In this document: positions 1 through 64,000 of the stretch, piece by piece
Layout of the letters: every line of letters starts with the position of its first letter
Position numbering within the stretch: the stretch's first letter is position 1
Origin: a virus
Direction: 5' to 3' (one strand)
Virus record (IMG/VR): IMGVR_UViG_3300042922_000982
Coordinates: 93,407-157,406 of that record
DNA length: 64,000 bases
Made by a program: the position numbers and the translations under genes
The notes under the pieces: model-generated
What the model was told of the DNA's origin: nothing
What the model saw: the letters and a program-made list of their open reading frames with translations, nothing else
Database searches by the model: none

Positions 1-159
1 ATCGTGGACCGCCTGTTCGGCGTCGTCGAGGCTTGATCTGGCGATGGTGATCTGCAAGGTGCGGGGCCTGGGAAGATCCTTCAAGTGCAGGGTGGTGGTG
101 CGCTCCGCTGATACGAAGCGCACCCCCGACACCGTCACCTGGAAGGTCGTCTGTTCCAT
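1..159 (-). CDS. hypothetical protein, C-terminus outside the window
   Basis: An ATG-started frame stays open to the window edge and encodes 53 residues beginning MEQTTFQVTVSGVRF. It starts 21 nt after the stop of the giant helicase gene, so it looks like the next gene of the same transcription unit. The start is beta-rich and hydrophilic with no recognisable motif. It lies where structural genes continue in the phage order, so a virion role is possible but unsupported. Confidence 0.6.
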   Translation of the reverse strand, partial: MEQTTFQVTVSGVRFVSAERTTTLHLKDLPRPRTLQITIARSSLDDAEQAVHD

Positions 160-180
160 GGCCCCGGCCCTGCCGATCGC

Positions 181-3100
181 CTACTCCAGATCCGGCTCGG
201 CGTGCCCGGCGGTACGGCCGGGCGCGCGATCGCTGCGTTTCTTGCCCATGAACTGGGCCTTCACGCGAGCGGGAGCCGCCTCGGCACCTTCCACCCGGCC
301 GAAGCGCGCCGCCTGGCGCACCTCGCCTGCCAGCTTCTGCTTGCGGGCAACCGCGATCCCCTTCTTCTCGTCCAGGGTCGAGACCCCGGCCGTGTGCGAG
401 CGGGTGATGACGCGGTGCACGATCGCCTTCGGCACCGAGCCGGTGAGGCGGGCGTGACGCCCGTAGAGCTGCTCCAGGTTGGCCTGGTTGTAGTCGCCGT
501 CCAGGTCGATCAGGTGCGTGCCGCGACCCAGGTTGACACCCGAGGCCGCGATGTTCGAGCTGACGACCAGGATCTTGTGCGCCTCGTTCTCGTTGAAGCT
601 CTTGACCGTATCGTTGCGCGAGGCGCTGATGCGGGTGTCGTGCTTCTCGACAGGCGACGTCTCCTCGTCCTCCGCGCCCGGCTCGGGCGTGAAGTCCTCG
701 TCGGTGCCGCCCGCCTCCTCGTGCGCCGCCTTCAGCTCGTCTTGCGACGCGCGGATGACGCCGTACTTGTAGCCCAGGCGATCGGCATCGGCGCCGCCCG
801 CCATCTTCTGCACGTCGGCATGGGCCCGCTTGAGGCGTTCGTACGTGTTGGACGTCTCGGGGAAGGTGCTGAGGCGATCGCGGGTGTCCGCGTGCGCCCG
901 CGCCACCGCCTTGAGGTTGCGGTGCTCGACCTCCTCCTCGTGCGTCAGACCGCCCGCCGCCGCCTTGGCGGACAGGTGGTTGTGGCGCTCGTAGGCGTGC
1001 TTCGTGTTGTCGTGGGTGTCTTGCAGGCTGGCCTTGAGGGCCTGGTGCTTGGTCGCCTCTTCGTGCATCTGGCGCTCGATCGGCTCCAGGCTGCTCTCGA
1101 GGTGGCGCTTGGCGTTGGCGCCCGAGTACTCGCCCATCACGCGCTTGGCCACCCCTTCGAGGTGGTTCTGGCCGTTGACGCGCTTGGAGGCGAGGATGAT
1201 CTTGGCGTGGGGGTCGTTGCGCATGATCTCGCGCACCTTGTCCTCCACGGCCTTGATCTTGTGAGCGTGAAGCTCCTCCTCCGAGTGGGCGATCGCCGCC
1301 AGGGCGCCCTTGCCGATCTTGCCGTCCTTGCCGCCGCCCTCGATCGCGCTCATGGCGCCAGAGCTGTGAAGCTCCTCGTGGTGGCGTTGGATCATGGCGT
1401 CGTGCTCGGGGCCGAGATCGACGTGCATGTCCTGCAACTGGGCCGACGGGGGACGCATCTCGGCGTCGAGGTCCTCGTTGGTGGAGGTCACCATGTAGCG
1501 GCTGAGCTTGTTACCCAGCTCGGCCTTCTTCTCCTCGTTGATGCCGATCAGGTGGCCGGTCGACTCGTCCTTGATGCCGTAGTTCTTGATGAACTGCTTC
1601 TCGGTGCCGAGATCGTGCTGGCCACGGTGCGTCATGTTGACGAGGTTGAGCTGCTCGCCCAGGTGGTTCTGGATCGGCGTGCCCGTGAGCGCCATGACGC
1701 CCTTGGCCCGGCCGTGCTGCGACGCCTTCAAGCCCGCGTCCTCGTGGTCGAGGCCGTGGATGTAGGCGTCCACCACCCGGCGCTGGCCGCCCTGCGTGCC
1801 CGCGCGGTTGAGCGTGTGCGCCTCGTCGACGATCACGCCGTCGAAGCCCTGCTCTTTCAGGTGCTGGGCGATCGGCTTGCCGCCCACCTTCTTGTTGCCG
1901 TGCACCGGGGCGCCGTCCTCGCCGAACAGCTCGTGCGCCTTGATGTTGTGCTCCGCCTCCAGGGCCGCCTGGACCTCGGGCCGGTGCAGATCATCGTGCG
2001 TGAGCCCCTTGTCGCGCATCACGTCCGCGAGCTTGACCGCCCCGATGCGGGTGGCCTTGTTCGCGAGCATGGAGCGCGTGACGACGTGGTACTTCGCGTT
2101 CGGGCTGATGTCCTTGCCGAACGAGATCTCGCCGCCCTCGTGGTGATCACCGGCGCCGGGCAGGTGCGGCTTCATGCCGAAGAAGGCCGCCGCGTCGTCT
2201 TTCCAGGCTTTCGCCTGGGTGGTGGAGGGCACCACGACCAGGTGCTTCTGCGCCGCGTCCGGGTTCTTCACCTTGGCAAGCTCGGCCGCCGCGAGCGCGG
2301 AGCTGGTCTTGCCGTTGCCGACGCCGAGCGCGCTGATGGTGCGCTGCCCGCCGTTGACGTAGTGGTGAATCATCTTCTGCTGGTGCTTGGTGAACCCGAT
2401 CTGACGGCCGTTGGTGTCGCCGTTGATGTGGCTCAACAGGCCAGGGATCGCCGTGGTCGCCTTGCCCTCGGGGCCGTAGACGTGAGAGCCCAGCTCGTCG
2501 AAGCCGTTGATCTGGTCGGCTGCGAGGGCCGCTTTTTGGCGGACCTGCTGCAAGCGCGGCAGGATGTCGCCGCGCAGCTTGACGCCGCCGAGCAGGTGCG
2601 TGATGCGGTCGACCGCCTCCATGGGCACGACCAGCCCGCGCTTGCCGCCCTTGGCGTTGGCCAGCTGGCCGTAGCCTTCCTCTTTCAGCATGCCGAGCAC
2701 CTGGGCGATCGCGTGCGCCTTGCGGATCGCCTGCGATTGCTCGGTGGTGGTGCCGAGGTTGGCGTCTTCCAGCCCGCCGAGGCCGTGCTTCTCGCCCAGC
2801 TCCTTGATGATGGCCTGCTCTTGCGCCTGGGTGGGCGTGCCCTTCCAGAACATCTTGTGCTTGACCATCGCGTTGGCCAGCTCGATCAGCTTGCCCTCGG
2901 GATCGGTGGGGTCCGACGGCAGGCTCAGAATGGCGCGCGGCTCGGGCGCGTCGATCTCGGGCAGGCCGTCCTTGACGCGCTGCTTGTTCGCCTTCAGGCG
3001 CGCCTTGCGCTCGTCGGCGGACTCGGGCTGCTCCATCTGGATGGTGGGCACGTCGGCGTGGGCCTTGCGGTCCGCGTCGGCGAGCTTGGCGTCGACGATC

Positions 3101-6100
3101 GCCTTCTCCTCGGGCGTGTGGGCCTCGAAGTAGGCGTGGGCCTTCTCGCGGCTCCAGTTGCCCAGGGCGGTCATCTTGTCCTGCTTGGCGTCGTAGCCCG
3201 CGAAGAGCTGCTTGCCGTTGTGCTCCACCGGCCCCTGGTGCTGGGCCAGGCCGCCGGTCTCGCCGATGATCTCGTGCAGGCGCTTGCCCGCCAGGTTGCC
3301 CTGGGTGATCACGGGCGACCCCTTGTGGTCGTACGTGACATGCATGAGCCAGTGGCTGTTGCCGTTGGAGAGGTGCACCACCGAGCTGGTGCCCGCCAGC
3401 GCGCGCAGCTTGCGGTTGAGGTCGTCGGCGGTGTGGATCACGGTGTCGCCGAGCAAGCCGCCCCAGTACTGATCCTTCACGCGGCCGTCGGCGCCGATGT
3501 GAATGTCGATGTCGTGGCCGTCGTGCGTGCGCGCGGTGAACGTGCGCGTGCCGTCGTCTTGCTGGGCGCCTTCCTTGAAGTCGACCGGGGCGTCCTCTGC
3601 CGCCGCCTTCGCCTTCTCGCCCTTGGTGGCCGTCTTGCGCACCTTGCCGTCGGCGACGGTGCGCTTGTGGCCCGCGATCTGCTTGGCGACGTGCTCGCTC
3701 AGGTCGTTGCCCGAGCTGTTCTGAATGGCCGCGTCGAGCTCCTTGTTGAAGTCGACCGCCAGGTTCTTGTTGTCGAGCCCCAGGTGGCGGTACAGCGCGG
3801 CGGCCGGGATGGTCCCGTCCTTCTTGCTGCCGGGCACCTGCGTCCCGTGCTCCGTCTCCGCGAACAGCTCGGTCTTGTGACCCTTCTTGCTCTTGGCGTC
3901 GTAGCTCTGGCGGACGTGAACGTGGACCGTCTTGCCCTCGTGCTGGATGGTGAACTTGTGCTCTTTCGCCGCCTTCTCGTCATCCGCGTGGCTGTGATCG
4001 CCGAAGTCGCCGCCGCCCGACAGGTGCGCGTGAAGCTCGGAGATGTGCTTGCCCACGAAGGCCGAGGGACCGGCGGCAATCTGGCCGCCCTTGGTGATGT
4101 ACACGGCGCGCCCGTGCATGGTGATCCAGCGCCCGCCGGGGTACTTCGAGAGCATCTCGGCGCCGATCCCCTTGAGGATCAGGTCGTCGAAGGGCTCGTC
4201 AACGCCCGCGACCAGCGCGTCGGCCACCCGGTAGGTCAGGCTGCCGGTGTAGCTCTTGGCGATCGCCTCGTCCACCTGGGACAGAGAACCCGGCCCGGCA
4301 AACGCCGCCATCTGGAAGATGAGGCCGTTGGCGCGGTCGACCACGGTCCAGACGCGATCGTCGCCGCCCAGGCTCTTGACCAGGCCGGTGTCGGCCAGCC
4401 ACATCTTCACCGTGCGCTGCGGCTCGGCGTCGAGGGGCCGATCCTCGAACACGAAGGCCATCAAGCGGCCCTCGGCGGTGTAGGGCATCAGCCCCTTGGT
4501 CAGCTCGGTGCCGTGGAAGTCCTGGAGGTCGCCCGCCAGCTGGAGGTGCTGCTTGGCGTTCATGAGCATCTTGCGGCCGGTGCCGGGGTGGTAGCCCAGG
4601 CGCTCGAACACGTCCGACACCGCGATCCAGCTCTTCTTGCCGCCCACCACGTCCTTGGTGGACTTGGGGGTGGTCAGCATGGCCATGTAGTCGCCCTTCC
4701 ACTTGAGGAGGTTGAGCGCCAGCTGGTACTTCTGGCCGTTCGGGTTGACCTTCGAGGGCTTGACGCCGCCGTTGACCAGCATGCGATTGACGATCATGTG
4801 ATCGTTAATGGCCACGGGCTCGCGATCGGCGGCTTGCAGGAGCGCCTTGTACTCCTTGCCCTTGCGCTGATCCTTGGGCACCTTGCGCACCGCGCTCTTG
4901 GCCGCCTGGATCTCGGCGTTCTGCGCGTTCAGGTCGTCCTTGGCGCGCTTGAGGCCCTCGGCCATGGCCGGAACGTGCTCGTGCTTGAGCATGTCCTTGA
5001 GCGCCTTGCCGCCGTCCTCGAGGCCCGCCGACACGACCACGGCGTAGCGCGCGCGGGGGTCGGGAATTTGCGCGATCGCCGCGCCCATGAGGGCCTGCAA
5101 CCGCTCCGAGTGATCGGCTTGCGCCACCTGGGCGAGCGGGTCGACGCCCTTGCCCTCGACCAGATCGCCGAGCGTGCCCGCTTGATCATCGTCGCCCGCC
5201 GGGGCGTCGAGGTGGGCGGCCACGACCTCGTGGGCCAGGCGCGACAGGCGCTTGACCTCGGCCGTTTCGACCTGCATGGCGTGAGCCAGCTCGGTGTCGG
5301 TGGCCGGGCGGCCAAGCTCCGTCTCCAGGGCGCCGCGCACGCGGCTCATCTGGGTCAGGCTGGTGTTGTCGGCCTGCGACACGCGAATGGGGCTGACGCC
5401 CATGATGTCGCGCCACTTGCGGCTCAACTCCTGATCGACGGTGCCCGCCACCTGATCGTGCAGGCTGGTGATGCGCTCGGTGGGGTCGTGGCGACCGATC
5501 ACCTGCCACGCGCTCATGCGGGCGTGCTGCGCCATGTCGGCGAAGAACGAATTGCTCGCCGGGCGGCCCTTCTCGTCGACGGAGGCCGTCATGCCGAGCT
5601 TGCGCATCCAGTTACCGGCGATCGCCACGATCTTCGGCTCCATGTTGCGCAGGGTCGCTTCTTTCACCCGGCGCTCCAGCTCCGGGGTGTAGTCCTTGTA
5701 GCCCTTGAGCTTCTCGCGGATCCGCTGCTTCGCCTCGTCGCCGTCGGCGAGGAAGAGCTGGCCTTCGAGCTTCTTCTTCTCGGCGAACTTGCCGAGGTGC
5801 TCCTCGAACACCGCCTGCTTCTGCACGCGGGCCGCCGCGCCCTCGGCGCTGTCCTTCTTGAGGCCCGGAATGTCGAACAGGGGGGCGGGCTTGCCGAGCG
5901 TCACCTTGGCCGGGGCCGCCGCCGTGTTCACCTTCGCGCGCACGTCGGGCTCGGCCCAGGCAAGCGAGCCCTGCGGGCCCACGCCGGGGAGCGTCTTGGG
6001 GGTCTTGGGCTTGGCGGCGGCCTTCGTCGCCTTCGTTTTCTTGCCGCCCGCCTCGCCGTGGGTGCCCACGGTCAGGACCGGCTGCTTGGCGTGCGCCTTG

Positions 6101-6567
6101 ACCTTGCCGCCCACATGGACGCCGGTCTTGCCCGCCTTGGCGGCAGCCTTGGTGGCCGGGGCGATCGCCGCCGCCTTCTTGGGCGATTGCGCCTTGAGGG
6201 CCGTGCTGGCCTTGCCCGTGGTGGGCTTGGTCGGCGCCTTGGCGACGGCCTTGGCCTTCACCTTGGCCTTCGGCGCGGCCACGGTGGCCGCCTTGCCCGC
6301 CTTCTTCGCGGGCTGGGCGCCCACGGGCTTGGCCTTGGGCACCGCCGCGCTGGCCTTGCCCTTGGTGCCCTTGACGGCCGCCTTGGTGGCCTTGGGGGCC
6401 GCGCCCGCTTTCGCGTCCTTCTTCTTGAGCTTCGCTTCCTCCAGAAGCTTGGCCGCGAGCGCGCTCACGACCTTTTTCTTGTTGACGTTGCGGGTGGTCT
6501 CGCGCACCTGGTAGACCGTGCCCGTTTTGGTGTGGCTCTGGTGAGCCTTCACCCTTTCGGTACTCAT
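181..6567 (-). CDS. giant virion-type protein: N-terminal tag, sigma-70-like segment, SNF2/DEAH helicase
   Basis: 2128 residues. The start ATG at 6567 lies 9 nt after AGGAGG. Residues 6-42 are a tag (VKAHQSHTKTG...VNKKKV) shared with the next two genes upstream. Residues about 45-230 are low-complexity Ala/Lys/Pro. Residues about 405-510 read like sigma-70 region 3 running into region 4: ELGRPATDTELAHAM, then GDDDQAGTLGDLVEG, then a region-4-like helix. The SF2 helicase lies in the C-terminal third: Walker A GVGNGKTSS near 1416, DEAH (VIVDEAHTLNRAG) near 1580, motif III LTGTPIQN, and motif VI QLYGRHARLTG near 2034. SNF2-family ATPases translocate on duplex DNA. Gene position and tag suggest an ejected virion protein, similar in logic to P1 DarB, but that is inference. 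Confidence 0.85.
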   Translation of the reverse strand: MSTERVKAHQSHTKTGTVYQVRETTRNVNKKKVVSALAAKLLEEAKLKKKDAKAGAAPKATKAAVKGTKGKASAAVPKAKPVGAQPAKKAGKAATVAAPKAKVKAKAVAKAPTKPTTGKASTALKAQSPKKAAAIAPATKAAAKAGKTGVHVGGKVKAHAKQPVLTVGTHGEAGGKKTKATKAAAKPKTPKTLPGVGPQGSLAWAEPDVRAKVNTAAAPAKVTLGKPAPLFDIPGLKKDSAEGAAARVQKQAVFEEHLGKFAEKKKLEGQLFLADGDEAKQRIREKLKGYKDYTPELERRVKEATLRNMEPKIVAIAGNWMRKLGMTASVDEKGRPASNSFFADMAQHARMSAWQVIGRHDPTERITSLHDQVAGTVDQELSRKWRDIMGVSPIRVSQADNTSLTQMSRVRGALETELGRPATDTELAHAMQVETAEVKRLSRLAHEVVAAHLDAPAGDDDQAGTLGDLVEGKGVDPLAQVAQADHSERLQALMGAAIAQIPDPRARYAVVVSAGLEDGGKALKDMLKHEHVPAMAEGLKRAKDDLNAQNAEIQAAKSAVRKVPKDQRKGKEYKALLQAADREPVAINDHMIVNRMLVNGGVKPSKVNPNGQKYQLALNLLKWKGDYMAMLTTPKSTKDVVGGKKSWIAVSDVFERLGYHPGTGRKMLMNAKQHLQLAGDLQDFHGTELTKGLMPYTAEGRLMAFVFEDRPLDAEPQRTVKMWLADTGLVKSLGGDDRVWTVVDRANGLIFQMAAFAGPGSLSQVDEAIAKSYTGSLTYRVADALVAGVDEPFDDLILKGIGAEMLSKYPGGRWITMHGRAVYITKGGQIAAGPSAFVGKHISELHAHLSGGGDFGDHSHADDEKAAKEHKFTIQHEGKTVHVHVRQSYDAKSKKGHKTELFAETEHGTQVPGSKKDGTIPAAALYRHLGLDNKNLAVDFNKELDAAIQNSSGNDLSEHVAKQIAGHKRTVADGKVRKTATKGEKAKAAAEDAPVDFKEGAQQDDGTRTFTARTHDGHDIDIHIGADGRVKDQYWGGLLGDTVIHTADDLNRKLRALAGTSSVVHLSNGNSHWLMHVTYDHKGSPVITQGNLAGKRLHEIIGETGGLAQHQGPVEHNGKQLFAGYDAKQDKMTALGNWSREKAHAYFEAHTPEEKAIVDAKLADADRKAHADVPTIQMEQPESADERKARLKANKQRVKDGLPEIDAPEPRAILSLPSDPTDPEGKLIELANAMVKHKMFWKGTPTQAQEQAIIKELGEKHGLGGLEDANLGTTTEQSQAIRKAHAIAQVLGMLKEEGYGQLANAKGGKRGLVVPMEAVDRITHLLGGVKLRGDILPRLQQVRQKAALAADQINGFDELGSHVYGPEGKATTAIPGLLSHINGDTNGRQIGFTKHQQKMIHHYVNGGQRTISALGVGNGKTSSALAAAELAKVKNPDAAQKHLVVVPSTTQAKAWKDDAAAFFGMKPHLPGAGDHHEGGEISFGKDISPNAKYHVVTRSMLANKATRIGAVKLADVMRDKGLTHDDLHRPEVQAALEAEHNIKAHELFGEDGAPVHGNKKVGGKPIAQHLKEQGFDGVIVDEAHTLNRAGTQGGQRRVVDAYIHGLDHEDAGLKASQHGRAKGVMALTGTPIQNHLGEQLNLVNMTHRGQHDLGTEKQFIKNYGIKDESTGHLIGINEEKKAELGNKLSRYMVTSTNEDLDAEMRPPSAQLQDMHVDLGPEHDAMIQRHHEELHSSGAMSAIEGGGKDGKIGKGALAAIAHSEEELHAHKIKAVEDKVREIMRNDPHAKIILASKRVNGQNHLEGVAKRVMGEYSGANAKRHLESSLEPIERQMHEEATKHQALKASLQDTHDNTKHAYERHNHLSAKAAAGGLTHEEEVEHRNLKAVARAHADTRDRLSTFPETSNTYERLKRAHADVQKMAGGADADRLGYKYGVIRASQDELKAAHEEAGGTDEDFTPEPGAEDEETSPVEKHDTRISASRNDTVKSFNENEAHKILVVSSNIAASGVNLGRGTHLIDLDGDYNQANLEQLYGRHARLTGSVPKAIVHRVITRSHTAGVSTLDEKKGIAVARKQKLAGEVRQAARFGRVEGAEAAPARVKAQFMGKKRSDRAPGRTAGHAEPDLE

Positions 6568-6658
6568 ACGCTCCATCCTCCTATTGGCATGGGATTGGCG
6601 TTCCGAGCGTAGCACGGGCAAGCAGCCGAAAAGGCACCATTTGACACCTTAGACGCAA

Positions 6659-6699
6659 TTATCCCCGAGGTGGGCCTGTTGGGCCTTCCTCGGGGATAA
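6659..6699 (-). terminator. strong hairpin, probable intrinsic terminator
   Basis: A perfect 12-bp inverted repeat (TTATCCCCGAGG pairing with CCTCGGGGATAA) encloses a 17-nt loop. On the minus strand it lies downstream of the tRNA-like element and upstream of the giant gene, and is followed by the weakly T-rich AATTGCG. It could separate a short stable-RNA transcript from the giant gene. Confidence 0.6.
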
Positions 6700-6722
6700 C
6701 TGCGGACTCCCGCCATGGGAGA

Positions 6723-6873
6723 TGGCGCCGTGGCAGGAATCGAACCTGCGATCTGAGGCTTCTCTGTTCCCGGCCGCCTGGGGGAGGTACTCCCGAACCG
6801 GGCGATATGGCCCCTCTCTCTACCTGGGTCGGGGTCTTGCAGGCACCCCTTCCGCCTGATGGTCATCACGGCG
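6723..6873 (-). tRNA. tRNA-like element with encoded CCA, anomalous length
   Basis: Read on the minus strand, the 3' end is canonical: a T-arm with 5-bp stem and TTCGATT loop (GCAGG...CCTGC), a 3' acceptor strand CACGGCG, then CCA. The exact 7-bp complement CGCCGTG occurs at 6873-6867, giving a closed molecule of 151 nt, much longer than a normal tRNA. I see no convincing D-arm. An anticodon-like stem-loop with GGGT/ACCC flanks exists near the 5' end, but no anticodon can be assigned. It may be a tRNA with an insertion, a tRNA-like RNA, or a captured host tRNA 3' end (att-like). Confidence 0.4.
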
Positions 6874-6878
6874 GGACC

Positions 6879-6884
6879 AGTATA
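6879..6884 (-). promoter_or_regulatory. -10-like TATACT upstream of the tRNA-like element
   Basis: The minus strand reads GGGTATACTGGTCCCG just before the tRNA-like element. A near-identical GGGTATACTGGACCCG occurs at 14315-14320. No -35 is recognisable 17 bp upstream. A phage -10-only promoter is suggested by the repetition. Confidence 0.4.
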
Positions 6885-6887
6885 CCC

Positions 6888-7256
6888 TCATGCGTAATCG
6901 ATCGCCACCACGCGATCGCCCCAGCGGCCCACGTTGCTGTCGTCGAGGTCCTCGGTGAGCCCCGCGAACATGGCCGGGCACCATACCCATCCCTCCGGCA
7001 GCGGCTCGGCGCGGGCCATCACGTTGAGCCACCCGCCGGGGGACGCCCAGAGGGTCGGGCACAGCCGGAAGTGCCCCCGGTGCTGGGCCCACACCGACGC
7101 CTCGTTCATGTTGGACAAGAGCCCCCACAGGAACGCGTACCACCCGGCCGTCACGATGGGCACCTTCACCACCACGCCCCCGATCAAGAGGGCATGGCGG
7201 GTGGCGCCGGTGGCGATCGCCAACCGGCCGGGCAAGCGGCGCGCCAGGCCCCTCAC
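6888..7256 (-). CDS. hypothetical protein
   Basis: 122 residues from a GTG that overlaps the upstream stop as GTGA, implying translational coupling. Mid-protein is Trp/aromatic-rich (WGLLSNMNEASVW, LCPTLWASPGGW) and it ends VGRWGDRVVAIDYA. Such an ending resembles phage proteins related to kinase-fold (phosphotransferase-like) families, where a terminal DGRxVAVDYG-type strand occurs, but no catalytic motif is visible. Function unknown. Confidence 0.75.
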   Translation of the reverse strand: MRGLARRLPGRLAIATGATRHALLIGGVVVKVPIVTAGWYAFLWGLLSNMNEASVWAQHRGHFRLCPTLWASPGGWLNVMARAEPLPEGWVWCPAMFAGLTEDLDDSNVGRWGDRVVAIDYA

Positions 7257-9163
7257 CACAGCAGGGGCGCCTCGGTGTCGCGCGGCACGGTAACGACCGC
7301 GTCGCGATCGCCGCGCCAATCGCCCACGCTCTTGGCGAGCCCGCCGCCGTGAATCTCGGCGTAGGTCAGCTGGGTCTCCTTCACCCCCTTGAACTCCTTG
7401 TGCGCCTTCACCTTGGCCGACATGTCGTAGGTGGTGCCCGGCTTGAGGCCGGTCGGCTTGGGGCTGAACCAGGAGGCCAAGTTGCCCTGCTCGTCGGTGA
7501 ACTTGTGCAGGTAGCTGGTGCCCCAGGCGTTGGTGATGGGGCGCGGCTCCTCGAGCAGCTTGAACTTGCCGGTCACGGGCGCGCCCGGCACGCCGATGTG
7601 GCCCGAGCGCTTCGGCGCGTTGACCATGCCGTTGGCGCGGGCGTCTTTCGCCGCCGTATTGGCCGCCTTGATGGCCGTGCGCTCCGCCTGCTCGGGGTCG
7701 ACGGGCGCGGGCCTCGGCGCCGCCGCCTTGAGGGGCCGCCCGGTGCCGACCAGCTTGTGCGCGAGCGCCACGTCGCGCGGCGACGGGTTCTGCTTGACCA
7801 GGTGGAAGCCGTCGTAGTCGAAGCCCGCGTCCATGAGGATGCGCCGCAGCCCCCTGGAGGTCTGCGGGAAGGTCAGATTGACGCCCAGGCCCCGCTTATT
7901 GGGGCCCTCGCCGTGCCGGACGGCGCCGTTGTAGCCGTCGTAGGTGCCGGGCGTGCCCATGTCGGGGCTGACGCCGTGATCGAGCCCGGTCACGCTGTAA
8001 CCCGCGTGATCGACCTGCGAATTGCCGATGATCACATGGCCGAACGGGCCCAGCACGACATGGTGGCCCTGCGTGCCGGGGCCGAGGTAGACGTGGTGGT
8101 CGTCGCCGAGCTTGACCACGTCGCCGGGGCTCAGGGGCGCCTGGGCGCCGTCCTTGCCCGCCTTGTCGTTGGCGATCGCCCCGGTGTGGGTGATGCCGCG
8201 CTGCCTCAACTCGTAGTCGACGTCCGGCGGCAGGGCCGGGCCTGCGGGTGGCTTGCTCATCTTCTTCGGTTCCCCGGGCGTTTTGTCCACCTTCACGGCC
8301 AGCCTTGGCTCGCGTTCGGTGGGCTTGGCGGTCGCCCGCTTCACTTTACCCTCCGCCGGGGCCTTCGCGCCAGATGCCTCGGGCTTGAGCGTGTGCGCCT
8401 TCGGCTTGACGAGCTTGGGCGCCTTGCCGGGCGCGGCGTCCTTCTTGACGGCCGCCTTCGGCGGCGCCTTGTCCGCCTTGACGGTCGCCTTCGGCTCGGG
8501 GGCGGGCTTGGGCGCCTGCTTCTTCACCGTGGCGATCGCCGCCTTGGTGGTCTTGGGCTTGGCGGCGGCCTTGGTCGCCTTGGGGGCCGCGCCCGCCTTC
8601 GCGTCCGGCTTGACCTTCTTGGCGGGGGCCTGCTTCGCCACGGCGGCCTTCGGCTTGGCGGCCGGTTTCACCGGGGTCGCCTTGACGGCGGGCTTCGGGG
8701 CCCTGACGGCGGGCTTGGGGCGGTTGACGCGCAGGTGATCGTGCGCCGCTTTCACCCAGGCCGCCGTGGCCGTGTCGACCGGGTGGGTCGTGTCGTTGGT
8801 GAAGGTGTACTTGTCGCGGGCCGTGGCGATCGCCGCCTTGATGTCGGGGATGGCCATGCCCTGGAAGTGCGCCCGGTGCTCCAGATAGACCTTGTCCGCG
8901 AGCGCCTTGAGCCGGGGGTCGGTCAGCCGATCAATGAAATCGCTGGCCTCCTTGGCCGTGATCGGCGCCGAGGCCGGGGCCGTCGCCGCGCGCGCCTCGA
9001 TAGCCATCTGGCTCGCCATGGCGGCCACCAGCGCCCGCTTGTTGACGTTGGCGGTGTGTGCGCGCACCTGCGCCACCTTGCCGCCCTTGGTGCGGCGCTG
9101 GTGCGCCCGCACGTTGACCAGGGCCTTGTTCAGCCCGTCGATCGCCTGATCCACCTGTCCCAT
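7253..9163 (-). CDS. tagged Ala/Lys-rich probable virion protein
   Basis: 636 residues. The ATG at 9163 follows AGGAGG with a 5-nt gap. Residues 18-54 carry the tag VRAHQRRTKGGKV...VNKRALV, which recurs in the adjacent genes 9192-10817 and 181-6567. Residues about 125-270 are histone-H1-like AKP repeats, probably a flexible DNA-binding or packing linker. The C-terminal third has folded segments (NLTFPQTSRGLRRILMDAGF; AYTDEQG-like region) without a known motif. Gene order after MuF suggests an internal head protein; no enzymatic site is seen. Confidence 0.85.
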   Translation of the reverse strand: MGQVDQAIDGLNKALVNVRAHQRRTKGGKVAQVRAHTANVNKRALVAAMASQMAIEARAATAPASAPITAKEASDFIDRLTDPRLKALADKVYLEHRAHFQGMAIPDIKAAIATARDKYTFTNDTTHPVDTATAAWVKAAHDHLRVNRPKPAVRAPKPAVKATPVKPAAKPKAAVAKQAPAKKVKPDAKAGAAPKATKAAAKPKTTKAAIATVKKQAPKPAPEPKATVKADKAPPKAAVKKDAAPGKAPKLVKPKAHTLKPEASGAKAPAEGKVKRATAKPTEREPRLAVKVDKTPGEPKKMSKPPAGPALPPDVDYELRQRGITHTGAIANDKAGKDGAQAPLSPGDVVKLGDDHHVYLGPGTQGHHVVLGPFGHVIIGNSQVDHAGYSVTGLDHGVSPDMGTPGTYDGYNGAVRHGEGPNKRGLGVNLTFPQTSRGLRRILMDAGFDYDGFHLVKQNPSPRDVALAHKLVGTGRPLKAAAPRPAPVDPEQAERTAIKAANTAAKDARANGMVNAPKRSGHIGVPGAPVTGKFKLLEEPRPITNAWGTSYLHKFTDEQGNLASWFSPKPTGLKPGTTYDMSAKVKAHKEFKGVKETQLTYAEIHGGGLAKSVGDWRGDRDAVVTVPRDTEAPLLW

Positions 9164-9191
9164 GGTGCCCTCCTGCCCCTATGCCCGAGCC

Positions 9192-10817
9192 CTACTGCTC
9201 GTGGCCCTCCTGCGCGCGCTCGTGAAGGATGCTCGTGTACACGTCCGCCGCCGTACCCAGCGCGTGCAGCGGGTTGAGGCCGTGGCCCTTCTTGCCGTGC
9301 CCCTTGCCCTGTTTCTTGCCGTCGGCGTCGTGCGGCCCCTCGGGCAACTCGGGCGCCGTGCCGGGGAGGTCGTCCGCGTGATCGTGCGGATCCGAATCGT
9401 CGGCCACCGGGGGCTCGGCGCTCGCGCCGTCGGCCGCCGGGGCCTCGGCGGGTTCCGGGGCGCCCTCCTGGCCATCCTGGGCGCCCTCCGTGGGGGTGTC
9501 CGGGGCGGGGGTTGTGCCCTTCTTCTTGCCGCCCTGCTGCTCGCCGGTGTTGGCGTCCGTGACCGGCCATTCGCGCGTGGGGCGATCGCCGTCGCCCTCC
9601 GCGTCGGGCGCGGGGGCGCTGGGCGGCTCGGGCTCGGCCACCCCCGGCATGGGGGCCATGCGAGGCGCGTGCGGCGCCGCCGGAATGACCTCGTCGGCCG
9701 GAACCTGGGCCTGATCGGCCTCCGCCGTGGCGCGCTCCTCGTAATTGCCGACCCGCTCGGTGTGGGCGTCCTCGAGGGCCGCGTGCTGCTCGGTGGCGGT
9801 GGTGCCCGCAGGCGCCTTGGGGGGCGCCTTGCCCTCGGCCTTCGCCTTTTGGGCGGCCTTGTCGTGCTCGGCTTGCGCCTGCGTGGCCTCCTTGTCGGCG
9901 GCGGCGGCCAGGTCGGCCTTGGCCTTGACCTCGGCCTCGGTGGGCAGGGTGTTCACGGCCTGGCGAATGTCGGCCCAGGCGGTGTCCCACGCCGGGCCCT
10001 CGTGGCCGTTCGATTCGGTGTGGGCGTTGAAGTGGTGACCGAGGGCGATCGCCTCCTCTTTGGTGCTGGCCTGCATGGCCGCCACCTCGAAGTGGCCGGG
10101 GGTCTTGAGCTTGTCCGCCCCGCCGCGCACGAATCCGGGCACCGACGTGGGCGTCTTGGCCTCGCCGCTGCGCAGGCCGTCCGGGCTGGCCTGGCGCGCC
10201 TTGACCTTCACGCTGGAGCGCACGTCCGACGAGTCCCAGCCGCTCGCGGCCTGGCGGACCGCCTCGTACTGGCCGAGGACGTGGCCGTGCTCCGGGCTGC
10301 CCGGCGGCAGGGCGCGCAGGTGCGCGAGCATCTGGCTGCCCGCCTCGTGGAGGTGGTGCGGCGCGTCCGTGCCCATGGCCTGCTTGGAGGCCGCCTTCGG
10401 CTTGCCCTTGCCCTCGGCGCGCTTGGCGTTGGATGTTTTACCGGCGGCCGGGCCGGGGGCGGGGGCGTCGTGCGCCACCCGCTTGGCGCCGAGCTTGCTC
10501 AGGCGATCGGCGTGCGCGGCGCTGCCCGCGACGTGGAATTGGCCCCGGTGCGCGAAGATGGCCGCGCCGGGGGTCTTATTGGCGTGGGCTACCGCCTTTT
10601 TCTTGGAGGCGAAGGTGGTCACCTCGCCGCCCGCGCGCATCTTGGCGATCGCATCCACCATGGCCGTCTTGTTGACGGTCATCTGGTGCTGCTTGACCTG
10701 GATGACGTGCCCGTCTTTCGCGTGGGACTCGTGCGCCCGAACGTCGGTCATGCCCTTGACCATGTCCTCCAGCGCGGCGAGCGCCGTGTTCAGCTTGCCC
10801 CCGTTCGACGTGCCCAT
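9192..10817 (-). CDS. tagged probable virion protein sharing a domain with the MuF C-terminus
   Basis: 541 residues, starting just after the MuF stop. Residues 26-62 carry the tag VRAHESHAKDGHV...VNKTAMV. Residues about 150-285 (HHLHEAGSQMLAHLRALP through WADIRQAVNTL) align with the last 125 residues of the Nudix-MuF protein, showing duplication of one domain in neighbouring genes. The rest is acidic and Pro/Ala-rich, ending YTSILHERAQEGHEQ. Likely a head-associated or ejected protein; inferred from order and shared domains. Confidence 0.85.
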   Translation of the reverse strand: MGTSNGGKLNTALAALEDMVKGMTDVRAHESHAKDGHVIQVKQHQMTVNKTAMVDAIAKMRAGGEVTTFASKKKAVAHANKTPGAAIFAHRGQFHVAGSAAHADRLSKLGAKRVAHDAPAPGPAAGKTSNAKRAEGKGKPKAASKQAMGTDAPHHLHEAGSQMLAHLRALPPGSPEHGHVLGQYEAVRQAASGWDSSDVRSSVKVKARQASPDGLRSGEAKTPTSVPGFVRGGADKLKTPGHFEVAAMQASTKEEAIALGHHFNAHTESNGHEGPAWDTAWADIRQAVNTLPTEAEVKAKADLAAAADKEATQAQAEHDKAAQKAKAEGKAPPKAPAGTTATEQHAALEDAHTERVGNYEERATAEADQAQVPADEVIPAAPHAPRMAPMPGVAEPEPPSAPAPDAEGDGDRPTREWPVTDANTGEQQGGKKKGTTPAPDTPTEGAQDGQEGAPEPAEAPAADGASAEPPVADDSDPHDHADDLPGTAPELPEGPHDADGKKQGKGHGKKGHGLNPLHALGTAADVYTSILHERAQEGHEQ

Positions 10818-10818
10818 G

Positions 10819-12663
10819 CTACTTGCCCCCCTTCGCGGCCCGGATGGCCGCCTTCAACTCGCTCCACACCCGGTCCCACTCGGGCCCCGTCACCCTGGCA
10901 TGCGCCTTGTAGGACTCCATGTAGTGCGCCAAATCGACAAGCTCGTCGCGATCGCCCGCCATGTGGATGGCCAGCTCGAATTGGCGCGGGCTCTTCAGGT
11001 GCGCCGCGCCCCCCGTGACGAACGCGGGGGCATCCCCGAGCGGATCCGGCTTGGGCGGGGTGCGCCGGGCATGCCAATCGCTCACCGCGCCGCGCAGGGC
11101 CTCGTACTGCTTATGGACGTGCGCGTGGGCCTCGGAGCCGGGCCTTAGCGTGCGCAGGTGAGTGAGCGTCTGCATGGCGGCGGCGTGCAGGTGATCGGGG
11201 TGCTTGAGCCCCACCGCCTGCGGCATGGTCATGCGCGGGGCGTGCGCGGTGCCCTCCTCGAGATCCGCCTCGGCGGGCTTGCCCTTCTTGGCCGGTTTCG
11301 GCTTGGGTTTCGGCTTGGCGATCGCCTTCTCCATGGCCCACAGGGCGCCCTTGGCGATCGCGTCCATGCTCGGCGGCGCGGGCTCGGGCGCGATGGTCGC
11401 GACCAGGGCGGTGAGCGCCCCTAGCTCGTAGGTGTAGGGATTGGCGCCCGGCACGCGGCGCGCGGCCAGGCTCTTGACGATCTTGCCCACGGGTTTGGCC
11501 CTCCAGTTGTCGGGTTCTTTGGCCGCCACCGGGCTGGTGTGCGGGTAGCAGCGGCAGCGGGGATGCAGGGGTAGCAAATTGAGGATCTGGAGCAGGGAGT
11601 ACTTGCGCCCCTCGTGCGGCGCGCAGTGCTTGCAGACCTTGTCGTCGCCCATGGTGCGCAAGTAGACGTATTTATAGCCGTGCGCGCGCAGCACGTCGGC
11701 CACGCCGTGCGCGTAGCCCGCCGCCACCATGCACTCGGCGATCAGCTTGCTGCGGTGCATGCTATAGAGCTTGGAGAGCAGCGTGTCGACGTCGGCGGCC
11801 TCCCCGCGCGCGGCGATCATGGCCAGTTGGGTCTCGGTGGTGGCGCGGATGCGCCGCACGTTGCGCCGGGCGATCGCCTCCAGGCGCTTCTTGGTGGCGC
11901 CCCTGAACCCGCGCGTGCGATCGGGCGGCAGCTTGCCCCCTTTCGCGTCGTTGAGGATGGCGCGCGCGGCCTCGGCGCGGCCGAGCTTGGCGGCGCGCTC
12001 CAGGGCGTGCATGGTGAGGTCCGCGCCCTCCGCGTCGGAGCCCTTGTAGCGCGGCCGGGCCAAGTCCGAGAGCACCGGCCGGGCCTTGGGGTGCCCCTTG
12101 GGGTAGGGGGTGCCGATGGCCTTGGACAGCGTGAGGCCCTTCTCGCTCGCGATCGCCCGGACGTGCGCTTCGAGCCACGGCGCGAAGGCGTCTGCGAGCA
12201 CCCGCTCGACGCGCAGGCGCTCGTCGGTGAGGTCCAGCTCCTGCATGAGCCCGCGCGCCTTCTGCCCGACGAGCGCGCGGATGATCTCGCGGGTGGGCGG
12301 CATCAGCTTGGCCGGTAGCTGATCGGGGTAGACCCAGCGGGCCTCGTCGCTCTCGCGCTCGGCGATGCGGAGGGCGCCCTCGGGGTGGCGCATCAGGAAC
12401 GCCTTACCCACGCCGCCGGGGAAGGTGTAGTCCTGCGAGATGCCGGTATACGTGGCCGTGAGCCCGGTTTCCTCGAGTAGCTCGCGGTGCGCGCCCGCCA
12501 AAAACGACTCGCCGGGCTCCTTGCCGCCGCCGGGCAGGTTCCAGTGATCGCCGAACAACTCCTCGGTGGCGGGGCGGTGAAGCAGCAGCACGCGGCCCTG
12601 CGGGTCGACGACAACCGCGCGGGTGCCGGGCTTGAATTTCCAGGCGTCAGAAGCTTCGGGCAT
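10819..12663 (-). CDS. Nudix hydrolase fused to MuF-type head morphogenesis protein
   Basis: 614 residues. The start ATG at 12663 is chosen over the one at 12669 because GAGG lies 6 nt upstream. Residues 5-150 are a Nudix domain with an intact box near 42-64 (GGGKEPGE, then HRELLEETGL), fitting Gx5Ex7REUxEExGU, which hydrolyses nucleoside diphosphate-X compounds. Residues about 250-375 match MuF minor head proteins and end with the Cys/His cluster VCKHCAPHEG...LHPRCRC. The C-terminal 125 residues are shared with the next gene. MuF proteins sit near the portal and are often ejected, so the Nudix domain may be delivered or act in head assembly. Confidence 0.9.
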   Translation of the reverse strand: MPEASDAWKFKPGTRAVVVDPQGRVLLLHRPATEELFGDHWNLPGGGKEPGESFLAGAHRELLEETGLTATYTGISQDYTFPGGVGKAFLMRHPEGALRIAERESDEARWVYPDQLPAKLMPPTREIIRALVGQKARGLMQELDLTDERLRVERVLADAFAPWLEAHVRAIASEKGLTLSKAIGTPYPKGHPKARPVLSDLARPRYKGSDAEGADLTMHALERAAKLGRAEAARAILNDAKGGKLPPDRTRGFRGATKKRLEAIARRNVRRIRATTETQLAMIAARGEAADVDTLLSKLYSMHRSKLIAECMVAAGYAHGVADVLRAHGYKYVYLRTMGDDKVCKHCAPHEGRKYSLLQILNLLPLHPRCRCYPHTSPVAAKEPDNWRAKPVGKIVKSLAARRVPGANPYTYELGALTALVATIAPEPAPPSMDAIAKGALWAMEKAIAKPKPKPKPAKKGKPAEADLEEGTAHAPRMTMPQAVGLKHPDHLHAAAMQTLTHLRTLRPGSEAHAHVHKQYEALRGAVSDWHARRTPPKPDPLGDAPAFVTGGAAHLKSPRQFELAIHMAGDRDELVDLAHYMESYKAHARVTGPEWDRVWSELKAAIRAAKGGK

Positions 12664-12697
12664 GGGCATCCTCGGGGAAACGGGCGATCGGACCTCC

Positions 12698-12703
12698 ATT
12701 GTA
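12698..12703 (-). promoter_or_regulatory. -10-like TACAAT before the Nudix-MuF gene
   Basis: The minus strand reads GCCGCTACAATGG about 35 nt before the start codon and just after a strong terminator hairpin. The same CGCTACAATG is found at 19380-19385, again between a terminator and a gene, and AGCTACAATG at 46275-46280. No clear -35 is seen. Confidence 0.5.
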
Positions 12704-12725
12704 GCGGCAGATGCGTCCGAAAGGG

Positions 12726-12764
12726 CCGAAACCGCCAGGCCGCTTGTGGGCCTGGCGGTTTCGG
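12726..12764 (-). terminator. 16-bp hairpin terminator
   Basis: A perfect 16-bp stem (CCGAAACCGCCAGGCC and its complement) with a 7-nt loop lies after the stop of the 144-aa gene. On the minus strand it is followed by CCCTTTCGG. It separates the upstream operon from the Nudix-MuF promoter. Confidence 0.75.
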
Positions 12765-12785
12765 GATAACGGGCGATCGCCGCAC

Positions 12786-13220
12786 TTACGCCTGGGCGGG
12801 CGATTCCGGGGCGGGGTCGCCCGCGATAGCGAGCAGGAGCTTGCGGTAGCCGTCGTCCTGGGCGATCGCCAGGTTGTCGCGCTCGCCGCTGCCGGGCTGC
12901 GCCAGCACATGGGACGTGGCGATGGCGAACCCGAGCAGGACGTGCATCCGCTGGGGGAGCGTCTCCGGATTCGGCGGCATCGCGATCGCCTCGTACTCGG
13001 CGGCCAACGCGGCCAGGGCCGGTTTGTCGAGCGCGAGGGTCATCTGCAAGGGCAGGAGCGCCGCCTTGCACTCGGCGACCACCTCCGCTCGGTGCGACGC
13101 CGGGAAGCGGTCCAGGGCGGTGAATAGCGAGCGGTAGCCCGCGCGCAGAGCGTCGAGGGCCGTAGCCATGGCCGCAGCGGCGGCGATCGTGGCCGGATCG
13201 TTGGCGTCAAGCGTCTCCAT
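12786..13220 (-). CDS. hypothetical alpha-helical protein
   Basis: 144 residues. The start overlaps the previous stop as TAATG, so translation is probably coupled to the 332-aa gene. The protein is Ala-rich and predicted helical (AAAAMATALDALRAGYRSL, LQMTLALDKPALAALAAEY) without Cys or catalytic motifs. Its place next to head genes suggests an assembly or virion role; unknown. Confidence 0.75.
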   Translation of the reverse strand: METLDANDPATIAAAAAMATALDALRAGYRSLFTALDRFPASHRAEVVAECKAALLPLQMTLALDKPALAALAAEYEAIAMPPNPETLPQRMHVLLGFAIATSHVLAQPGSGERDNLAIAQDDGYRKLLLAIAGDPAPESPAQA

Positions 13221-14218
13221 TACAGCTTACCCGCCTTGTCGGCCTTGGCGACCCGCTTGGCCTTGGTGCCGGGAACCCTGGAGAACAGGTCGTCGGCCAC
13301 CGAGGCTGGCAGATCGGTGCTTTTGGGAATGGGCGCCACCTTCTTCTCGGGCGCGGCGGCCTCGGCCTCGCGCAATCGGGCAATCAGGGTCGCCTTCTCG
13401 TCGGCGGTGAGGGTGTGCCCGTCGATCGTCACATCCTTGGCGCCCTCGTACAGCGCCGCCATGCCGACCAGCCCGGTCAGGTCGTAGGTGGCGGCATCGA
13501 ACGGCCCGTCGTCATCCTGCTCGTCGTCCTGCTCGGCGGCGGCGATCGCCGCGCCCAAAGGCGTCTCCGAGAAGGGCTTGGCGCCCTGGGCCTTGTCGGC
13601 TTCTTTTTGTTTGACCCAATCGGGGGCCGTGCGAATGGCCACGCGGTAGGCGTCCATGAGCTCGAATTCCTCGATCAGGTACGCGCCCTCCGCCTGTACC
13701 TGCAAGCCGCAACTCATGACGTCGCCGTGGCCGAACTCCATCTTCTCGTCGTCGTAGAGCCCGAAGCCCAAGAGGGCCACGCGATCGCCCTCCTTGCGCT
13801 GCGGGCGGCCGGTGCCGATGCTGGCCGACTCGAGGATGATGCTGACCTTCTCCTCGTCGAGGCGGATGTTGCCGGTGCGGCCGTCGGGCAAGATGGGCGC
13901 CGAGCGCAGGACCAATTCGTAGAGGCCGCGCACCTTGAACGTGCGGTCGAGGAAATCGCCGTGGGCCTTGATGCGGAACTTGAGCTTGATGCCCTCCTCG
14001 TAGCCCGCATGCTTGAACTTGGCGACCGTCACGACGCCGTCGTCGGCGTCCTCGTCCTGGCCGACGTGCACGCAGCGGACGACGCAATTGAAGCGGTTAT
14101 TGAACTTGTCGGGGTCGTAGTTGGCGCCGTCGGCGGCCAGCGAGCCGTCGGTGAGGTCGAGCCCCGGCGGCAGGCCGTCGAGGTTGGGGTCGGGCGCGGC
14201 AGATTCGATGATGGCCAT
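13220..14218 (-). CDS. conserved-looking hypothetical protein of the head module
   Basis: 332 residues. The start follows a CACCGAAAGGACACC leader seen before several genes. Residues 35-200 look like a folded alpha/beta or beta-rich domain (FKVRGLYELVLRSAPIL, GLQVQAEGAYLIEEFELM). The C-terminal 120 residues are acidic then Lys/Ala-rich, typical of a flexible tail. It is transcribed from a terminator-promoter boundary at about 14.3 kb and coupled to the next gene. It could be a scaffold or other head-assembly factor, but I do not recognise a family. Confidence 0.8.
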   Translation of the reverse strand: MAIIESAAPDPNLDGLPPGLDLTDGSLAADGANYDPDKFNNRFNCVVRCVHVGQDEDADDGVVTVAKFKHAGYEEGIKLKFRIKAHGDFLDRTFKVRGLYELVLRSAPILPDGRTGNIRLDEEKVSIILESASIGTGRPQRKEGDRVALLGFGLYDDEKMEFGHGDVMSCGLQVQAEGAYLIEEFELMDAYRVAIRTAPDWVKQKEADKAQGAKPFSETPLGAAIAAAEQDDEQDDDGPFDAATYDLTGLVGMAALYEGAKDVTIDGHTLTADEKATLIARLREAEAAAPEKKVAPIPKSTDLPASVADDLFSRVPGTKAKRVAKADKAGKL

Positions 14219-14284
14219 GGCGGTGGTGTCCTTTCGGTGGTGGCGGAGGCGATCGCCCCCGGCTATGGGGGTGTAAACGGGTAA

Positions 14285-14312
14285 ACCCGGCGCCGCAGGG
14301 TCGGCGCCGGGT
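14285..14312 (-). terminator. GC-rich hairpin followed by T-rich tract
   Basis: An 11-bp perfect stem (ACCCGGCGCCG pairing with CGGCGCCGGGT) with a 6-nt loop. On the minus strand it is followed by TTTACCCGTTTACACC. It lies immediately after a -10-like TATACT, so it may act as an attenuator or a 5' transcript hairpin rather than a simple operon end. Confidence 0.6.
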
Positions 14313-14314
14313 CC

Positions 14315-14320
14315 AGTATA
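14315..14320 (-). promoter_or_regulatory. -10-like TATACT before the 332-aa gene
   Basis: The minus strand reads GGGTATACTGGACCCG, nearly identical to the sequence at 6879-6884. No -35 is apparent. A hairpin begins within 3 nt downstream, so a transcript starting here would begin with that hairpin. Confidence 0.4.
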
Positions 14321-14341
14321 CCCCGTCGGGGCGGTTGCTTG

Positions 14342-14443
14342 CTACCGGGGCGGGTAGTACAGGATCACCGGCCGGATGATCCCGACGCGCGGCGGCTCGG
14401 GAGCGATCGCCGGAAGGGGCATGGGCTTGTGGGCGATCGCCAT
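14342..14443 (-). CDS. small hypothetical protein (33 aa)
   Basis: The ATG directly follows the TAG of the 74-aa gene, which suggests translational coupling. The peptide is Pro-rich (MAIAHKPMPLPAIAPEPPR then IIRPVILYYPPR). There is no transmembrane segment or motif. It ends just before the 14.3 kb promoter/terminator boundary. The call rests on position only. Confidence 0.4.
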   Translation of the reverse strand: MAIAHKPMPLPAIAPEPPRVGIIRPVILYYPPR

Positions 14444-14668
14444 CTACGCCTCCGGCTCGGCGTCGGGGGCGTCGAGATCCTCGATCGTCACGCGGTAGCG
14501 GTGCCCGAAGGTGTAGGTGGCGGCGGTGGCCTGGGCGTCGACCAGGGTGACGGCCTGGTGCGCGCTCACGAGGCCGACCCGGAAGGCGTCCGCGCCGAGC
14601 GGGCCCTCGCCGGGGTGGCGCTCCAGGCGATCGCAGGTGCCGGTGTACTGGGTGATGATGCGGGGCAT
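14444..14668 (-). CDS. hypothetical protein
   Basis: 74 residues. The ATG is preceded by a CACCACCGAAAGGACACCC leader, the stereotyped ribosome-binding leader of this genome. The C-terminal half has alternating strands (HQAVTLVDAQATAATYTF, YRVTIEDLDAPDAE) and the N-terminus contains CDRLERH. No recognised family. Confidence 0.7.
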   Translation of the reverse strand: MPRIITQYTGTCDRLERHPGEGPLGADAFRVGLVSAHQAVTLVDAQATAATYTFGHRYRVTIEDLDAPDAEPEA

Positions 14669-14690
14669 GGGTGTCCTTTCGGTGGTGGGG

Positions 14691-14948
14691 TCAGCGGCGG
14701 CCCCGTGGGGCCTGGTGCGAGCGGTTGGGGATGTGGTCCGGCTTGCGGCGGCGCCGCTTGCGGAAGCCTTTCGGCTTGGGCTTGGGGTTGGGGATGTGCA
14801 TCAAGAGGGGGCTATCGTCGTCCTCGAGGACCTCGAAGACGTGAACGAACACGCCGTCGAGGCGGAAGCCCTCGCGGGTGTTGCGGAAGTTGAGCGGCAC
14901 GAAGGCGCCGTCGTCCGGCGATCGCCCATGGCCCTGCACACCCCCCAC
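14691..14948 (-). CDS. hypothetical protein with basic tail
   Basis: Up to 85 residues from a GTG at 14948; a second GTG at 14939 is equally possible. The core reads VPLNFRNTREGFRLDGVF and the C-terminus is strongly basic (KGFRKRRRRKP), which may bind nucleic acid. It sits 6 nt after the stop of the 50-aa gene in the portal operon. Confidence 0.6.
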   Translation of the reverse strand: MGGVQGHGRSPDDGAFVPLNFRNTREGFRLDGVFVHVFEVLEDDDSPLLMHIPNPKPKPKGFRKRRRRKPDHIPNRSHQAPRGRR

Positions 14949-14954
14949 GACCCG

Positions 14955-15107
14955 CTACGCCTCGGCCGTCTGTTCGGCGGGCTTTTCCTCGTCCTCATCC
15001 GGCTTCACCGCGCCGGGCCACACGCCCTGCAAGTGCGGGGCGATCGCCTTTTCGAGGTCCGGGTCGAGCACGTCGTTCATGCCCTTGCGCAGATCGTTGT
15101 CGAACAT
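14955..15107 (-). CDS. small acidic protein (50 aa)
   Basis: The ATG at 15107 has AAGGAG 6 nt upstream and the frame encodes MFDNDLRKGMNDVLDPDL, then an acidic tail ending EEKPAEQTAEA. It lies immediately after the portal gene. No family recognised. The good ribosome-binding site and tight packing support it as real. Confidence 0.65.
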   Translation of the reverse strand: MFDNDLRKGMNDVLDPDLEKAIAPHLQGVWPGAVKPDEDEEKPAEQTAEA

Positions 15108-15153
15108 GGGGTTTCTCCTTGTGCTTGAACGGCTCGCGCCGTTCGTTGGGGGG

Positions 15154-16809
15154 TTACGCGGGCTCCTCGCTGCCGTCGGGGTTCACCTTGGGCAAGCTGG
15201 GGGGCGCTGCGCCCTGCGGGGCGCCTTGATCGCCCTGGGCGGCCTGCTGGCCACCGGGGGCGCCTTGCTGGGCATCCTGGCCGCCGTCCTGGCCGCCTTG
15301 ATCGCCATCGTCGCCGTTCATCATGCCCTGCGCTTGCAGGTCGGCCTGCTTGTACATCTGCCACGCCTGGAACAGGGTCGGATCCTTGGGGATGTCGCCC
15401 CAGAATTGCTCCTCGGGGACGGCTTTCAGGTCGAATTCGGCGCGCACCTCGTTGACGGTCTTGATGCCCGCCTGCATGAACTTGGTGGCGGTGTCGACCT
15501 TGGTGCTGACCTGATCGGGGTCGAGGCCGGTCCAGGCGAATTCCAGCTCGCCTGAAGGGTCGAGCCGCGACATGATGTCGTCGTTGATGCCCGATTGCAG
15601 GCGGTTGAGCAGGGGGATCAGGCCCTTCGATTGGCTGTGAACGAGCGTGGCCTCGTTGTTGCCCTGGTTGCCGAGCCCGCCCGGCTCGCCCGCGCCCTTG
15701 GCGCCGAAGCCGATCTCCTCGCGATCGCACTGGTAGAGCGCGCAGATGATCGTGATCAAGAAATCGAGCCACTCGTGGAACTCCATGTCCTTGTTGCTGT
15801 TCTTGATGCTCGTCCAGTTGACGCCCTTGCCCTCCTTGAAGGCCATGACCGGCACGCGGTGGCTGTTGCCGACGCCGGAGACCATGGCGTTCCAGTAGCG
15901 CGTGAAGTTCTCAAGCTGCTCGGAGGTGTACTGGCCCATCAGGCTCAAGACGCCCTCGGGGATGTTGCCGTGGGTGAAGTAACGGCTGTTGTAGGTCATG
16001 GAATTCAAGAAGCCGGTCACGGTCTCGATCATGCCCTCGACCTCGCTGAAGCCGTAGCCGTTGGCCGTCAGGTCGGTGCGCGGGTTGCGGATCCAGTAGG
16101 CCAGCTCGCGATCGGTGAAATCGGCGTAGGGCTGGCCGTTGACGATCTGCACGAAGGCGATCTCGTCGGATTCGTCGTGGGGGACGCCGCCGTACCCGGC
16201 GCCGCGCATGCCGACCACCGACGCCATGTTGGCGTTCAAGAATCCGGCGTTGGCGCGGTAGCCGGGCGCGGCGATCTCGATGGTCGCGCCGTCGACCGCG
16301 AACCAATCGAACAGGGCGCCCTTGGCATCGTCGCGAATTTCGATGGCCATGGCGTCCAGGTTGAGCGTGTCGCGGACGATCGCGCGCAGGAACGGATCCA
16401 GGCTGGGCCGCTTGCCCTTCTCGGGGGGCGCCACGCCGCACTTGAGGATGGTCTCCTCGTAGGCGCGCATCAGCTTCTTGGCCGCCGGGCCCGTGCGCTG
16501 ATCGCGGTCCTTCATGCGCACCTCGAAGCCCATGTCGCCTTCGTAGTGCGGGCGGCGGGCGAAGCGGGCCACCTGGTTCTGGCGGGTCAGGATCACCGCG
16601 CCGATCGGCTGGCAGGCGCGGGCCACCTCGCGCAGGGTGTGCAGGCTGAGGCTGTTGGCCTGGCGCGGGCGCGTGCCCATCACCTGCCACATGACGTTGG
16701 TGGGGTCGTAGAGGTGCGCGTGCAGGGGGTTGATCGCGCCCGGCTGGGCCTGCGCCTGCGTCTGCGCCGCCTTGCCGCGTGCCAGCTTGTCCTTGTGCTT
16801 CTTCGCCAT
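15154..16809 (-). CDS. phage portal protein (HK97/phage_portal type)
   Basis: 551 residues. ATG at 16809 with GGAGG 4 nt upstream; an earlier start is disfavoured because it crosses the terminator. Portal hallmarks include ACQPIGAVILTRQNQVARF, a mid-region ELAYWIRNPRTD, the clip-like SRYFTHGNIPEGVLSL, and NKDMEFHEWLDFLITIICALY. The C-terminal 100 residues are Gln/Gly/Asp-rich (DGGQDAQQGAPGGQQ). Portals form the dodecameric head vertex through which DNA is packaged and ejected. TerL is 10 kb upstream and MuF 2.5 kb downstream in transcription order. Confidence 0.93.
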   Translation of the reverse strand: MAKKHKDKLARGKAAQTQAQAQPGAINPLHAHLYDPTNVMWQVMGTRPRQANSLSLHTLREVARACQPIGAVILTRQNQVARFARRPHYEGDMGFEVRMKDRDQRTGPAAKKLMRAYEETILKCGVAPPEKGKRPSLDPFLRAIVRDTLNLDAMAIEIRDDAKGALFDWFAVDGATIEIAAPGYRANAGFLNANMASVVGMRGAGYGGVPHDESDEIAFVQIVNGQPYADFTDRELAYWIRNPRTDLTANGYGFSEVEGMIETVTGFLNSMTYNSRYFTHGNIPEGVLSLMGQYTSEQLENFTRYWNAMVSGVGNSHRVPVMAFKEGKGVNWTSIKNSNKDMEFHEWLDFLITIICALYQCDREEIGFGAKGAGEPGGLGNQGNNEATLVHSQSKGLIPLLNRLQSGINDDIMSRLDPSGELEFAWTGLDPDQVSTKVDTATKFMQAGIKTVNEVRAEFDLKAVPEEQFWGDIPKDPTLFQAWQMYKQADLQAQGMMNGDDGDQGGQDGGQDAQQGAPGGQQAAQGDQGAPQGAAPPSLPKVNPDGSEEPA

Positions 16810-16831
16810 GGGGCCTCCGGTGATCAAAACG

Positions 16832-16871
16832 GCTGGGGGTGGGAATGCCAAGCAAGCACCCCACCCCCAGC
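16832..16871 (-). terminator. hairpin terminator before the portal gene
   Basis: A perfect 12-bp stem (GCTGGGGGTGGG with its complement) and 16-nt loop, followed on the minus strand by CGTTTTGATC. It ends the operon containing the 394-aa protein. No distinct promoter is obvious between it and the portal start only 23 nt away, so partial read-through is likely. Confidence 0.7.
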
Positions 16872-16880
16872 TTACCTCTA

Positions 16881-16899
16881 CCCGCTGGCACCCAGCGGG
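16881..16899 (-). other. small perfect hairpin beside the terminator
   Basis: CCCGCTGG and CCAGCGGG form an 8-bp stem with a 3-nt loop. It directly precedes the larger terminator in the transcript and follows the stop of the 394-aa gene. It could stabilise the 3' end or be a binding site. Confidence 0.45.
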
Positions 16900-16914
16900 C
16901 GTTTCGCCACCGAC

Positions 16915-18099
16915 TTACTCGGCGATCGCCCCGCTCTCGTCGGTGGGGGCCGCCGCCGGGGCGTCCGGGGCGTCCGGCGCCTCGCCCTTGGCCGCGCGGG
17001 CGCGGCGCTTCTCCTCGAGGGTGAGCGGGCGCTCGTGCCCCTTGCGGATCAAGCAGGTGTAACAGGCGTTGCAGCGCTGGCGCGCCACCACCTTGTCGTG
17101 CCCGCAATTGCCGCACACCACCCCGGCCGCCGATTGGCGCGGCGCCTTCGGCTCCTTGGCCGCCTTCGGCTCCTTGGCGGGCTTGGGTTCCTTGGCCGCC
17201 TTGGGCGCCTTCTCCTTCTTGGGGGCGGGCGCGGTGCCGTCGGGCGTGGTCCAGGTGGCCTTGCCCTTGGCCGGGGCGGGCGCGGTGAAGGGCTGTTCGA
17301 TGACCGGCACCATCTCGCCGGTCGCTGCGTAGGGGCCGCTGGCCTTCTTCGGCTCGGCGATCGCCGCTTCGGCCGCCTCGCGGGTGGGGTAGAAGTTGTG
17401 GGGGCCGGGCACCTCGGCGTTCACGTACAGCGGCACCACGATCGTCTGGCCGTCGACCTCGTCGTGGCAGTAGCCGATCGGCTCGCGCTCCACCACGCCC
17501 ATGTCGGTGGCGATCGCCTCAAGGGCCGGGCCCTCGGCGGTGGCCAGGTGGGCATCCTGGGCGGCCTGGTGCGACGCGATCGCCAGGTCGGCGCCCGCCT
17601 GCTCGGCCGGGGTGGGGAAGGCGTCGGCCTGCAACTCGGCCTCGGAGAGCGTGGTGTCCTCGGCGTGGGGCGGGGTCGCCATGGCCGCGAGGGCCGCCTT
17701 GTTCTTCTTGCTGCGCACGGCCACCGGCTCATCGGCCGCCGGGGCCGCCTCGGGCTCGGCGATCGCCGCCTTGGCCTTCTTGGCCTTGGGGGCCGGGGCC
17801 TCGGTGTCGGCGGGCTCGTCGGCGTCGGTGTAGGCGGGCAGGTCGAGCACGTCGGCGAGATCCGGGTGCTTCTCGGCCATGATCACGCCGTAGGCGGTCG
17901 CGTAGGTGTTGTCGATGCTGACGTTGTAGTGCGTGCGCAGGTGCTTGAAGATGCCGCGCGGGGAGAGCTTCTGGCCCTCGGAGGCGGCCTGGATGGCGCA
18001 TTGGGTGAACTGGTTGGCGACCTTGGGGTTGCGGTCGTTGTAGCGCGCCACGTAGGCGCGGGATTCCTTGGTGATGGTGATGGCGTTCTGGGTGACCAT
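16915..18099 (-). CDS. hypothetical protein with Lys/Pro linker and C-terminal zinc ribbon
   Basis: 394 residues. The ATG at 18099 has AGGAG 10 nt upstream and a TATACA box 21 nt upstream. Residues 1-90 form an ordered domain (ITKESRAYVARYNDRNP, KHLRTHYNVSIDNTYATAYG) resembling a helical DNA-binding module. The middle is Ala/Pro/Lys-rich, with AAKEPKxAKEPK repeats near 315-335. Near residue 340-360 a C4 ribbon appears (CGNCGHD...CNACYTC). Probably nucleic-acid binding; family not recognised. Confidence 0.8.
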   Translation of the reverse strand: MVTQNAITITKESRAYVARYNDRNPKVANQFTQCAIQAASEGQKLSPRGIFKHLRTHYNVSIDNTYATAYGVIMAEKHPDLADVLDLPAYTDADEPADTEAPAPKAKKAKAAIAEPEAAPAADEPVAVRSKKNKAALAAMATPPHAEDTTLSEAELQADAFPTPAEQAGADLAIASHQAAQDAHLATAEGPALEAIATDMGVVEREPIGYCHDEVDGQTIVVPLYVNAEVPGPHNFYPTREAAEAAIAEPKKASGPYAATGEMVPVIEQPFTAPAPAKGKATWTTPDGTAPAPKKEKAPKAAKEPKPAKEPKAAKEPKAPRQSAAGVVCGNCGHDKVVARQRCNACYTCLIRKGHERPLTLEEKRRARAAKGEAPDAPDAPAAAPTDESGAIAE

Positions 18100-18119
18100 T
18101 GACGGGGTTCTCCTCTCGG

Positions 18120-18125
18120 TGTATA
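18120..18125 (-). promoter_or_regulatory. -10-like TATACA with upstream hairpin
   Basis: The minus strand reads CCCCACTATACACCG about 21 nt before the 394-aa start. A 7-bp hairpin (CCTTTCC/GGAAAGG) lies 20 nt upstream, downstream of the previous gene. No good -35 is seen. Confidence 0.4.
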
Positions 18126-18221
18126 GTGGGGCCTTGCAACCTTTCCATGGCGGAAAGGCAGCGGTTCTCCGTAGGGCCTGGGATCTTGGCGGTTCCCTTG
18201 CCCGAAGAAGATGGGTCGGTT

Positions 18222-18488
18222 TCACCGGCCCTTTTTCTTTGACCATTTCCTGATGCGGCGCTCCGCGCGCTCGCGGCGCGCCGCCTCCCGCTTCTCGGCC
18301 CGGCGCTCGGCCCGATTGCGTGCGGCGCGGCGCGCAGCCTTCGTGGGCGGCTTGGGGAGGGCGATCGCCGGGGGCGTGAGCACATAGCTCGCAGGCACCG
18401 CCAGCGCCTGCGTCACCACCCGCTCGACCCAGGCCATCGCGGCCTTGAAATCGAGGCCCAGCGCGGCGGCGTCCGGCCGGTGGCTCAC
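18222..18488 (-). CDS. small basic protein
   Basis: 88 residues, overlapping the upstream stop by 4 nt. Residues 15-45 are amphipathic/hydrophobic (MAWVERVVTQALAVPASYVL), and residues 48-88 are almost all Arg/Lys/Glu/Ala (RRAARNRAERRAEKREAAR), a charged helix likely to bind nucleic acid or protein. Function unknown. Confidence 0.7.
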   Translation of the reverse strand: MSHRPDAAALGLDFKAAMAWVERVVTQALAVPASYVLTPPAIALPKPPTKAARRAARNRAERRAEKREAARRERAERRIRKWSKKKGR

Positions 18489-18709
18489 TTCTTCTTGCCG
18501 CGCTGGCTGGCGCGGGCCTTGCGGGCGCGCTTGCCCGCCTGTCGTGCCTTGCCCTTACCGCGCGGCACACCCGCCCCGGCGCTGGGGGCCCGGCGCTCAG
18601 CGTAGACCGGGCGGCTGGCCAACGGATCGCCCATGGCCAGCGCGAGCGTGCCGAGCACGGCCAGCGACAAGGTGGGGCTCTGCTGGTAGGCGGGGGGCGT
18701 GTTCATCAT
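18485..18709 (-). CDS. small protein with basic C-terminus
   Basis: 74 residues from the ATG at 18709, which overlaps the upstream stop as ATGA. A weak hydrophobic stretch (LSLAVLGTLALAM) sits at residues 13-26, followed by a Lys/Arg-rich tail ending ASQRGKKK, similar in style to its neighbour 18222-18488. May be membrane-associated; unknown. Confidence 0.65.
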   Translation of the reverse strand: MMNTPPAYQQSPTLSLAVLGTLALAMGDPLASRPVYAERRAPSAGAGVPRGKGKARQAGKRARKARASQRGKKK

Positions 18710-18945
18710 GGCGTGTTCTCCAGGCCGTTGTAGGCGATCGCTATCGGGAAGGTCTGGTCGGGGGCGCCGGTATGGCTGAAGTAGGGCACCTCGCGGTGGC
18801 CGATGCGCACCACCCCGCGCTCGCTGCACGAGCCGTCCGGGTGCACGCGGCGCTCACGGCACTCGACGGCGATCGCGGGCGGCAGGGTGAAGGCTGGCGC
18901 GCCGGGAATCACCGGCTCGTCGTGCACGGCGGGCCCACTACGCAT
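18706..18945 (-). CDS. hypothetical protein
   Basis: 79 residues; overlaps the preceding gene by 8 nt and the following one by 4 nt, typical of a compact phage operon. It contains two Cys (VECRERRVHPDGSCSERG) and a hydrophobic beta-like end (QTFPIAIAYNGLENTP). No family recognised. Confidence 0.65.
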   Translation of the reverse strand: MRSGPAVHDEPVIPGAPAFTLPPAIAVECRERRVHPDGSCSERGVVRIGHREVPYFSHTGAPDQTFPIAIAYNGLENTP

Positions 18946-19339
18946 AGGGGCCGTCCTTCTCCATCGGCAAGCTGGCTATGAGCGCCTGCGCGATCGCCAT
19001 GGCCTCCATGGCCGCCATGCGGGCCAGGCGCGGGTTGCCGCGCATCCCGCTTTCAAGCAACGTCTGAACGGAGGGGTGCAGCGACACCAGCGGCTCGCCG
19101 TGCATCATGGCGTGGAGCGTGGTGCCCGCCTCCACCTTCAGCGGAATGATGGGCATCTGCTGCATCTGCCGGGCCATCTCGGCCGTGTGGCCCGGCGGCG
19201 TGGGCAGGGGCAGCGAGAAGGGGGCGCGGCGCACCGTCAAGGGGCGCGAGATGTGCGGGTGCTCGGTGAGCATGTGCGTCTCGTAGTCGGCGGCCGAATC
19301 GGCCACCTGCTTGCAAGACGGGCACCGGAAGCTTGGCAT
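18938..19339 (-). CDS. small C2H2 zinc-finger protein
   Basis: 133 residues. The ATG at 19339 has AAGGAG with a 9-nt gap (AAGGAGAACCGCCATG leader). An N-terminal C-x2-C-x12-H-x4-H finger (FRCPSCKQVADSA...TEHPH) occupies residues 4-27. The rest is Met/Leu-rich helical (MARQMQQMPIIPLKVEAG, RMAAMEAMAIAQALIASL). It is the first gene after a terminator/TACAAT boundary. Possibly nucleic-acid binding. Confidence 0.75.
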   Translation of the reverse strand: MPSFRCPSCKQVADSAADYETHMLTEHPHISRPLTVRRAPFSLPLPTPPGHTAEMARQMQQMPIIPLKVEAGTTLHAMMHGEPLVSLHPSVQTLLESGMRGNPRLARMAAMEAMAIAQALIASLPMEKDGPYA

Positions 19340-19379
19340 GGCGGTTCTCCTTGGCGGTGGGGTTGTCGAATTGACGAGC

Positions 19380-19385
19380 ATTGTA
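19380..19385 (-). promoter_or_regulatory. -10-like TACAAT
   Basis: The minus strand reads CCGCTACAATGC, matching the box at 12698-12703 over ten bases. It lies between a terminator (19398-19436) and the C2H2 gene. Confidence 0.5.
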
Positions 19386-19397
19386 GCGGAAAGACGA

Positions 19398-19436
19398 GCC
19401 GCCGGGAAGTCCCTGCGGTGAGGGTTTCCCGGCGGC
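19398..19436 (-). terminator. hairpin terminator
   Basis: An 11-bp stem (GCCGCCGGGAA with TTCCCGGCGGC), 17-nt loop, followed on the minus strand by TCGTCTTTCC. It closes the operon ending with the nucleotidyltransferase-like gene. Confidence 0.65.
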
Positions 19437-19496
19437 GGCGCCTTCGTTCTAGTCGTTGCGGGCGATCGCCCGATTGTGACGAATTAGTCCGTCAGA

Positions 19497-19991
19497 TCAG
19501 GTGCCGGGGGGCGTCTGGGGGACGCCCCCGCGCCGATCGGCATCGAACACCCAGTCCGGGGTGCTATCGAGCCGCAGCCGGGGCGCCTCGCGGTACGGGT
19601 CGGCCTCGTGGAGCGCCTGCACCTGGAAGTCGATGTTGCGCCGGTAGCGGTTGGACAACTGGCGCGATTGCTTGAGGTTGTCGTAGGCCCGGCGGTGCTC
19701 CCACGCCTCGGAATCGTTGGCGGCGCTCGTGATGGCCGAGCGCACGCGCACGTCCGTCACGCCGGGGATCCCGTAGAAGCGGGCCATCTCGTCGTCCTCG
19801 AGGACGACGCGTATGTCGAAATCGCGCGGCTGGGCGTCGGTGAGCGCCCCGCCGACCAGGTACACGGGCGCGCCGTAGCGCGCGGCGATGCTGTTCGCCT
19901 GGCGCCGGAACTTGAGGGCGAACCAGGTGTGGGCGGGGATGCCCTCGTCGGGGGCGGCGGGGGCGGCGGGGGTTGTCGTCTGGGGGTCCAT
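19497..19991 (-). CDS. nucleotidyltransferase-fold protein
   Basis: 164 residues. The core reads PVYLVGGALTDAQPRDFDIR: the GG at 47-48 and D57-x-D59 resemble the GS/GG...DxD signature of the DNA polymerase beta-like nucleotidyltransferase fold, here with one extra residue. A third carboxylate may come from the VLEDDEMARF segment or from IDFQVQ near 115. The family includes nucleotide-modifying enzymes and tRNA-end enzymes; substrate cannot be told. It is the last gene before a terminator. Confidence 0.65.
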   Translation of the reverse strand: MDPQTTTPAAPAAPDEGIPAHTWFALKFRRQANSIAARYGAPVYLVGGALTDAQPRDFDIRVVLEDDEMARFYGIPGVTDVRVRSAITSAANDSEAWEHRRAYDNLKQSRQLSNRYRRNIDFQVQALHEADPYREAPRLRLDSTPDWVFDADRRGGVPQTPPGT

Positions 19992-19995
19992 GGGG

Positions 19996-20223
19996 CTACC
20001 TCCGGATCAAGCGAATGGCCAGGGCGGCGATATCGGCGCCGTAGGCCGCCAGGCTCAGCACGGTGTCTTTGTCCAGGGGGGCGTCGGCGCGGGCCATGGC
20101 GTCCGCGCGGGCGGCCACCGCCTTGGCGGCCGAGGCGATGCTGTTGAGCACCCCGCGCTGGGCGATCGTCGCGTTTCGGGCGTCCTCGGCGCGGGTGGTG
20201 GGGTCGTGGGGGTTACTGGGCAC
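19996..20223 (-). CDS. small hypothetical protein
   Basis: 75 residues from a GTG at 20223, overlapping the upstream HTH gene by 11 nt. It is Ala-rich and helical (SIASAAKAVAARADAMARA) with a hydrophobic end (LAAYGADIAALAIRLIRR) that could be a weak membrane or packing helix. Unknown. Confidence 0.6.
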   Translation of the reverse strand: MPSNPHDPTTRAEDARNATIAQRGVLNSIASAAKAVAARADAMARADAPLDKDTVLSLAAYGADIAALAIRLIRR

Positions 20224-20785
20224 GGGCGGCCTCCTTGCGGCGTTGCATGAGGATGTCGGACACGGCCGTGGCGCACACGAAGGTCGCCTGGCCGCACTTG
20301 TGGGCGCGAATCTGGCCGCGCCGGATGCGGCAGTGAAGCCCGCTCTTGGTGTAGCCCAGCCGCTTGGCCGCCTCGGCGATCGGCAGCGCGGGCCACGGGG
20401 GCGGGGCGTACTCGGCGCGCAACTTGTCCGCGTCGGCGGGGTCGAGGAACAGGAACTTGCCCTCGCCCGTGAGCGTGAAGCCGCGCCGCTTGATCAGGCC
20501 GTTGAGCCCCCACGGATTCACACCCAGCTCGCGCGCCAGGTGCCGCACCGGGACGCCGTGGCGGTTGGCCTTGATGCCGTAGCGATCGCAGGCGCCGTAG
20601 AGCGCGCGCAGGTTGACCACGATGCCCCAGCGCTCGGCGAGCGTCTTGAGGATCACGCTGTAGTGCTCCAGCCCGTACACATCGGTCAGGTAGTCGCGGG
20701 CCTCCTGGCACCACGGCGCGCGCTTGCCCGTAGACTTGGGCCCGATCGCGCGCGGGCGGCTCGGGATGTTGTCCTTAACCGGCAT
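20213..20785 (-). CDS. tandem DNA-binding paralogue 3
   Basis: 190 residues. The third of three adjacent paralogues in transcription order. The common plan is an N-terminal module YLTDVYGLEHYSVILK...LYGACDRYGIKANRHG, a middle HTH-like VRHLARELGVNPWGLNGLI, and a C-terminal excisionase/MerR-like module IAEAAKRLGYTKSGLHCRI followed by VCATAVSDILMQR. Probably sequence-specific DNA binding. Starts overlap stops, so the three are co-translated. Confidence 0.75.
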   Translation of the reverse strand: MPVKDNIPSRPRAIGPKSTGKRAPWCQEARDYLTDVYGLEHYSVILKTLAERWGIVVNLRALYGACDRYGIKANRHGVPVRHLARELGVNPWGLNGLIKRRGFTLTGEGKFLFLDPADADKLRAEYAPPPWPALPIAEAAKRLGYTKSGLHCRIRRGQIRAHKCGQATFVCATAVSDILMQRRKEAARAQ

Positions 20786-21416
20786 GGGATACCTCCTTGG
20801 CCTTCGCCCGCTTGCGCCGCATGTGCTCGCGGCCGATCTCGCGCGTGCGCGCCCGCTGAATTTCGGGATCGCGCTCGGCGTACGCCCGCTGGGCCGCGCG
20901 GTTGGCGATCGCCTTGTCGGACACCGCCGTGGCGCACACCACCCAGGCGAAGCCGACCTTCTGCCCCTTGAGCCGCCCCTGCCGCAGCATCAAGATGATC
21001 GCGGAGCGGGTGTAGCCCAGGCGGCGGGCGGCCTCTTCGGCCGTCATGTGCGGGTAGGTGGGTCGCGCGTACTTGGCGCGCAACATCTCGGCGACCTCGT
21101 GGGTGACGAAGCGGTACTTGCCGCTCCCCCGGACCTCGTGCCCATGGCGACCCAGCCAGTTGCGCAGCGCCGGGGCGGCCACCCCCAACTCGGCTGCGAG
21201 GTCGGCGACGCAGGGGCCGTGACGGCCGTGCGCCGTGATGCCGAACCGGCGGGCCGCGCCCTCGACCGAATCGCGCGTGGCGCGGATGCCGTAGAGCTGG
21301 CGCAGCGATCGCGCGATGTCCACGGCCAGGCGCAATCCGTAATGCTCGATCAGGTAGTCCTTGGCCTGCGGGTGATCATCCCACATGACGTGGCCCTTGG
21401 GGCGGTTGCCGGGCAT
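20775..21416 (-). CDS. tandem DNA-binding paralogue 2
   Basis: 213 residues; its ATG overlaps the preceding stop as TGATG. Same architecture as its neighbours: YLIEHYGLRLAVDIARSL, AARRFGITAHGRHG, VADLAAELGVAAPALRNWL, AARRLGYTRSAIILMLR, and the shared VCATAVSD. It differs by an additional basic tail (RTREIGREHMRRKRAKAK). Three predicted HTH-like units per protein is unusual. Confidence 0.75.
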   Translation of the reverse strand: MPGNRPKGHVMWDDHPQAKDYLIEHYGLRLAVDIARSLRQLYGIRATRDSVEGAARRFGITAHGRHGPCVADLAAELGVAAPALRNWLGRHGHEVRGSGKYRFVTHEVAEMLRAKYARPTYPHMTAEEAARRLGYTRSAIILMLRQGRLKGQKVGFAWVVCATAVSDKAIANRAAQRAYAERDPEIQRARTREIGREHMRRKRAKAKEVSHAG

Positions 21417-22027
21417 CAGCGGGCCTCCTTTCCTGCGATCGCCAGCTCGCGCTGCCGGGCCATGAGGATGTTCGACACGCCCGTCGCGCAGATGTGCACC
21501 GTGCGCCCCACCCGCGCGGCCTTCAACTCGCCGCGCGCCACCATGTTCATGATCGCGTCGCGGTGGTAGTGCAGCCGCTTGGCGGCCTCCTTGAGCGGGA
21601 TGGTCGCGAAGGCGGGCTTGCGGTAGTGCGCGCGCACCTGCTCGGCCAACTCGTCCGGAATGATGCGGTGGCGCCGTTCGCTGCGCGTGGCGGCGGCCGG
21701 GCCCCCGAGCTTGAGCAGCGTGCGGTTCATGCACGGCACCGAAATGCCGCACTCGCGGGCCAGCATGGCGCCCGTCAGGCCGTAGCGCCGCGACTTGATG
21801 CCGTAGCGTTGCGCCACGCCGTTGAGCGAGGCCGTCTCGACGTGCAGGCCCCAGCGGGCCTTGATCTCGGCGCACAACTCCGGGCCGGGCCGCGTGCCGT
21901 ACTGGTCGATCACGAAATCGAGCAATCCGGGCACGCTGCGCCACCGGACGTAGGCGCAGGGCTTGCGCTTCTTCTTGGCGGCGGGCTCGCGCGTCTTTCG
22001 GGCGGGCTTGGCGGGGTTGGGGATCAC
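21416..22027 (-). CDS. tandem DNA-binding paralogue 1
   Basis: 203 residues from a GTG at 22027 overlapping the upstream stop (GTGA) and preceded by AGGAG. A basic N-terminus is followed by the shared plan: LLDFVIDQYGTRPGPEL, AQRYGIKSRRYGLTG, LARECGISVPCMNRTLL, AAKRLHYHRDAIMNMV, ICATGVSNILMARQ. Divergence between the three copies suggests different DNA targets rather than recent duplication. Confidence 0.75.
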   Translation of the reverse strand: MIPNPAKPARKTREPAAKKKRKPCAYVRWRSVPGLLDFVIDQYGTRPGPELCAEIKARWGLHVETASLNGVAQRYGIKSRRYGLTGAMLARECGISVPCMNRTLLKLGGPAAATRSERRHRIIPDELAEQVRAHYRKPAFATIPLKEAAKRLHYHRDAIMNMVARGELKAARVGRTVHICATGVSNILMARQRELAIAGKEAR

Positions 22028-22512
22028 TTGGCGGTTCTCCTCTCGTACAGGTGCGCGGCGCCAAACGGGACGCACGCGCTGGCGTTGCGGCTGCACATGT
22101 AGCCGGTGTACGCCTCGGCGTAAGGGGTTGAATGGACACAGGTGGCGCACGGGGCCGCCACCTCGGGCTCGGCCTGCGCCTCGGCGGCGGCGATCGCCTC
22201 CATCTCGGCGAGGGACGGGGGCGGCGGGCCCACGTCGCGCAACTTCTTCCCGCGCGGCTCGTAGCGGGGGTCGGACACGTCGAGGACGTAGTACCCCGGC
22301 ACGCACGTCTCGCAGCGGTTCGCCCCGTAGTAGGGCGGCCAGAACCGCACGGCGCACTCCACGCACGAGACGCGCGTGCCGGGCGGCGGCGCACCCGGCG
22401 ATCGCCGCCGCCGGATCGCCTTCCCGCCCGGATTCTTCAGCGACGGCTTCGTCAGGGCCACGCCCCGGCCGATCGCCGCCGCCACGATGTAGTCCTTCGC
22501 GTCGCGCAGCAT
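22024..22512 (-). CDS. zinc-ribbon protein with tail shared with the coiled-coil protein
   Basis: 162 residues. A ribbon CVECAVRFWPPYYGANRCETC sits at about 50-70. The C-terminal 35 residues (CATCVHSTPYAEAYTGYMCS, then NASACVPFGAAHLYE) match the end of the neighbouring 917-aa protein (CGSCANARVNADAYTGFEC, then NASACGPRGAALLHE). The gene starts 4 nt after that protein's stop. Function unknown; a shared metal-binding tail suggests a shared partner. Confidence 0.75.
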   Translation of the reverse strand: MLRDAKDYIVAAAIGRGVALTKPSLKNPGGKAIRRRRSPGAPPPGTRVSCVECAVRFWPPYYGANRCETCVPGYYVLDVSDPRYEPRGKKLRDVGPPPPSLAEMEAIAAAEAQAEPEVAAPCATCVHSTPYAEAYTGYMCSRNASACVPFGAAHLYERRTAK

Positions 22513-22515
22513 GGG

Positions 22516-25269
22516 CTACCGCCGCGTCACGCTCGGGGCGGGCGTGCCCGGCTCGTGGAGCAGGGCCGCCCCGCGCGGGCCGCACGCGCTCGCGTTGCGC
22601 AGGCACTCGAACCCGGTATAGGCGTCCGCGTTGACCCTGGCATTCGCGCAGGAGCCGCATTTCTCCACGGCGGGGTCGCCGGAGGACTGACGCCTCGGCC
22701 CGGCGGGCGCGCCGGGCTTGCTGGCCATCGTGGGGGCGTTGGCGGGGGTGTCTCGCAGCGGGGTGGTCTTGGGGTTCTCCCGATCGGCGATGCGGCAGGG
22801 CGTGCAGATGCGCTGGTTGGCGCTGCCCTTGCGCTCGAAGTCCTGCTCGCAGCGCAGGCACGGCGGCAGCGCCCGCTCCTTCTCGTCGGCCGCGCGGCAC
22901 TCCGGGCAGACCAGCTCGCGGCCGACCGGGGTGTAGGGCTTCTGGCAATCGCGGCGCTTGCAATTGCGCGGATCGAGCACCCGCTTGTAATTGTCCGCCG
23001 GGGCGCGCTTCGCCTGCACGGCGGGCACCACCGCCTCCACGACCGGATCCGGCGCGGCGATCGCCTTGTCACGGGCGGCGGCCTCCGCCGTGATCGTGTC
23101 GCGCGCCCGGCAGGCCAAGCACGGGCCGGGCGCCGCGACCGAGTTCTCGCACGTCGGCGTCGCGCACCCGTACCGCACCGGCTCCTTCGGCTCGGGGGCC
23201 GCCTTCGGCTCGGGATCGGGCGTCACCTTCGCGGGGGCCTCGGTGACCTGATCCTCCAGGCACGGGCCGCACACCGTCCGGCCGTCCGACGGCTGGGCGG
23301 GGAACGAGCCGCCGCACATGGCGCACTCAATCGCCACGAACACCTCGTACGCGGCGGGGAGCTTGCCGTCGGCTACCGCGCGGTCGTACGCCTCGGCCTT
23401 CGGCAGGTATTTTTTGAGCGCCCGGCCCTGCGCCTCGGCGTTGATCTCCAGGTTGGACACCTCGGTCTTGAGCGCGTCACGCTCGGCGTTCGCCCGGCGG
23501 ATGCCCTCCTCGGTGGCCTCCACCCGGTCGGTCAGCACCCGGTACGCCTGGGACACGTTGTCGGCGATCGCCCCCTCGGCGCGCCACACCAGGCTGGGGT
23601 CGATGCGATCGATGGCGCCGCCCACCGCCGAGAGCGTCTGCGTGGCCTCCCGCCCCCGGTGCACCCCGGCCTCGAGGACCTGGATGACGTTGAGCACGTT
23701 GTCGGCGAACGAGGTCGTGTTGTCCCAGGGCTGCTGCGTGTTGGCGATGACGTAGGCGCGCACGCGGTCCTGATCGGCACCCAGCCGGGCCAGTTGCCCG
23801 CCCGCGACGATCGCCTTGATGTTGGCGAGGAAGCCCTGCTCGTCGTCCCACACGGCGCCCAACTCGCGGAACCAAGCCGACACCGCCTCGATCGCCTCGA
23901 TGCGCTCGGATAGGTACGCCTCGTCGGCCTCCACGGCGCGCAGCTTGACGTTGATCTCACGGGTGAGGCCCTCTAGCTCGGCGATCTTGGCCTCGGTTTC
24001 CGGGCTGGCGCCCGACGCCTTGAGCGCGGCCACCTGGCCGGACATGCGCTCGTAGTCGGCCGTTAGCTCGGTGTAGCCGATGATCAAGGTGTGCAGGTTG
24101 TCCCATAGTTCCTGCCCCTCGTCGTAGAACCCGGCCAGGCGCATGGAGGCCGCCACGTCGTTTCCGGCGTTGTGCAGCCGCTTGATGGTCTCCTCCTGGG
24201 CCAGGACCCGCTCGGCGTTGTGCTTGCCCTCGTCGCGGTAGCGCGCGCACTGAATCTTGAGGCTCTCCACGATCGGGAGCTTAGTGACGGGGTCGAGCTG
24301 CCCCTCGGGGTTCTCGGCGATCGCCTTGTGCGCGTCCGCCAACTGGAAGGTCAGGTCCTCGTTGAGCCCCTCCACCTCGCGCAGCCGCACCTTGGCGCGC
24401 TCGCACTGGTCGACGACCGCGTGGTAGGCCCGCGTCTGCTCGGCGAGCGCGCGCTCAAGATCGTCGCGCTTGGCCTGGCTCTCCTTGAGCGATTCGCGCA
24501 GCCCGTCCTCGCGGGTGATCGGGCCGGGGAAGCCGCCCTCCACGAGCCCCGCGAGGCGATCGCCGTGCGCCTGCTTGGCCCGCTCGGCCTCCAACTGGGC
24601 CTGCACGTCGGATAGCTCCATGCGCAGGTGCGCCAGGTCCTTGGCGCCCGGCGTGTGCCCCCAAATTTGCAGGCGCATATCGAGGTCCTTGCACTCGCGC
24701 CGCGCGGCCTCGAGATCCTGGTGCAGCCGGGTGATGGCCGCCACCGCCGCCGCCGTGGGCGTGACGCCCAGGTTGTCCACGAGCCCGGCGCCTGCGATCG
24801 CCCGGTGAATGGCCGCCGTGATGCCGGGCAGGGCCGCCTCCTCGGCCGCGCGCAACTCGTCGTGGCAAATGGCCAGCTCATGGCGCAGGAGCGCGATCGC
24901 CTCGGTCTCGTCGGCGGCCAGGGCCGCGCCCGCGATCGCCAGCTCGTCGATCAGGCTGCGCAGGGCGTGCAGGGTGGCCTCGATGGGCCCCTCGGCGGTG
25001 GCGTCGGGCGCCCATGGGATGTCGTGCGCCGCGCAGAGCGCCCCGATCCGCTTGAATCCCTCGTCGAGGGTGGCGATCGTCTGGCGGGCGGCGGTGGTGA
25101 GGGAATCGTCGGGCTTGTGGCGCGCGTTGCGGCGCAGCACCTCGACCTCTTTTTCACGCAGGGCCAGCTCGGCGGTGAGATCCGCGATCGATTGGGCCTG
25201 ATGGACGGCGAGATCACGCCAGCGGGGCGTGAGGACGCCCTCGCGATCGGTAGGGACCAGATGGGACAT
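22516..25269 (-). CDS. large coiled-coil protein with C-terminal zinc-ribbon array
   Basis: 917 residues from the ATG at 25269. Residues about 20-640 are predominantly long helical, heptad-like segments (DLTAELALREKEVEVLRR, LHQDLEAARRECKDLDMR, LKESQAKRDDLERALAEQ). From about 650 onward there are four or five CxxC units (CAMCGGS...CGPC; CENSVAAPGPCLAC; CKRRDCQK...CPEC; CLRCEQDF...CTPC; CGSCANA...). Size and position between terminase and portal suggest a structural or scaffold-like role, but it does not look like a tape measure. I do not recognise a family. Confidence 0.8.
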   Translation of the reverse strand: MSHLVPTDREGVLTPRWRDLAVHQAQSIADLTAELALREKEVEVLRRNARHKPDDSLTTAARQTIATLDEGFKRIGALCAAHDIPWAPDATAEGPIEATLHALRSLIDELAIAGAALAADETEAIALLRHELAICHDELRAAEEAALPGITAAIHRAIAGAGLVDNLGVTPTAAAVAAITRLHQDLEAARRECKDLDMRLQIWGHTPGAKDLAHLRMELSDVQAQLEAERAKQAHGDRLAGLVEGGFPGPITREDGLRESLKESQAKRDDLERALAEQTRAYHAVVDQCERAKVRLREVEGLNEDLTFQLADAHKAIAENPEGQLDPVTKLPIVESLKIQCARYRDEGKHNAERVLAQEETIKRLHNAGNDVAASMRLAGFYDEGQELWDNLHTLIIGYTELTADYERMSGQVAALKASGASPETEAKIAELEGLTREINVKLRAVEADEAYLSERIEAIEAVSAWFRELGAVWDDEQGFLANIKAIVAGGQLARLGADQDRVRAYVIANTQQPWDNTTSFADNVLNVIQVLEAGVHRGREATQTLSAVGGAIDRIDPSLVWRAEGAIADNVSQAYRVLTDRVEATEEGIRRANAERDALKTEVSNLEINAEAQGRALKKYLPKAEAYDRAVADGKLPAAYEVFVAIECAMCGGSFPAQPSDGRTVCGPCLEDQVTEAPAKVTPDPEPKAAPEPKEPVRYGCATPTCENSVAAPGPCLACRARDTITAEAAARDKAIAAPDPVVEAVVPAVQAKRAPADNYKRVLDPRNCKRRDCQKPYTPVGRELVCPECRAADEKERALPPCLRCEQDFERKGSANQRICTPCRIADRENPKTTPLRDTPANAPTMASKPGAPAGPRRQSSGDPAVEKCGSCANARVNADAYTGFECLRNASACGPRGAALLHEPGTPAPSVTRR

Positions 25270-25385
25270 GCTTGGATGGGGCTCCTGCGACGGTGCCCCG
25301 GTTGCTACGCGGGACACAGGGGGAGGGGACAACGCCCGGCGATCGCGGAGGTGGGCCGCGATGGGGGCCGGGCAACGGGGTCAAC

Positions 25386-25391
25386 ATGGTA
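25386..25391 (-). promoter_or_regulatory. extended -10-like TGCTACCAT
   Basis: In the 191-nt gap upstream of the coiled-coil gene the minus strand reads TTTGTGCTACCATGTTGACC, an extended -10-like TGnTAnnAT. The gap is AT-richer upstream (GGTTTATAACGCTTAACG). A similar TACCAT is at 26601-26606. Confidence 0.4.
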
Positions 25392-25460
25392 GCACAAACC
25401 AGCCCCCGCGCCCGTTAAGCGTTATAAACCGACACCGGGCAAGCGGGCTATGCGATGGGC

Positions 25461-26537
25461 CTATGCGTCGAAGGCCGTCCGCGTCCCGTACATGGTCGCG
25501 TCCCGCTCCTGCGCCTCGGCCTGCGCCTGGATATCGGCGAGCTTGGCCTTCATCTCGTCCCAGGCGGTGGCCCCGGTGCGATCGCGCACGGCTTCCACGC
25601 TCTCGACCGCTGCGCGCACCTTCTCGATGGTCATGCCGGGCTGCCGGGCGATCGCGAAGACCCGCTCCTCGCTGAGCGTCATTCCGGCGGGCTGGGGCGC
25701 CACCGACACCGCCTTGGCCATGGCCGCCGCGTACCCGTCCGCGCCCTTCTGGTACGCCGTGATCACGGCCTCGAACATGCGAAAGAACGCCTCGCGCGCC
25801 TCATCACCGATCGCCGCCGGTTGAGACTGTGTCTCCTGCGCCGGGGGCTTCGAGCGCTCCCCGACCATGCGCGCGCGGTTGGCCTCGTGGATGCGGGCCT
25901 CGGTGTGATCGATGAGCGCGAAAAACGCCGAGTGCCGGTGCCGGGGCTCGGCAGGCGGCGCGGCCACGGGCTCGGCGATCGCCTGCGCGCGATCATCGGC
26001 GATTCGCCCCACCATGCCGCCGGGCACGGGCTCGTCGGCGCCGCGCTCGACCGTGGTGCCGTCGTAGGTGTAGACGAAGCCCGCCACGAGCCCCATGCTG
26101 TCGAGCGAGGCGGCCAGGGGCGTCGGCATGACGGTGTAGCCCCGGTTCGTGGCCTCGTGCCATTGGCCCAGGTGGAAGCCGCCCGCCGTGGTGTGCGCGC
26201 GCACCCCCACCTGCGGCTCGGGCCAATCGATCAGCACCGAGCGCCGCGTGGCGATCGCCGCCTTGCGCCCCCACCAGGCCGGGCGCCTGAATTGCGGCCA
26301 GCGGGGAGCCGGGAGCCTGAGCGCCCAGCCGAGCGCGCCCCTGAGCTTGCCGTCCAGCTTGCCCTCGACGCCCCACTGGATGCCCCAGGCGAGCGCGATG
26401 ATCACGCCGTTGATCGCCATGTTGGCGACGAGCGTCGGCGGGTGGATCTTGAGCACGGTCGGCAGGGCGATCAACGTGCCTGCGGTGATGCCGATGGTGA
26501 CGGGCCAGCCGATGTTGGGGACGAATTTCTTGGCCAT
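25461..26537 (-). CDS. membrane-anchored hypothetical protein
   Basis: 358 residues. The ATG at 26537 carries an AGAGGAGAACCGCGCC leader. Two N-terminal hydrophobic segments (GWPVTIGITAGTLIALPTVL and MAINGVIIALAWGIQWGV) are followed by a cytoplasmic-type domain with VGVRAHTTAGGFHLGQWHE and a helical C-terminal half (FFRMFEAVITAYQKGADGY, TIEKVRAAVESVEAVRDR). No known motif. It lies directly downstream of terminase. Confidence 0.75.
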   Translation of the reverse strand: MAKKFVPNIGWPVTIGITAGTLIALPTVLKIHPPTLVANMAINGVIIALAWGIQWGVEGKLDGKLRGALGWALRLPAPRWPQFRRPAWWGRKAAIATRRSVLIDWPEPQVGVRAHTTAGGFHLGQWHEATNRGYTVMPTPLAASLDSMGLVAGFVYTYDGTTVERGADEPVPGGMVGRIADDRAQAIAEPVAAPPAEPRHRHSAFFALIDHTEARIHEANRARMVGERSKPPAQETQSQPAAIGDEAREAFFRMFEAVITAYQKGADGYAAAMAKAVSVAPQPAGMTLSEERVFAIARQPGMTIEKVRAAVESVEAVRDRTGATAWDEMKAKLADIQAQAEAQERDATMYGTRTAFDA

Positions 26538-26600
26538 GGCGCGGTTCTCCTCTGGGGCGGGGCCCCCTGGTTGGCGGTGGAGTGCGGTTGCTTGCAGGCG

Positions 26601-26606
26601 ATGGTA
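26601..26606 (-). promoter_or_regulatory. -10-like TACCAT
   Basis: The minus strand reads TGTAGTACCATCGCC overlapping the end of the 107-aa gene, 64 nt before the next start. It is similar to the box at 25386-25391. Weak evidence, no -35. Confidence 0.3.
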
Positions 26607-26930
26607 CTACAGGCGGATCTGGATGGGCAAGTTGCACGCCGGGCACGGCGCCACCTTGGCGGTCACCTCGACCGTGACGTAGCCCTTGTGGTGCGGGCAA
26701 TACACGTCGCGGGTGCGGGGCATCGCCGTGGCGGGCGCCTCCTCGCGCCGCTTGGCGATCGCCCGGCGGGTGTAGTCGACCATCATGTCGGCGGTGTGCT
26801 GCGCGTCGAGCCGCACGGGGTCCATGGCCGGGCCCGGCGGCAGGCCCTCGATGACGTCCGCGCCGCCCTGCTCGTAGCCGATCACGAACGCGTCTAGTTG
26901 ATCCAGGGTGTAGTCGGGGGGAATTTGCAT
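26607..26930 (-). CDS. small protein carrying the terminase zinc-ribbon tail
   Basis: 107 residues. The N-terminal 70 residues are unrelated to terminase (YTLDQLDAFVIGYEQGG, MMVDYTRRAIAKRR). The last 36 residues, RTRDVYCPHHKGYV then APCPACNLPIQIRL, are a near copy of the C-terminus of the adjacent terminase (NTRDVWCPHHKGHV then APCPVCDLPIQSRL). A CPHH...CPxC ribbon is implied. It may bind the same partner as terminase or regulate it. Confidence 0.8.
   Translation of the reverse strand: MQIPPDYTLDQLDAFVIGYEQGGADVIEGLPPGPAMDPVRLDAQHTADMMVDYTRRAIAKRREEAPATAMPRTRDVYCPHHKGYVTVEVTAKVAPCPACNLPIQIRL
26608..26717 (-). repeat. direct repeat copy A of terminase tail segment
   Basis: About 110 bp encoding the ribbon of the 107-aa protein. 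The second copy is at about 26956-27066 inside the terminase gene. The nucleotide match is clear by eye, including the shared stretch GGGCACGGCGCCACCTT. Confidence 0.7.
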
Positions 26931-26954
26931 GGGGGTCTCCTGCTATGCCGGGCC

Positions 26955-28970
26955 CTAGAGCCGGGACTGGATGGGCAAGTCGCACACGGGGCACGGCGCC
27001 ACCTTCTCGGTCGCGTCGATCTCGACGTGCCCCTTGTGGTGGGGGCACCACACGTCGCGGGTGTTCTTGGGGCGATCGTCTTGCGGGTGGCGATCGCCGT
27101 CTTGCACCGAGCCCGCCCCGCGCGGCAGGTCGAAGAACACGGACGCGCCTCCCGAGCGGGTGATCGCCTGGTGCGCGACCACCATGACCGCATCGAGCGC
27201 GTCGTCGGTCTGCACCGGGCCCGCCGTGGGGGCGTGGGCTGCGATCAGGCGCTTCTTTTTGGTGTTGCGGCCCTTGAGGCTCTTGAGCGCGGCCATCATT
27301 TCGCGTTTGAGCAGCATGATCGAGTAGATCGGCCACTTGGTCTCGTCGTCGTCCCAGCCGTCTTTCTCAAGCTCCTTGTCGGCCATGGCCCACAATTCCG
27401 GCGGCGTCTCGGGCAGGGCCAGGCGCTCCTCGAACACCAGCTGCTTGAAGTTGGTGGCCAGCTCGTCGTTGAAGACGTCCGTGAAGGTCGTCTTGATCGC
27501 GTTGATGCCCATGTCCTCGAGGTCCTGGATCATCTGGATGCTGCTGAATTGGTCGAAGGATACCTGCGTCACCGTGACCCGCTTGGCGATCCGCTTGATG
27601 AACGGCAGCAGCTCCTTGGTGTAACCCACCTCGCGGTTGAACGCGCGAATCAGGTCGATCACGACCACGCCCTTGCGGACGTGCCCGACGGCCACCACGA
27701 GGCGATCGCCGCCTTCGGAGGTGTCGACGTGCACCACGCGCTCGTACTTGCGCGCGTCCTTGACGAACGCCTCTTCAAGCTCCCGATCCGAGATGGTGCC
27801 GAGCGGCATGGCCGCCGTGCGCCCGGTCAGGGCGGTGTAGAGCTTGACCATGGCCTCGAATTGGCTCGCCACGTTGGGCAGCAGGTTCTTGGCGCCGGTG
27901 AAGAATTGCGCGCCGTACTCGGTCTCGGCGACGTCGGGGTCCTTGCGGTACTCGGCGGCGTAGTCGTCTTTCGTCTCGCCGGGGATCATCTCCCACGAGG
28001 CCAGCTGCACCACGAGCGCGTTCTCGAACGTGCCCGCGATCGCCTGGCAGTACAACTCGTAGAGCACGCCGTCGGCCTCGGCGGGCGAGGACAGGATCAG
28101 CACGATGCCCTTCCCCTTGGCGCGGGTCTTGACCGCGCTTCGGATGGCGGTGTAGAGCGCGCGATCCGATCGAGGCCCCGACGTCTTCTCGGCGAAGGCG
28201 ATCTCGTCGTGGATGTAAACGACCGTGTCACGGCCACGGCCCGACTTGGAGTTAGACGAGCCCCGCTCCGCCCACAGGTGCTTGCCGAACTTCATCATGC
28301 CTTTGATCGGCGGGCTATACCGGCCGTTGAACCACTTGACGCGCTCGATGAAGCTGACGAACGCATCGAAGAACTCGCCCGCCTGCGCGGCCGAGGTGGC
28401 CACGTTCTGGATGCGCAGCGCCTTCAAGGCGGCCAGGTTGAACAGGGCGTGCGGGTTCGGCTGACTCAGGATGCGGTGGCCCTGGTGCCCGGCCGTGCCT
28501 GCCGCGAAGGTGGTCTTACCGCCGCCACGGCCGATGATCAGCACGATCGTCCGGGGCTCCGAGCTATTGTCGTCCAGGCTCTCGAAGACCTGGGCGTACG
28601 GGTTTTTGCGGCTCTTCAGGTACGCCCAATCGGCCACCTCGTCGTACCAGTAGACGCCCGCGTCGTCCTGCTCGACGCAATGGCCCATGGTGCGCATCAG
28701 CTTCTCGCCGTCGAAGCCCAAGCACATGGTCGCGGCATCGAACGGGTAGCGCGCCAGGCGCGTGTCGAGCGGCCGGTGATTGGCGGCGTTGTCGATCACC
28801 TTGGCGAGCAGCCGCTGGCGCGGGCGCAGGATCATGTGCGCCCAGTCCTCGTGCTCCAGAAACACGTCGAGCGGCACGACCTCACCCGATTGATCTGTGC
28901 CCTCTTCGAGCATCGAGATCATGCGGGTGTAGGCGTCGTCCGCCAGGATGGTCTTGCTCGCCACCGCCAT
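26955..28970 (-). CDS. terminase large subunit (TerL) with C-terminal zinc ribbon
   Basis: 671 residues. ATPase domain: Walker A IIGRGGGKTTFAAG near 145, Walker B VVYIHDEIAFAEK near 255, coupling motif LILSSPAEADG near 295. RNase-H-like nuclease domain: VVHVDTSEGGDRLVVAVGHV, SFDQFSSIQMIQDLEDMG and TDDALDAVMVVAHQA supply the acidic residues. TerL docks on the portal, translocates DNA into the head and cuts concatemers. The last 36 residues (CPHHKGHV...CPVCDLPIQ) are a ribbon not usual in TerL and duplicated in the next gene. Confidence 0.95.
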   Translation of the reverse strand: MAVASKTILADDAYTRMISMLEEGTDQSGEVVPLDVFLEHEDWAHMILRPRQRLLAKVIDNAANHRPLDTRLARYPFDAATMCLGFDGEKLMRTMGHCVEQDDAGVYWYDEVADWAYLKSRKNPYAQVFESLDDNSSEPRTIVLIIGRGGGKTTFAAGTAGHQGHRILSQPNPHALFNLAALKALRIQNVATSAAQAGEFFDAFVSFIERVKWFNGRYSPPIKGMMKFGKHLWAERGSSNSKSGRGRDTVVYIHDEIAFAEKTSGPRSDRALYTAIRSAVKTRAKGKGIVLILSSPAEADGVLYELYCQAIAGTFENALVVQLASWEMIPGETKDDYAAEYRKDPDVAETEYGAQFFTGAKNLLPNVASQFEAMVKLYTALTGRTAAMPLGTISDRELEEAFVKDARKYERVVHVDTSEGGDRLVVAVGHVRKGVVVIDLIRAFNREVGYTKELLPFIKRIAKRVTVTQVSFDQFSSIQMIQDLEDMGINAIKTTFTDVFNDELATNFKQLVFEERLALPETPPELWAMADKELEKDGWDDDETKWPIYSIMLLKREMMAALKSLKGRNTKKKRLIAAHAPTAGPVQTDDALDAVMVVAHQAITRSGGASVFFDLPRGAGSVQDGDRHPQDDRPKNTRDVWCPHHKGHVEIDATEKVAPCPVCDLPIQSRL
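26956..27066 (-). repeat. direct repeat copy B of terminase tail segment
   Basis: The counterpart of 26608-26717, about 350 bp away in the same orientation. It encodes the terminase C-terminal ribbon. Confidence 0.7.
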
Positions 28971-28973
28971 GGG

Positions 28974-29372
28974 TCAGTCCTGCCGTTTCTGGGTGCGCGG
29001 CGCGTGCTGCGCCTCGATGGCGTGATCGGCGGCCAGGCTGCGCAAGTTGGCCGCGATCGCCGCCGCGCCGGGGTCGCCTAGCGCCTCCACCTGCCGGGCG
29101 ATCGCGCTCAATTGCCGGTTCATGCGCATGAGCCGATCGGTGCTACCGGCCAGGGCCCGCAAATCCGCCAGGGCGGGCAGGAGGCCGTTGAGCGCACGGT
29201 GCGCGTCAAGCTCGGCCTGCCGGGCGCGGCCGTCGGGTGGAATCTCGACCATGTACGTGCCCGTCACATGGCACACCTCGAAGCGCGCTTCCGGGTCGTG
29301 CCGCTGGGCGATCTCCTCCGGGGTGGCCACCCGGTACAGGGGCTCGCCCTGGTGCGCGGTGGGGTTAGGCAT
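28974..29372 (-). CDS. hypothetical helical protein
   Basis: 132 residues. The ATG at 29372 overlaps the upstream gene by 8 nt; a longer frame is rejected since it would lie within that gene. N-terminus LYRVATPEEIAQRHDPEAR, then a beta hairpin (EVCHVTGTYMVEIPPDG) and a helical C-terminal half (LRALAGSTDRLMRMNRQL). It is immediately upstream of terminase, so a packaging accessory role is possible. Confidence 0.7.
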   Translation of the reverse strand: MPNPTAHQGEPLYRVATPEEIAQRHDPEARFEVCHVTGTYMVEIPPDGRARQAELDAHRALNGLLPALADLRALAGSTDRLMRMNRQLSAIARQVEALGDPGAAAIAANLRSLAADHAIEAQHAPRTQKRQD

Positions 29373-29763
29373 CGCTTGCGCCCTCCGAGGCCCCTTGCCG
29401 GGCATCGTGGGGGCCGCGCTGGGCCATCGCGCGCCGCTCATCCTGGGCCGCATGGACGGCGCGGAGGACCTGGGTCTCCAGGTGGCGCAGCGCGGCGATC
29501 GCCACCTCGCCCAGCGGGGTGTCCGGGTCGGCGATCATGTGGTCCTTGTAGATGCCGGGGTAGTGCGATCGCAGGTAGTCCCGCAGCCGCTCGGGGTCGC
29601 CCAAGACGGCGACGCCTGTGCGGTCGGGGCCGAGCGCGTAGTCGATCCCGATCAGGACGTGTTCGCCCTGGGCCTGCTCGCCCTGCCACCGCTGGCCGGG
29701 GTCGGTGAAGGCGCGCGGGTTGGGGGTGGCGTTGAGGGCCTGCTCGGCGTGGGTGTCGTGCAT
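29365..29763 (-). CDS. hypothetical protein
   Basis: 132 residues. The mid-protein segment EHVLIGIDYALGPDRTGVAV has the shape of an RNase-H-like first strand (hydrophobic strand, then D, then TG), and LGEVAIAALRHLETQVLRAV is a long helix. No full active site is visible, so no function is assigned. It is in an operon with terminase. Confidence 0.65.
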   Translation of the reverse strand: MHDTHAEQALNATPNPRAFTDPGQRWQGEQAQGEHVLIGIDYALGPDRTGVAVLGDPERLRDYLRSHYPGIYKDHMIADPDTPLGEVAIAALRHLETQVLRAVHAAQDERRAMAQRGPHDARQGASEGASDA

Positions 29764-29766
29764 GGG

Positions 29767-30465
29767 TTAGCTCCCTTGGCTCTGGAGGCGGGCGAGTTCC
29801 TTGGCGATCGCCCGCGCGTTTTCGGGACAGACGGTGTTGATGGCGCTCTGCACGTTGGTCATGAACCGTTCGAGCGCCTGGTAGTTGTAGAAGGTGCCGA
29901 CCACGTTGTTGTACTTGTCCACGATGTCGGACACGGCCTTCTCGGCTTTCAGTGCCTCGCCCTCCAGCCGGGCGACGTCGCCGTAGCCCACCTGTAGCAG
30001 CGCGGGCTTGTGGCGCACCGTGATCTCGGACACCTCCTCGGCGCCGCAGCGCGTGCACAATCCGGGGTACTGGTGCCCGTCGGGGCTGCCGAGCACAAAG
30101 TAGCGCGCGTGGCGGGCATCGAGCTCGATGCGCTTGGCGATCGCCTTCACGCGGCCGATCGCGTTGGTCAGCTCGGTTATCATGTCCAGGCCGCCGACCA
30201 GGGCGCCGACGCGGGTGGTGCTATCCGCCTGGGGCGGCAAGCCGCCTGCGGGCATGGCGCGCCCCACGCTACCCGCCACCTTGGCCGCGATCGCCGCCTC
30301 GGCCTTCTTGCGCAGCGCGATCGCCGTCGGCTTCGACACGCCGGTCACGGCCTTGACCTCCTCGAGCGTCACCTTGCGCCCGATCATGGCCGCCGCCTCG
30401 AGCAAGTCGATCACGGCGGGCAGTTGTTTGTCCTTCGGCAGCTTGCCGGGGCTAGTTTCCGACAC
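29767..30465 (-). CDS. HTH protein, candidate small terminase subunit
   Basis: 232 residues from a GTG at 30465, overlapping the upstream gene by 14 nt. Residues 20-60 form a helix-turn-helix (VIDLLEAAAMIGRKVTLEEV, VTGVSKPTAIALRKKAE). A CxxC pair (GLCTRCGAEEV) and a long helical region follow (GEALKAEKAVSDIVDKYNN). It lies three genes upstream of TerL, where small terminase subunits that recognise the packaging site usually occur. The assignment is inferred from HTH plus position only. Confidence 0.6.
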   Translation of the reverse strand: MSETSPGKLPKDKQLPAVIDLLEAAAMIGRKVTLEEVKAVTGVSKPTAIALRKKAEAAIAAKVAGSVGRAMPAGGLPPQADSTTRVGALVGGLDMITELTNAIGRVKAIAKRIELDARHARYFVLGSPDGHQYPGLCTRCGAEEVSEITVRHKPALLQVGYGDVARLEGEALKAEKAVSDIVDKYNNVVGTFYNYQALERFMTNVQSAINTVCPENARAIAKELARLQSQGS

Positions 30466-31333
30466 GGGCGGCCTCCTTTCGGCGTGGGCGGGCGTAGATG
30501 GGGCGGTTGCACAGCGCGGCGGGGCGATCGGCGCCGCCGTGGTGCTTGGCGTACTGGTGGCAGGCCGGGCAGCGGCCCCGCACGAAGCCCTTCCCGGTGC
30601 GATCGCACGGCGGGTTCACGCACACGGCGCCCCGGCGGGCGATCGCCTCGCGCCAGGCGACAAGCTCCTGCGCCGTGCGATCGCGATCGTGCTGCTCGTG
30701 GAATCGGGTGCACCCGGCGCAGCGCCCGTAGCGCGTCCGCCCCGCGATCGTCGGCCCGGCGCACACGATGCACGCGGGTCGGACGCCCGCGAGCCTGCTC
30801 TCCAGCGCGGCGATCGCCTCGCGCGTGATGTCCTCGCCATGCTTGCGCCGGTACACGTAGCACCTCACGCAGCGGCCCTTGCGCGGCTTCTCGGTGGGGG
30901 CCGTGCAGTTGACGCACTCGGACACGATCACCCGTTTCTGGCGCGGGCCCGTTTTCTCGTAGCCGGGCCCCCAGCCGCGCCGCTCGACGCCGTCGGTCGA
31001 GCCGCGCTGGTAGCCCGTGGGCGGGCGATCGACGCTGCGCAGGCGCCGGTACTCGTAGCACGCATGGCAGCGGCCCTTGCGGGGCTGCTCGGTGAGGCGC
31101 TTGCAGTTGCCGCAACAGACGGCGGGCTTGGGGGGGACGCCACTCGCGCGGCGCCGGGGCGCCCGGTCCGGATCGCGCTCGGTGCCGTAGCGGCGTATGT
31201 GGTTGTAGCACCTCACGCACCGCCCGGCGACCAGCTTGACGATCGCCCGGCCGTCGGGGCAGATGGCGTTGGCGCACACGCCGGGTGGGATCGGCTTCCG
31301 GCCGCCGCGCTGCGGGGCGAACACGCTACTCAT
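30452..31333 (-). CDS. five-fold zinc-ribbon repeat protein
   Basis: 293 residues with five tandem units of the type CxxC-(8-14)-GRCxxCYxYRR: CANAICPDG...GRCVRCYNHIRR; CCGNCKRL...GRCHACYEYRR; CVNCTAPT...GRCVRCYVYRR; CIVCAGPT...GRCAGCTRF; CVNPPCDR...GRCPACHQY. Each unit should bind one zinc, giving an array of about 50-60-residue spacing. Basic residues around the ribbons suggest nucleic-acid binding. No such repeat family is known to me by name. Confidence 0.8.
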   Translation of the reverse strand: MSSVFAPQRGGRKPIPPGVCANAICPDGRAIVKLVAGRCVRCYNHIRRYGTERDPDRAPRRRASGVPPKPAVCCGNCKRLTEQPRKGRCHACYEYRRLRSVDRPPTGYQRGSTDGVERRGWGPGYEKTGPRQKRVIVSECVNCTAPTEKPRKGRCVRCYVYRRKHGEDITREAIAALESRLAGVRPACIVCAGPTIAGRTRYGRCAGCTRFHEQHDRDRTAQELVAWREAIARRGAVCVNPPCDRTGKGFVRGRCPACHQYAKHHGGADRPAALCNRPIYARPRRKEAARVGN

Positions 31334-31436
31334 GCGACACCTCGCGCGCGCCGGTGAACGCGCAGACGGCCAGGTGGGCGATCGCGTAGACGGCCACGGC
31401 CCCCAAAGACACGATCAACGGGTGGGCCTGGATCAC
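31326..31436 (-). CDS. single-span membrane miniprotein (36 aa)
   Basis: GTG start overlapping the previous stop (GTGA) and stop overlapping the next start. The sequence has one hydrophobic span (LIVSLGAVAVYAIAHLAVCA) and a short charged tail GAREVSHE. Perfect packing between two real genes supports it. Function unknown. Confidence 0.6.
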   Translation of the reverse strand: MIQAHPLIVSLGAVAVYAIAHLAVCAFTGAREVSHE

Positions 31437-31798
31437 GACGCGCCCTCCGCCGTGCCCGCAGGCGCGGGCATCTCGGCCGTGGTGGCGTCAATCACCGCCA
31501 TGGCGTCATCGAAGGTGAGCTTGTAGCCGCAATTCGGGCAGCATCCGGGCTTGCCGCCGCCGAAGGTCAGCCGGATGGCGCGGTTGCGCAGCGACCCCGA
31601 CACCACGATCAAGCCCTTGGCCGCCAGGCTCTTGAGGTGGTAGTCCACGGTGCTGGTGCTGCGCATGCCGAGCGCCTGGCCGATCTCGCGCACGGTGGGC
31701 GGGTAGCCCTCGGTGCTGAAGTACTCCTGAATGAACGCGAGCACGTCCAGGTGGCGGTCGGTCTGCGCCCGGTTGCGGGTCTTGACGGGGAGGGTCAT
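31433..31798 (-). CDS. LexA-type winged-helix protein with zinc ribbon
   Basis: 121 residues. Residues 15-80 closely follow the LexA DNA-binding domain: LDVLAFIQEYFSTEGYPPTV, REIGQALGMRSTSTVDYHL, KSLAAKGLIVVSGSLRNRAI. The LexA autopeptidase domain is absent; instead a short C-terminus has CCPNCGYKLT. It may bind SOS-box-like operators as a competitor of host LexA or regulate phage genes. Start chosen at 31798 with a GAGGAATCCGCC leader. Confidence 0.8.
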   Translation of the reverse strand: MTLPVKTRNRAQTDRHLDVLAFIQEYFSTEGYPPTVREIGQALGMRSTSTVDYHLKSLAAKGLIVVSGSLRNRAIRLTFGGGKPGCCPNCGYKLTFDDAMAVIDATTAEMPAPAGTAEGAS

Positions 31799-31815
31799 GG
31801 CGGATTCCTCGGGTT

Positions 31816-32160
31816 CTAGAGGCGGAAGGACAACCGGCGGTCGGTGCCGAGCAGGGGGTGGCGGGTTTCGAGCAGCATGGCCGGGCGATCGCCGAGCTTC
31901 CAGCCGCCGTAGGACGGCGTGGGGTAGGTGTGCGCCACGCGGATGTCCTCGTACGCGAACCAGACGCGGTAGGCCGTCGGGACGTGGCGCGTGCGCGGGA
32001 TCATGATCTTGCCGCAGGGCACGTAGTACGTCTCGGTGTGGGCGGGCACCACGTCGCGGTAGGTCACGACCGCCTCCACCGGCTCGATGTCTCGGCCGCA
32101 CCCGCTCAGGGCCAACAGGGCAAGCTGGGCGATCGCCCAGCGCGCGACGACCCTACCCAC
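31816..32160 (-). CDS. lipoprotein
   Basis: 114 residues from a GTG at 32160, overlapping the upstream lipoprotein gene by 8 nt. Signal peptide with lipobox LLALSGC at residues 15-21, so the mature protein would start at Cys21. The mature part is beta-rich (VEAVVTYRDVVPAHTETYYV, MIPRTRHVPTAYRVWFAYED). It resembles 35928-36377 in its VVPxxTE...PCG..IPRTR pattern. Likely periplasm-facing in a Gram-negative-type envelope. Confidence 0.7.
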   Translation of the reverse strand: MGRVVARWAIAQLALLALSGCGRDIEPVEAVVTYRDVVPAHTETYYVPCGKIMIPRTRHVPTAYRVWFAYEDIRVAHTYPTPSYGGWKLGDRPAMLLETRHPLLGTDRRLSFRL

Positions 32161-32287
32161 GGGGGATGACCAGGCCAAGCGGGAGCCTGTGGCGCCGGGG
32201 CTCGAGGGCGCGCACCGGGCACCCGGCCAGCAAGGAGAGCGAGAGCGTGCCCGCGAGCAAGTAGAGCAGGCCGGACCTAGTCGGCAT
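32153..32287 (-). CDS. very short lipoprotein (44 aa)
   Basis: Encodes a signal sequence (GLLYLLAGTLSLSLLAGC) with lipobox LLAGC at 19-23 and a mature peptide of about 22 residues (CPVRALEPRRHRLPLGLVI). It overlaps both neighbours. The size and Pro/Arg content recall small outer-membrane lipoproteins such as o-spanins (Rz1 type), but no i-spanin partner overlaps it. Confidence 0.6.
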   Translation of the reverse strand: MPTRSGLLYLLAGTLSLSLLAGCPVRALEPRRHRLPLGLVIPRG

Positions 32288-32744
32288 GGGCGGCCTCCTG
32301 CTTGATCAGCACCTGGCGATCGCGGCTCTCGCGCACGATCCAGGCGTTGGCGTGCGGGAACCAGCCATCGAAGAAGGCCACGGCCGCCTCCACGGTGGGA
32401 AACACCGCATCTTTGATCCAATCGGCGGTGGGGTGGTAGTAGTTGTCGCAGAAGGTGCCGCGCTTGGTGAGCACCTGATCGTCGAGGGCGTAGGTGATCA
32501 CCCAGCCCTCGTACGGCTTGCGCATGGTCTCGCCCTCGACCCTTGTAAGGAAGAACTCCTTGTACGCGCCGGGGGCGTGGAGCCGGAAGGCGATCGCCAT
32601 CGCGAGCAAACGATCAGCGCGCTCCAGCGGGGTCTCGGGCGCGCGCGGCGGCGCGGGGCGGGCCGTGGCGCGGACGGTGGCCATCTGGGAGGCCGGGGGC
32701 TCGGGGGGCACGTAGGACGGGCTCTTCTTGGTGCGGTGATCCAT
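32277..32744 (-). CDS. hypothetical protein
   Basis: 155 residues. Pro/Ala-rich first 40 residues, then an ordered domain (YEGWVITYALDDQVLTKRG, YYHPTADWIKDAVFPTVEAA, AFFDGWFPHANAWIVRE). No Cys pair or catalytic motif. It has good codon-pattern continuity with neighbours. Function unknown. Confidence 0.75.
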   Translation of the reverse strand: MDHRTKKSPSYVPPEPPASQMATVRATARPAPPRAPETPLERADRLLAMAIAFRLHAPGAYKEFFLTRVEGETMRKPYEGWVITYALDDQVLTKRGTFCDNYYHPTADWIKDAVFPTVEAAVAFFDGWFPHANAWIVRESRDRQVLIKQEAAHAD

Positions 32745-32761
32745 GGGGTATCCTCCGGGGG

Positions 32762-33169
32762 TTAGAACGGGGCGATGGGCAGCGGCTTCTTGCGGGTGTA
32801 GGTGACGGAGAAGGTCTCGTCAACCGCCGGGGTGAAGGCGAACAGGCCCTTGTAGGTGTGGTCGATCGCCCGGTAGAACGTGGTGGCCGCCACGCGGTAG
32901 GCGTAGGCCACCATGAGGCGCTCGGGGTTGTCGGGGTGCTTCCAGATGCTGAACACGCACTCGGTGGCGGGCACGTAACACAGCCAATTCGGCCCCATGC
33001 GGATCACGTCGTCGAGCGCCTGGAACGCGGGCATCTCGACCCAGAGCGCCATGGCCGCCGTCGCCTCCGCCCCCTGCGCGGGGTCCACCACCAGGCGCAA
33101 GAAGCCGGGGGCGATCGAGTCGCCGCGCAGCGGCGCGACCAGCTCGGGGATCTCTTTTTTGGGCTCCAT
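32762..33169 (-). CDS. hypothetical protein
   Basis: 135 residues. The ATG at 33169 follows AGGAGAGCCCC. It is rich in aromatic beta segments (MGPNWLCYVPATECVFSIW, MVAYAYRVAATTFYRAI, DETFSVTYTRKKPLPIAPF). No recognised domain. Confidence 0.75.
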   Translation of the reverse strand: MEPKKEIPELVAPLRGDSIAPGFLRLVVDPAQGAEATAAMALWVEMPAFQALDDVIRMGPNWLCYVPATECVFSIWKHPDNPERLMVAYAYRVAATTFYRAIDHTYKGLFAFTPAVDETFSVTYTRKKPLPIAPF

Positions 33170-33216
33170 GGGGCTCTCCTGTTGACATGCGCCACCGGCC
33201 GGGTAGGCGCGCCGTG

Positions 33217-33552
33217 TCATACCTCGTATGGGGTGTAACGCGGGGGCTCGATGGGCGAAACCGGCGCCGCGCCGCTATCCGTGGGCGGCTCCACGATCGC
33301 CATGCGCTTGACGAACCCGCGAATGACGGCCACCTGCTCGTCGTGCGCGCGCCGGTAGCGGCGAACCTGGCGCTGCGCACGCGACACCGCCCCGCCCATG
33401 AGCACCGCGCCGAGGAACAGGCCGACCCCCACGCCGGACAGCCCGGTCGTGAACACCAGCACCAGCGCCTGGTCGGCGGCGAGCGTGGCGCCCACCCCCA
33501 CCCCGGCGATCGCCGAGGCGCCCAGCAGCACCTGCGCCGTCACGGGCGCCAC
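33217..33552 (-). CDS. two-span membrane protein
   Basis: 111 residues from a GTG at 33552. Two Gly/Ala-rich hydrophobic spans (VLLGASAIAGVGVGATLAA and VLVFTTGLSGVGVGLFLGAV) are followed by a basic cytosolic-type tail (RAQRQVRRYRRAHDEQ). The topology resembles small holins but no lysis gene is near; the lysis cassette is at 61-64 kb. Confidence 0.7.
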   Translation of the reverse strand: MAPVTAQVLLGASAIAGVGVGATLAADQALVLVFTTGLSGVGVGLFLGAVLMGGAVSRAQRQVRRYRRAHDEQVAVIRGFVKRMAIVEPPTDSGAAPVSPIEPPRYTPYEV

Positions 33553-33770
33553 CGCCGCTCAACGCGCTCGAACACGCCATGGGCCCTCACGGGGGATTCG
33601 GGCGCCTTGTCGCCGAACGTGGCGGCGACCGTGGGGCTCACGGGCGCGCTCTTGGCGGGCGCGCAGCCGACGTGGTAGCCCCGGCGGGTGTCGGGCTGGA
33701 AGATCATGCCGTGGCCGTCGGGGATGGGCCCCCCGCACGCGGCGCACATGGTCACGGGCACGTCACTCAC
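33540..33770 (-). CDS. small zinc-finger-like protein
   Basis: 76 residues from a GTG at 33770 within the previous gene's stop (overlap 8 nt). The motif CAACGGPIPDG...GYHVGC resembles the PARP/LIM-like half finger (CxxC...HxxC) and is shared with the adjacent gene (CAGCEVPIAG...AYHAAC). Likely binds zinc. Confidence 0.65.
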   Translation of the reverse strand: MSDVPVTMCAACGGPIPDGHGMIFQPDTRRGYHVGCAPAKSAPVSPTVAATFGDKAPESPVRAHGVFERVERRWRP

Positions 33771-34335
33771 CGGGCACCTCCTCCTCGATGCGGGGCGCAC
33801 CGGGGCGCGCCTGGGCGAACTTGCGAAGCGACACGTCGAGCGGCAGCAGGTACTTGGCGCGCGCCTCGGCGATCGCCCGGCCCGCCACGTCGAGCGGCAG
33901 GTTGCACTTCTCGGCGACCGTCACCTCGTCCACATGGCGCAGCACCATGTACATGGTGCCGTGCAGGAAGCTGAGCAGGTAGTCCCAGGGCTCGCCGGGC
34001 AGGTCCTCGCCGCCGTACAGGGTGGAGCCCTCCTCCTTGGCGAGCGCCTGCATGCCCTTCCAGCCCACGGCACACGCCTCCTCGAGCGGCAGGTGCAAGT
34101 CGGCCAGCAACTCGGAGAACCCGATGCCCTCCACCCCGCCGGGCTTGCGGTTCTCGCGGATCCGGTGCTTGGCGATCGCCACCAAGCGGTCCCGATCGGC
34201 GAACAGGGCGGGCGGCTCACACGCGGCGTGGTAGGCCACGCGGTGGTACGGATCGAACACCAGGGGCTCGGTGCCCGCGATGGGCACCTCGCACCCGGCG
34301 CACGCGCACGCGGGGGTGGTGGACACGGCGAGCAT
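33763..34335 (-). CDS. zinc-finger-like protein with helical domain
   Basis: 190 residues. ATG at 34335, 2 nt after the previous stop. An N-terminal CACAGCEVPIAG...AYHAAC finger at residues 9-36 is followed by a helical domain (DRDRLVAIAKHRIRENRKPG, LHLPLEEACAVGWKGMQAL, LLSFLHGTMYMVLRHVDEV). It shares the finger with the next gene. Function unknown. Confidence 0.75.
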   Translation of the reverse strand: MLAVSTTPACACAGCEVPIAGTEPLVFDPYHRVAYHAACEPPALFADRDRLVAIAKHRIRENRKPGGVEGIGFSELLADLHLPLEEACAVGWKGMQALAKEEGSTLYGGEDLPGEPWDYLLSFLHGTMYMVLRHVDEVTVAEKCNLPLDVAGRAIAEARAKYLLPLDVSLRKFAQARPGAPRIEEEVPGE

Positions 34336-34337
34336 CC

Positions 34338-35081
34338 CTAGCCCTCCTGGCCGCCGAGCAGCACCGTCAGCGCGGGCGCCTCGTCGGGATCGGGGCCGCC
34401 GGGCAATTGGGCGTTGCCCGCCGCCTCGATGGCCTGCTCCAGCGTGGGGTAGTAGAACAACCGGCGCGTCTCGTCGGTGCGGTTGGAGCCCTTGACCTCG
34501 GTCATCCACTGGCCGTCCGGGCGCAGGGCCGACCCGAAGCCGTCGGTGATGGCCCACCAGTAGGCATCCGCGCCCTCGGGGCCCTTGCGCGCCTCGACGC
34601 CGTACTTGCCGATGCGGAACGCGGTCGCCAGCGTCAGCATGCGCGCCATCACCTGCAAGCGGGTCTGGGCGAATTCAAGCTCGTTGATCGCCGCTTGCGG
34701 GTGCTCCTGGTAGTGGAGCAAGGTGCGCAGGCGCTCGTTCTCGGCCAGGGCGCCGCTCAACTTCTGGAACGACCCGACGATGTGCGCCATGGCGTCCTCG
34801 GGAATCTGGGCGAATTGCATCACGGGGCTCGTCAGGTGCTCGATCAGGACCTGCGCGTGCCGCTTGGCCTCGGGCAGGGTCACGTCGGCGTCGCGGATGT
34901 CGTGCAAGAAGGCGATCGCCGCGACCAGATCGGCCTGCGCCGGGTTGGTGGGCGCGCCCGCCACGTCCTCGAGGCCCGGCAGGGGGGATTGCTCGGTGTC
35001 GGCGGCGATCGCCTGCGCGGCCTCGGCGGAGGCGGCGTCGGGAATGATGGCCTGGGGCTGCTGGTCGTCGGTGTTGGGCAT
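34338..35081 (-). CDS. hypothetical helical protein
   Basis: 247 residues with a CCGAAAGGATCC leader. Acidic N-terminus, then helices (LVAAIAFLHDIRDADVTLPE, AHIVGSFQKLSGALAENERL) and a C-terminal domain GADAYWWAITDGFGSALRPD...RRLFYYPTLEQAIEAA. It is preceded by a perfect TATAGGG palindrome. No family recognised. Confidence 0.75.
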   Translation of the reverse strand: MPNTDDQQPQAIIPDAASAEAAQAIAADTEQSPLPGLEDVAGAPTNPAQADLVAAIAFLHDIRDADVTLPEAKRHAQVLIEHLTSPVMQFAQIPEDAMAHIVGSFQKLSGALAENERLRTLLHYQEHPQAAINELEFAQTRLQVMARMLTLATAFRIGKYGVEARKGPEGADAYWWAITDGFGSALRPDGQWMTEVKGSNRTDETRRLFYYPTLEQAIEAAGNAQLPGGPDPDEAPALTVLLGGQEG

Positions 35082-35112
35082 CGGGGGATCCTTTCGGTAG
35101 GGGGTAGACGGG

Positions 35113-35130
35113 TATAGGGCTGTCCCTATA
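35113..35130. promoter_or_regulatory. TATAGGG palindrome, operator or promoter candidate
   Basis: TATAGGG-CTGT-CCCTATA is a perfect 7-bp inverted repeat with a 4-nt spacer between genes 35138-35560 and 34338-35081. The half-site CCCTATA recurs twice at about 35852-35872 in the large intergenic region. Confidence 0.5.
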
Positions 35131-35137
35131 GGGGGGA

Positions 35138-35560
35138 TTACAACTTCTCGGCCGCTTCGATGAGCTTGCCCAGGGCGATCGCCGCCTCTTGCGGGCTGCT
35201 CGAATCCTTGGCCATGCGCGCCAGCTTGAGCACGCGCGCCACCTCCATCGGGCGATCGGCGTCGCGCATGCGCTTATAGCCGTGCTCGATCAGGTACTCC
35301 TCGGCGATCCGCTTGCTGTTCGCCAGCACCGCCTGGCGCACCGTGGCGTCGTAGTCGCGGCCGATCCTGTGCAGCCGGGCGCGGGCGTCGAGCCAGAACC
35401 AGGTGAGCACCAGGCACACCACCATGGCGGCCAGGTAGCCGATCAGGTACGTCATCGCCGAATTGTTGGCGCTCACGGTGGCGGCCTTGGCGGCCTCGAA
35501 GGCGGCCTGCAACGCCACGGGGTCGAGGCTCGGAGTGGGGACAGGGGTCGGAATGAGCAT
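35138..35560 (-). CDS. membrane-anchored hypothetical protein
   Basis: 140 residues. One hydrophobic span (YLIGYLAAMVVCLVLTWFWL) at about 38-58, then a basic helical domain (ARLHRIGRDYDATVRQAVL, IAEEYLIEHGYKRMRDAD). It is the first gene after the 367-bp control region, so it probably heads a transcription unit. Confidence 0.75.
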   Translation of the reverse strand: MLIPTPVPTPSLDPVALQAAFEAAKAATVSANNSAMTYLIGYLAAMVVCLVLTWFWLDARARLHRIGRDYDATVRQAVLANSKRIAEEYLIEHGYKRMRDADRPMEVARVLKLARMAKDSSSPQEAAIALGKLIEAAEKL

Positions 35561-35927
35561 CGGTGGGGCCTTTACACATGTACGGGGCTGGTCAAAAGCC
35601 CTTGGTCGGTAGTCTATAGGAAAAGAAGCGCCGAATGTGGCGTTTTGCCACGTCAGGTAAAAAAATGGTCAGGGTCAAGTGCCCCCGCCGCCGCTTGCCG
35701 ATCGCCTAGTCTTTTCACAAGTCGCGGGCCAGGCGAAACCGATCGCCTCGTCTTTCAAGTGGGTCGCTGGCGCGGCGATCGCCCGGTCTTGCGCATGGGT
35801 AGCCCGTGGGGTTCGACGAGCGCGATCGCCGTGCGTGTCGTGTGCTACTACCCCTATATAGCGTCCCCTATACGGTGGGACACTACCGCTTAGGTGCTAC
35901 CCCCTTGTGGGGCACCCGTGGGCGTGG
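35561..35927. promoter_or_regulatory. 367-bp intergenic control region
   Basis: No ORF of note. It contains three copies of a 28-29-bp element (35698-35803), two CCCCTATA half-sites near 35852-35872, a 5-bp hairpin GTGGC/GCCAC near 35637-35652, and AT-rich tracts (GGTAAAAAAATGG). On the minus strand TTGACC occurs near 35592-35597 and 35672-35677. It is a plausible promoter/operator hub for the 35.5 kb leftward operon. Confidence 0.55.
35698..35803. repeat. three imperfect direct repeats
   Basis: The units start at about 35698, 35739 and 35775 and share CCGATCGCCT-GTCTTT-CAAGT-GTCGC with small changes. Spacing is 41 and 36 bp. Two contain ATCGCC cores and a TTGAAA/TTGTGA-like hexamer on the minus strand. 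They could be regulator sites or repeated promoters. Confidence 0.55.
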
Positions 35928-36377
35928 CTATTCCCAGGCCAGGTAGTGGTTGTGGGCCCAGCCGCCTTCACGGATCACCATGGGGGCGGTGTCGCCCTTC
36001 TGACGGCCGCAGTAGTCGGGGCCGCAGGCTTGGTTGAGCGTGAGGTCCTCGTAACGCCAGATGACGTGGAATTCGGCGGGGTGGTAGTCGCTGTCGGTGC
36101 GCGTGGTGTAGCCGACCGTGGTGGTGGTGCGGTTGCCCTTGCTGTCCGTGGTGGTCCGGGTGATGGGCACCTGGCGCGTGGTGATCTCGGTGCGCGGCGG
36201 GACGTAGTGAAGGGCCGTGACGGTGGCGGTCACGTCGGCGACGATCTTGCTGGTGGCGGCGTTGCCGACGGCGAAGGCGATCAGGCCGACCGTGGCGACG
36301 GCGACGGCTATCACGCAGACGTCGAAGGCGGTGGGCCGATCGCCGGGGCGGCGGCGGGGGCGGGGTTGGTGTCCCAT
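35928..36377 (-). CDS. membrane-anchored protein
   Basis: 149 residues. A basic N-terminus and one span (CVIAVAVATVGLIAFAVG) at 20-40. The exported part contains VPPRTEITTRQVPITRTTTD and FHVIWRYEDLTLNQACGPDY. The pattern of TxxxYVPP..TE..T.Q resembles the lipoprotein 31816-32160, suggesting related envelope proteins. ATG with a GGAGAACCGCC leader. Confidence 0.75.
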   Translation of the reverse strand: MGHQPRPRRRPGDRPTAFDVCVIAVAVATVGLIAFAVGNAATSKIVADVTATVTALHYVPPRTEITTRQVPITRTTTDSKGNRTTTTVGYTTRTDSDYHPAEFHVIWRYEDLTLNQACGPDYCGRQKGDTAPMVIREGGWAHNHYLAWE

Positions 36378-36410
36378 GGCGGCGGTTCTCCGGGGGGGTG
36401 AGGGGGCGAT

Positions 36411-36758
36411 CTAGTGGACGTGGGGGGCGCCGACGGCGTACTGGGCGATGCGCTCGCCGCTCAGGGTGTGGGGGCCTTCGCCTTTGAGCAAGCACAGGCC
36501 GTTCTCCAGGCGCCGGACGATCGCATCGATGCCGTCAAGCTCGGAGCCGACCTCGTGCACCACCTGGGATACCGACGGGGTGGGCCGGGGGGCGACGGCC
36601 TCGAGCGTCTTGCTGAGCATGGGGCCGAACAGGGCGCTCTCGATGGCGCCCAGGCGGTCGTGAATGTTGGCGGCCTTGCGCAAGTTGTCCTCGGCGGCGA
36701 TCGGCAGGGCCTGGAGGGTGGGCAGGCCGCTCACGGTGGCCATGGGGAGGTTGCTCAT
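36411..36758 (-). CDS. hypothetical helical protein
   Basis: 115 residues with a CCCCGAAAGGACGAG leader identical in style to the next upstream gene. Helical segments DNLRKAANIHDRLGAIESAL and VVHEVGSELDGIDAIVRRLE. It shares a weak pattern with 36788-37060 (LPxL...AA...L...A.RI.xAxxG), so the two may be distant paralogues. Confidence 0.7.
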   Translation of the reverse strand: MSNLPMATVSGLPTLQALPIAAEDNLRKAANIHDRLGAIESALFGPMLSKTLEAVAPRPTPSVSQVVHEVGSELDGIDAIVRRLENGLCLLKGEGPHTLSGERIAQYAVGAPHVH

Positions 36759-36787
36759 GGTGGTGTCTCGTCCTTTCGGGGTGGGGG

Positions 36788-37060
36788 TTACTTGTGGGAG
36801 GTCGGGGTCAATTCGAGCGCCGCCTCGATGCGCGACAAGGTGGCCTCGGTCATGCGGAGCAGGTCGCGGGTCTCGCACAGCCCGCCGTAGAGCGTGGCGT
36901 CGTAGCTCTTGGCGCAATCGTCGCCCTTCTGGCCGCCGACCATGGCCGTTTCGATGCGGTGGGCCATGGTGTTGAGGCGCTGGGCTGCGACCGCGATGGC
37001 CGCCGCGAGCGAGGGGATACCGGGCTGGCTGGGGGTGTCGGGCTTGGCGGGCAGGTTCAT
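36788..37060 (-). CDS. hypothetical helical protein
   Basis: 90 residues. ATG at 37060 with a CCCCGAAAGGACGAGAACC leader. Helices IPSLAAAIAVAAQRLNTMAH and LLRMTEATLSRIEAALELT, with two Cys (DDCAK, LCETR). Overlaps the upstream gene by 4 nt. Function unknown. Confidence 0.7.
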   Translation of the reverse strand: MNLPAKPDTPSQPGIPSLAAAIAVAAQRLNTMAHRIETAMVGGQKGDDCAKSYDATLYGGLCETRDLLRMTEATLSRIEAALELTPTSHK

Positions 37061-37422
37061 GACGGGTTCTCGTCCTTTCGGGGCTTGGGGGGCTTCTTGC
37101 GGTTGCGGCGCCGCCGCTTGCGCAAAATTCGGGGGTCCTCGGGGCTCTTCAAGCCGGGCATCTGCACGCGGGTGGGCGCCCCGCACGCCCGGCACACGCT
37201 CGCCGGGAACATGCTGTTGTCGAGGCGGCGGCAGGCGTCGCAGTACCGGCTCGGCGGGTAGTCGTATTTCGGCACGTACGGCGCGGGCGGCTTGGGCGGG
37301 TTGTAGTACGCCTGCTCGCATTTCCGGTGCATGGTGTTGTTCTTGCTACGGAGCCGCTGCTTGCAATACTCGCACTTCTTCGCCGTACCGGCAGGCGTAT
37401 GGGGCGGGGCCTCGTGTTCCAT
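37057..37422 (-). CDS. double zinc-ribbon protein with basic tail
   Basis: 121 residues. CEYCKQRLRSKNNTMHRKC and YCDACRRLDNS...VCRACGAPT give two C-type ribbons, and the tail ILRKRRRRNRKKPPKPRK is very basic. Likely nucleic-acid binding. Lies directly after thymidylate kinase. Confidence 0.75.
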   Translation of the reverse strand: MEHEAPPHTPAGTAKKCEYCKQRLRSKNNTMHRKCEQAYYNPPKPPAPYVPKYDYPPSRYCDACRRLDNSMFPASVCRACGAPTRVQMPGLKSPEDPRILRKRRRRNRKKPPKPRKDENPS

Positions 37423-37428
37423 GGGCCC

Positions 37429-38100
37429 TCAATCGATCGGGGACATCAGCTTGCGCTCGACGAGGTGGGCGCGCAGGTGCTCGATGATCTCGGCGCGGAC
37501 CGCCACCTGGCTCTGCGAGGCGTCGATCACCCGGAACCGGGTGTGCCGCGCGGCCAACGCCAAGTACCCTCGGCGCACCTTCTCGAAGAAGACCCGGCTC
37601 TCCGAATCCAGCCGATCCGCCTTGGACGCCATCTTCATCCGCTCGGAGGCGATCGCCGGATCGATGTCCAGCACGAACGTCAGGTCCGGCAGCGTGCCCT
37701 GGGTCGCCCACGCGTTCATCTGCTCCACCATCCCCAGGTCGTGGTGACGGCCATAAGCCTGATAGGCGGTCGAGCTATCGATGTAGCGATCGCACACCAC
37801 CACCTGCCCGTCTTGAATGGCGGGCTTGATGACCGTGTGGTAGTGCTGCGCCCGCGAGGCCATGTACAGGTACAACTCGGCCGTGGGCGTCCACAGGCAC
37901 TCGGGGTCGAGCAGGAGCGTGCGCACCTTGTCGGATAACACGGTCCCGCCGGGCTCGCGCGTGCCGGTGAACAGGATGCCCTGCACCGCCAGGTAATGCC
38001 CGACCCCCCGGATGGCGTCGGTCTTGCCCGCCCCGTCGATGCCCTCGAAGGTGATCAAGGTGCCGGGCCGGGGGCCGCGAACGTGAGGGTGACTACCCAT
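37429..38100 (-). CDS. tmk: thymidylate kinase
   Basis: 223 residues, the usual length. P-loop FEGIDGAGKT at residues 18-27, REPGGT near 48 (dTMP-binding loop), DRYIDSSTAYQ near 104 (DRY motif), and a LID-like region RMKMASKADRLD. Converts dTMP to dTDP with ATP. With ThyX at 54-55 kb it gives the phage its own route from dUMP to dTDP. The N-terminus has about 12 extra residues before the first strand. Confidence 0.93.
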   Translation of the reverse strand: MGSHPHVRGPRPGTLITFEGIDGAGKTDAIRGVGHYLAVQGILFTGTREPGGTVLSDKVRTLLLDPECLWTPTAELYLYMASRAQHYHTVIKPAIQDGQVVVCDRYIDSSTAYQAYGRHHDLGMVEQMNAWATQGTLPDLTFVLDIDPAIASERMKMASKADRLDSESRVFFEKVRRGYLALAARHTRFRVIDASQSQVAVRAEIIEHLRAHLVERKLMSPID

Positions 38101-38395
38101 GGGGGGCCTCCTGGGGGGTGAGCGTGTGCATGCGCCAACTGTTGTCCGAGCGGCGCGTGAGCACCAGGCGCGTGCCCTCGACGATCTCGTCGTGAATACG
38201 GATGCAGCCCTGGCACCGCTGGCCGTCGGTGAACGGCATGGCGATGAGCGTGCCTGCGATGTTGCGCTGCGCGCTGCACACCCCCTGGCCGCCCCGCAGG
38301 TGGATGCCGCCGATCTTGACCTCGCAGACCGCCACCAGGTGGGCCTTGCCCGTCCGGCCGACGCGCCACGCCAGGTGCGGGATCGCCACGCTCAT
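38093..38395 (-). CDS. hypothetical protein with Cys pair
   Basis: 100 residues, overlapping tmk by 8 nt. Beta-rich (HLVAVCEVKIGGIHLRGG, TRLVLTRRSDNSWRMHTL) with GQRCQGCIRIH that may form half of a metal site together with GVCSAQR. No family recognised. Confidence 0.7.
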   Translation of the reverse strand: MSVAIPHLAWRVGRTGKAHLVAVCEVKIGGIHLRGGQGVCSAQRNIAGTLIAMPFTDGQRCQGCIRIHDEIVEGTRLVLTRRSDNSWRMHTLTPQEAPHG

Positions 38396-38985
38396 CCCCC
38401 GGTGACCTCGGGCTCGCCCTTGTCCATCAGCATCGTCATGGCCGTCGCCCAGGCGTAGTAGTCGGCGATCACGACGACCGAGATGTGCGCGAACAGGGCC
38501 CGCTCGCGGTCCTCTAGCTCGTCGAAGTGCCGGTATTCGGGCTTCACGTAGCGATCCTGCGCCACCATGCCCTCCCTCCAGGCCGCGTGCACCCGGCGGG
38601 CGCCCTCGACCCGGCAGTAGGCCCCGAGCATCACGTCGAGGCCCTGGGGCTCGAACGGCACCACGTAGGACGGCGCCAGGTAGGCGGGCTGCGTGAGCGG
38701 GAACGTGATCAGCCGCTTAGCGGTGAGCCGGTCGCACAGGGCGTCAAGGTCGACCAGCCAGCCGTTCATGGCCTCGAAGGCGATGTGCGCGTCCAGCTTC
38801 TGATCGAGCTTGTCGAGCTTGCCCCACTCGCGCCGCTCGGGGGCCACGACGCGCTCTTGAAGCGCCATGGCCGCAAGCCAGGCCGTGTGCACCACCCGCC
38901 CGCCGTGATCGGCGGCATAGCGCAGGTGCACGATCCGATCCGCCATCGAGAGCGGGCTCTTGGCGGTGTGCGTCACCTTCTCCAC
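38392..38985 (-). CDS. internally duplicated protein
   Basis: 197 residues made of two related halves of about 60 residues: RVVHTAWLAAMALQERVVAP followed by LDKLDQKLDAHIA, and RRVHAAWREGMVAQDRYVKP followed by LEDRERALFAHIS. The HxAW...M....R.....P....LxxxxxxLxxHI pattern is reminiscent of the RyR-domain repeat found in phage proteins, but the match is weak. Function unknown. Confidence 0.75.
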   Translation of the reverse strand: MEKVTHTAKSPLSMADRIVHLRYAADHGGRVVHTAWLAAMALQERVVAPERREWGKLDKLDQKLDAHIAFEAMNGWLVDLDALCDRLTAKRLITFPLTQPAYLAPSYVVPFEPQGLDVMLGAYCRVEGARRVHAAWREGMVAQDRYVKPEYRHFDELEDRERALFAHISVVVIADYYAWATAMTMLMDKGEPEVTGG

Positions 38986-38988
38986 GGC

Positions 38989-39576
38989 CTACGCCTCCGG
39001 GCGGGCGTAGTGGTTGGCCGCGTGCGCGATCGCCACCGGCGGCAGGGCCGGGGCCTTGCGCGAATCCGCGCGGCGCACGGCCACCTCGGCGTCGGGGGCG
39101 CCCTGCGGCGGGCGCGCGCCCGCGTGCGCCCAGTTGAGCGCGATCGCCAGCACGGCGGCGGCCACGGCGGCGGGATCCCAGGCGTTGCCGGTGTAGGTGT
39201 AGGTCCGCACCATCGGGTGGTGGTACAGCGGCATCACGCAATCGCTCGGGTGCGCCGGGGCCCCATTCGGGAGCGCCACCAGCTCACCCTCGCGGGCAAT
39301 CAGCAGCACGCGGCGCTGGTACGCCACCGCCATGCCAATTTCCGAGTGCGTGCCCTTGCCGCCGCCGGGCAAGTAGACGAACACGACGTCCGCGTCGCGC
39401 ACACCCGCCTCTTCGGCCAGGGCGATCTCGGCGGGCGTCATCGCCGGGCGATCCGGGTGATCCGGGTGGTGAATCGACCAATCGTAGGTGTTGACGTGCC
39501 CGGCGTCGACCAGGGCCTTGTTGACGGCCGCCACGATCTCGACGTTGGCGAACCCGGTGGCGAAGTAGTACTTCAC
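38989..39576 (-). CDS. nucleoside 2-deoxyribosyltransferase-like protein
   Basis: 195 residues from a GTG with an ACCGAAAGGAGCC leader. The fold signature is a first strand MKYYFATGFANVEIVAAVN, AGVRDADVVFVYLPGGGKGT and THSEIGMAVAYQRRVLLI, where the Glu of HSEIG corresponds to the catalytic Glu of the NDT/Rcl fold. These enzymes move deoxyribose between bases or cleave nucleotide glycosidic bonds. Neighbouring tmk supports a nucleotide role. The last 60 residues are an extra Ala/Pro tail. Confidence 0.75.
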   Translation of the reverse strand: MKYYFATGFANVEIVAAVNKALVDAGHVNTYDWSIHHPDHPDRPAMTPAEIALAEEAGVRDADVVFVYLPGGGKGTHSEIGMAVAYQRRVLLIAREGELVALPNGAPAHPSDCVMPLYHHPMVRTYTYTGNAWDPAAVAAAVLAIALNWAHAGARPPQGAPDAEVAVRRADSRKAPALPPVAIAHAANHYARPEA

Positions 39577-39594
39577 GACGGCTCCTTTCGGTAC

Positions 39595-39628
39595 GGCAAA
39601 ACCCCAGACACACGCCTGGGGTTTTGCC
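39595..39628 (-). terminator. 13-bp hairpin in the leader of the NDT-like gene
   Basis: GGCAAAACCCCAG and CTGGGGTTTTGCC form a perfect stem with an 8-nt loop; T residues lie in the descending arm. It lies only 19 nt before the start codon, so it may be an attenuator or a bidirectional barrier rather than an operon end. Confidence 0.6.
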
Positions 39629-39883
39629 AGGTGGAAAAGCCAGCCCGCTGCCTGTGATGCGCTAGGGACGCGGCAATCGGGCGGCTATTGAAAAATTGTT
39701 GTCCGGGTGCTAATCCGGCAATCGAGGGCTATCTTAGCTCGCGCCATGAACGCGCACGAGTGATCACGGTCATAAACAGGGCGATTCGTAACATGAAAGT
39801 GCTCGTCAAGGTGTCGCCCCGCTTTACCCAACGCGCGGCCCCGGATGTGGTATGATGGGCTCACTTGTTCGGTGCTGAGACAA
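39629..39883. promoter_or_regulatory. 255-bp intergenic region, AT-richer than surroundings
   Basis: Lies between two hairpin terminators. No ORF is convincing. It contains GGCTATTGAAAAATTGTTGTCC, TTGACG (minus strand, near 39803) and, on the plus strand, GGTATGATGG near 39850. A promoter for the leftward nucleotide operon is expected here but cannot be pinned down. Confidence 0.45.
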
Positions 39884-39921
39884 CAAGGGGGGCGGGGACC
39901 ACACGGTCCCCGCCCCCCTTG
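39884..39921 (-). terminator. 17-bp hairpin terminator
   Basis: CAAGGGGGGCGGGGACC and its perfect complement with the loop ACAC; on the minus strand it is followed by TTGTCTC. It lies after the zinc-ribbon membrane gene and ends the 40-46 kb operon. Confidence 0.75.
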
Positions 39922-39972
39922 CCTGCGCCTTCTCTTGCACAACTCTATCGGTTCTCTGCGGCTACTCCGACC

Positions 39973-40170
39973 TCATCTGTGCAGGTAGAGCCACGCCACG
40001 GCCGCGATCGCCACCCAGAACCAGCCCGGCCCGATGCCGCCGTCCTCCCAGAGCCACACGTCGGCCCACCATTGGCGAAGCGCCTCGGCGCGCGTCGCGC
40101 AATGGGCGCATGGCGAGTCAAGATCCGCGCTTTCCCGGTGGCAGCGGTCACAGTACCTCACGACCCCCAT
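39973..40170 (-). CDS. zinc ribbon plus membrane span miniprotein
   Basis: 65 residues. An N-terminal ribbon YCDRCHRESADLD-SPCAHC and a C-terminal hydrophobic span (GPGWFWVAIAAVAWLYLHR). Starts 3 nt after the previous stop. A membrane-tethered ribbon; function unknown. Confidence 0.75.
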   Translation of the reverse strand: MGVVRYCDRCHRESADLDSPCAHCATRAEALRQWWADVWLWEDGGIGPGWFWVAIAAVAWLYLHR

Positions 40171-40173
40171 GCC

Positions 40174-40542
40174 CTACCGCCTCGCGGCCAGGGCAGCCCG
40201 CGCGCAGCGGTGCGAGCAGAGCATCTGCGGCCGGTTCTCGGTGTAGCACGCCGAGCCGTTCTCCAGGACGACCTGGCTCTTGTCGAGCAGGATCACGGGC
40301 TTGCCCACCGCGATGTGCTTGTCGCACACGGCGCACACGATCCGGGGCTCGGTGTGCGCCGTGATGCCCACCACCTCCGCCGGGCAATCCGGACAGAGGT
40401 CCTCGTCCAGGCTATCGATTCTCGCCTTCTTGATCGTCCGCCATCCCGGCCGCCGCGTGAGGTTCGGCTCGCCCTTGCGGCACCTGTGGCAGTAGATGTA
40501 CACCTGCGACCCCTCGGGCGTGATGACCAGGGTCTTGCTCAT
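40174..40542 (-). CDS. multi-ribbon zinc protein
   Basis: 122 residues. YCHRCRKG and LCPDCPAE form one site; CAVCDKHIAVGKP and CYTENRPQMLCSHRC another. ATG at 40542 with an AGGAGG leader. Overlaps the upstream gene as ATGA. Confidence 0.75.
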   Translation of the reverse strand: MSKTLVITPEGSQVYIYCHRCRKGEPNLTRRPGWRTIKKARIDSLDEDLCPDCPAEVVGITAHTEPRIVCAVCDKHIAVGKPVILLDKSQVVLENGSACYTENRPQMLCSHRCARAALAARR

Positions 40543-40931
40543 GCCTCCTCCTCGGGGATCATGTCCAGGTAGCGCCGGGGGGTGCGGGTGCCATGGTAGG
40601 CGTCGTACGCCTCCTCGAACACCGACGGCGCCCACCCGGCCGCGACCAACAGGTCGAAGGCGGCGGCCACCTCGGCCTTGGTAGGTTTGCCCGGCGGCTC
40701 GTCGGGCTCGAGGGGCTCGGCCCACACGTTGACGCTACTGTGGTGAAAGCCTTGCTTGGCGGCGTCCTCGCGCGCCGCTGCGTCCGTGCGAAAGGGGCCG
40801 CCCTGGGCGAGCTTGGCGATCGTCGTGCCGGGCGCGGCCCCCGGCTGCGTGGGCTGCCGGGTGCGGCACCAGGACGTGTAGGTCTGCCGCCACCACCATT
40901 CGAGGGTCATGTCGGATTCGTCGTTTTTCAT
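40539..40931 (-). CDS. hypothetical protein
   Basis: 130 residues. ATG at 40931 overlaps the previous stop as ATGA, with AGGAGCCCC upstream. N-terminus MTLEWWWRQTYTSWCRT, mid DAAAREDAAKQGFHHSSVNV, and a helical C-terminus (VAAAFDLLVAAGWAPSVFEE). No family recognised. Confidence 0.7.
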   Translation of the reverse strand: MKNDESDMTLEWWWRQTYTSWCRTRQPTQPGAAPGTTIAKLAQGGPFRTDAAAREDAAKQGFHHSSVNVWAEPLEPDEPPGKPTKAEVAAAFDLLVAAGWAPSVFEEAYDAYHGTRTPRRYLDMIPEEEA

Positions 40932-41101
40932 GGGGCTCCTTGCTGTTCGTGATGCATCACGCTGACAACGATGCCGAAATACAGCCAGCCGACCAGGTGG
41001 GCCCGGCCACCCGGATTCCACGGGCGCTCTTGAATCTGGGGCCATGGCCAGAAATCGCCGCCGACCTGGACGCCCAGCGTGATGGTGCTCAATCGGGGCA
41101 T
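40928..41101 (-). CDS. single-span membrane miniprotein (57 aa)
   Basis: The ATG at 41101 opens MPRLSTITLGVQVGGDFWPW; a span HLVGWLYFGIVVSVMHH ends near the C-terminus. Its stop overlaps the next start (ATGA). Good packing supports it. Function unknown. Confidence 0.6.
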   Translation of the reverse strand: MPRLSTITLGVQVGGDFWPWPQIQERPWNPGGRAHLVGWLYFGIVVSVMHHEQQGAP

Positions 41102-41104
41102 GAT

Positions 41105-41419
41105 CTACGACCCCTCCGGATTCGCCGCCGGGGCGGCCATCTGCTTGAGGACGGCCTCCACGCTGTACGTGGCCTCCTCGGCGTCGCGCAGGGCCCATTT
41201 TTGAAAGGGGTGTAGCTCGGGGGTGCCGTCCCGCTGCAACGTCGCGGCGAGCTTGCGCACGAGGTCGACCAGCTCCCGCGAGGTGTGGGCAAGCTCCATG
41301 GCGCGCTCGTTGGAGAGCCCGCGCACGTCGGCCACGAACTCGCGAATTTGCGCCGCGCGCTTCTCCAGGTCGTCCGCTAGAATATCGCCCAGCCGGGCGA
41401 TGGTCACGTCGTCTCGCAA
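41105..41419 (-). CDS. hypothetical helical protein
   Basis: About 104 residues. A TTG at 41419 is preferred because GGAGG lies 7 nt upstream; a GTG at 41407 overlapping the previous stop is the alternative. Helical throughout (IARLGDILADDLEKRAAQ, IREFVADVRGLSNERAMEL, ELVDLVRKLAATLQRDG). Unknown. Confidence 0.6.
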   Translation of the reverse strand: MRDDVTIARLGDILADDLEKRAAQIREFVADVRGLSNERAMELAHTSRELVDLVRKLAATLQRDGTPELHPFQKWALRDAEEATYSVEAVLKQMAAPAANPEGS

Positions 41420-41820
41420 GGTTGCCCCTCCGTTGTACCCGCCGCACCCGGCACCTCGAACGGCTCGCCTACCGGCTCGAACGAGTACGTAGGCGTCCGG
41501 CTGATCAGCCCCATCCGGATGTCCGTGACCCGGACCAGGCGGTAGCGTCCCGCCGGGGCCGCGTCGCAGGTGGGCGAGCCCAGCGCGATCATGTCGCCCA
41601 CCTGGGGATCGCGGCGGAAGGGCGGGTAGCACAGGAGCAGGGTGTTTTCAAATCGGTCCACCCAGCCGTCGTCGGGATGCTCGGCGGCGATCGCATGATT
41701 CTCGATGAGCCAGGCGGTGCAGTGCCGCTGGTTGGCGGCCTGATGGGCCTGGATGCGCTCGAACAGGGCCAGGAAGTTGTCCCCCGCCCGTGAGCCGTTG
41801 CTTCGTGCTTGAATGGTCAT
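41404..41820 (-). CDS. hypothetical protein
   Basis: 138 residues; its start overlaps the upstream stop by 4 nt. A helical N-terminus (NFLALFERIQAHQAANQRH) precedes a beta domain DPQVGDMIALGSPTCDAAPA, GRYRLVRVTDIRMGLISRT. The latter resembles small SH3-like barrels. Function unknown. Confidence 0.7.
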   Translation of the reverse strand: MTIQARSNGSRAGDNFLALFERIQAHQAANQRHCTAWLIENHAIAAEHPDDGWVDRFENTLLLCYPPFRRDPQVGDMIALGSPTCDAAPAGRYRLVRVTDIRMGLISRTPTYSFEPVGEPFEVPGAAGTTEGQPCETT

Positions 41821-41996
41821 GAATCCTGCCTCTTCTCGGTGGCGGCCTTCTCGGCCTCCACAATGCGCATGAAGCGCACGATATAGGGCGTCAGGTCGTA
41901 TAGCCGGACCCCCATCGCCTCCGCGATCTGCCCCAGGTTCTTCGTACCCTCTCGCCAGTGGCCCAGGGCCTCGTCAAATTGCGCATCCGTCAGCAT
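41817..41996 (-). CDS. small HTH-like protein (59 aa)
   Basis: The ATG at 41996 opens MLTDAQFDEALGHWREGTK followed by NLGQIAEAMGVRLYDLTPYI, which has the spacing of a helix-turn-helix, then a basic end. A longer upstream extension is rejected since it crosses another small gene. A small regulator is plausible. Confidence 0.6.
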   Translation of the reverse strand: MLTDAQFDEALGHWREGTKNLGQIAEAMGVRLYDLTPYIVRFMRIVEAEKAATEKRQDS

Positions 41997-42003
41997 TGGT
42001 AGA

Positions 42004-42150
42004 CTACTTCCTATCGGTGGCGGTTTTGAGGTGCGCCCAGGTCGGGGAGAGCTTAGCCGCCCACGCGGGCACCCTTCCCGTCTCTTGAAACTCGCGCATG
42101 GCTTCAAGGCTTTGCGCACTCGTCATGCCTGTGCAGTTGTTGGCCGTCAC
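42004..42150 (-). CDS. small hypothetical protein (48 aa)
   Basis: GTG start at 42150 with CAGGAC upstream. The peptide reads MTANNCTGMTSAQSLEAMRE then TGRVPAWAAKLSPTWAHLK. It ends 8 nt before the HTH-like gene. Codon pattern fits its neighbours. Unknown function. Confidence 0.5.
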   Translation of the reverse strand: MTANNCTGMTSAQSLEAMREFQETGRVPAWAAKLSPTWAHLKTATDRK

Positions 42151-42162
42151 GTCCTGATACCT

Positions 42163-42348
42163 CTACAACTGCGAGCCGCGCGGGCGGGTCGAAAGCATCG
42201 GCCGCATGACCGGCGGCACCGGCTCGATGGGGTAGCCTTCCTCGTCCTGTTGGACCGGCGGCGACGGACAGCCGAGATCGTCGCAACGCCAGGCGCGGTC
42301 GGCGGCCTGATAGGTCATGGGATGCTGGTATAGCTCACACTTGGGCAT
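42163..42348 (-). CDS. small Cys-containing protein
   Basis: 61 residues with a GAAGGGAGGGCGCC leader. Pattern CELYQHPMTYQ...WRCDDLGCPSPP could form one zinc site (C, H, C, C). Pro-rich C-terminus. Function unknown. Confidence 0.65.
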   Translation of the reverse strand: MPKCELYQHPMTYQAADRAWRCDDLGCPSPPVQQDEEGYPIEPVPPVMRPMLSTRPRGSQL

Positions 42349-42387
42349 GGCGCCCTCCCTTCGGATAAGCTCTGATCTGCGATGCGA

Positions 42388-42672
42388 CTAGTCCGTAGAG
42401 GCTGCGAGGTGGGCCTGCAACTCGGCAATGGTGTCCGTTTTGCCGACACACCCGGCGAACAGGCCGCCCGGCGTGCGCAGGTTGATCATGCCGTCTGCGG
42501 GGTCCACCTCGGCCATTTTCAGCCCCGCCCGCTCGATGATGCCGCACGCCTCGGCCTCGTACTGGCACCGGGCTTCATAAAGGTGCGGGGTGATCGACGG
42601 AACGAAGCGATCGCGATCGCCGGGCGCCACATCGAAGGCGTAAGTGACGGGCATGACGAACAGGTGAATCAT
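42388..42672 (-). CDS. hypothetical protein
   Basis: 94 residues from the ATG at 42672. Begins MIHLFVMPVTYAFDVAPGDR, with helical mid (LYEARCQYEAEACGIIERAG) and beta-like DPADGMINLRTPGGLFAG. No family recognised. Confidence 0.65.
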   Translation of the reverse strand: MIHLFVMPVTYAFDVAPGDRDRFVPSITPHLYEARCQYEAEACGIIERAGLKMAEVDPADGMINLRTPGGLFAGCVGKTDTIAELQAHLAASTD

Positions 42673-42682
42673 GTGCGCGCCC

Positions 42683-42958
42683 TCACCAATCGCCGCCGTC
42701 CCAGTTGCCGGGCAGGTATGGCGGAATGAACACCTGACAACCGCCGTCGGTGAGCATGCCGCTCGTATTCTTCTGGGCGCGGGGGTCGAGCTCGTTCTGT
42801 CGGTCGGCATCGATCACGCACGGCGACCCCGACGCCACGTAGATCGTCAGGCGCCGCCCCGAACGGTTACTCAGCGCGTCGAGTGCGCGGCCCGCCATGC
42901 GCATCCCGCGCAGAAACTCTTTCAATTCGGGTGCGTTTTCCATTTCCTCGTCGGTCAT
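42683..42958 (-). CDS. hypothetical protein
   Basis: 91 residues. Helical N-terminus (NAPELKEFLRGMRMAGRAL) and a beta C-terminus (GRRLTIYVASGSPCVIDA, GCQVFIPPYLPGNWDGG). No motif. Short spacing to both neighbours. Confidence 0.65.
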   Translation of the reverse strand: MTDEEMENAPELKEFLRGMRMAGRALDALSNRSGRRLTIYVASGSPCVIDADRQNELDPRAQKNTSGMLTDGGCQVFIPPYLPGNWDGGDW

Positions 42959-42976
42959 GCCGATACCTCCGCTTAC

Positions 42977-43192
42977 CTACTGGCCGGGGAACCGGAACCA
43001 GGGTTGCCAGAATTCCGGGTGCGTGCCGTTGCAAGCCGGGCACACGTCCTGCATCTTGCCGTCGTCGCCCATCACGTAGGTCCAGCCGTGCGCCTTGGCC
43101 GCCCGCCGGTGCTGGGGGAACGCGGAGTAATCCCCCACGTTCTCCCATTGGAGGCACCGATCGCACCATATATCGATCGTTCGGCGAAGCAC
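42977..43192 (-). CDS. small zinc-ribbon protein
   Basis: 71 residues. WCDRCLQWENVGDY and DVCPACNGTHPE form a C4 ribbon; between them are HRRAAKAHGWTYVMGDDGK. ATG at 43192, 3 nt after the preceding stop. Same class as many genes in this segment. Confidence 0.7.
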   Translation of the reverse strand: MLRRTIDIWCDRCLQWENVGDYSAFPQHRRAAKAHGWTYVMGDDGKMQDVCPACNGTHPEFWQPWFRFPGQ

Positions 43193-43195
43193 CCG

Positions 43196-43354
43196 CTACA
43201 CCCAGCCGATGAAGTTGGGCCGCGCCTCGATCCGCTTGCGCATGCAGCGCGTGTGCAGGACCTCGCCGTTGTGGCGGACGTGATCGCCCTTGATCAGGTG
43301 CGGGCAATCGGCGCAGATGGTGGTGCCGTCGACCGGCTTGTCCGGAGTGCTCAT
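43196..43354 (-). CDS. small CxxC/HxxC protein (52 aa)
   Basis: ATG at 43354 overlapping the previous gene by 4 nt. ICADCPHLIKGDHVRHNGEV then LHTRCMRKR fits the half-finger CxxC...HxxC seen at 33540-34335 and resembles LIM-like or PARP-like small fingers. Confidence 0.65.
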   Translation of the reverse strand: MSTPDKPVDGTTICADCPHLIKGDHVRHNGEVLHTRCMRKRIEARPNFIGWV

Positions 43355-43605
43355 CGGGTAATCGTCCTTTCGAGGATCACGCCCTTGATCTGACCCATGT
43401 TGCGCCAATCGTACATGACGGTGTGGACGTGGGTGGTGTAGCGGGGGTCGGCGCAGTACACGTTCGCCTCGGCAATCGTGCTGACGTACAGGTACTGGGC
43501 ATAGGTGCGCGACGGCGCGGCCTGGGCGGGGCGTGGGTTTACCCACGCCGCCACCACGATCGCCAGCGACACCATGCAGGCAAGCCAGAAGGCGGCGAAG
43601 CGCAT
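43351..43605 (-). CDS. secreted or periplasmic small protein
   Basis: 84 residues. A Sec signal peptide (MRFAAFWLACMVSLAIVVAA) with a likely cleavage after AQA, and a mature domain rich in Tyr/Thr (TYAQYLYVSTIAEANVYCAD). It overlaps the next upstream gene by one base. Likely exported to the periplasm; unknown. Confidence 0.7.
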   Translation of the reverse strand: MRFAAFWLACMVSLAIVVAAWVNPRPAQAAPSRTYAQYLYVSTIAEANVYCADPRYTTHVHTVMYDWRNMGQIKGVILERTITR

Positions 43606-44147
43606 CAGGGGGCGTCCCCCGCCTCGCCCTTGGGCGCGCGCGAGAGCCCGGCCTCCACGCGCGCCAGGAGCGCGCGCCAGAGGGTGTCGGTCGGATCGCC
43701 GGGCAGGCCGCCCGTCAGGCCGTTGCGCACCACCTCGTTCTTGATCTCGGTGCGGCACGCCTCAAGCGCCGCGCGCAGGCGCTCGTTCTCGGCGCCCATG
43801 CACCCGGCGCAAATGTAGCCGTCCTCGTCGTCGCGCCAGGGCGTGTGCTTGAACACCAGGCACCGGGCGCACGTCGTCGCCTGCTGCGTGGCCGTGGCCC
43901 AGCCCGAGCGCAGCCCGTGGACCTCGTTCAAGAGCGCCGGGATGTCCTGCTTGGCGTGCGCGATAAAGCGCGCCTTGGCGTGATCCGACGCCCGGATGGG
44001 GTCGCCGCAATCCGCCGCCATGATGACCTTGCCCTGGGCGTAGACGCCCTTCGTCTCGGCCGTCCATTCGTCCGGCCCGGCATCCGCGTGCCGCTTGGCG
44101 ATCGCCTCCAGGTCGAGGGGCACCCGCCGCTTGAGCATGAACGGCAT
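43605..44147 (-). CDS. conserved phage accessory protein (Ead/Ea22-like) with zinc ribbon
   Basis: 180 residues. The opening LDLEAIAKRHADAGPDEW...ADCGDPIRASDHAKARFIAH...DIPALLNEVHGLR follows a pattern common in accessory phage proteins of the Ead/Ea22 type. A ribbon CARCLVFKH...CAGC and a helix (ENERLRAALEACRTEIKNEV) follow. The role of such proteins is unknown. Confidence 0.7.
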   Translation of the reverse strand: MPFMLKRRVPLDLEAIAKRHADAGPDEWTAETKGVYAQGKVIMAADCGDPIRASDHAKARFIAHAKQDIPALLNEVHGLRSGWATATQQATTCARCLVFKHTPWRDDEDGYICAGCMGAENERLRAALEACRTEIKNEVVRNGLTGGLPGDPTDTLWRALLARVEAGLSRAPKGEAGDAP

Positions 44148-44677
44148 TAGTCGCCACCTCCGCCGCCGCCGCCATCGCCGCCGCCGCAGCCCGAGTCCGA
44201 GCTACCCGCGTCGTAGCCGCCCGAATCGTGGTGGCTGCCGTGGCTGTGGCCGTAGCCGCCCGAGGGCGCGTGCCCGCCGTGGTGGTCGGCGTGGGTGTGC
44301 TTGGGCGCGTAGCTCGGCACCTCGTAGGCGGGAGACTCGTACGCCGGGGCCGCGTGAATGGGTGTCATATAGCTCGGATCGTAGGTGCTCGTGGCGTACT
44401 CGCCGCCGCCGGTGGCGGTGTCGCGGCGCCGGGAGGGCGCGGAGCCCTGCGGGTTGCCGCCGACCGGCTTGGTGGTGCGGTTGCGGCTCACGCGCCCGGT
44501 CGAGGTCTGGTAGGCGGCGTCGCGCACGGCGTCTTGAGATTCGGCCATGCGGCGCGCGGTCGCGGCGCGGCGCTGGTACTCCTGCTCCTCGGCGTCCTCT
44601 TTGGCGCGCCTGGAGATCAAGATGGCGGCGACGCACGCCAGCACGAATACGGCCAGCAGGCCCAGAAGAATGTTCAT
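44147..44677 (-). CDS. membrane protein with Tyr/His/Gly-rich tail
   Basis: 176 residues with a CACCGAAAGGATCCACC leader. N-terminal span (MNILLGLLAVFVLACVAAIL), a charged helix (AKEDAEEQEYQRRAATARR), then a low-complexity tail rich in Tyr/Pro/Ser and His/Gly (YGHSHGSHHDSGG) ending in poly-Gly. The tail resembles a disordered metal-binding or adhesive segment. Confidence 0.7.
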   Translation of the reverse strand: MNILLGLLAVFVLACVAAILISRRAKEDAEEQEYQRRAATARRMAESQDAVRDAAYQTSTGRVSRNRTTKPVGGNPQGSAPSRRRDTATGGGEYATSTYDPSYMTPIHAAPAYESPAYEVPSYAPKHTHADHHGGHAPSGGYGHSHGSHHDSGGYDAGSSDSGCGGGDGGGGGGGD

Positions 44678-44747
44678 GGTGGTGGATCCTTTCGGTGGTA
44701 AGGGGGTGGGGTACGTTCGGGGGTTATTCGGCCGTAGGGTTCGGCCG

Positions 44748-45143
44748 TCACGACGGAGAGTAGTCGGCCTCGAACACGTTGGGGAGCAAGGGGCGACCGG
44801 CGATCGCCCGATCGATGTTGCCGTGGGCGATGCTCGCCATGCGATCCCAGTCGCTGTGCGGCAGGGCGCCATGCTTCACCTGCCGATCGAACACCTCGCG
44901 GGCACCCTCGAGCGCCTTGGTCAGATGCGCGATCCGCTTCGCGTCCTCGGTCATGGGCGTGTCCGGCGGCGCCCCGGCCCCCTTCTCGGCCTGCCACTCG
45001 AAGAAGCGGCGCGCCTGGCGGACCATCTGGTTGTGCACGTAGGCGGCCTCCTGCTCGTGCACGGGGAGGTTTCCGTCAAGGCGCGGCAGCACGTCGGGCA
45101 GGCTCATGGCCATGGCCTTGATGGGGAAACAGTGCGCGCACAC
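44748..45143 (-). CDS. hypothetical protein (dATP/dGTP diphosphohydrolase-like pattern, weak)
   Basis: 131 residues from a GTG at 45143. Helical: YVHNQMVRQARRFFEWQAEK, RIAHLTKALEGAREVFDRQ, MASIAHGNIDRAIAGRPLL. An N-terminal CAHC pair may bind metal. Weak resemblance to all-helical phage proteins; no catalytic EExxE motif is seen, so no enzymatic call. Confidence 0.65.
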   Translation of the reverse strand: MCAHCFPIKAMAMSLPDVLPRLDGNLPVHEQEAAYVHNQMVRQARRFFEWQAEKGAGAPPDTPMTEDAKRIAHLTKALEGAREVFDRQVKHGALPHSDWDRMASIAHGNIDRAIAGRPLLPNVFEADYSPS

Positions 45144-45147
45144 GGGC

Positions 45148-45732
45148 CTAGTACCCGTCGAACTCGCGCAGCGAGTAGTACTTCCGCCAGGTCATGGGCT
45201 CGGGCTTGACCGTGAAATCAGCCCGCGTGGGCGGCTCGTCGGGGTCGGCCGGGTTCTCGATCTCGGCCTGAATGAACGCGTCGACCTCTTCTTGCGAGGG
45301 CAGCGTCGGCCCGCCGTGACCGTCGAAATCCACCCGCAAGAACGGGTGAAGGGTGCTGGCGCACGCCTCGTGGGCGTAGGCGTCCTGGTTAGGGAAGAAA
45401 GCCTGCGGCTCGTGCCAGTCGTCCATCACCTTGTCGCACACCGCGCAGGTGTTGGCCGCGCGCTCCCCGCCGTTGTGCGCGACGCCGTGCGCGTTGCGCA
45501 ACTCGATCAGCAGCGCCTGAACCGCGCCGCTATCGCCCAGGAGGGTCTGGGCATCGGCGCCCGCCGCGAAGTGGGCGTCCATCTGCGAGTGCCAGTAGCC
45601 CTCGACCGCCTTGACGATGTGCGGATCCGTCTCGGAGATCGTGATCGCCCCGCCCTGGCGCACGAACGGCAGCTCCGGGCGGTAGAACGGAACGGGGGGC
45701 GGCGCGGCGGGGCCGCCGGGCTGGGTGGTCAT
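45148..45732 (-). CDS. zinc-ribbon hypothetical protein
   Basis: 194 residues. ATG at 45732 with AAGGAGACCCC upstream. Mid-protein TCAVCDKVMDDWHEP...AYAHEACAST is a CxxC...HxxC finger as in other small genes here. C-terminus acidic then PMTWRKYYSLREFDGY. Function unknown. Confidence 0.7.
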   Translation of the reverse strand: MTTQPGGPAAPPPVPFYRPELPFVRQGGAITISETDPHIVKAVEGYWHSQMDAHFAAGADAQTLLGDSGAVQALLIELRNAHGVAHNGGERAANTCAVCDKVMDDWHEPQAFFPNQDAYAHEACASTLHPFLRVDFDGHGGPTLPSQEEVDAFIQAEIENPADPDEPPTRADFTVKPEPMTWRKYYSLREFDGY

Positions 45733-45980
45733 GGGGTCTCCTTCTCGGCCGCTTGGCCGGGCTCGATGGAGCGGAATCCGCCCCGGATCATGGTGTAGCC
45801 GGTGGCGGGCAGGCGCGTGCCGTCGGACAAGACGTAGCCGCCCGTCCGCGTGCGCGAGCGGATGGTGACCGCCAGGCTCTTCTCCTGGGGGCCGTAGGTG
45901 TCGATGAGCGTGACGGCCGCGCCGTCGTGCAAGGTGGCGAGCCAATCGGCGCGCGCCATGCCGGACAGACGCACCGTCAC
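45729..45980 (-). CDS. small beta-rich protein
   Basis: 83 residues from a GTG at 45980 overlapping the previous stop (GTGA). Strands TVRLSGMARADWLATLHDGA, AVTLIDTYGPQEKSLAVTIR, TGGYVLSDGTRLPATGYTMI suggest a small barrel. Coupled to genes on both sides. Confidence 0.65.
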   Translation of the reverse strand: MTVRLSGMARADWLATLHDGAAVTLIDTYGPQEKSLAVTIRSRTRTGGYVLSDGTRLPATGYTMIRGGFRSIEPGQAAEKETP

Positions 45981-46234
45981 GCGGCCCCGCCATTCGCGGC
46001 GGCCATCTCGGATTCGGCGACGCGCACCTCGCGCTTGAGGCGCCAGGTGATCGGCCACCCGGCCTTCGCGGTCGGGTCGTTGCCCCAGGCCCAGTTGGAG
46101 GTGCCCCGGCTGGACAAGTAGAGCATCAGCTCGATCACGCGCAGGCGCTGCGGCTGCGTGTCGGGGCTCAGGGTGTAGCGCCGCGCGGGGGCGGCGGGCC
46201 GCTTGAGGCGGGCCAGGGCGGATCGTTTGGTCAT
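45977..46234 (-). CDS. hypothetical protein
   Basis: 85 residues. ATG at 46234 with a GGAGAACCGCC leader, just after a promoter/hairpin. Basic N-terminus (MTKRSALARLKRPAAPARRY) and LRVIELMLYLSSRGTSNWAW. First gene of a transcription unit. Unknown. Confidence 0.65.
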   Translation of the reverse strand: MTKRSALARLKRPAAPARRYTLSPDTQPQRLRVIELMLYLSSRGTSNWAWGNDPTAKAGWPITWRLKREVRVAESEMAAANGGAA

Positions 46235-46245
46235 GGCGGTTCTCC

Positions 46246-46273
46246 GGGGCGCCCGCTTGGCTCGGGGCGCCCC
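46246..46273 (-). other. hairpin directly after a -10 box
   Basis: GGGGCGCCC and its complement (9-bp stem, 10-nt loop) begin 2 nt downstream of TACAAT on the minus strand. A transcript from that box would start in this hairpin, as at 14285-14312. It could stabilise the 5' end or attenuate. Confidence 0.5.
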
Positions 46274-46274
46274 C

Positions 46275-46280
46275 ATTGTA
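46275..46280 (-). promoter_or_regulatory. -10-like TACAAT
   Basis: The minus strand reads GCAGCTACAATGGGG, matching the boxes at 12698 and 19380 (GCTACAATG). It is located between the AAA+ gene and the 85-aa gene. Confidence 0.45.
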
Positions 46281-46307
46281 GCTGCTCAGGGGGGTAAAGC
46301 GCCAGCG

Positions 46308-47303
46308 TCAAGCAGGGCGCGCGGCCTCCTTGTGGCGCTCGGCCACCAGGGCCATGTCCATGGCGTCGCTCATGGGCGTGTCGTGGAAGACGACCCGCTT
46401 GGCCGCGCGGGTGGTGACCCGCTCGATCTCGGCGAACGACAAGCCCGCGAGCTTGGGGTCGTAGAGGTCGCGCGCCTTGTCCGTCGGCGCCATGGCGAGC
46501 AAGTCCATGGCCACCCGCGTGAAGTAGGCCCACGCCGCGTCGGGCGTGGGGGCCGGGAAGTAGAGCGCCTCATCGAAGCGGCGCCACACGGCCGGGTCGA
46601 CCACCGTGTCGAGGTTGGTGGTCGCCAGGATCAAGCTGTGCCCGTCGTAGGCGTCGAGCATGGCCAAGAGGCTGTTGGTGACCCGCTTGATCTCGCCTAG
46701 CTCGGTGTGCGTGCCGCTGCCCGCGCGATTCGATGCGATCGCGTCGAACTCGTCGAAGAGCAAGACGCAGCGGGGCGCCTTATCCAGAAAGTCGAAAATC
46801 TTCCGCAAGTTGCGCGCCGTGCCGCCCAGGTGGCTCTCGAGGATGGCGTCCATGCGCGCCACCAGGAACGGCAGGCCCATCTCCTTGGCGATCGCCTCGG
46901 CGGTGGCCGTCTTGCCCGTGCCCGGCGGGCCCATCATGATCAGGCGGTTGGCGGGGCGGAACCCGTGATCGAGGTAGGTCTTCGGGTCGGTGTTCTCCTC
47001 GATCACGCGCGTCACCACCTCGATGGCCGCCGCATCGAGCGCCACGTCCGCGAGCCCCCGCCGGGTGACGCGCCGTTCGAGCAAGTCGAGCGTCCCGTCC
47101 TTCGGCAATAGCTGCATGAGCTGCCGGTCCTCGTCCATAAACCCGCACTTCTCGGCATGCGAGAGCGCCTGGGTCAGCCGCTTGGCGAGCCCCGTGCCCG
47201 CGCACTCGCCCGCCAGCCGCTTGATCGTGGCGGCGACCGCCTTGCGATCGCCGCGCAGGCCCTCGGTGGCGAGGGCGAGGGCGCTGTTGTCGTCGATGGG
47301 CAT
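46308..47303 (-). CDS. AAA+ ATPase
   Basis: 331 residues. Walker A GPPGTGKTATAEAIAKEMG near 126, Walker B CVLLFDEFDAIAS near 180, sensor 1 LATTNLD near 222, and WRRFDE as arginine finger. The FtsH/spastin-like (classic AAA) arrangement suggests a protein-remodelling hexamer. The N-terminal 90 residues are helical and may bind substrate. Its start is directly after the stop of a membrane protein gene, so the two probably work together. Confidence 0.85.
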   Translation of the reverse strand: MPIDDNSALALATEGLRGDRKAVAATIKRLAGECAGTGLAKRLTQALSHAEKCGFMDEDRQLMQLLPKDGTLDLLERRVTRRGLADVALDAAAIEVVTRVIEENTDPKTYLDHGFRPANRLIMMGPPGTGKTATAEAIAKEMGLPFLVARMDAILESHLGGTARNLRKIFDFLDKAPRCVLLFDEFDAIASNRAGSGTHTELGEIKRVTNSLLAMLDAYDGHSLILATTNLDTVVDPAVWRRFDEALYFPAPTPDAAWAYFTRVAMDLLAMAPTDKARDLYDPKLAGLSFAEIERVTTRAAKRVVFHDTPMSDAMDMALVAERHKEAARPA

Positions 47304-47999
47304 TTAGCGCCCTCCCCGCGTGCGGAACTCGACCACCTTGGCCTGCACGACCGAGTCCGCCGGGCAGTAGAGCACGCCCACGACCTCGCCGCCCTCCGAG
47401 AGCACCTCGTAGACGCCGGGGTGATCGAGGAACTCGGGGCCCATGCGCAAGTTGCGGCAGCGGAACAACTCCTGCACCACCTCGGGGCGAAGCGCGGCCT
47501 CGGCGATCGCGGGGCCTGCGGCGCTGTCGCCGAATTGATCCGCGTGGTGGCCGTAGAACGCGGCGAGGTCCTTGCGGTGCGCCCGGATGACCATGGTGCC
47601 GAACGCCGATTCGGGCTCGTCCGCCGGATCGATGGCGTCCGACGCCTCGCCGTGCAAGGGGGCCTCGTCGGGCGCGGCCTGCGGAATGGTCGAGGTCTTC
47701 TCGCTGTACCCGTACATGGTCTCGGTCACGGCGTCCTCGGGGTCGGTGCCGCCCTCGATGCGGCGGGCCACTTCGAGCGCCTGGGCCGCCATGGTCAGGC
47801 TGCCCTTGCGGGCATGGCGCCAGGCCAGAAACGCGAACCAGATGGCCGTGCCGCGCACATGGGTCCAGGTGCGCTTGCAGGGGGCGTAGATCAAGCCGGT
47901 CACCATGTAGGCGGCCCAGGCGGCCCCGGCGAAGGTGCTCAGGTAGATGATCAGGTAGCCGATGAACACGGCGACCTCGTGGGTGGTGGGGAAGTGCAT
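47304..47999 (-). CDS. membrane protein, probable AAA+ partner
   Basis: 231 residues with a CACCGAAAGGACCACC leader. Hydrophobic spans FIGYLIIYLSTFAGAAWAAY and VRGTAIWFAFLAWRHA flank a short loop; a cytosolic domain of 150 residues follows, ending in beta structure (GVYEVLSEGGEVVGVLYCPA). The adjacent AAA+ gene begins at the next base. Function unknown. Confidence 0.75.
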   Translation of the reverse strand: MHFPTTHEVAVFIGYLIIYLSTFAGAAWAAYMVTGLIYAPCKRTWTHVRGTAIWFAFLAWRHARKGSLTMAAQALEVARRIEGGTDPEDAVTETMYGYSEKTSTIPQAAPDEAPLHGEASDAIDPADEPESAFGTMVIRAHRKDLAAFYGHHADQFGDSAAGPAIAEAALRPEVVQELFRCRNLRMGPEFLDHPGVYEVLSEGGEVVGVLYCPADSVVQAKVVEFRTRGGR

Positions 48000-48067
48000 G
48001 GTGGTCCTTTCGGTGGGGGTGGAAAAATGGCCGTTAGGGCGGCCCTGCGGGGTGTGGTGCGGGGTGT

Positions 48068-48421
48068 TTAGCCGGGGAGCTTGCGCTTGACGGCCGCCAC
48101 GCCCGCCATCTGGAGCGTGCGCATGATGGCGGGCATCAGGCCGTCCTTGGCGATCACCTCCTGGGCGATCGAGGCGGCCACCCCGGTGGCGGCATCGAAC
48201 AGGCGCACGCCAGCGGGCGTGTGGATCAAGGCGACGCCGGACGGCAGCGCCGGATCGGGCCGGACCGGGGTGCCGCCGCGCGTGAGCGTGGGCTTGTAGA
48301 GCGCCGCGTGCACGCTAAGCGACATGGTGATCGTGGCGCCCGTGGCCGCGACCGGGTTGCCCCAGATGAGCTTGTCCATGGCGAGCAACATGCGCTCGCA
48401 GCGGGCGTGAGACGTCAGCAT
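48068..48421 (-). CDS. hypothetical protein
   Basis: 117 residues. ATG at 48421 overlaps the upstream gene by 7 nt. Segments GATITMSLSVHAALYKPTLT, LIHTPAGVRLFDAATGVAA and a helical C-terminus. No motif; a longer frame is rejected as it shadows the upstream gene. Confidence 0.65.
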   Translation of the reverse strand: MLTSHARCERMLLAMDKLIWGNPVAATGATITMSLSVHAALYKPTLTRGGTPVRPDPALPSGVALIHTPAGVRLFDAATGVAASIAQEVIAKDGLMPAIMRTLQMAGVAAVKRKLPG

Positions 48422-48843
48422 GGGCGCGTGGCCTCCTCGCGGGCCACCAGGATCATGGCGCAGCGGGCGATCGCCTCGGCCATGGTGGCGCCCGTGCCGC
48501 ACACATCGCCGATCTCGCAGATGTAGCCGTCGCGCAGGCACTTGATCACGGCGCCGACCACGCCGACATCGTCGCCACCCTGCGACAACTCGCTCAGCCG
48601 CTTGGCCTCGCGCGCCCGCGCGCGGGCGAGCAGGTGCTGGGAGGCGGTCGGGTCGACGCTGTAGAGCGGCACGTCGGCTGTCTGACCGGCGGGGCGCATG
48701 CCGATCAGGCGGTAGAACGGCACACCGGCCCCGTCCCACTCGACCACCATGCCGAAGTATCGCTCGGCGAGCTGCGCGTCGAGGACGCGCAGCGACATGG
48801 CATGGGCGGAGGCGGTGAGCCGCGCCATCGAGATGGCCGCCAT
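48415..48843 (-). CDS. hypothetical protein
   Basis: 142 residues. Starts one base before the upstream stop. N-terminal SMARLTASAHAMSLRVLDAQ, beta MVVEWDGAGVPFYRLIGMRP, and a C-terminal region with three Cys (KCLRDGYICEIGDVCGTGAT). No family recognised. Confidence 0.65.
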   Translation of the reverse strand: MAAISMARLTASAHAMSLRVLDAQLAERYFGMVVEWDGAGVPFYRLIGMRPAGQTADVPLYSVDPTASQHLLARARAREAKRLSELSQGGDDVGVVGAVIKCLRDGYICEIGDVCGTGATMAEAIARCAMILVAREEATRPC

Positions 48844-49752
48844 TTACGCCACCACGTACAAAGGGGAGAAGGCGATCCAGTTGTAGCCGTCCCAGAAGTG
48901 CCAGGTGTTGTAGCCGCCCTGGTGAATGTAGACGCCGCCGTTGATCCAGTAGCGGCTGAAATCGCGCCCCAGCTTGTTCAACTCGGTCAGGTTCGTCGCC
49001 TGGAAGCCCCAGGCGCCGTCGGTCGAGCCGTACCAGCACACGCTGTCCGCCTTGACGCCGTACTTTTTCGCCATCGCCAGGGTCTCGGGCATCAGGAGCT
49101 GCATCTTGCGCCAATTCGGGCACGCGGCCGGATCGCGGAAGCCGGGCAAGACCGGGTCCTGGGCGTTGTTCGAGCTGCCGCGCGTGCTATCGGTGCCGAA
49201 GTTGCAGCGGTAGGCGTTGGCGTACTGCTCGCGCCCGTCCTCGGTGCCGCCGCCCGACTTGAGCCAGGGGCTGTAATTCGGGTTGTAAATGGTGTGGTTC
49301 TGCGACACCTCGCGCTCCCAGAAGTAGCGGAAGGGCAAGAGCGCCGGATCCTCGAACAATCCGGTCTTGAAGTGGTGCGCGTGCCCGACCTCGTGGCTGA
49401 GCGCGTTGGGGTAGCGGTTGGGGGTCGCCCCCGACGTGGGGAACGGCCGGATCACGATCTCGATGATGCCCGCGCTGTTCGGCGGGCGGCAGTAGGTGTC
49501 GGCGTTGGGGGGGCAATCCGGCGGGCTGGGCACCTGGAAGTCGAGGACGTGAACCTCGATCTTGCGCCAGATCTTGTTGGTGCCGTCCGCCTGGTTGTAG
49601 TACTCGTGGCTCTGGGCCATCAGTTGCTGGAACCAGGCGGTGTGCTGGGCCAGGGTCAAGCAGCGGCTGTCGGCCGTGCCGTTGTGATCGTAGTAGCGCA
49701 CCAGGCGCGGGCCGTACGGGACCGGACGGCAATCATGGGTCAGGGTCGTCAC
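48844..49752 (-). CDS. zinc-metallopeptidase-like protein (HExxH)
   Basis: 302 residues. NALSHEVGHAHHFKTG near residue 120 gives HExxH plus a following His/Gly, and EDGREQYANAYRCNFG about 50 residues later could give the third ligand Glu. Many Cys and Trp/Tyr (PPDCPPNADTYCRPP; YNTWHFWDGYNWIAF) suggest an extracellular or virion fold. No signal peptide is seen. A virion-associated peptidase acting on the host envelope is one option; a secreted effector another. Confidence 0.7.
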   Translation of the reverse strand: MTTLTHDCRPVPYGPRLVRYYDHNGTADSRCLTLAQHTAWFQQLMAQSHEYYNQADGTNKIWRKIEVHVLDFQVPSPPDCPPNADTYCRPPNSAGIIEIVIRPFPTSGATPNRYPNALSHEVGHAHHFKTGLFEDPALLPFRYFWEREVSQNHTIYNPNYSPWLKSGGGTEDGREQYANAYRCNFGTDSTRGSSNNAQDPVLPGFRDPAACPNWRKMQLLMPETLAMAKKYGVKADSVCWYGSTDGAWGFQATNLTELNKLGRDFSRYWINGGVYIHQGGYNTWHFWDGYNWIAFSPLYVVA

Positions 49753-49765
49753 GTCTGGGGGCTCC

Positions 49766-50158
49766 TTATAGCAAGATGGGGGCGGGGGCGGGGAGGGTCT
49801 CGTCGTCCGGCAGGGCGCCGAACACCTCCATGAGCGTCTTGGGGCGGCGGGCCTCGGCGTTGGCCGCGCGGGTGCGCGCGGCCTTGGCCCGGTTGAAGGG
49901 GGCGTCGGTGGCGAAGTGACACCGCTGGCACATGGCCTTCAGGTTGGCGTCGTAGTGATTGGCGGGGTCTTGATCCAGGTGCGCGATGGTGAGGACCACC
50001 TTCGAGCCCGTCACCGGATGCGCCTGCCGGTCGGCCGCCCGGCAATCCGGATAACTGGCGCTGCCCTCGCAGGCGTGTCCGGCCCGCGTGAGGATACGTT
50101 GCCGGATAGCCTTCCATTCGGGGCCGTACTTGGCCCGGTTCTCGGGCTTAATGGGCAT
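49766..50158 (-). CDS. HNH endonuclease
   Basis: 130 residues. The pattern YGPEWKAIRQRILTRAGHAC, then LTIAHLDQDPANHYDANLKA and MCQRCHFATD, gives the HNH core (H of IAHLD, N of ANLKAMC, H of CQRCH) with structural Cys pairs. HNH nucleases nick or cut DNA and in phages act as homing or packaging nucleases. This one stands alone in an accessory operon, so homing is possible. Confidence 0.85.
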   Translation of the reverse strand: MPIKPENRAKYGPEWKAIRQRILTRAGHACEGSASYPDCRAADRQAHPVTGSKVVLTIAHLDQDPANHYDANLKAMCQRCHFATDAPFNRAKAARTRAANAEARRPKTLMEVFGALPDDETLPAPAPILL

Positions 50159-50339
50159 CCTTGCGGCCATCCTTCCAGTACTCGTAGCCCAGGCTCGCGA
50201 CCCACGCGGCGATGACGATCGTGGTGAACAGCGTGGCCGCGTCGGGGCCGCAGAAGGCGCGCACGACGTAGCTCATCACGAAGGCCAGCAACATGGCCTT
50301 CTGGCGGGTCGAGGCGCCCGCCAACACATCACGCAGCAT
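50148..50339 (-). CDS. two-span membrane miniprotein
   Basis: 63 residues overlapping the HNH gene by 11 nt. Spans AMLLAFVMSYVVRAFCG and LFTTIVIAAWVASLGYEYW. Small phage membrane protein of unknown role. Confidence 0.65.
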   Translation of the reverse strand: MLRDVLAGASTRQKAMLLAFVMSYVVRAFCGPDAATLFTTIVIAAWVASLGYEYWKDGRKDAH

Positions 50340-50949
50340 CGTCGTCGCCCTCCGTGCCCTCGGCCTGGGCCATCAGGGCCATGCGGGCGTCCTGGACGGC
50401 CACGCGCTGGGCGTACTCGATCGCCGCGCGGCAGACGGCGAGCGGCAGCGTGGCGGCCGACGCCGATCCGATCGTGGTGCGCGCGCTCAAGAAGCCGTCC
50501 GAGAACACCTCCTCGATGCGCGCCTCCCAGCCCTGCGCCCCCTGGTCGGTCAGGACCCAGTGGGTGTACTCGGTGGGCGTGTTCTCCTCCGCCCAGCGCG
50601 CCTTGAGCGCGTCGACCAGCCGCATGGCACAATCGACGTACGTGCTGAACCAGGGGGTGGCGTAGTAGGGCCGTTTGAACCGCTTGCCCGAGCCGTCGTT
50701 CCGGAAGACCTCGTTGCCCCAGCGGGCGTGGGCGCCGGGGTTGTCGCCGTGGCTCCAGACGGTGTGCGGGACGCGCTTCCAGTGGTCGTCGTAGCCGAGG
50801 ACCTGCATGTAGCCGTCAAGCTGGCCGGTGTAGCGCAGCACATGCACGGCCACCGCCACGTCCGTCTCGTGCCCGGCCGCCATGGTGGCCGGGTCGAGCG
50901 CGATCAACGCCTCGGAGGCGGGCTTGGGTTCAGGCTTAGCGGTGGGCAT
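50329..50949 (-). CDS. hypothetical protein
   Basis: 206 residues. The middle (GYDDHWKRVPHTVWSHGDNP, RWGNEVFRNDGSGKRFKRPY) is rich in aromatic and charged residues; C-terminal half helical (LPLAVCRAAIEYAQRVAVQD). Overlaps neighbours on both ends. No family recognised. Confidence 0.7.
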   Translation of the reverse strand: MPTAKPEPKPASEALIALDPATMAAGHETDVAVAVHVLRYTGQLDGYMQVLGYDDHWKRVPHTVWSHGDNPGAHARWGNEVFRNDGSGKRFKRPYYATPWFSTYVDCAMRLVDALKARWAEENTPTEYTHWVLTDQGAQGWEARIEEVFSDGFLSARTTIGSASAATLPLAVCRAAIEYAQRVAVQDARMALMAQAEGTEGDDDAA

Positions 50950-51532
50950 CGAGGGCCTCCTTGGCGATCTCGGCGCGGTGGCTGGCCGCCTGCACCGTCA
51001 TGAGGTGGTGGGTCACCGCCGATTGAAAGGCCAGATCGGCGGGGTCCGCGCCCGTGATGCCCGCCGTTGCGTAGGCGTCGCGGCGAATTTGCATCATCTC
51101 GACCATGCCGCGAATGAGGCCCATGGTGCAGTGCTGGTAGCGGCCGACGCCCTTCCAGACGCCGTGCTGCTGGTAGAATTGCAGCTCGCCGTCAGCGTCG
51201 AGGCTGCGCCCGCGCGGGTGGAAGGCGTTGTCCCAGACCAGGATGTCCTTGCGCGCTTGGAAGTTGGCGGTGACGCTGTTGAGCGCGATGGCGCAACCGC
51301 TCGTCACGTCGAGCAGGCTCGGGCGCGCCTCCTCGTCGGGCTCGGGAATGAGCGTAATCACCACGTCGGCCTCGCGCACCGCCGCCAAGTCCGGCTTCGG
51401 GCAGCCCGATTTGTCCACGGGCCGAAAGACCGTGGTGCGGTTCACGGTCAAGCCGCCCAGGCCCATCAAGTTGGCGGCCAACTCGTCCGCGAAGGCCGCG
51501 TTCGTGCGGCCGGAAAGCAAGTAGATGTTCAT
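50936..51532 (-). CDS. Rossmann-like protein, possible nucleoside deoxyribosyltransferase fold
   Basis: 198 residues. MNIYLLSGRTNAAFADELAA, then AVREADVVITLIPEPDEEAR and DVTSGCAIALNSV follow the strand-helix order of the NDT/Rcl fold, but the usual catalytic Glu of the xSEIG segment is replaced by TSGCAIAL. A divergent or inactive relative of 38989-39576 is possible. Confidence 0.6.
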   Translation of the reverse strand: MNIYLLSGRTNAAFADELAANLMGLGGLTVNRTTVFRPVDKSGCPKPDLAAVREADVVITLIPEPDEEARPSLLDVTSGCAIALNSVTANFQARKDILVWDNAFHPRGRSLDADGELQFYQQHGVWKGVGRYQHCTMGLIRGMVEMMQIRRDAYATAGITGADPADLAFQSAVTHHLMTVQAASHRAEIAKEALDAHR

Positions 51533-51535
51533 GGC

Positions 51536-52819
51536 TTAGCCCTCCGCATCCGACGAGGTCAGGGCCGCCAGCAGCGACAACTGGGTCGGGCGGGTCTGCT
51601 TGAGGCAATGGGGGCTGAACCAGATGCGCTCGCGCTTGGCGTTCTCCTTGCCGCGTGCGTCCTCGCTCTTGCCCTGCACACCGTAGCCACCGGCCGCCTT
51701 CCAGGCAAACGTCTCCCAGGTGTCGGGCATCGGGTGCTCGCCCTCGTAGCCGCACAGCGCGATCCTGAACTTGGGGTTGTCGCCGTTGGCGATCGCCCAC
51801 TCGCGCACCTTCGCGCTCACGCCCGAATCGTTCTGGGCGTACACACCCTGATCGCAATCCGCGTCCTCGCCGTAGGGCGGGTCGAGGAACACGGCCGTCA
51901 CGCCGTTGCCGGTGGTGACGGCGGGGCCGAGGATGCGATCCCACTCGCCGCAGGTGACCCGCACGTTGCGCAGGCGATCGCACAGGTCGCGCATCATCTC
52001 CATGGTGAAGGCCAGGCGCGCCTCCATCGACCCTTCGAGCGCCTCGACCAGGCCGGGCGCGCTGGCCTTGCGGTTGACCCCCTTGCCGAAGCCGCCCAGG
52101 AACGGCATCACGCGGCTCACGCCCCGGCCGGTGTTGATGGCCTCGTCAATCGAGAGCGCGCCGCCCTTGTTCACGCCCTGCCCCTGCCCGGTCAGGTGGG
52201 GCATCTGGCGGTGGATGCCGTTGACGCCCTCGGCGACCTTGGGCATCACATGGCCGAGGCCGGGCAAGAGGCCCTGGTTGACCCCCTGGCCGATGCTCGA
52301 CATGTAGGGCATGGGGCGGTTGACGCCCGATTCGCCCTCGGTGGCCTCGGGGCGCTTGTGCGGGCCGTTGCCCGAGCAGAAGCCGCCGCCGATCCAGCAA
52401 CTGATGCCCCACAGCCACCAGCCCGCGACCATCGGGTCGTAGAAGTGGGGGTCGACCTTGAGCCGGTCGGTGATCACCTTGCCCTCGTTGACCAGCCAGA
52501 GGTGGCGGGCGTGGAGGTCGAACTCGTTGACGGGGTTGCAGGCGTAGTACGCCACCAGGTCGGGGTCGTGCTGGACCGCGCGCCAGAAGTTGGCCAGGTA
52601 GCCGTCGAGGTCGTTGACGGTCTCGATCTTGGGGCGGTGCGGCCGGGCGAGCAAGACGGCGCCCGAGCCGAAGAAGGGCTCGATGAAGTTGGGGACGTTG
52701 CCGAACCGCTTCCAGACGTCCTCGGTGACGCGGCGCTTGCCGCCGAACCAGGGGAAGGGGGCCGTCAAGGGCGTGACGATCAGGTCGTCGGTGTGGTCGG
52801 TGGTGCTTTCGGTGGACAC
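51536..52819 (-). CDS. D12-class DNA adenine methyltransferase 1
   Basis: 427 residues. SAM-binding FPWFGGKRR at 22-30 and IEPFFGSGAVLLARP near 50; catalytic AVFLDPPYGED near 310. These features place it in the Dam/D12 N6-adenine group. Between about 150 and 253 there is a Gly-rich insert with about four GVNRxMPxLxxxGxGVN-like repeats, which the paralogue at 53370 has only once. The C-terminus NAKRERIWFSPHC is shared with the paralogue. Target sequence not determinable; GATC is a natural guess for the class. Confidence 0.9.
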   Translation of the reverse strand: MSTESTTDHTDDLIVTPLTAPFPWFGGKRRVTEDVWKRFGNVPNFIEPFFGSGAVLLARPHRPKIETVNDLDGYLANFWRAVQHDPDLVAYYACNPVNEFDLHARHLWLVNEGKVITDRLKVDPHFYDPMVAGWWLWGISCWIGGGFCSGNGPHKRPEATEGESGVNRPMPYMSSIGQGVNQGLLPGLGHVMPKVAEGVNGIHRQMPHLTGQGQGVNKGGALSIDEAINTGRGVSRVMPFLGGFGKGVNRKASAPGLVEALEGSMEARLAFTMEMMRDLCDRLRNVRVTCGEWDRILGPAVTTGNGVTAVFLDPPYGEDADCDQGVYAQNDSGVSAKVREWAIANGDNPKFRIALCGYEGEHPMPDTWETFAWKAAGGYGVQGKSEDARGKENAKRERIWFSPHCLKQTRPTQLSLLAALTSSDAEG

Positions 52820-52884
52820 GGGATTCTCCTTGGTAGCCCGGTTAGGGATCGGGCGGGGTGTGTTGGCTTCGGGGGCCGGGGGCT

Positions 52885-53358
52885 CTAGGCGCCCTGGGCG
52901 ACGCGCGCGGCGCGCTCGAGATCGGCGTTATTCAGAAACACGCTGCGCAAAGGCGGCGCGTCGGGAGAGTAGAGCGCGGCGAAGGGGGCGAGCGCCGCTT
53001 TCAAGTCGGCGATCTCGGTGGCGTGTTGGCTGTTCGCCTTGCCGCGCGCGGGCTTGACGCTATTTTCGGCCATCTCGCTTGCCTGGGGTAGTGCGTCGGT
53101 CACATCCCACGCCACCGCCTCGCGCTCGGACACGGTGCAAAACCGCTCCCCCGCCTCGGCGACGACGCCCAGGCGCACCAGCTCCTTCATGCGCGGGCTG
53201 ATCGAGTCGCGCTCGGCGCCGAGCCGCTTGGCCACCTCCTTGGCGGTGAGCGGCCCGTGGTGGAACAACTCCTGGTAAACGGCGAGCTTGAGCTTGGACA
53301 AGAGGCCCTCGGCCTCGATCTGGTGGTAGGCTTGCGCGCTGGTGCGGCGGGTCGTCAT
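52885..53358 (-). CDS. winged-helix DNA-binding protein
   Basis: 157 residues. Residues 20-65, KLKLAVYQELFHHGPLTAKE and VAKRLGAERDSISPRMKEL followed by VRLGVVAEAG, are a MarR-like winged helix. It sits between the two methyltransferase genes and may couple modification with gene control. Leader AGGAGAATCCGCC. Confidence 0.8.
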   Translation of the reverse strand: MTTRRTSAQAYHQIEAEGLLSKLKLAVYQELFHHGPLTAKEVAKRLGAERDSISPRMKELVRLGVVAEAGERFCTVSEREAVAWDVTDALPQASEMAENSVKPARGKANSQHATEIADLKAALAPFAALYSPDAPPLRSVFLNNADLERAARVAQGA

Positions 53359-53369
53359 GGCGGATTCTC

Positions 53370-54377
53370 CTACTGGGGGTCGGTGAGGGCGGCGAACAGG
53401 CTAACAGCGGTGGGCTTGTTGGCGGCTGGGTCGATGCAATGGGGGCTGAACCAGATGCGCTCGCGCTTGGCGTTCTCCTTGCCCGCGCCGTCGCCGAGGT
53501 TGCCGTAGCCGCCCTGGGTCTTCCAGGGGATCTCGATCCAGGTGTCGGGCATCACGTAGTCGCCTTCATAGCCGCACAGCGCGATCCTGAGCTTGGGGTT
53601 GTCGCCGTTGGCGATGCACCACTCGATCGCCTCGCGGGCCGGATCCTCGGTGTCGTTGTTGTAGACGCCCGCCGCGCGCCCGGCGAGCAGGTACGGCGGG
53701 TCGAGAAACACGGCCGTCACGCCGAGATCCGTGCTGATCGACTCGCCCATGAGCCGCTTCCAATCGCCGCAGCTGACGCGCACCTCGCGCAGGCGATCGC
53801 CGAGCAATTGCATCATTTCGCGCAGGTAAGCCGATCGCTCGGCCTCGAAGCCGGGCGTCCCGGCGGGCACGTTCGGCACCTTGCGGAACACGCCCCGGCC
53901 GGGGCCCATGTGCGGGATTTGCGGGTGCACGCCCTTGATGCCCGCCTCCGCGTCGAGGCCGTACTTGCCCTCGCCGTCACACCAGCCGTTGCCGAGCCAG
54001 AGGCACATGCCCCACAGCCACCAACCGGCCACCTGGGCGTCGTAGCGGTTCGGGTTGTCACTGAGCCCCTCGATGCGCTTGGCGCCCTCGTTGACCAGCC
54101 AGTGGTGGCGGGCAAGCAGGTCCTGCTCGGATATGATCCAATCGGCGTGGGCGGCCACGGCCATCGGGTCGCTCTTGACGGCGCGCCAGAAGTTGACGAG
54201 GAACCCGTCGATGTCGTTAATCATCTCCTTGCCGGGCAGGTGCGGCCGGGCGAGCAGCATGGCGCCCGAGCCGAAGAAGGGCTCGACGTAGACCGCCGGG
54301 TTGCCGAAGCGGGCCCACACAAGCTCGGCGACGCGGCGCTTGCCGCCGAAGTAGGGGTAGGGGGCCTTCAGGCTCAT
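53370..54377 (-). CDS. D12-class DNA adenine methyltransferase 2
   Basis: 335 residues. ATG at 54377 overlaps thyX by 4 nt. YPYFGGKRRVAELVWARFG, VEPFFGSGAMLLARP, AVFLDPPYLLAG are the SAM and catalytic motifs. Shares DGFLVNFWRAVKSDP, WWLWGMCLWLGNGWC and the C-terminal NAKRERIWFSPHC with the paralogue 51536-52819. Two related enzymes may have different specificities. Confidence 0.9.
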   Translation of the reverse strand: MSLKAPYPYFGGKRRVAELVWARFGNPAVYVEPFFGSGAMLLARPHLPGKEMINDIDGFLVNFWRAVKSDPMAVAAHADWIISEQDLLARHHWLVNEGAKRIEGLSDNPNRYDAQVAGWWLWGMCLWLGNGWCDGEGKYGLDAEAGIKGVHPQIPHMGPGRGVFRKVPNVPAGTPGFEAERSAYLREMMQLLGDRLREVRVSCGDWKRLMGESISTDLGVTAVFLDPPYLLAGRAAGVYNNDTEDPAREAIEWCIANGDNPKLRIALCGYEGDYVMPDTWIEIPWKTQGGYGNLGDGAGKENAKRERIWFSPHCIDPAANKPTAVSLFAALTDPQ

Positions 54378-55348
54378 CGAGCACCCTCCTGGGCGCCCTG
54401 GGCGCTGAACATGGCCACGAACTCGGCGCGCTCGGTCGGGTTCTCGATGGCCTCGGCCGCAGCCTGGAGCCGATCGGCGAGGACGTGGGTCTGCACCAGG
54501 GCCTTGAGCACCTCGTAGCCGGTTTTCGACACCGTCTTGGCGCCGATCACCCAGTCGTCGGCCGCCTTCATGGCCAGCGGCGCGACGGCCTTGGCCGCTT
54601 CGTACATGGCCTCGGCGTAGACGCGAATTTCCTTCTGGGCGTGCCAGTCGAGGCGCAGGCGCAAGAAGTGGGCCAGGTTGTGCAGGTCGATCTGCCAATA
54701 GATCATGGTGTACAGGTTCTGCGGCAGCACCATGCGCGCCTGCTCGCGGGCCACGCCGTCACGCGGGCCCTCCGGCTTCTCGGGGTCGACGGGATCGCCG
54801 AGCAGGGTGTTGTAAGACCCGTAGCCGATGCCGCAGACGGCCTTGAACACGCTCAGGGCTTCCTCGCGGGTTGCCATGGGCAAGTCGCCGTCGCCCACCT
54901 GCTTGTTGACGGCCGACTGGCCGCGCACGTCGTCCAGCTCGGGGATGTAGAACTCGTCTTCCATGACCGAGTACCTGGCCGAAAGCGAATTCAGCCGGGC
55001 CATGCGGTGCCGGACGAGCTGGGCGAACACGAACAGCGGCAGCTTGATGCGGAAGGTCATCACGACCTGCTCGAACGGGCTGGTGTGCTTGTTGCGCATC
55101 AAGTAGCGGATCAGGCCCTCGGGGGGCCGCGTGGCGGTGGTGCCGCCGCCGTAGCTCACGCGGGCCGCCTCGACGATGCGATCGTCGCCGCCCATGTAAT
55201 CGATCAACTGAACGAAGCCCTTATCGAGCACCGGACGGCTCGCGCCGACGATCGCCTCGGCCGTGTCGACCGTCATGCGCCTCGTCCAGCGCCAGCCCTT
55301 GACCGAGTGGGGGATTTCGGGGATTTCGTTGGGGGTGAAGGTGCTCAT
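54374..55348 (-). CDS. thyX: flavin-dependent thymidylate synthase ThyX
   Basis: 324 residues. The ThyX signature RHRMARLNSLS (RHRx7S) near residue 110 and SARYSVMEDEFYIP identify the family; HFLRLRLDWHAQKEIRVYAE is the C-terminal FAD/dUMP region. Converts dUMP to dTMP using methylene-tetrahydrofolate, FAD and NADPH. Phages commonly carry it to supply dTMP. It lies next to the replication module. ATG at 55348. Confidence 0.93.
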   Translation of the reverse strand: MSTFTPNEIPEIPHSVKGWRWTRRMTVDTAEAIVGASRPVLDKGFVQLIDYMGGDDRIVEAARVSYGGGTTATRPPEGLIRYLMRNKHTSPFEQVVMTFRIKLPLFVFAQLVRHRMARLNSLSARYSVMEDEFYIPELDDVRGQSAVNKQVGDGDLPMATREEALSVFKAVCGIGYGSYNTLLGDPVDPEKPEGPRDGVAREQARMVLPQNLYTMIYWQIDLHNLAHFLRLRLDWHAQKEIRVYAEAMYEAAKAVAPLAMKAADDWVIGAKTVSKTGYEVLKALVQTHVLADRLQAAAEAIENPTERAEFVAMFSAQGAQEGAR

Positions 55349-55349
55349 T

Positions 55350-55919
55350 CTATACGTCTCCGCGCTCGGCCAGCTTGGCCTGGGTCTTGGCCTGGACGGC
55401 CTTGTTGAACGCCTCACGGGCATCGTGGGACAACTGGGGCAGCAATCGCTCGGCGACCACCTCGATGTACGCCTCGAAAAACAGCATCTGGCTATCCACC
55501 ACGGCCAGCTGCATCTCGGTGTAGCTCGCCGTCGCCCACATCGTCGTCATGGTGCCGTCGGCCATGACCGGGATGCCGGTCGTGGGGTGCGGGCTCATCA
55601 CCGAGGGCGCGCGGCCCCGGCGCTTGCGGGCGCGCAGCCGTTCGAGCACGGTGGGCGGGACGCCGTTTTGCGGGCAGAGCAGCCGGGCCAAGCGGGCGTT
55701 CTCGGTGCCCTCGTGGGGGTGGGCGTCGCCCACGGCCAGCTTGTAGCGCGCGCGGCTCTGGTAGTCGCGGGTGCACTGGCGGCACTTCCCCTGGCGGCCG
55801 TCGGCGGCGTGCCGGTTGCGGTAGAAGAAGTCCATCGGCTTGTCGGTCTTGCAAGCCGGGCAATATTTGAGGTCCGGCGATCGCGGAATGTAGTCCAGGG
55901 GCACGGCGAGAGCGCTCAT
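55350..55919 (-). CDS. zinc-ribbon protein related to HNH N-termini
   Basis: 189 residues. KYCPACKTDKPMDFFYRNR...GKCRQCTRDYQS at 18-58 is the C4 ribbon commonly found at the front of phage HNH proteins, as in the neighbour 56138-56617. The HNH motif itself is absent here; the C-terminal half is helical (MFFEAYIEVVAERLLPQLSH-like region). May be a DNA-binding remnant or regulator. Confidence 0.75.
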   Translation of the reverse strand: MSALAVPLDYIPRSPDLKYCPACKTDKPMDFFYRNRHAADGRQGKCRQCTRDYQSRARYKLAVGDAHPHEGTENARLARLLCPQNGVPPTVLERLRARKRRGRAPSVMSPHPTTGIPVMADGTMTTMWATASYTEMQLAVVDSQMLFFEAYIEVVAERLLPQLSHDAREAFNKAVQAKTQAKLAERGDV

Positions 55920-55968
55920 GGGGGCGGATCCTTTCGGTCGGTGGTCGAATGTGACGCGGTGGGCGGCG

Positions 55969-56154
55969 TTAGGGCGCCTGGAGGCCGGTGGCGTCGGAGT
56001 GGGTCTCGGGCTTCATGGGCGTCGTGACGGCGATTGCTAGTCGCCTGGACTCCCAGCGCGCGTGCCGGTTCAGCACGCCGTAGGTCAGCTTTGCGATCCG
56101 GCGGCGGAGCCACCACCGCCGGATCGCGTGGGCAATCTTACTCGGGGTGGGCAC
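55969..56154 (-). CDS. small basic protein
   Basis: 61 residues, overlapping the HNH gene end by 17 nt. Basic amphipathic start (KIAHAIRRWWLRRRIAKLTY) and LNRHARWESRRLAIAVTTP. Could bind nucleic acid or membrane. Moderately supported by position only. Confidence 0.5.
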   Translation of the reverse strand: MPTPSKIAHAIRRWWLRRRIAKLTYGVLNRHARWESRRLAIAVTTPMKPETHSDATGLQAP

Positions 56155-56617
56155 TACCGGCCTCCCGAAGCTCCCGGTGCCGCTCTCCGTGGTGCTTTGG
56201 GCAAAGCCACAACACGTCGAGGTGTCGGGTGTAATCGTCGTGATGGGCCTGCACTTTATCCTCTACGCCACAGCGTTCACACGGCTGCTTTACAAGGGCT
56301 CCCGATCGAATCGCCAGCGTCACCGCTTGGTGCGCCGCACGTTTCTCGGGGTGGCTCGCTATCCAGCGAGCCGAGTAATCCCGGTGCGCGACCCTGTACC
56401 GGGGCGCGCGCTGCCGGGCATTCGCCTGGCGCTCAGGGGAGAGCCCCCGCTGGCGGTCGTAAGCCTTTACGCGCTCCAGGTTGTCGGCGCGGTGCTTGTT
56501 CGCGTCGCCCCGCTTGCAGTCCTTGCAAATGCTGAGGTGACCGTCGGCCATCTGCTTGTGGGTGTAGTAGTCGGATAACGGCTTGTCAACCTTGCAACGC
56601 TTACACTGTTTCGACAT
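56138..56617 (-). CDS. HNH endonuclease with N-terminal ribbon
   Basis: 159 residues. N-terminal ribbon CKRCKVDKPLSDYYTHKQM...CKDCKRGD, a basic helical middle (HRADNLERVKAYDRQRGLSP), and a C-terminal HNH: CERCGVEDKVQAHHDDYTRH then LDVLWLCPKHHGERHRE. Its ATG overlaps the SSB stop (TGATG). A homing-type enzyme inserted beside replication genes is a fair reading. Confidence 0.88.
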   Translation of the reverse strand: MSKQCKRCKVDKPLSDYYTHKQMADGHLSICKDCKRGDANKHRADNLERVKAYDRQRGLSPERQANARQRAPRYRVAHRDYSARWIASHPEKRAAHQAVTLAIRSGALVKQPCERCGVEDKVQAHHDDYTRHLDVLWLCPKHHGERHRELREAGSAHPE

Positions 56618-57498
56618 CAAAAAGGAATTTCTTCGTCGAGGTCGGCCACCTGCTTCGAGCCGGTGCCGCCCTTGGGCTCAAGGAACCGGGGGTCGGGGGT
56701 GTAGGCACCCGAGCCCGGCTCGGCGCGGCCTTCCTCGAGGGCCCGCTCGTAGTCACCGTAGCCGTCGTCGGGGATGTCCCAGGCGTCGTTGGCGCTCATG
56801 TCGCCGCCGCCCTGCGAGTTTCCGCCGCCACCCGGCGCGAAGGACCAGTCGAAGGTCTTGACGTAGGTGCGCGGGTACTTCTTGCCGTCGACGTCCTCTT
56901 TTTCGTAGGTTTCGAGCTTGCCGATGATGATCACGCCCTTGCCGCTCTTGAGGTACTCGGCGGCCGACTCGGCGCGCTTGCCGTAGAGCACCACGTCGGT
57001 CCAGACGGCCACCTCGGCGCCCTTGCCGTCGTTGGCGGTCGGATCCCAGCGATCGGTGGCCACCGAGAAGTAGGTCCGGGCGCTGCCGGTCTCGCCGTTG
57101 AACTTGATTTCGACCCGCTTGCCGACGCGGCCGACCAGCCGGACCTCGTTCTCGTTGTCGGCGCCGCCCGCGCGCGGCGTGTTGGCGCGCACCACCAGCA
57201 TCGAGCGGTTGTGCTTCTGGCCGTTGGCGTCTTGCAGGACGTACTTCACCACGTCCAGCTCGCCGTTGACCATGACGCGATCGCCCTCCTTGAGGGCCTG
57301 CGCCTTCATTTGGGCGCTCTCCTTGCCGTAGTAGTACACATACACCGGGTTCTTGACCCACTCGCCGCCCTCGGGGTGGCCGGGATCCTTGCGGAAATCG
57401 GGGCTGTTCACCAGGACGCGGGTCACGGCGCCCCGCGCCTTCGGGGTGCCGACGACCTTGCCGACGAGCGTGACTGAATTGAGGCTGTTACGGCCCAT
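56617..57498 (-). CDS. ssb: single-stranded DNA-binding protein with two OB folds
   Basis: 293 residues. Two successive OB folds are visible: residues 5-105 (SLNSVTLVGKVVGTPKARG, YVYYYGKESAQMKAQALKEG) and 116-225 (NEVRLVGRVGKRVEIKFNGE, WTDVVLYGKRAESAAEYLKS). The C-terminus is Gly-rich and ends DLDEEIPF, the acidic tip that in SSBs recruits partners. Coats unwound DNA in replication. Two OB folds in one chain is uncommon among bacterial-type SSBs. Confidence 0.85.
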   Translation of the reverse strand: MGRNSLNSVTLVGKVVGTPKARGAVTRVLVNSPDFRKDPGHPEGGEWVKNPVYVYYYGKESAQMKAQALKEGDRVMVNGELDVVKYVLQDANGQKHNRSMLVVRANTPRAGGADNENEVRLVGRVGKRVEIKFNGETGSARTYFSVATDRWDPTANDGKGAEVAVWTDVVLYGKRAESAAEYLKSGKGVIIIGKLETYEKEDVDGKKYPRTYVKTFDWSFAPGGGGNSQGGGDMSANDAWDIPDDGYGDYERALEEGRAEPGSGAYTPDPRFLEPKGGTGSKQVADLDEEIPF

Positions 57499-57508
57499 GA
57501 GGGTCTCC

Positions 57509-58432
57509 TTAATCGATCTCGGGGCCCCACGAGCTACGCTCGCGGAGCCGCATGTCGGGGCCGTTGAACGGAACCCGGCGGTAGCTGGGGGGCTGCAAGC
57601 GCGACAGGAACCGGCCGACCATCTCGGCCGACGCCTCCGCGCTGTTTTCGCGGCCGAGCACCGTCAGCAGGTGCTGCTGGATGTAGGCCACGTCAAAGTT
57701 GCTCGTGATGAAGGTCGATCGCTCGGACAAGTAGCGCACGTCCACCAGGCGCATGAACTCGCGCAGGCTGGCGGCGGTGTCTTTTTCGCCGACCAGCTCG
57801 TCGAGGACCAGGATGTCCGCTGCGGCGATCGCATCCAAGATGGCCACCCGGCGCTCGATGTTGCACAGCCGGTCGTAAAGCCCTTTGATCTGGGTCCAGA
57901 CGGCGTAGTAGCCGCGATCCCTGGCCTCGTTCACGATCGCCGCCGTGATCATGGTCTTGGCCGTGCCGCGCTTGCCGTGCAGCAGGGCGCCGTAGCCCTC
58001 GGCGATCGCCACATCCAGGTTGTCCACGTACCAGCGGGCGACCGCCAGGCCCTTCACCGAGCCCACGTAGTCGGCCTCGGGGTCATCCTCGGTGCCCGGC
58101 GCCGGGACCTTCACGTCGGACAGCTTGACGCCCGAGAACTTCTTGGGCACCGGCCAGGCCCCATGCTTGGCCTCAAGCCGTCCCAACGAGGCCAGGCGGG
58201 CCTCCAGGCTGGTCGTGGCGTTGAAGGCGACCACCTGGTGCTCGCAGGCCACCCAGACCCGCGTCGGCTTGCCCGCCAGGTCGATCACCTGGGAGGTAGG
58301 CTCCGAGCCGCACTCCGGGCAATCGGCGGGCTTGGGTAGGTTGATCATCTTCACATCCCTCAACGCGCTCGGATCGGCGCCAGCAGCCTCTTGCAGGACC
58401 GCCTTGGGCAAAATGATGGGGTATTCCGTCAT
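57509..58432 (-). CDS. replicative helicase loader (DnaC/IstB-like ATPase)
   Basis: 307 residues; starts at the last base of the initiator stop. N-terminal zinc-like segment ADCPECGSEPTSQV...VACEH at 36-60. AAA+ core: Walker A LLHGKRGTAKTM near 150, Walker B DILVLDELVGEKD near 207, sensor 1 STFITSNFD near 243. Loaders of this kind deliver the replicative helicase to origins, and this gene pairs with the initiator 58432-59658. No DnaB-type helicase is seen in the window, so the host helicase may be recruited. Confidence 0.88.
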   Translation of the reverse strand: MTEYPIILPKAVLQEAAGADPSALRDVKMINLPKPADCPECGSEPTSQVIDLAGKPTRVWVACEHQVVAFNATTSLEARLASLGRLEAKHGAWPVPKKFSGVKLSDVKVPAPGTEDDPEADYVGSVKGLAVARWYVDNLDVAIAEGYGALLHGKRGTAKTMITAAIVNEARDRGYYAVWTQIKGLYDRLCNIERRVAILDAIAAADILVLDELVGEKDTAASLREFMRLVDVRYLSERSTFITSNFDVAYIQQHLLTVLGRENSAEASAEMVGRFLSRLQPPSYRRVPFNGPDMRLRERSSWGPEID

Positions 58433-59658
58433 TACAGGTACTCCGAGAAGCTCGTGGCCCCGGTGGGCTTGGGTTGCATTTCAAGGGCCGCGTCGGCCCC
58501 CACGTACCCCTTGAACACGGCTCCGAAGTAGCTGGCGGGAGCCTGTACCGTTTGCGTCTTGCCGGTGGCCTTGTAGCGGGCCAGGTAGCCCATGGCCTGC
58601 TCGCAGGTGATGCCGAGGTCGAGCACCATCTGGCGCGTTGCGTTGACGGCCCACTCGGGCGGCGTGAGCCCCCAGGGCTTCATCGCGTAGCCACCGATCG
58701 CCACCGTCAGAGCCCCCAGGCCAGCGAGCGGCGCTGGCCGCTCGGCGATCGGCTGCGAATCGGCGACCATCCTCCGGGCCACCCCGATCGGCACATGGGC
58801 CGGAACCTCGTCGAGCGATCCAAACCCCGAAGCGAAAGTCTCATCGCCGCCGCCGCTCACATGCGCGGGCTCGCGCGTGACGACGACGTCGTTCCTACTT
58901 CCTACTTCCTGATTCCTACTTCCTACTTCCTGCCGGATCTTTTTCATGAGTGGCTCACTGATTTCCTCGCTGGACTCAGTGATTTGGTTCGCGGATTCAC
59001 TGATTCGAGCGGCCGGATTCAGTGAGCCGGTAAATTCAGTGAGTCCATCAGTGATGGGGTTCGTGAGCGCGTCCGTGAACGGCTCACTGAAGCCTCCGTG
59101 ATCACTGTGCTGAGGGCTCAGTGATCCCCCGTGAAGCGCCGCATGCAAAAGCCGCTCGTGGCTCACGGAGGGGTGGCACATGTAGAGGGCCGCGAACCGA
59201 TCGATCATCTCCTTGGTCGCCTTCTGATCGCCCTTCCACCCGTGAAGGTCGAGCGCGTCGAGCGTGATGCGCAGGCGATCGATAAACGGCTTCCCCGCCT
59301 GGAACATGGCCCGGCATCCGGGGCAATTCTCGAGGGTCGGGTGCGGCAGCTTGGAGCGGGTCGGCCGGTTCGGCTTCTGGTACTTGTACCAGGTCGGCGA
59401 GTGGTAGTAGCTCGCGTCCTTGTCGGTGTAGACATGGATGCGCCCCAGCTCGACCAGGTGGTTGAAGTAGGGCCGCACGTTGACCTCGTCGTCGTGCGGG
59501 AAGATGAACCCGGCCAGCTCGCGCATGATGGCGCGACCGCGACCGAAGTCGTCGGCGAAGCACCAGGTCCCCTGGAAGAACAGGCGCTCCCAGGGATCGA
59601 GCAGCTTGATCAAGGGATCCGAGAAAAACTCGGAGTGGAGCGTGCGCATGCGAGCCAT
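58432..59658 (-). CDS. replication initiator (lambda O / phage replisome organiser type)
   Basis: 408 residues. N-terminal winged-helix region typical of phage replication proteins: MRTLHSEFFSDPLIKLLDPW, ERLFFQGTWCFADDFGRGR, IMRELAGFIFPHDDEV. CPGCRAMF near 112 may bind zinc. Residues about 178-234 are a Ser/Thr/Glu-rich linker encoded by an iteron cluster (see separate entry). The C-terminal domain (MVLDLGITCEQAMGYLARY) likely contacts the loader. The arrangement mirrors lambda O with its internal origin. Confidence 0.85.
   Translation of the reverse strand: MARMRTLHSEFFSDPLIKLLDPWERLFFQGTWCFADDFGRGRAIMRELAGFIFPHDDEVNVRPYFNHLVELGRIHVYTDKDASYYHSPTWYKYQKPNRPTRSKLPHPTLENCPGCRAMFQAGKPFIDRLRITLDALDLHGWKGDQKATKEMIDRFAALYMCHPSVSHERLLHAALHGGSLSPQHSDHGGFSEPFTDALTNPITDGLTEFTGSLNPAARISESANQITESSEEISEPLMKKIRQEVGSRNQEVGSRNDVVVTREPAHVSGGGDETFASGFGSLDEVPAHVPIGVARRMVADSQPIAERPAPLAGLGALTVAIGGYAMKPWGLTPPEWAVNATRQMVLDLGITCEQAMGYLARYKATGKTQTVQAPASYFGAVFKGYVGADAALEMQPKPTGATSFSEYL
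58892..58932. repeat. 20-bp direct repeat inside the initiator gene
   Basis: TTCCTACTTCCTACTTCCTG occurs at 58892-58911 and 58913-58932, with internal TTCCTAC sub-repeats. It encodes the protein repeat EVGSRNQEVGSRN. It directly adjoins the iteron cluster and may be an unwinding or auxiliary element. Confidence 0.7.
58955..59124. other. candidate phage replication origin: TCACTGA iterons
   Basis: Eight exact copies of TCACTGA or its reverse complement TCAGTGA in 170 bp (starting 58955, 58976, 58997, 59019, 59036, 59048, 59084, 59118) plus one near copy TCACTGT (59102). Both orientations are present. They lie in the linker-coding part of the initiator gene, as oriLambda lies within gene O. 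Origin function is inferred. Confidence 0.75.
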
Positions 59659-59722
59659 CAGCGGCCCCCTGCGCGGCGCATCGCGCGGTTAACGGTGGAT
59701 ATCACGGCGGTTCTCCTTCGCT

Positions 59723-60148
59723 CTATGCCTGCTCCTGCTGTTGCAGGAAGGCTCGAACGCGAGCATAGGGAACCTTCGCGTGCGTTGATATGTTCCGGAT
59801 CCCACGAATCCCGGCCGCCAAAGCGTCCTGGATGGCCAGGGTCTCCGAATCGCAAGCGTCAAGCGAGGCTGGGGCGACGGCCGTGCCGCCGACCAGCATG
59901 TCGCGCCAGGTGGCGTAGTCCGAGCGCAGCTTGTCGAAGTCGTAACCGGCTTCTTTGAACCCGGCGCGCATGTCCTCCTTGAGGTGCATGGCGCGCCCGC
60001 ACTCGATGTTCATCAGCTCGTGGTACTTCAGCCCCACCGTGGGGGCGAACGCCTCGGCCTTCATGCCCTTCATGAACCGCAGCATCCGGATCGGATTCGG
60101 CCCGGCCGTGTGGCCGTCGTTGGGCGTGATTCGCATGGAATGGGTCAT
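59723..60148 (-). CDS. HTH regulator (Xre-like)
   Basis: 141 residues. NPIRMLRFMKGMKAEAFAPT and VGLKYHELMNIECGRAMHL have the helix spacing of Cro/CI-type domains (residues 18-55). The C-terminal half is helical with a second HTH-like ISTHAKVPYARVRAFLQQ. It stands first after a leader with TATAAC boxes and precedes the initiator gene; it could set replication timing. No integrase is present, so a lysogeny role is unsupported. Confidence 0.7.
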   Translation of the reverse strand: MTHSMRITPNDGHTAGPNPIRMLRFMKGMKAEAFAPTVGLKYHELMNIECGRAMHLKEDMRAGFKEAGYDFDKLRSDYATWRDMLVGGTAVAPASLDACDSETLAIQDALAAGIRGIRNISTHAKVPYARVRAFLQQQEQA

Positions 60149-60173
60149 GTATTGCTTCTCAGCCCATCTACAT

Positions 60174-60179
60174 GTTATA
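60174..60179 (-). promoter_or_regulatory. -10-like TATAAC before the HTH gene
   Basis: The minus strand reads CCCATTTATAACATG 26 nt before the start codon and right after a terminator. A second TATAAC is at 60328-60333. AT-rich context. No strong -35. Confidence 0.45.
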
Positions 60180-60195
60180 AATGGGCAAGGTGGAA

Positions 60196-60230
60196 AAGCC
60201 AGAAGGGCTGCTAACCCATATTTCTGGCTT
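60196..60230 (-). terminator. hairpin terminator
   Basis: AAGCCAGAA and TTCTGGCTT form a 9-bp stem with a 17-nt loop; on the minus strand it is followed by TTCCACC. It ends the rusA transcript. Confidence 0.65.
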
Positions 60231-60441
60231 CTTTCGGTACAGATTTGCCTCTCGCGCTTGGATTAGGGACCAGAGCGAGGGGCATTTCTTTGTCCGTGCG
60301 TGGCGTTAAATTCCGCGCCCCGAGGGCGTTATACGGTGCGGCGTTGCTAAGCGCCCTCCGCACTATCCAAGTTACCACAGCCCCTGCGGATTGCCCAATT
60401 AATTAAGGTTGCGCGACACACGCTTGCTTGCTAAAGGATTG
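60231..60441. promoter_or_regulatory. intergenic region between rusA and the HTH gene
   Basis: No gene. It contains a second long stem (TGCCTCTCGC with GCGAGGGGCA, about 60245-60285), a TATAAC box at 60328-60333 and an AT-rich stretch CCAATTAATTAAGG near 60398, rare in this GC-rich DNA. It is likely a regulatory zone for the replication operon. Confidence 0.45.
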
Positions 60442-60915
60442 TTAAGCCGTTGGCGTAGCATATGGGGCGTCGTACAGGTAGATCGTCACCAGCGCGCCGG
60501 GCTCGTCAGACTCCTTGACGCGCGTAGGCGTGCCGTTCTTGGTCAGCGTTCGATTGGGAAAACCGATTGACCACGCAACGACTTGACAATCATCTTTGTA
60601 GGCCACCCCAATCAGCGCATCCTCAATCTCTTTACCAATGTTTAGAATGTCGGCGCTTGAACCGTAAACTTCCACTTCGAACCCGACGCGGCCCAAATAC
60701 TCGCCGTCCTGCGGAAAGTCGCGCGCCGTCTTGCTTTCGCGGACCGTGGCCTTGTATTCGGTGACAATAGCATCCCGCCATGCCCGGATATTATCGGGCA
60801 TATGTCCGCCATTTCTGCCGCTCTTACGCCGAAGATGCGACAGGACCGCCGTCTCGCGGGAGAAGGCGGCCGGTTTGTACTCGACGCGGAAGGTGTGAGT
60901 GCGCGGTTCGCTCAA
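60442..60915 (-). CDS. RusA-like Holliday junction resolvase
   Basis: 157 residues. GSSADILNIGKEIEDALIGV then AYKDDCQVVAWSIGFPNR is the RusA core: D of ADILN, K of GKEIEDAL and the DD of YKDD. These enzymes cut four-way DNA junctions during phage recombination and replication. Somewhat longer than E. coli RusA (120 aa). Separated by terminators on both sides, so it may be transcribed on its own. Confidence 0.85.
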   Translation of the reverse strand: MSEPRTHTFRVEYKPAAFSRETAVLSHLRRKSGRNGGHMPDNIRAWRDAIVTEYKATVRESKTARDFPQDGEYLGRVGFEVEVYGSSADILNIGKEIEDALIGVAYKDDCQVVAWSIGFPNRTLTKNGTPTRVKESDEPGALVTIYLYDAPYATPTA

Positions 60916-60931
60916 CGGTGGGGCCTCGACG

Positions 60932-60958
60932 AAAAAAGGCCCGGACTAGGGGCCGGGC
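60932..60958 (-). terminator. classical intrinsic terminator of the lysis operon
   Basis: On the minus strand: GCCCGG stem, 8-nt loop, CCGGGC, one further C and then six T. It overlaps the stop codon of the coiled-coil gene. The best textbook terminator in the window. Confidence 0.85.
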
Positions 60959-61299
60959 GGGGGGGCGATGTTGCCGGTGGGGGGCTTGGTGATCATCGAG
61001 GCCAGCTGGTGCACCTCGACCTTGGTGGCGTAGCCGGTGGCGAGCGAGAGGTGCAGGCTGTGGAGCGCCTCGGTCAGGTCGCTTTTCAGGCCGTCGAGCT
61101 TGTCGTTGATCGCCTTCAATTCCTTGTCCTTGAAGGCGTCGAACTTGTCTTTGTGCTCTTTAAGCTCGGCCTTCTGCTCCTTCATCTGCTCGCGAAGGCC
61201 GTTGTAGAGGTGGCCCAAAAGCGCGTTGACCAGGGCGAAGGCGGTCAGGATGAACGGGGTGTACGCGGCGAGATCGTTGCCGCCTCCGCCCGCCGCCAT
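60946..61299 (-). CDS. membrane-anchored coiled-coil protein, spanin candidate
   Basis: 117 residues; ATG overlaps the upstream stop as TAATG. N-terminal span (YTPFILTAFALVNALLGHLY) at 12-32 followed by a charged coiled coil (MKEQKAELKEHKDKFDAFKD, LKAINDKLDGLKSDLTEAL). This is the layout of i-spanins (inner membrane anchor plus periplasmic coil). Last gene of the lysis cassette. Confidence 0.7.
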   Translation of the reverse strand: MAAGGGGNDLAAYTPFILTAFALVNALLGHLYNGLREQMKEQKAELKEHKDKFDAFKDKELKAINDKLDGLKSDLTEALHSLHLSLATGYATKVEVHQLASMITKPPTGNIAPPPGP

Positions 61300-61670
61300 T
61301 ACAGGCGCCCCTCGACGTAGATCGCGCCCGTGCCGGTCACGGCCTTGAAGTGGACCTCGTCGTAGTACCACGGCAGCTCGATGCGCGTGTTGGCCGGAAT
61401 GAACAACCGGCCCGTGGCGCTCTGGCCGTCGGCCGGGATATCCAGCTCGGCGGCGCTCTTGGCGACCCAGGTGGGGGTCGTGGCGTAGAAGTAGGCCGTG
61501 CGGACCGGCTCCTTGAAGGTCACCGACGCGGCCCCCGCCGCCACCGCGCCCTCGGCGCCGTAGACGTACATGTCGCCGTTGACGCACATATCGAGGCCGA
61601 TCTCGTGCTGGTTGACGAGGCGCCGACCCGCGCTGATGTGCAGATGCCGCGTGACGTAAGTCTTGGCCAT
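61299..61670 (-). CDS. small beta-rich protein of the lysis cassette
   Basis: 123 residues. Alternating beta strands (TYVTRHLHISAGRRLVN, GDMYVYGAEGAVAAGAASVT, RIELPWYYDEVHFKAVTG). No signal peptide or Cys pair. It could be a small virion decoration protein placed by chance near lysis genes. Unknown. Confidence 0.7.
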   Translation of the reverse strand: MAKTYVTRHLHISAGRRLVNQHEIGLDMCVNGDMYVYGAEGAVAAGAASVTFKEPVRTAYFYATTPTWVAKSAAELDIPADGQSATGRLFIPANTRIELPWYYDEVHFKAVTGTGAIYVEGRL

Positions 61671-61683
61671 GGGGACGATCCTC

Positions 61684-62406
61684 CTAGAAACGCCAGCCGA
61701 CCCCCGCGAACGGGACGGCCTTCAACGCTGGCAACGCCTGAAACTCCTGGGCTGCGCCCACCTCCAAGTATAGATGGGGGCTCCACTTTGACAGGGCGAT
61801 AGTGCCTGCCGCCCCCGCCATTTGCGTGTTAAGAATTATGGAGGGCCCCACGTCCGCCCGTCCGTACGGCCCGAGCGGGATCGGCACGTAGATCGGCCGG
61901 TAGGACAGGGCGACGTGCCCCTTGAACGTCCCCACGCTCACGCCGAGCGCGCCGGGGCCCGCAGGCTCCGGGCTCGGCGGCGGCGTGGGCGTCACGACGG
62001 TGGCGGTGCCGCCGCCCGAGCTCTCGGTCTCGATCACGATCGTCTCGTAGGGGCCGGTGGCCGGGGGCAGATGGCCCTGCGTGCCGTCCGGGCCGGTCGG
62101 AGTGGGCGCCGGGCCCAGTTGGGCGTTCGGGGTGGGCCCGGCGCCCTGTGGCGCCACGTAGGGGGCGCCGTTGGGCACCGGCCGCGTGATCGTGATCCGG
62201 GTCTTGGCCGTGGCCGCAGCCTCGGCCTTGGCGGCGGGGGCCGGGCTCGCAACCTCGATCGGGAGCTTGGGCAGGGTCAGCACGCCGCCCGGCTTGGGCG
62301 GCGGCGCGGGCCGGGCGAACAGCCCGATCAAGATGCCCACCGCCAGCGCGACGAGCAGCCAGGCCGCCGTCCAGCGGGCCTTCGTGACCTCCTCGGCGGC
62401 CCCCAT
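61684..62406 (-). CDS. membrane-anchored protein with C-terminal beta-barrel-like domain
   Basis: 240 residues; ATG overlaps the amidase stop (TGATG). N-terminal span (WTAAWLLVALAVGILIGLFA), a long Pro/Ala/Thr-rich spacer (residues 35-160), then beta strands (VALSYRPIYVPIPLGPYG, SPHLYLEVGAAQEFQ) ending VGWRF. A terminal Phe after alternating hydrophobics is typical of outer-membrane proteins. It may connect inner and outer membranes like a one-protein spanin. Confidence 0.7.
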   Translation of the reverse strand: MGAAEEVTKARWTAAWLLVALAVGILIGLFARPAPPPKPGGVLTLPKLPIEVASPAPAAKAEAAATAKTRITITRPVPNGAPYVAPQGAGPTPNAQLGPAPTPTGPDGTQGHLPPATGPYETIVIETESSGGGTATVVTPTPPPSPEPAGPGALGVSVGTFKGHVALSYRPIYVPIPLGPYGRADVGPSIILNTQMAGAAGTIALSKWSPHLYLEVGAAQEFQALPALKAVPFAGVGWRF

Positions 62407-63119
62407 CACAGGATCTCCTCGAACTCGAAGGCGCGCGTGGTGCCGTCCGGCTTCTTCTGGCCCTTCAGCTCGCGGTAGATCACCTGGACGCGGTCGTAGA
62501 GCTTGGGGTAGAACGGCCCGATGTCCCAGCGCGCCTTGGGGTACTCCATGCGCGCGAACAAGGCATGATCCGAGATGGTCGGCACCTGGACGCTCTTGCC
62601 GGTCGGCACCAGCCGCTTCTGGTCGGGCGTCATCTTCAGCTCGGGCACCGTCACCTTGACCGCCGGGTTGATGCCCTTCCACGCGCACAGCTCGGCGATC
62701 AATTGGGCTGCCAGCTCCATCTGCTCGGGCGTGACCGGGTACTTGCCATGGTGCTGCTCGGACGCGCCGCGCATGGCCGCGAAGCTCACGGCGAAGAAGC
62801 CGCTGTTGCGGCCCCACAGGTGCTGGCCCTTGGCCGTGGTCGGCAGGCATTTCACCACGTACGCCTTCTTCGTGACCGGGTTGTAGACGATCTGGAAGTG
62901 GTAGCCGTTGAACGCCTGGGCGTAGGTGCCCGCCGACCAGTGCGGCACCACGCCGATCGCCTTGCCGAGCGGCTCGTGATCCTGGTCGTTGTCGTCGATC
63001 AGCTGGACGGTCATGTCGCCGACCGGGAAGGTCAGATCACCGCGCTTGAACGCGGCCGACGCGTCCGCGTAACGCTTGGGCTCGGCCTTGTCGGCGCCCT
63101 TGGGGGTCTTGGTAGCCAT
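62406..63119 (-). CDS. endolysin, N-acetylmuramoyl-L-alanine amidase (Amidase_2-like)
   Basis: 237 residues from the ATG at 63119. VVPHWSAGTYAQAFNGYHFQ contains a zinc-ligand His in a W-S-A-G context; HLWGRNSGFFAVSFAAM is the Asn-Ser/Gly-x-Ile-like strand; YPVTPEQMELAAQLIAELCA is the typical helix; ISDHALFARMEY...RWDIGPFYP gives His and Asp ligands. Cleaves the amide bond between MurNAc and L-Ala. No signal peptide, so it relies on the holin. Confidence 0.85.
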   Translation of the reverse strand: MATKTPKGADKAEPKRYADASAAFKRGDLTFPVGDMTVQLIDDNDQDHEPLGKAIGVVPHWSAGTYAQAFNGYHFQIVYNPVTKKAYVVKCLPTTAKGQHLWGRNSGFFAVSFAAMRGASEQHHGKYPVTPEQMELAAQLIAELCAWKGINPAVKVTVPELKMTPDQKRLVPTGKSVQVPTISDHALFARMEYPKARWDIGPFYPKLYDRVQVIYRELKGQKKPDGTTRAFEFEEIL

Positions 63120-63155
63120 GGGGGGGTCTCCTTGCCGCGTGGGCACTTGACGGGA

Positions 63156-63695
63156 CTAGCCGTTGTCGGGAATCGAGGGGGCGGGCTCTGCCGCCGGGGC
63201 GGAATCCGCCGGGGTGGGATCGGCCGCCGAGGCAGGCTCGGCAGCGGGCTGCACGGCGGCCACGGCAGGCTGAAGGGACGCCAGGGTGCTGTTGACGCCG
63301 GTGTTGGGCATGGCCTTCAAGAAGCCGCTCACCTTGTCGAGCCAGTCCGGGGCGGGCTCGCCCATGGCCTGGCAGATGGCCGCCCAGTTGCGCGTGATGC
63401 TGAGCAAGTCCGCGCCCACCACGCCGATCAAGATGGCGCCGCAAATCAGGCTGAAGTCCGAGCTGATGGCCATCAGGCACAGGCACAGGAACACGACCGC
63501 GATGTGCAGGAACACGTCGAGCGGGCCCTTGCGCAAGGCGCCCGGATCCAGTTGCCGGGTGGCGATCGCCTTCACCACCCCGAAGGCGATGTCGGTGCTC
63601 TTGACGCCGAGCAGCCCCCACAGGGGCGGGTAGGTGTGCAAGGTGGCGGCCACGGCGCCTGCGGCGGCCACCAGCGTGTCAACGGTCAGGGGCAC
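63156..63695 (-). CDS. holin candidate
   Basis: 179 residues. Hydrophobic segments about 8-30 (weak), 63-80 (VFLHIAVVFLCLCLMAISSD) and 82-100 (LICGAILIGVVGADLLSI), then an Ala/Pro-rich tail (AAEPASAADPTPADSAPAA). Directly upstream of the amidase, as expected for a holin that permeabilises the membrane. No holin family identified. Confidence 0.65.
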   Translation of the reverse strand: MPLTVDTLVAAAGAVAATLHTYPPLWGLLGVKSTDIAFGVVKAIATRQLDPGALRKGPLDVFLHIAVVFLCLCLMAISSDFSLICGAILIGVVGADLLSITRNWAAICQAMGEPAPDWLDKVSGFLKAMPNTGVNSTLASLQPAVAAVQPAAEPASAADPTPADSAPAAEPAPSIPDNG

Positions 63696-63957
63696 GGTTT
63701 ACCTCCTTGAGCCGCGCCTGCATGGCGGCCCAATCGGCCTCCAGACGGCTTGCGGCGTCGATGATGGGATGCTTGCTTGTGTCCAGACTAGCCAAATTCG
63801 GCGCCCCCAGGTCGGAAAGTGCCTGGAGGATGGCCGCCTGATTAGCCAAAATGGCCACAATCGCGCTCAGGCCGTGCGCGTCGAGAACGGCGCGCTCCAG
63901 CTCGGAACGCTCGGGCACGCGCTCGACGAACCCGTTGGGGTGGATGTATTGCTCCAT
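63679..63957 (-). CDS. small helical protein at the start of the lysis cassette
   Basis: 92 residues; overlaps the holin candidate by 17 nt. QYIHPNGFVERVPERSELER, LSAIVAILANQAAILQALSD and ASRLEADWAAMQARLKEVN are helical. Possibly a lysis regulator or antiholin, but only position supports this. Confidence 0.65.
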   Translation of the reverse strand: MEQYIHPNGFVERVPERSELERAVLDAHGLSAIVAILANQAAILQALSDLGAPNLASLDTSKHPIIDAASRLEADWAAMQARLKEVNRAPDR

Positions 63958-63971
63958 GGCGGAATCTCCCA

Positions 63972-63993
63972 CAAAAAAGGGCCGGGCCACGCC
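63972..63993 (-). terminator. terminator of the operon upstream of the window
   Basis: The minus strand reads a GGGC/GCCC-type hairpin followed by CCTTTTTTGTGGG. The full stem probably extends beyond position 64000. It separates the lysis cassette from genes to the right. Confidence 0.5.
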
Positions 63994-64000
63994 CTGGGGC

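Follow-up and report, generated by a model that had tools for sequence, protein, structure and literature searches.

What role might be served by an N-terminal sequence that is common to three neighboring, otherwise dissimilar virus proteins? The question is raised by the DNA analyzed here, a window of 64,000 nucleotides comprising bases 93,407-157,406 of a 157,406-bp virus record, in which genes on the minus strand are arranged in the order terminase, portal, two small genes, a NUDIX-MuF protein and, lastly, proteins of 541, 636 and 2128 amino acids (proteins 3, 2 and 1, respectively; Table 1). A preliminary description of this locus noted an N-terminal element of ~37 residues common to the latter three consecutive proteins, and subsequent analysis bears this out: the invariant columns of the proposed consensus, V-A-H-K-G-V-Q-V-VNK-V, are present in all three copies, and, as was also proposed, the proteins diverge past the tag, with BLAST similarity limited to the first ~60 residues and weak low-complexity matches beyond. 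The three tagged genes remain consecutive despite a gap of ~630 bp (6.6-7.3 kb) between those encoding proteins 2 and 1. Pairwise, the tags are 48-58% identical over 33 amino acids, with Smith-Waterman scores 11-15 s.d. above those of shuffled sequences (0 of 2000 shuffles equaled the observed score). The same codon is used at 9-15 of the 16-19 identical tag residues, such that conservation is at the level of protein and a DNA-level repeat is ruled out. A profile search of the whole 157,406-bp record detected these three copies and no others, beginning at residue 6 of protein 1, residue 18 of protein 2 and residue 26 of protein 3. The explanation favored by our analysis, with a likelihood slightly better than even, is that the element would function as an address tag by which effector proteins are loaded into the virion.

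Table 1. Features of the tagged locus, with positions given in the window.
Feature	Position	Strand	Characteristics
Protein 1 (2128 aa, from ATG 6567)	181..6567	-	Tag, basic low-complexity stretch, sigma-70 region-3-like segment, C-terminal SNF2-type helicase
Tag of protein 1 (residues 1-44)	6436..6567, core 6454-6552	-	VKAHQSHTKTGTVYQVRETTRNVNKKKVV; profile score 37.8 bits
Protein 2 (636 aa)	7253..9163	-	Tag, basic Ala/Lys/Pro-rich middle, C-terminal conserved domain of unknown function
Tag of protein 2 (residues 1-56)	8996..9163, core 9014-9112	-	VRAHQRRTKGGKVAQVRAHTANVNKRALV; AGGAGG upstream of ATG; AlphaFold core pLDDT 89-93
Protein 3 (541 aa)	9192..10817	-	Tag and ~180-aa segment homologous to the C-terminus of the MuF neighbor
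Tag of protein 3 (residues 1-64)	10626..10817, core 10644-10742	-	VRAHESHAKDGHVIQVKQHQMTVNKTAMV; ATG one base past the MuF-gene stop
NUDIX and MuF-like minor head protein, untagged	10819..13071 (open frame; start probably near 12.7 kb)	-	NUDIX 5e-19
Portal protein	15154..16851	-	phrog_12 9e-45
Terminase large subunit	26955..28970	-	phrog_2 1e-15

Within protein 1, the listed start of which (TTG 6621) lies too far upstream and was corrected to an ATG situated behind AGGAGG, Pfam searches detect Sigma70_r3 (8e-9), SNF2 (3.5e-8) and Helicase_C (6.6e-8), and further matches are to phrog_62, a DNA helicase family (4e-27), and RpoD (5e-6). The sigma-70 region-3-like segment corresponds to residues ~400-560, regions 2 and 4 not being clearly recognized, and the sequence suggests that protein 1 joins a sigma-like factor, possibly one carried in the virion, to an SNF2 helicase. 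Residues 501-605 of protein 2 match phrog_2319 (2.8e-17). The homology between protein 3 and the C-terminal ~180 residues of its MuF-like neighbor amounts to 37% identity (BLASTP, E 2e-26); the neighbor itself is matched by PHROG portal/minor head families (1.8e-7 and 1.6e-6), contains a C..C ... HPxCRC motif, and scores 15.4-17.5 bits against Phage_Mu_F (PF04233), under the cut-off of 29.6. No relatives of proteins 1 and 3 were found among the viral contigs searched. Separately, a stretch at ~6722-6765 on the minus strand, in the gap preceding protein 1, is similar to a tRNA in its T-arm and 3' end (GCAGGTTCGATTCCTGC...GCGCCA), neither ARAGORN nor Rfam calling a tRNA in this gap; outside the window, 0.8 kb past its start, there is a call for tRNA-Ala (L002:19146-19234).

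Two well-studied phages provide precedent for tags of this kind. The internal proteins Ip1-3 of T4 have only an N-terminal leader in common, which directs their packaging; the window element resembles this T4 leader (Ip1-3, Alt) in that an N-terminal sequence common to otherwise unrelated anti-defense proteins directs them, in T4, into the head (PMC12373910). Similarly, in P1 the giant polyvalent helicase DarB bears its signal at the N-terminus, the first 30 residues of which are enough to bring mCherry into the capsid (PMC9024508). The window, too, contains a short N-terminal sequence on unrelated proteins of one phage, and as many as seven copies occur in other records. In contrast to the T4 leader, however, the window element is a predicted folded hairpin that is found internally as well, and while the Dar proteins of P1 have no common consensus tag, that of the window is common to three neighbors. 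The window tag also appears unrelated in sequence to those of T4 and P1 DarB, and cleavage by the prohead protease after the signal is a T4 trait not established for DarB. Together, the presence of one common leader on unrelated effectors and its position in a head-gene operon, a pattern that is seen in the T4 internal proteins and bears a resemblance to P1 DarB, favor virion loading.

The carriers also resemble the polyvalent proteins of phages, the repertoire of which is predicted to be packaged and injected (PMC5512222). Protein 1 combines several unrelated domains, and the tagged genes lie among virion genes, following terminase, portal and MuF on the strand that encodes all of them. The likeness to the proteins described by Iyer et al. 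(2017) extends to the SNF2, ParB, InPase, ART and LPD1 repertoire, the head-gene context and the predicted injection; the passages of that paper that were consulted mention no short hairpin tag that recurs, and the word sigma-70 is absent from the paper, whereas protein 1 has a sigma-70-like segment.

The element recurs in other viral records. An initial search led to a phage group in which the genes following the portal open with ...YPLLKSRVKAHQRRTKTGKIVQVREH, a strict DNA pattern identified 17 viral stretches, mostly real, and a looser pattern, most of whose matches belonged to an unrelated family of long viral proteins containing YSRNTKTGKTVRVNMEE, added further tag matches once that family had been removed. 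At L045, L049, L063 and many other loci returned by the looser pattern, long viral proteins of an unrelated family carry YSRNTKTGKTVRVNMEEMIRDIEKLTGK C-terminally. A 27-column profile built from the window tags and their relatives detects the tag in 23 of 23 further records, usually at one to seven copies each (most two to seven) on otherwise unrelated proteins; as these records were chosen by motif, conclusions can be drawn from copy number and position alone. Cultured carriers include Bacteroides phage BS162P1, in which two adjacent tagged genes, with products WAX08793 and WAX08794, lie just upstream of the terminase, portal and capsid genes; carriers in phages of this type are small proteins without known domains. 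Elsewhere, carriers contain SNF2 helicase with ParB, topoisomerase I, InPase, S-AdoMet lyase, RadC, LPD1, ART-PolyVal and C5 DNA methylase domains, and their multidomain relatives include InPase-methylase and ParB-SNF2 combinations. Two phages with distantly related portals yielded no tag within the stretch examined. Additional features of these phages were observed. Firstly, their topoisomerase/InPase proteins (L010:13372-15165, L028:4451-5155) bear a second N-terminal hairpin-like motif, RPGxRGGQFWVDDxGxIRYG, that may be another tag. Secondly, QxxLF-like peptides resembling sliding-clamp-binding motifs (QLALF, QMGMF, QMGLF) lie shortly upstream of three tags in L036. Lastly, the portal frames of two tag-bearing records (G004:C1:60615-61697 and G009:C1:12626-14122) contain one in-frame stop each (TAG and TAA, respectively), reflecting recoding, frameshift or assembly error.

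For protein 2, AlphaFold with an alignment of 32 tags predicts two helices (residues 2-12 and 42-55) on either side of a bent beta-hairpin that spans residues 13-41 at a pLDDT of about 90. The same hairpin is predicted, at pLDDT 95-96 and with poorly defined flanks, when the tag is taken from the other phage group, although the two runs used one alignment and are thus not independent. The hairpin contains conserved Arg/Lys residues, and the tag segments are strongly basic in two window proteins (pI 10-11.5; 9.3 in the third). These features, together with the many carriers that act on DNA, are what one would expect were the hairpin a nucleic-acid-binding element that tethers its carriers to packaged or newly injected DNA and is not itself a loading signal. 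We regard such a role as rather unlikely: InPase and ART carriers have no need of a tether, a similar hairpin is also found inside tail-completion proteins, and a fold search of the PDB with the tag model returned nothing significant, DNA-binding hairpins included.

The preliminary description proposed asking whether the element always marks N-termini near MuF or portal genes; of these, only closeness to the portal is supported, and that with moderate strength. Tags are typically situated 0-17 kb from the portal gene. Each of the nine larger records that were compared has one or more tags at a distance of 1-16 kb, and eight of them have one within 5.4 kb; this closeness was matched by 69 of 20,000 rigid random shifts, and a combined test of a coarser kind gave p = 0.06, such that the association is best described as moderate. 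Recognizable MuF proteins are found in few other tag-bearing records (PF04233 gives weak matches in just 2 of 24), and the notion of a MuF-specific tag was consequently dropped. Nor is placement exclusively N-terminal: many copies elsewhere are internal, at the module boundaries of multidomain polyvalent proteins and often 3-50 residues past a domain end, indicating that a free N-terminus is not required. Among 19 tags, overlap with an annotated domain was seen once, at the domain edge, whereas 6.2 overlaps would be expected.

Such boundary positions raise the prospect that the hairpin is a modular linker, a spacer spread by the domain shuffling of polyvalent proteins and devoid of any targeting role. 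In L028, for example, the tag sits between topoisomerase and InPase, an arrangement consistent with a linker, as is the topoisomerase-InPase fusion of L010, in which no tag was detected. This explanation nonetheless appears improbable to us, given that the tag is also N-terminal on small proteins and on those of a single module, in which a linker would have no parts to join, that three separate window genes are each tagged at the front, and that divergent codons imply selection on protein sequence. Moreover, InPase has a gene to itself in L095, complete with an N-terminal tag, and lies downstream of the internal tag in the L028 fusion, a pattern suggesting that internal tags were left behind when genes fused. 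Least probable of all, and in our judgment doubtful, is that the hairpin is a portal/connector docking element, derived from or shared with that of Phage_tail_S/Neck1 (PF05069, phrog_26) and placing carriers at the neck instead of the head interior, since, though the same hairpin sequence occurs in an internal loop of some Phage_tail_S tail-completion proteins, which are connector parts and not head cargo, and one weak match in a BFVD fold search is a 'phage virion morphogenesis protein' (43% identity), only some members of the family have the hairpin, the sequence matches are short and could be convergent, the window proteins have no PF05069 match in Pfam searches, and all fold matches have E > 0.02 (best 0.03, three of the top four coming from one phage, ctByu2).

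Neither of the settings that the preliminary description held to be incompatible with a sorting signal, unrelated cytosolic proteins and the interior of a catalytic domain, was found to harbor the element. The strict pattern produced eight matches in the genomes of 84,980 species, of which one is real: a short phage-like contig, encoding a polyvalent protein, in a metagenome bin. Within the bacterial phylum of that bin, the tag profile detected 1 of 379 genomes, the same bin, and in a second phylum, scanned with no positive control, 0 of 395, both scans being less sensitive to divergent tags. This near-absence from cellular genomes indicates that the tag is essentially a phage element.

Returning to virion loading, the tag would act as a small, folded, basic bent beta-hairpin, followed in the window by a helix, that recruits late-expressed effectors into the assembling head by binding a head component, be it the portal, MuF, scaffold or packaged DNA. 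Carriers would then travel inside the virion and, presumably, be ejected and delivered along with the DNA. Weighing against this reading are the internal copies of the tag, its hairpin in some Phage_tail_S/Neck1 connector proteins, the lack of known domains in the small carriers of Bacteroides-type phages, and the two tagless phages with distantly related portals. As the C-terminus of the MuF protein is homologous to ~180 residues of tagged protein 3, MuF is one candidate reader of the tag in this phage. Internal copies would most likely stem from the fusion of tagged genes, or else mark each unit of a processed polyprotein. A broader proposal, which we advance tentatively, is that the hairpin is a mobile cargo-address domain, folded, present in several unrelated phage lineages, able to be placed at the front of any effector, kept before modules after fusion, and recognized by a conserved head or neck reader.

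The preliminary description also stated that no named tag of this type was known. While the kind is in fact known, from the capsid-targeting sequence of T4 and the N-terminal 30 residues of P1 DarB, this particular sequence appears to be undescribed: Pfam and PHROGs searches returned no family covering the tag, and a literature search for the tag and its letters found no description. What sets it apart from known tags is its predicted folded hairpin, recurrence across phage lineages, internal reiteration and, as far as we know, its sequence; to our knowledge, there is no general loading tag that operates across lineages. In T4, the common leader allowed the injected anti-defense proteins to be listed, while for most polyvalent proteins injection is only predicted. 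If the hairpin is a loading signal, it would offer a sequence-based means of finding effectors that uncultured phages deliver in their virions, would make it possible to test which part of the head receives them, and would supply a short tag with which to place reporter proteins in the virions of laboratory phages. Should it prove to be a mobile address domain, searches for the tag would expose the injected anti-defense proteins of uncultured phages.

Follow-up and report, generated by a model that had tools for sequence, protein, structure and literature searches.

Terminase gene and its downstream neighbor

The window analyzed here is a stretch of 64,000 nucleotides, positions 93407-157406 of a 157,406-base uncultured viral record, with a GC content of 69%. 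A codon-usage gene call gave 62 genes, all 62 on the minus strand, which places the 107-aa gene immediately downstream of the terminase gene terL, with a gap of 24 bp between them. The recognizable genes of the window encode a helicase-like giant protein, an SPO1-like portal, a thymidylate synthase, an SSB, a helicase loader, and two adenine methylases, and neither Rfam families nor tRNAs were found in it. The features at and around the locus are as follows.

26955..28970, minus strand: terminase large subunit TerL, 671 aa (phrog_2 match; Rhodococcus, Thermus, and Synechococcus phage terminases; alignment)
26607..26930, minus strand: 107-aa gene with its own N-terminus of two predicted helices and a second putative zinc ribbon at the C-terminus (coding score, 45.6; AGGAG upstream of the ATG)
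26955..27063, minus strand: repeat copy 1, the last terL codons, encoding the putative zinc ribbon TRDVWCPHHKGHVEIDATEKVAPCPVCDLPIQSRL, and the TAG stop (repeat search, self-BLAST, and codon alignment)
26607..26715, minus strand: repeat copy 2, the end of the 107-aa gene, encoding the putative zinc ribbon TRDVYCPHHKGYVTVEVTAKVAPCPACNLPIQIRL, and the TAG stop
15154..16851, minus strand: portal protein, suggested as a partner in an earlier note on this DNA (phrog_12, E 9e-45; tblastn, 33-36% identity to SPO1-like portals)

TerL matches the phrog_2 terminase profile (E 1.1e-15) over residues 97-606, a region that spans the ATPase and the nuclease. It carries the Walker A motif GRGGGKT (147-153), DE at 255-256, and the RNase H-like nuclease aspartates 416, 473, and 589/590, and the residues G147, G151, K152, D255, E256, D416, D473, D589, and D590 are invariant in the TerL alignment. 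Judged by its sequence, the protein is a genuine, divergent terminase, and it ends in a 36-residue C-x2-H ... C-x2-C segment. By their codon-usage scores (277 for terL and 46 for the 107-aa gene) and the Shine-Dalgarno-like AGGA/AGGAG upstream of each, both look like real genes.

In the window there are 114 occurrences of the cyanobacterial palindrome HIP1 (GCGATCGC; PMC4390886), compared with 6.3 expected, and in the whole record there are 191. By local identity, Synechococcus phage S-CBS4 and contigs of cyanobacterial genomes are among the relatives of TerL, which, together with the HIP1 excess, makes a cyanobacterial host likely but not proven. The density of HIP1 is clearly higher over the first 36 kb of the window than over the last 28 kb, which suggests an uneven genome history. 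This HIP1-rich phage also carries paired D12 adenine methyltransferase genes (51536-52819 and 53370-54698, 47% identical), for which the GATC core within HIP1 is a possible target.

A ribbon-coding direct repeat at both gene ends

The two gene ends share a direct repeat in which 90 of 109 bases are identical. Self-BLAST recovers it over 109 bp at 82.6% identity (112 bits, E 1e-24), compared with a chance level of 36-43 bits for the best off-diagonal match in five Markov shuffles. In each gene the block opens at CACCCGCGACGTG, stays in frame, and runs through to the TAG stop codon. The earlier note had claimed about 110 bp of nucleotide similarity between TerL and a neighboring gene, and the alignment confirms it; its description of the two ends as almost identical is overstated for the proteins, where 25 of 35 aligned residues (71%) are identical. 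All four putative zinc ligands (C-x2-H and C-x2-C) are retained in both copies, although with 10 of 35 residues changed this retention is not significant alone (P ~0.24, hypergeometric estimate). A protein search of the 157-kb record with the tail (E up to 10) found no ribbon copies beyond these two.

Among the codons of the same meaning in both copies, stop included, 21 of 26 are identical versus 15.2 expected at saturation (P 0.01), an expectation derived from codon usage in the phage itself (GC3 91%). The flanks show no similarity 3' of the stop (P 0.78-0.96) and at most a marginal trace upstream of the repeat (P 0.02-0.14). The unrelated flanks and a codon identity above saturation argue for the copying of a single segment and against the independent acquisition of two ribbons, and they agree with the recent recombination that the earlier note had offered as one option. 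We are highly confident that the ends of TerL and the 107-aa protein represent a real, fairly recent local duplication of a ribbon-type module, a judgment that covers the duplication and the ribbon jointly. The Nei-Gojobori estimates are dN 0.19 and dS 0.26, with a ratio of 0.73, a rough value from only 35 codons. Since the duplication, changes outside the ribbon core have accumulated under little constraint, and this near-neutral divergence suggests that the copies are either weakly constrained or adapting to different partners.

The C-x2-H and C-x2-C knuckles lie 18 residues apart and follow the zinc-ribbon pattern of two CPxC/H-type knuckles separated by a beta hairpin. AlphaFold2 predicts a small four-strand ribbon in both proteins. 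In TerL, the strands span residues 637-642, 647-652, 657-659, and 666-668 with a pLDDT of about 63-77 and block means of 74-77 over roughly the last 35 residues, the best part of a model that is poor overall (mean pLDDT 49, 9 sequences); in the 107-aa protein, whose model rests on 2 sequences, the ribbon is likewise the best-predicted part, with a pLDDT of 82-89. The claim of a C-terminal zinc ribbon on TerL, made in the earlier note, is thus supported by the motif and the models, with zinc binding predicted. The net charge of the ribbon is -1 on TerL and +3 on the 107-aa protein.

The 107-aa tail matches the Pfam family PF22289 with E 0.0016 and 18.8 bits, under the gathering cutoff of 27.4. 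The Foldseek search with the models gave no match under E 0.001, and the structural matches in BFVD include stand-alone viral ribbons of ~40 residues and LysW, none of them significant by E-value. The VIA-align rows span helices, not the ribbon, and the PDB sequence search with the ribbon returned just chance-level matches to single knuckles. Because the support from known families is weak, with the Pfam match below the cutoff and the structural matches nonsignificant, we infer zinc binding from the motif and the predicted fold.

Relatives of TerL and a second neighbor pair

Alignment scans and database matches gave 172 loci of TerL relatives with 106 distinct complete C-termini. None of the 106 has CxxC or CxxH in its last 110 residues, the relatives all being distant (about 22-35% identity); the TerL relatives found in bacterial genomes lack the tail. 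The charge of the last 50 residues is +7 to +14 in about half of the C-termini examined and -2 in the present TerL. The absence of the tail from all relatives examined, which reach up to ~35% local identity, makes it appear a lineage-specific addition; with all sampled relatives distant, the tail may have a longer history in an unsampled clade. No relative emerged when IMG/VR was scanned for exact peptides of TerL, the 107-aa protein, or the tail pair, or when bacterial genomes were scanned for those of the tail pair, and a search for closer phages via the AAA ATPase gene (46308-47303) yielded none. The TerL open frames extend to ~1041 codons in some relatives, compared with ~613 in others, possibly owing to inteins.

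The 107-aa protein has no detectable relatives in phages, plasmids, or IMG/VR. Twenty records of portal or TerL relatives lack the 107-aa gene, and TerL itself is matched in only two of them, both derived from the TerL scan. The same gene pair, which the earlier note proposed to look for in related phages, was therefore not recovered among the distant relatives sampled. These TerL homologues without the tail and the unconserved small gene, the pattern that the earlier note had named as refuting its proposal, count against a conserved packaging role. They speak against a general packaging function, not against a lineage-restricted one, and a role of the tail and the 107-aa gene limited to this lineage is possible.

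A parallel case lies further downstream.

22516..25332, minus strand: the large gene of the pair, encoding 938 aa; its C-terminal module is Cys-rich and ends in EKCGSCANARVNADAYTGFECLRNASACGPRGAALLHE (self-comparison)
22024..22512, minus strand: the small gene downstream, encoding 162 aa, with the same Cys module at its end, APCATCVHSTPYAEAYTGYMCSRNASACVPFGAAHLYE (blastp match to the C-terminus of the upstream neighbor, E 1e-9)

The layout is the same as for terL and the 107-aa gene, a large gene followed by a small one that shares its C-terminal Cys module. At least one zinc-knuckle-like motif pair is present in 10 of the 62 called genes, and other local duplications include the adenine methylase pair and a repeat inside a Cys-rich protein (30452-31333). 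Given these local duplications and the abundance of Cys modules in this phage, the event at terL is less surprising.

An HTH-like protein encoded at 29767-30465 is, judged by its sequence, a possible TerS. The protein encoded at 31433-32101 combines a LexA-type DNA-binding domain with a C-terminal CCPNCGYKL zinc ribbon, and the adjacent HTH_17-like proteins at 20213-20785 and about 20780-21300 look like a tandem duplication. Three large proteins (181-6621, 7253-9163, and 9192-10817) have a common N-terminal motif of ~45 residues (VRAHQRRTKGGKVAQVRAHTANVNK...), possibly a targeting or processing signal.

Origin and possible function of the shared ribbon

The reading that we consider probable as a whole is that local duplication shuffles modules in this Cys-module-rich phage and that the ribbon on TerL and on the 107-aa protein is a docking domain. 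A short C-terminal ribbon-coding stretch, stop included, was copied between the ends of two neighboring genes, leaving the packaging ATPase and an otherwise unrelated 107-aa protein with one module. TerL would be the likely recipient, a direction of copying that we infer from the relatives of TerL lacking the tail, and the source may have been the end of the 107-aa gene or a lost common source. On TerL, the ribbon would be a contact domain on a linker, ~45 residues past the last nuclease aspartate, neither catalytic nor strongly basic, which could bind a protein or nucleic-acid partner. The docking role taken by itself is tentative, and we put it somewhat short of an even chance. It is improbable, in our view, that the added ribbon docks TerL while the ribbon protein of the next gene is a built-in competitor or adaptor, with exchange between neighboring gene ends recurrently wiring proteins to a common partner, as the two pairs might suggest.

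The alternative that survives best, though we regard it as rather unlikely, is a neutral accident in which illegitimate recombination joined an existing ribbon-coding end to terL and the tail is tolerated but idle. A dN/dS of about 0.7, the lack of conservation of the tail across TerL homologues, and the several further local duplications in the window all fit such an event. Both copies are nevertheless open, with ligands and core residues kept, and in each AlphaFold2 model no part is predicted better than the ribbon, although neither observation is strong for a repeat so short and young.

The 107-aa protein could also be a trans-acting regulator, its ribbon taking the site of the TerL tail on the portal, TerS, or DNA and so limiting or timing the docking of the motor. 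Both proteins do carry the same ribbon, and their genes are adjacent in one co-oriented run, each with a Shine-Dalgarno-like site; however, the 107-aa gene is without a detectable relative in all the collections searched, including the 20 related records, the TerL homologues have no tail (0/106), and the ribbons diverged near-neutrally. Competition of the two for one partner is a guess drawn solely from their likeness, and we consider the regulator doubtful. A role of the repeat as DNA rather than protein, such as a packaging recognition site or a recombination hot spot, would suit a direct repeat of 109 bp that lies among the packaging genes but is very improbable. We did not adopt it as the leading explanation because the block stays in frame and ends exactly at both stop codons; the block also has no Rfam match, no minus-strand terminator, and just two copies in 157 kb by the protein search.

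If the shared module is functional, as the docking reading would have it, the TerL of this phage would bear a zinc ribbon and the two proteins would be a natural pair to probe what the TerL C-terminus touches; if the tail is neutral, the locus is still a clear example of a module passing between neighboring genes of a phage. We found no description of a TerL with a C-terminal zinc ribbon in the open-license literature.

Compared with the tailed-phage terminases of phrog_2, the present TerL is alike in its ATPase and RNase H-like nuclease, with the catalytic residues in place, whereas the relatives terminate shortly beyond the nuclease with a tail that contains no Cys and is, in about half of the relatives, strongly basic, and the present protein ends in the predicted ribbon. 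The DmmA-like C-terminal domain (PF22289) shows a weak, sub-cutoff profile likeness to the 107-aa tail and is a lead only. In herpesviruses, pUL28 and pUL33 have zinc-binding elements within the packaging terminase complex (PMC9611059). Those zinc fingers belong to the TerS-type subunit and to the interface between pUL28 and pUL33, whereas the present ribbon is on TerL, and the likeness is a precedent only for contacts made through zinc elements. Bacillus phage G, a single large phage, has a lineage-specific expansion of about 35 ribbon copies, suggested to be transcription factors or structural DNA-binding proteins (PMC7824862). There, one ribbon family is present in many copies, whereas the present phage has two copies, one of them fused to TerL; phage G is thus a precedent for the lineage-specific multiplication of ribbons.

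Follow-up and report, generated by a model that had tools for sequence, protein, structure and literature searches.

Eight dyads inside a phage initiator gene: a proposed in-gene replication origin and a protein residue that covaries with its sites

The window studied here comprises the final 64,000 bases of an IMG/VR virus record that is 157,406 bases long. It holds eight exact copies of the near-palindrome TCACTGA/TCAGTGA within the gene of a phage replication initiator, and the cluster is very probably the replication origin of this phage, or its main initiator-binding part, lying inside the gene of the very protein that uses it. Binding of the dyads would be followed by opening of a neighboring tract and by helicase loading. 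The array is in excess of what codon choice accounts for, it adjoins DNA of low stability, its layout recurs in homologous genes and residue 97 of the encoded protein covaries with the dyad across relatives. It is also reasonably likely, at a lower level of confidence, that a very large family of phage initiators carries the origin in its own gene, and that an HQ-x-x-[N/D]-[R/K/H]-P arm specifies, through its residue 97, which third base the half-site has, Asn going with TCA..TGA and Asp with TCG..CGA. In-gene origins are already known from lambda O and SPP1 gp38; the new part is the one-residue code.

The site array and the adjoining tract

The exact sites start at 58955, 58976, 58997, 59019, 59036, 59048, 59084 and 59118 and span 170 bp (Table 1). 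A count of the 7-mer over the rest of the window, as suggested by the sequence-only reading that first singled out the cluster, gave one further copy, at 54058, and the remainder of the 157-kb record holds two more. These three sites are all isolated and none is upstream of the initiator gene. A second TCACTGA array is absent from the record, which may be incomplete. Per 200 bp, TCACTGA is the joint densest 7-mer of the window, equal to CGATCGC, the two words being present in 9 and 287 copies, respectively.

Shuffled windows contained a mean of 2.95 sites per 64 kb, and none of 100 reached 9. When the gene's own codons were shuffled with the protein kept, the mean was 1.58 sites and the maximum 6 (n=20,000), eight never being reached; with codon usage taken from three neighboring genes, the mean was 0.04 and the maximum 3. 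The earlier claim that eight exact sites in 170 bp are beyond chance is upheld by these nulls. Six of the sites occupy one codon phase and two another, and the peptides that they encode differ (ISEP, ITES, ISES, SLNP, LTEF, ITDG, FSEP and SLSP), which shows that the repeat exists at the level of the DNA and not of the protein. Four further sites in the gene, each with one mismatch, had been missed; one of their forms, TCACGGA, also recurs as a site variant among relatives.

The sequence-only reading had the cluster flanked by a 20-bp direct repeat. Both copies of TTCCTACTTCCTACTTCCTG are exact (58892-58911 and 58913-58932), but the flanking was loosely put, as they stand on one side only, 3′ of the cluster in the gene. 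The repeat is better read as a piece of a purine-rich tandem that is also seen in relatives. The purine fraction reaches 0.85 across the 40 nt from gene nt 728, and the GC content of the tract is 44%, against 69% for the window. None of the 63,800 positions in the window begins a less stable 200-bp duplex than 58892, and for 60-bp duplexes stability is lowest at 58891 (0 of 63,940 positions lower). Under either codon null, 0 of 1000 shuffles of the gene produced a 200-bp stretch that was equally unstable. The case for melting is strong in the window only: in family genes the least stable 60 bp mostly lie at nt 180-300, outside the linker. The GC skew within the window does not change at the array.

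Table 1. Features of the proposed origin region and its neighbors, in window positions
Feature	Position	Strand	Basis or proposed role
Array of eight exact TCACTGA/TCAGTGA dyads	58955..59124 (gene nt 535-704)		Proposed initiator-binding sites
Near-match sites, one mismatch: TCCGTGA (59072 and 59095), TCACTGT (59102), TCACGGA (59163)	59072..59169		Inside initiator gene
7-bp tandem rich in purine (coding strand, GGAAGTA-type), with two 20-bp copies	58892..58932	-	Proposed melting/loading tract
200-bp duplex of lowest stability in the window	58892..59091		Proposed DNA unwinding element and part of array
Initiator gene (408 aa): N-terminal winged-helix-like domain (1-110), then a long linker and a helical C-terminal part	58432..59658	-	PHROG matches, AlphaFold
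Asn97 codon	59368..59370	-	Residue covarying in relatives with third base of half-site
DnaC-like helicase loader, 307 aa	57509..58432	-	phrog_50 E 4.6e-23; IstB PF01695 E 3.8e-6
Single-strand DNA-binding protein	56617..57498	-	PF00436 E 6.4e-28, two stretches

The initiator and its gene neighborhood

Residues 1-108 of the initiator match PHROG 2149 (E 5.8e-20), 16167 (6.3e-16) and 1408 (1.5e-15), all described as “replication initiation protein”, and its N-terminal domain thus belongs by profile with these phage initiators. The clade-specific in-gene dyads that were found here to mark this group are represented in the window by the array, and the contrast between family and control genes is given below. 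A Pfam match for the window initiator was absent at E<=1. In the AlphaFold model, residues 1-110 form helices and a two-stranded wing at a pLDDT of 89-97, and the pLDDT is below 50 at 183-214 and 252-277, which make up much of the linker encoded by the array region. A fold search of the PDB returned generic winged-helix matches only, none at E<=0.001; in the BFVD, phage replisome organizers and Mx8 p19 are among the fold matches. The ORF of the loader overlaps the end of the initiator ORF by one base, and a RusA-like resolvase and ThyX are encoded nearby.

Repeats within the genes of relatives

As queries against viral contigs, the full-length initiator and loader returned no relatives, and alignment of N-terminal domains was therefore used. 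To the window gene this added 18 genes of annotated phages and 80 found on viral contigs, 99 in all, of which 88 were kept after six duplicates and five short genes were left out. The downstream ORFs served as controls (n=73, with 15 of the 88 initiators having no such ORF). The same N-terminal domain is found in the actinophage family that the records label “RepA-like replication initiator”, the actinophage hits sharing about 28-37% identity with the window.

Many relatives carry a short, clade-specific dyad spaced at ~10-11 bp in gene nt 130-230 and again in nt 335-470, after which a purine tract or tandem 7/8-mers usually come next. Unlike many of them, the window gene has no second block of sites in its winged-helix region. 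The total count of 7-mer pairs under codon shuffling proved a poor statistic, since p<=0.01 was passed by 15 of 73 controls as well as by 66 of 88 initiators, and for this reason the maximum count is quoted: for the most frequent 7-mer, p<=0.01 over codon shuffles was reached by 26 of 88 initiators and 0 of 73 downstream ORFs. Peaks of repeat distance at 7-8, 10-11 and 21-22 bp were seen in the 88 initiators and not in the 73 controls. At least three TCACTGA-type sites were present in 12/88 initiators and 0/73 controls, and a 40-nt stretch of at least 85% purine or pyrimidine in 51/88 and 0/73, respectively. In the 28 strongest such stretches it is always the coding strand that carries the purines, and their starts fall within nt 352-460. 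In 29 of the 32 TCA-type genes, including that of the window, the 60 nt after the array are richer in purine than the 60 nt before it. The layout closest to that of the window was found in a Chthonomonadaceae MAG (L342), where, at gene nt 347-389, a TCA dyad occurs four times at 12-bp spacing ahead of a GSRKLGSRNQEV tract that resembles the window tract. This is a lead on the relatives of the window phage and not proof of its host.

Scans that start from the DNA also lead to the family. Triplets of dyads were searched in the viral contig collection, with gaps of 3-5 for TCGCGA and 4-16 for TCACTGA and for its permuted form TGACTCA. Among the matches listed, 31 of 119 TCACTGA loci and 92 of 120 TCGCGA loci fall inside an ORF of the initiator family, and 79 of the 92 TCGCGA genes have two separate clusters; for TGACTCA the count is 1 of 120. 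The remaining 88 TCACTGA loci among those listed mostly look like simple tandem arrays or peptide repeats, and lie in unrelated ORFs or outside any ORF. Two loci counted as TCACTGA (L131 and L134) have SLIPD-type repeats together with His97 and probably represent another repeat type. The one TGACTCA triplet in a family ORF among the matches listed (L493) may be a genuine further dyad type.

Residue 97 and the dyad

Column 97 of the alignment is Asn in the window, where it lies within YQKPNRP. Among the genes selected by protein, TCA-type arrays go with Asn in 15 cases and Ser in one (n=16), and TCG-type arrays with Asp in 18, Glu in one and His in one (n=20), the other 52 genes having no dyad assignment. 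The sets selected by DNA agree, with Asn in 29/31 TCACTGA loci and Asp in 88/92 TCGCGA loci among the matches listed; one Asn seen among the TCGCGA genes (L261) appears to be a misalignment. Over 53 representatives, taken as one per dyad type at 60% identity, residue 97 is the aligned column best associated with the dyad (0.77 bits), the next being residue 66 (0.52). As residue 97 tracks the dyad, the initiator protein is tied to the sites within its gene. The earlier suggestion that the protein probably binds its own coding sequence is supported by this covariation.

A count that makes no use of motif labels showed an excess of TCA dyads in 16/22 Asn97 genes and of TCG dyads in 0/22, and among Asp97 genes an excess of TCG dyads in 13/37 and of TCA dyads in 0/37. 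Since the link was first found by inspection, its only fresh test is a set drawn from bacterial genomes and one phage-plasmid, of which 67 of 81 members were kept (five short or N-containing and nine redundant members dropped). Here the Asn97 genes had a TCA excess in 10/22 and a TCG excess in 0/22, and the Asp97 genes a TCG excess in 8/27 and a TCA excess in 1/27. Asn contacts adenine and Asp contacts cytosine in protein-DNA recognition, and the pairing of Asn with TCA and Asp with TCG fits this chemistry. In the fresh set, the TCA excess is mostly absent from Asn97 genes that lack the following Arg-Pro; the entire arm may therefore be of importance.

There are exceptions: in L358 and L347 (Thermodesulfobacterium), Asp97 is accompanied by TCAGATGA repeats ~10 bp apart, a wider dyad. 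Ser97 follows no single rule, being found with TCT in L092, with TCACGGA in L051 and with TCGCGA in three scan loci. The excess of TCT..AGA dyads in L092 (z 4.8) is possibly a third letter of the residue code. For His97, Glu97 and Gln97 members, neither the label-free count nor the fresh set resolved a dyad rule. A tree of 98 columns and 112 rows requires 12 dyad changes and 11 residue changes; on its supported branches there are only three independent switches of dyad type, of which 2.9/3 on average are concordant, a number below the resolution of a sign test. Phylogenetic support for a one-residue code is thin so far.

Comparison with known systems

The sequence-only reading equated the arrangement with the lambda origin within O. 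Much of this stands. Lambda O has this order at almost the same place in the gene as in the family: the iterons lie mid-gene (nt 349-433), a purine peak of 0.80 begins at nt 428 and low-stability DNA is found directly 3′. The replication partner is the next gene, giving the order O/ori/P. The window likewise has an initiator gene with centrally placed repeats, at which binding is predicted, and an easily melted, purine-rich tract beside them; the earlier description of sites in the linker of an initiator gene with a loader encoded next fits this order, now with a DnaC-like match for the loader and an easily melted tract that adjoins. The equation fails on the type of repeat and on the protein family. 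Lambda has 18-bp direct iterons, whereas the window has 7-bp near-palindromes in both orientations, and lambda O falls in PHROGs 277 and 345, in contrast to 2149, 16167 and 1408. The window initiator has no O-like PHROG at E<=1, and the match of lambda O to phrog_2149 is no better than E 0.13. The arrangement would work like the lambda origin in O, but the window initiator, judged by sequence, is not of the O family.

Accounts of lambda/P22-type phages and their Stx-phage relatives place iterons and an AT-rich tract centrally within O and describe this tract as crucial for unwinding (PMC7466680). In SPP1, as outlined in PMC6316719, the gene of the origin-binding protein gp38 contains repeats and an AT-rich unwinding element (oriL), and the loader gp39 acts with it. 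By that described layout, SPP1 resembles the window in having origin repeats inside the initiator gene and a loader partner, and differs in its second origin, oriR, a second array being absent from the 157-kb window record, which may be incomplete.

Initiators of RepA_N plasmids are also winged-helix proteins with an origin or sites within the rep gene, and on this general background they resemble the window initiator. The Pfam RepA_N domain, however, is absent from the window protein (E<=1) and from all 44 aligned members (E<=0.01). Family members also lie on records labeled plasmid, for example Streptomonospora phiM2 (L421) and Pseudonocardia pPoc2 (L361), and some members may thus replicate prophages as plasmids. 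Some RepA proteins of mycobacteriophages replicate plasmids, with an ori supposed to lie in or next to repA, according to Wetzel et al. 2020 (PMC7157519).

Proposed mechanism and alternative explanations

In the proposed mechanism, the winged-helix domain and the HQ-x-x-N-R-P arm of the initiator would bind the TCACTGA dyads, with Asn97 reading the A of TCA. The bound array would strain the adjacent low-stability, purine-rich tract at 58892-58932 and cause it to open, and the DnaC-like loader from the next gene would then bring the replicative helicase. We infer from this arrangement that the array acts as an origin, and that physical binding, melting, recruitment of the loader and the start of synthesis would take place there. 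For the first step, covariation of protein and site across relatives supports binding of the in-gene dyads; tract opening and helicase loading are modeled on lambda and SPP1, as described in PMC7466680 and PMC6316719.

An intragenic operator, at which the initiator would block transcription of its own gene and of the loader while replication starts elsewhere, is an unlikely alternative. The sites, being near-palindromic, resemble operators, and the best fold matches include winged-helix repressors, none of them significant. The covariation of residue 97 backs binding to in-gene sites equally under both readings. What tells against the operator is that the gene has no exact site upstream of it and the other three on the record are isolated, that the array adjoins the least stable DNA of the window, and that a purine-rich stretch follows the array in 29/32 TCA-type genes, as in lambda ori, which would be unexpected for an operator. 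The array may also serve in both roles at once.

Control at the level of RNA, in which the inverted TCACTGA/TCAGTGA copies form hairpins that govern translation or decay of the mRNA, is improbable. Although the segment folds better than dinucleotide shuffles do (z -2.92), inverted dyads alone yield such folding; moreover, the family spacing of 10-11 and 21-22 bp is helical, which is a property of DNA, and the base of the dyad is tracked by a single protein residue. Least probable of all, and already disfavored, is an array of functionless chance or low-complexity coding repeats, which most of the 88 non-family loci among the 119 listed do look like, but which is opposed here by two reading phases with different peptides, a site count that codon shuffles never reached and the strong contrast of family and controls.

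The preferred reading, an origin within the initiator gene, has consequences beyond this phage, as the origin is unknown for most phages outside a few models. If true, protein and origin share one DNA segment and can change together, and the sequence of the origin could be predicted from the protein and vice versa. Origins might then be read from the initiator gene in many actinophages, proteobacterial phages, prophages and phage-plasmids, the initiators of which are often annotated “hypothetical protein”. Covariation between a residue and a single base of its site would also offer a cheap and direct test of protein-DNA specificity and of the co-evolution of initiator and origin. Neither the in-gene dyads of this family nor the residue code was found described in open-licence PMC papers, an absence that is weak evidence.

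Other features of the window

Two further minus-strand ORFs were noted in the window. One, at 181-6621, is unusually long (2146 aa) and has a helicase match (phrog_62, E 4.4e-27). The other, of 750 aa at 10819-13071, matches a NUDIX hydrolase (phrog_1198) and portal/minor head proteins in separate parts, and may encode a fused head protein.
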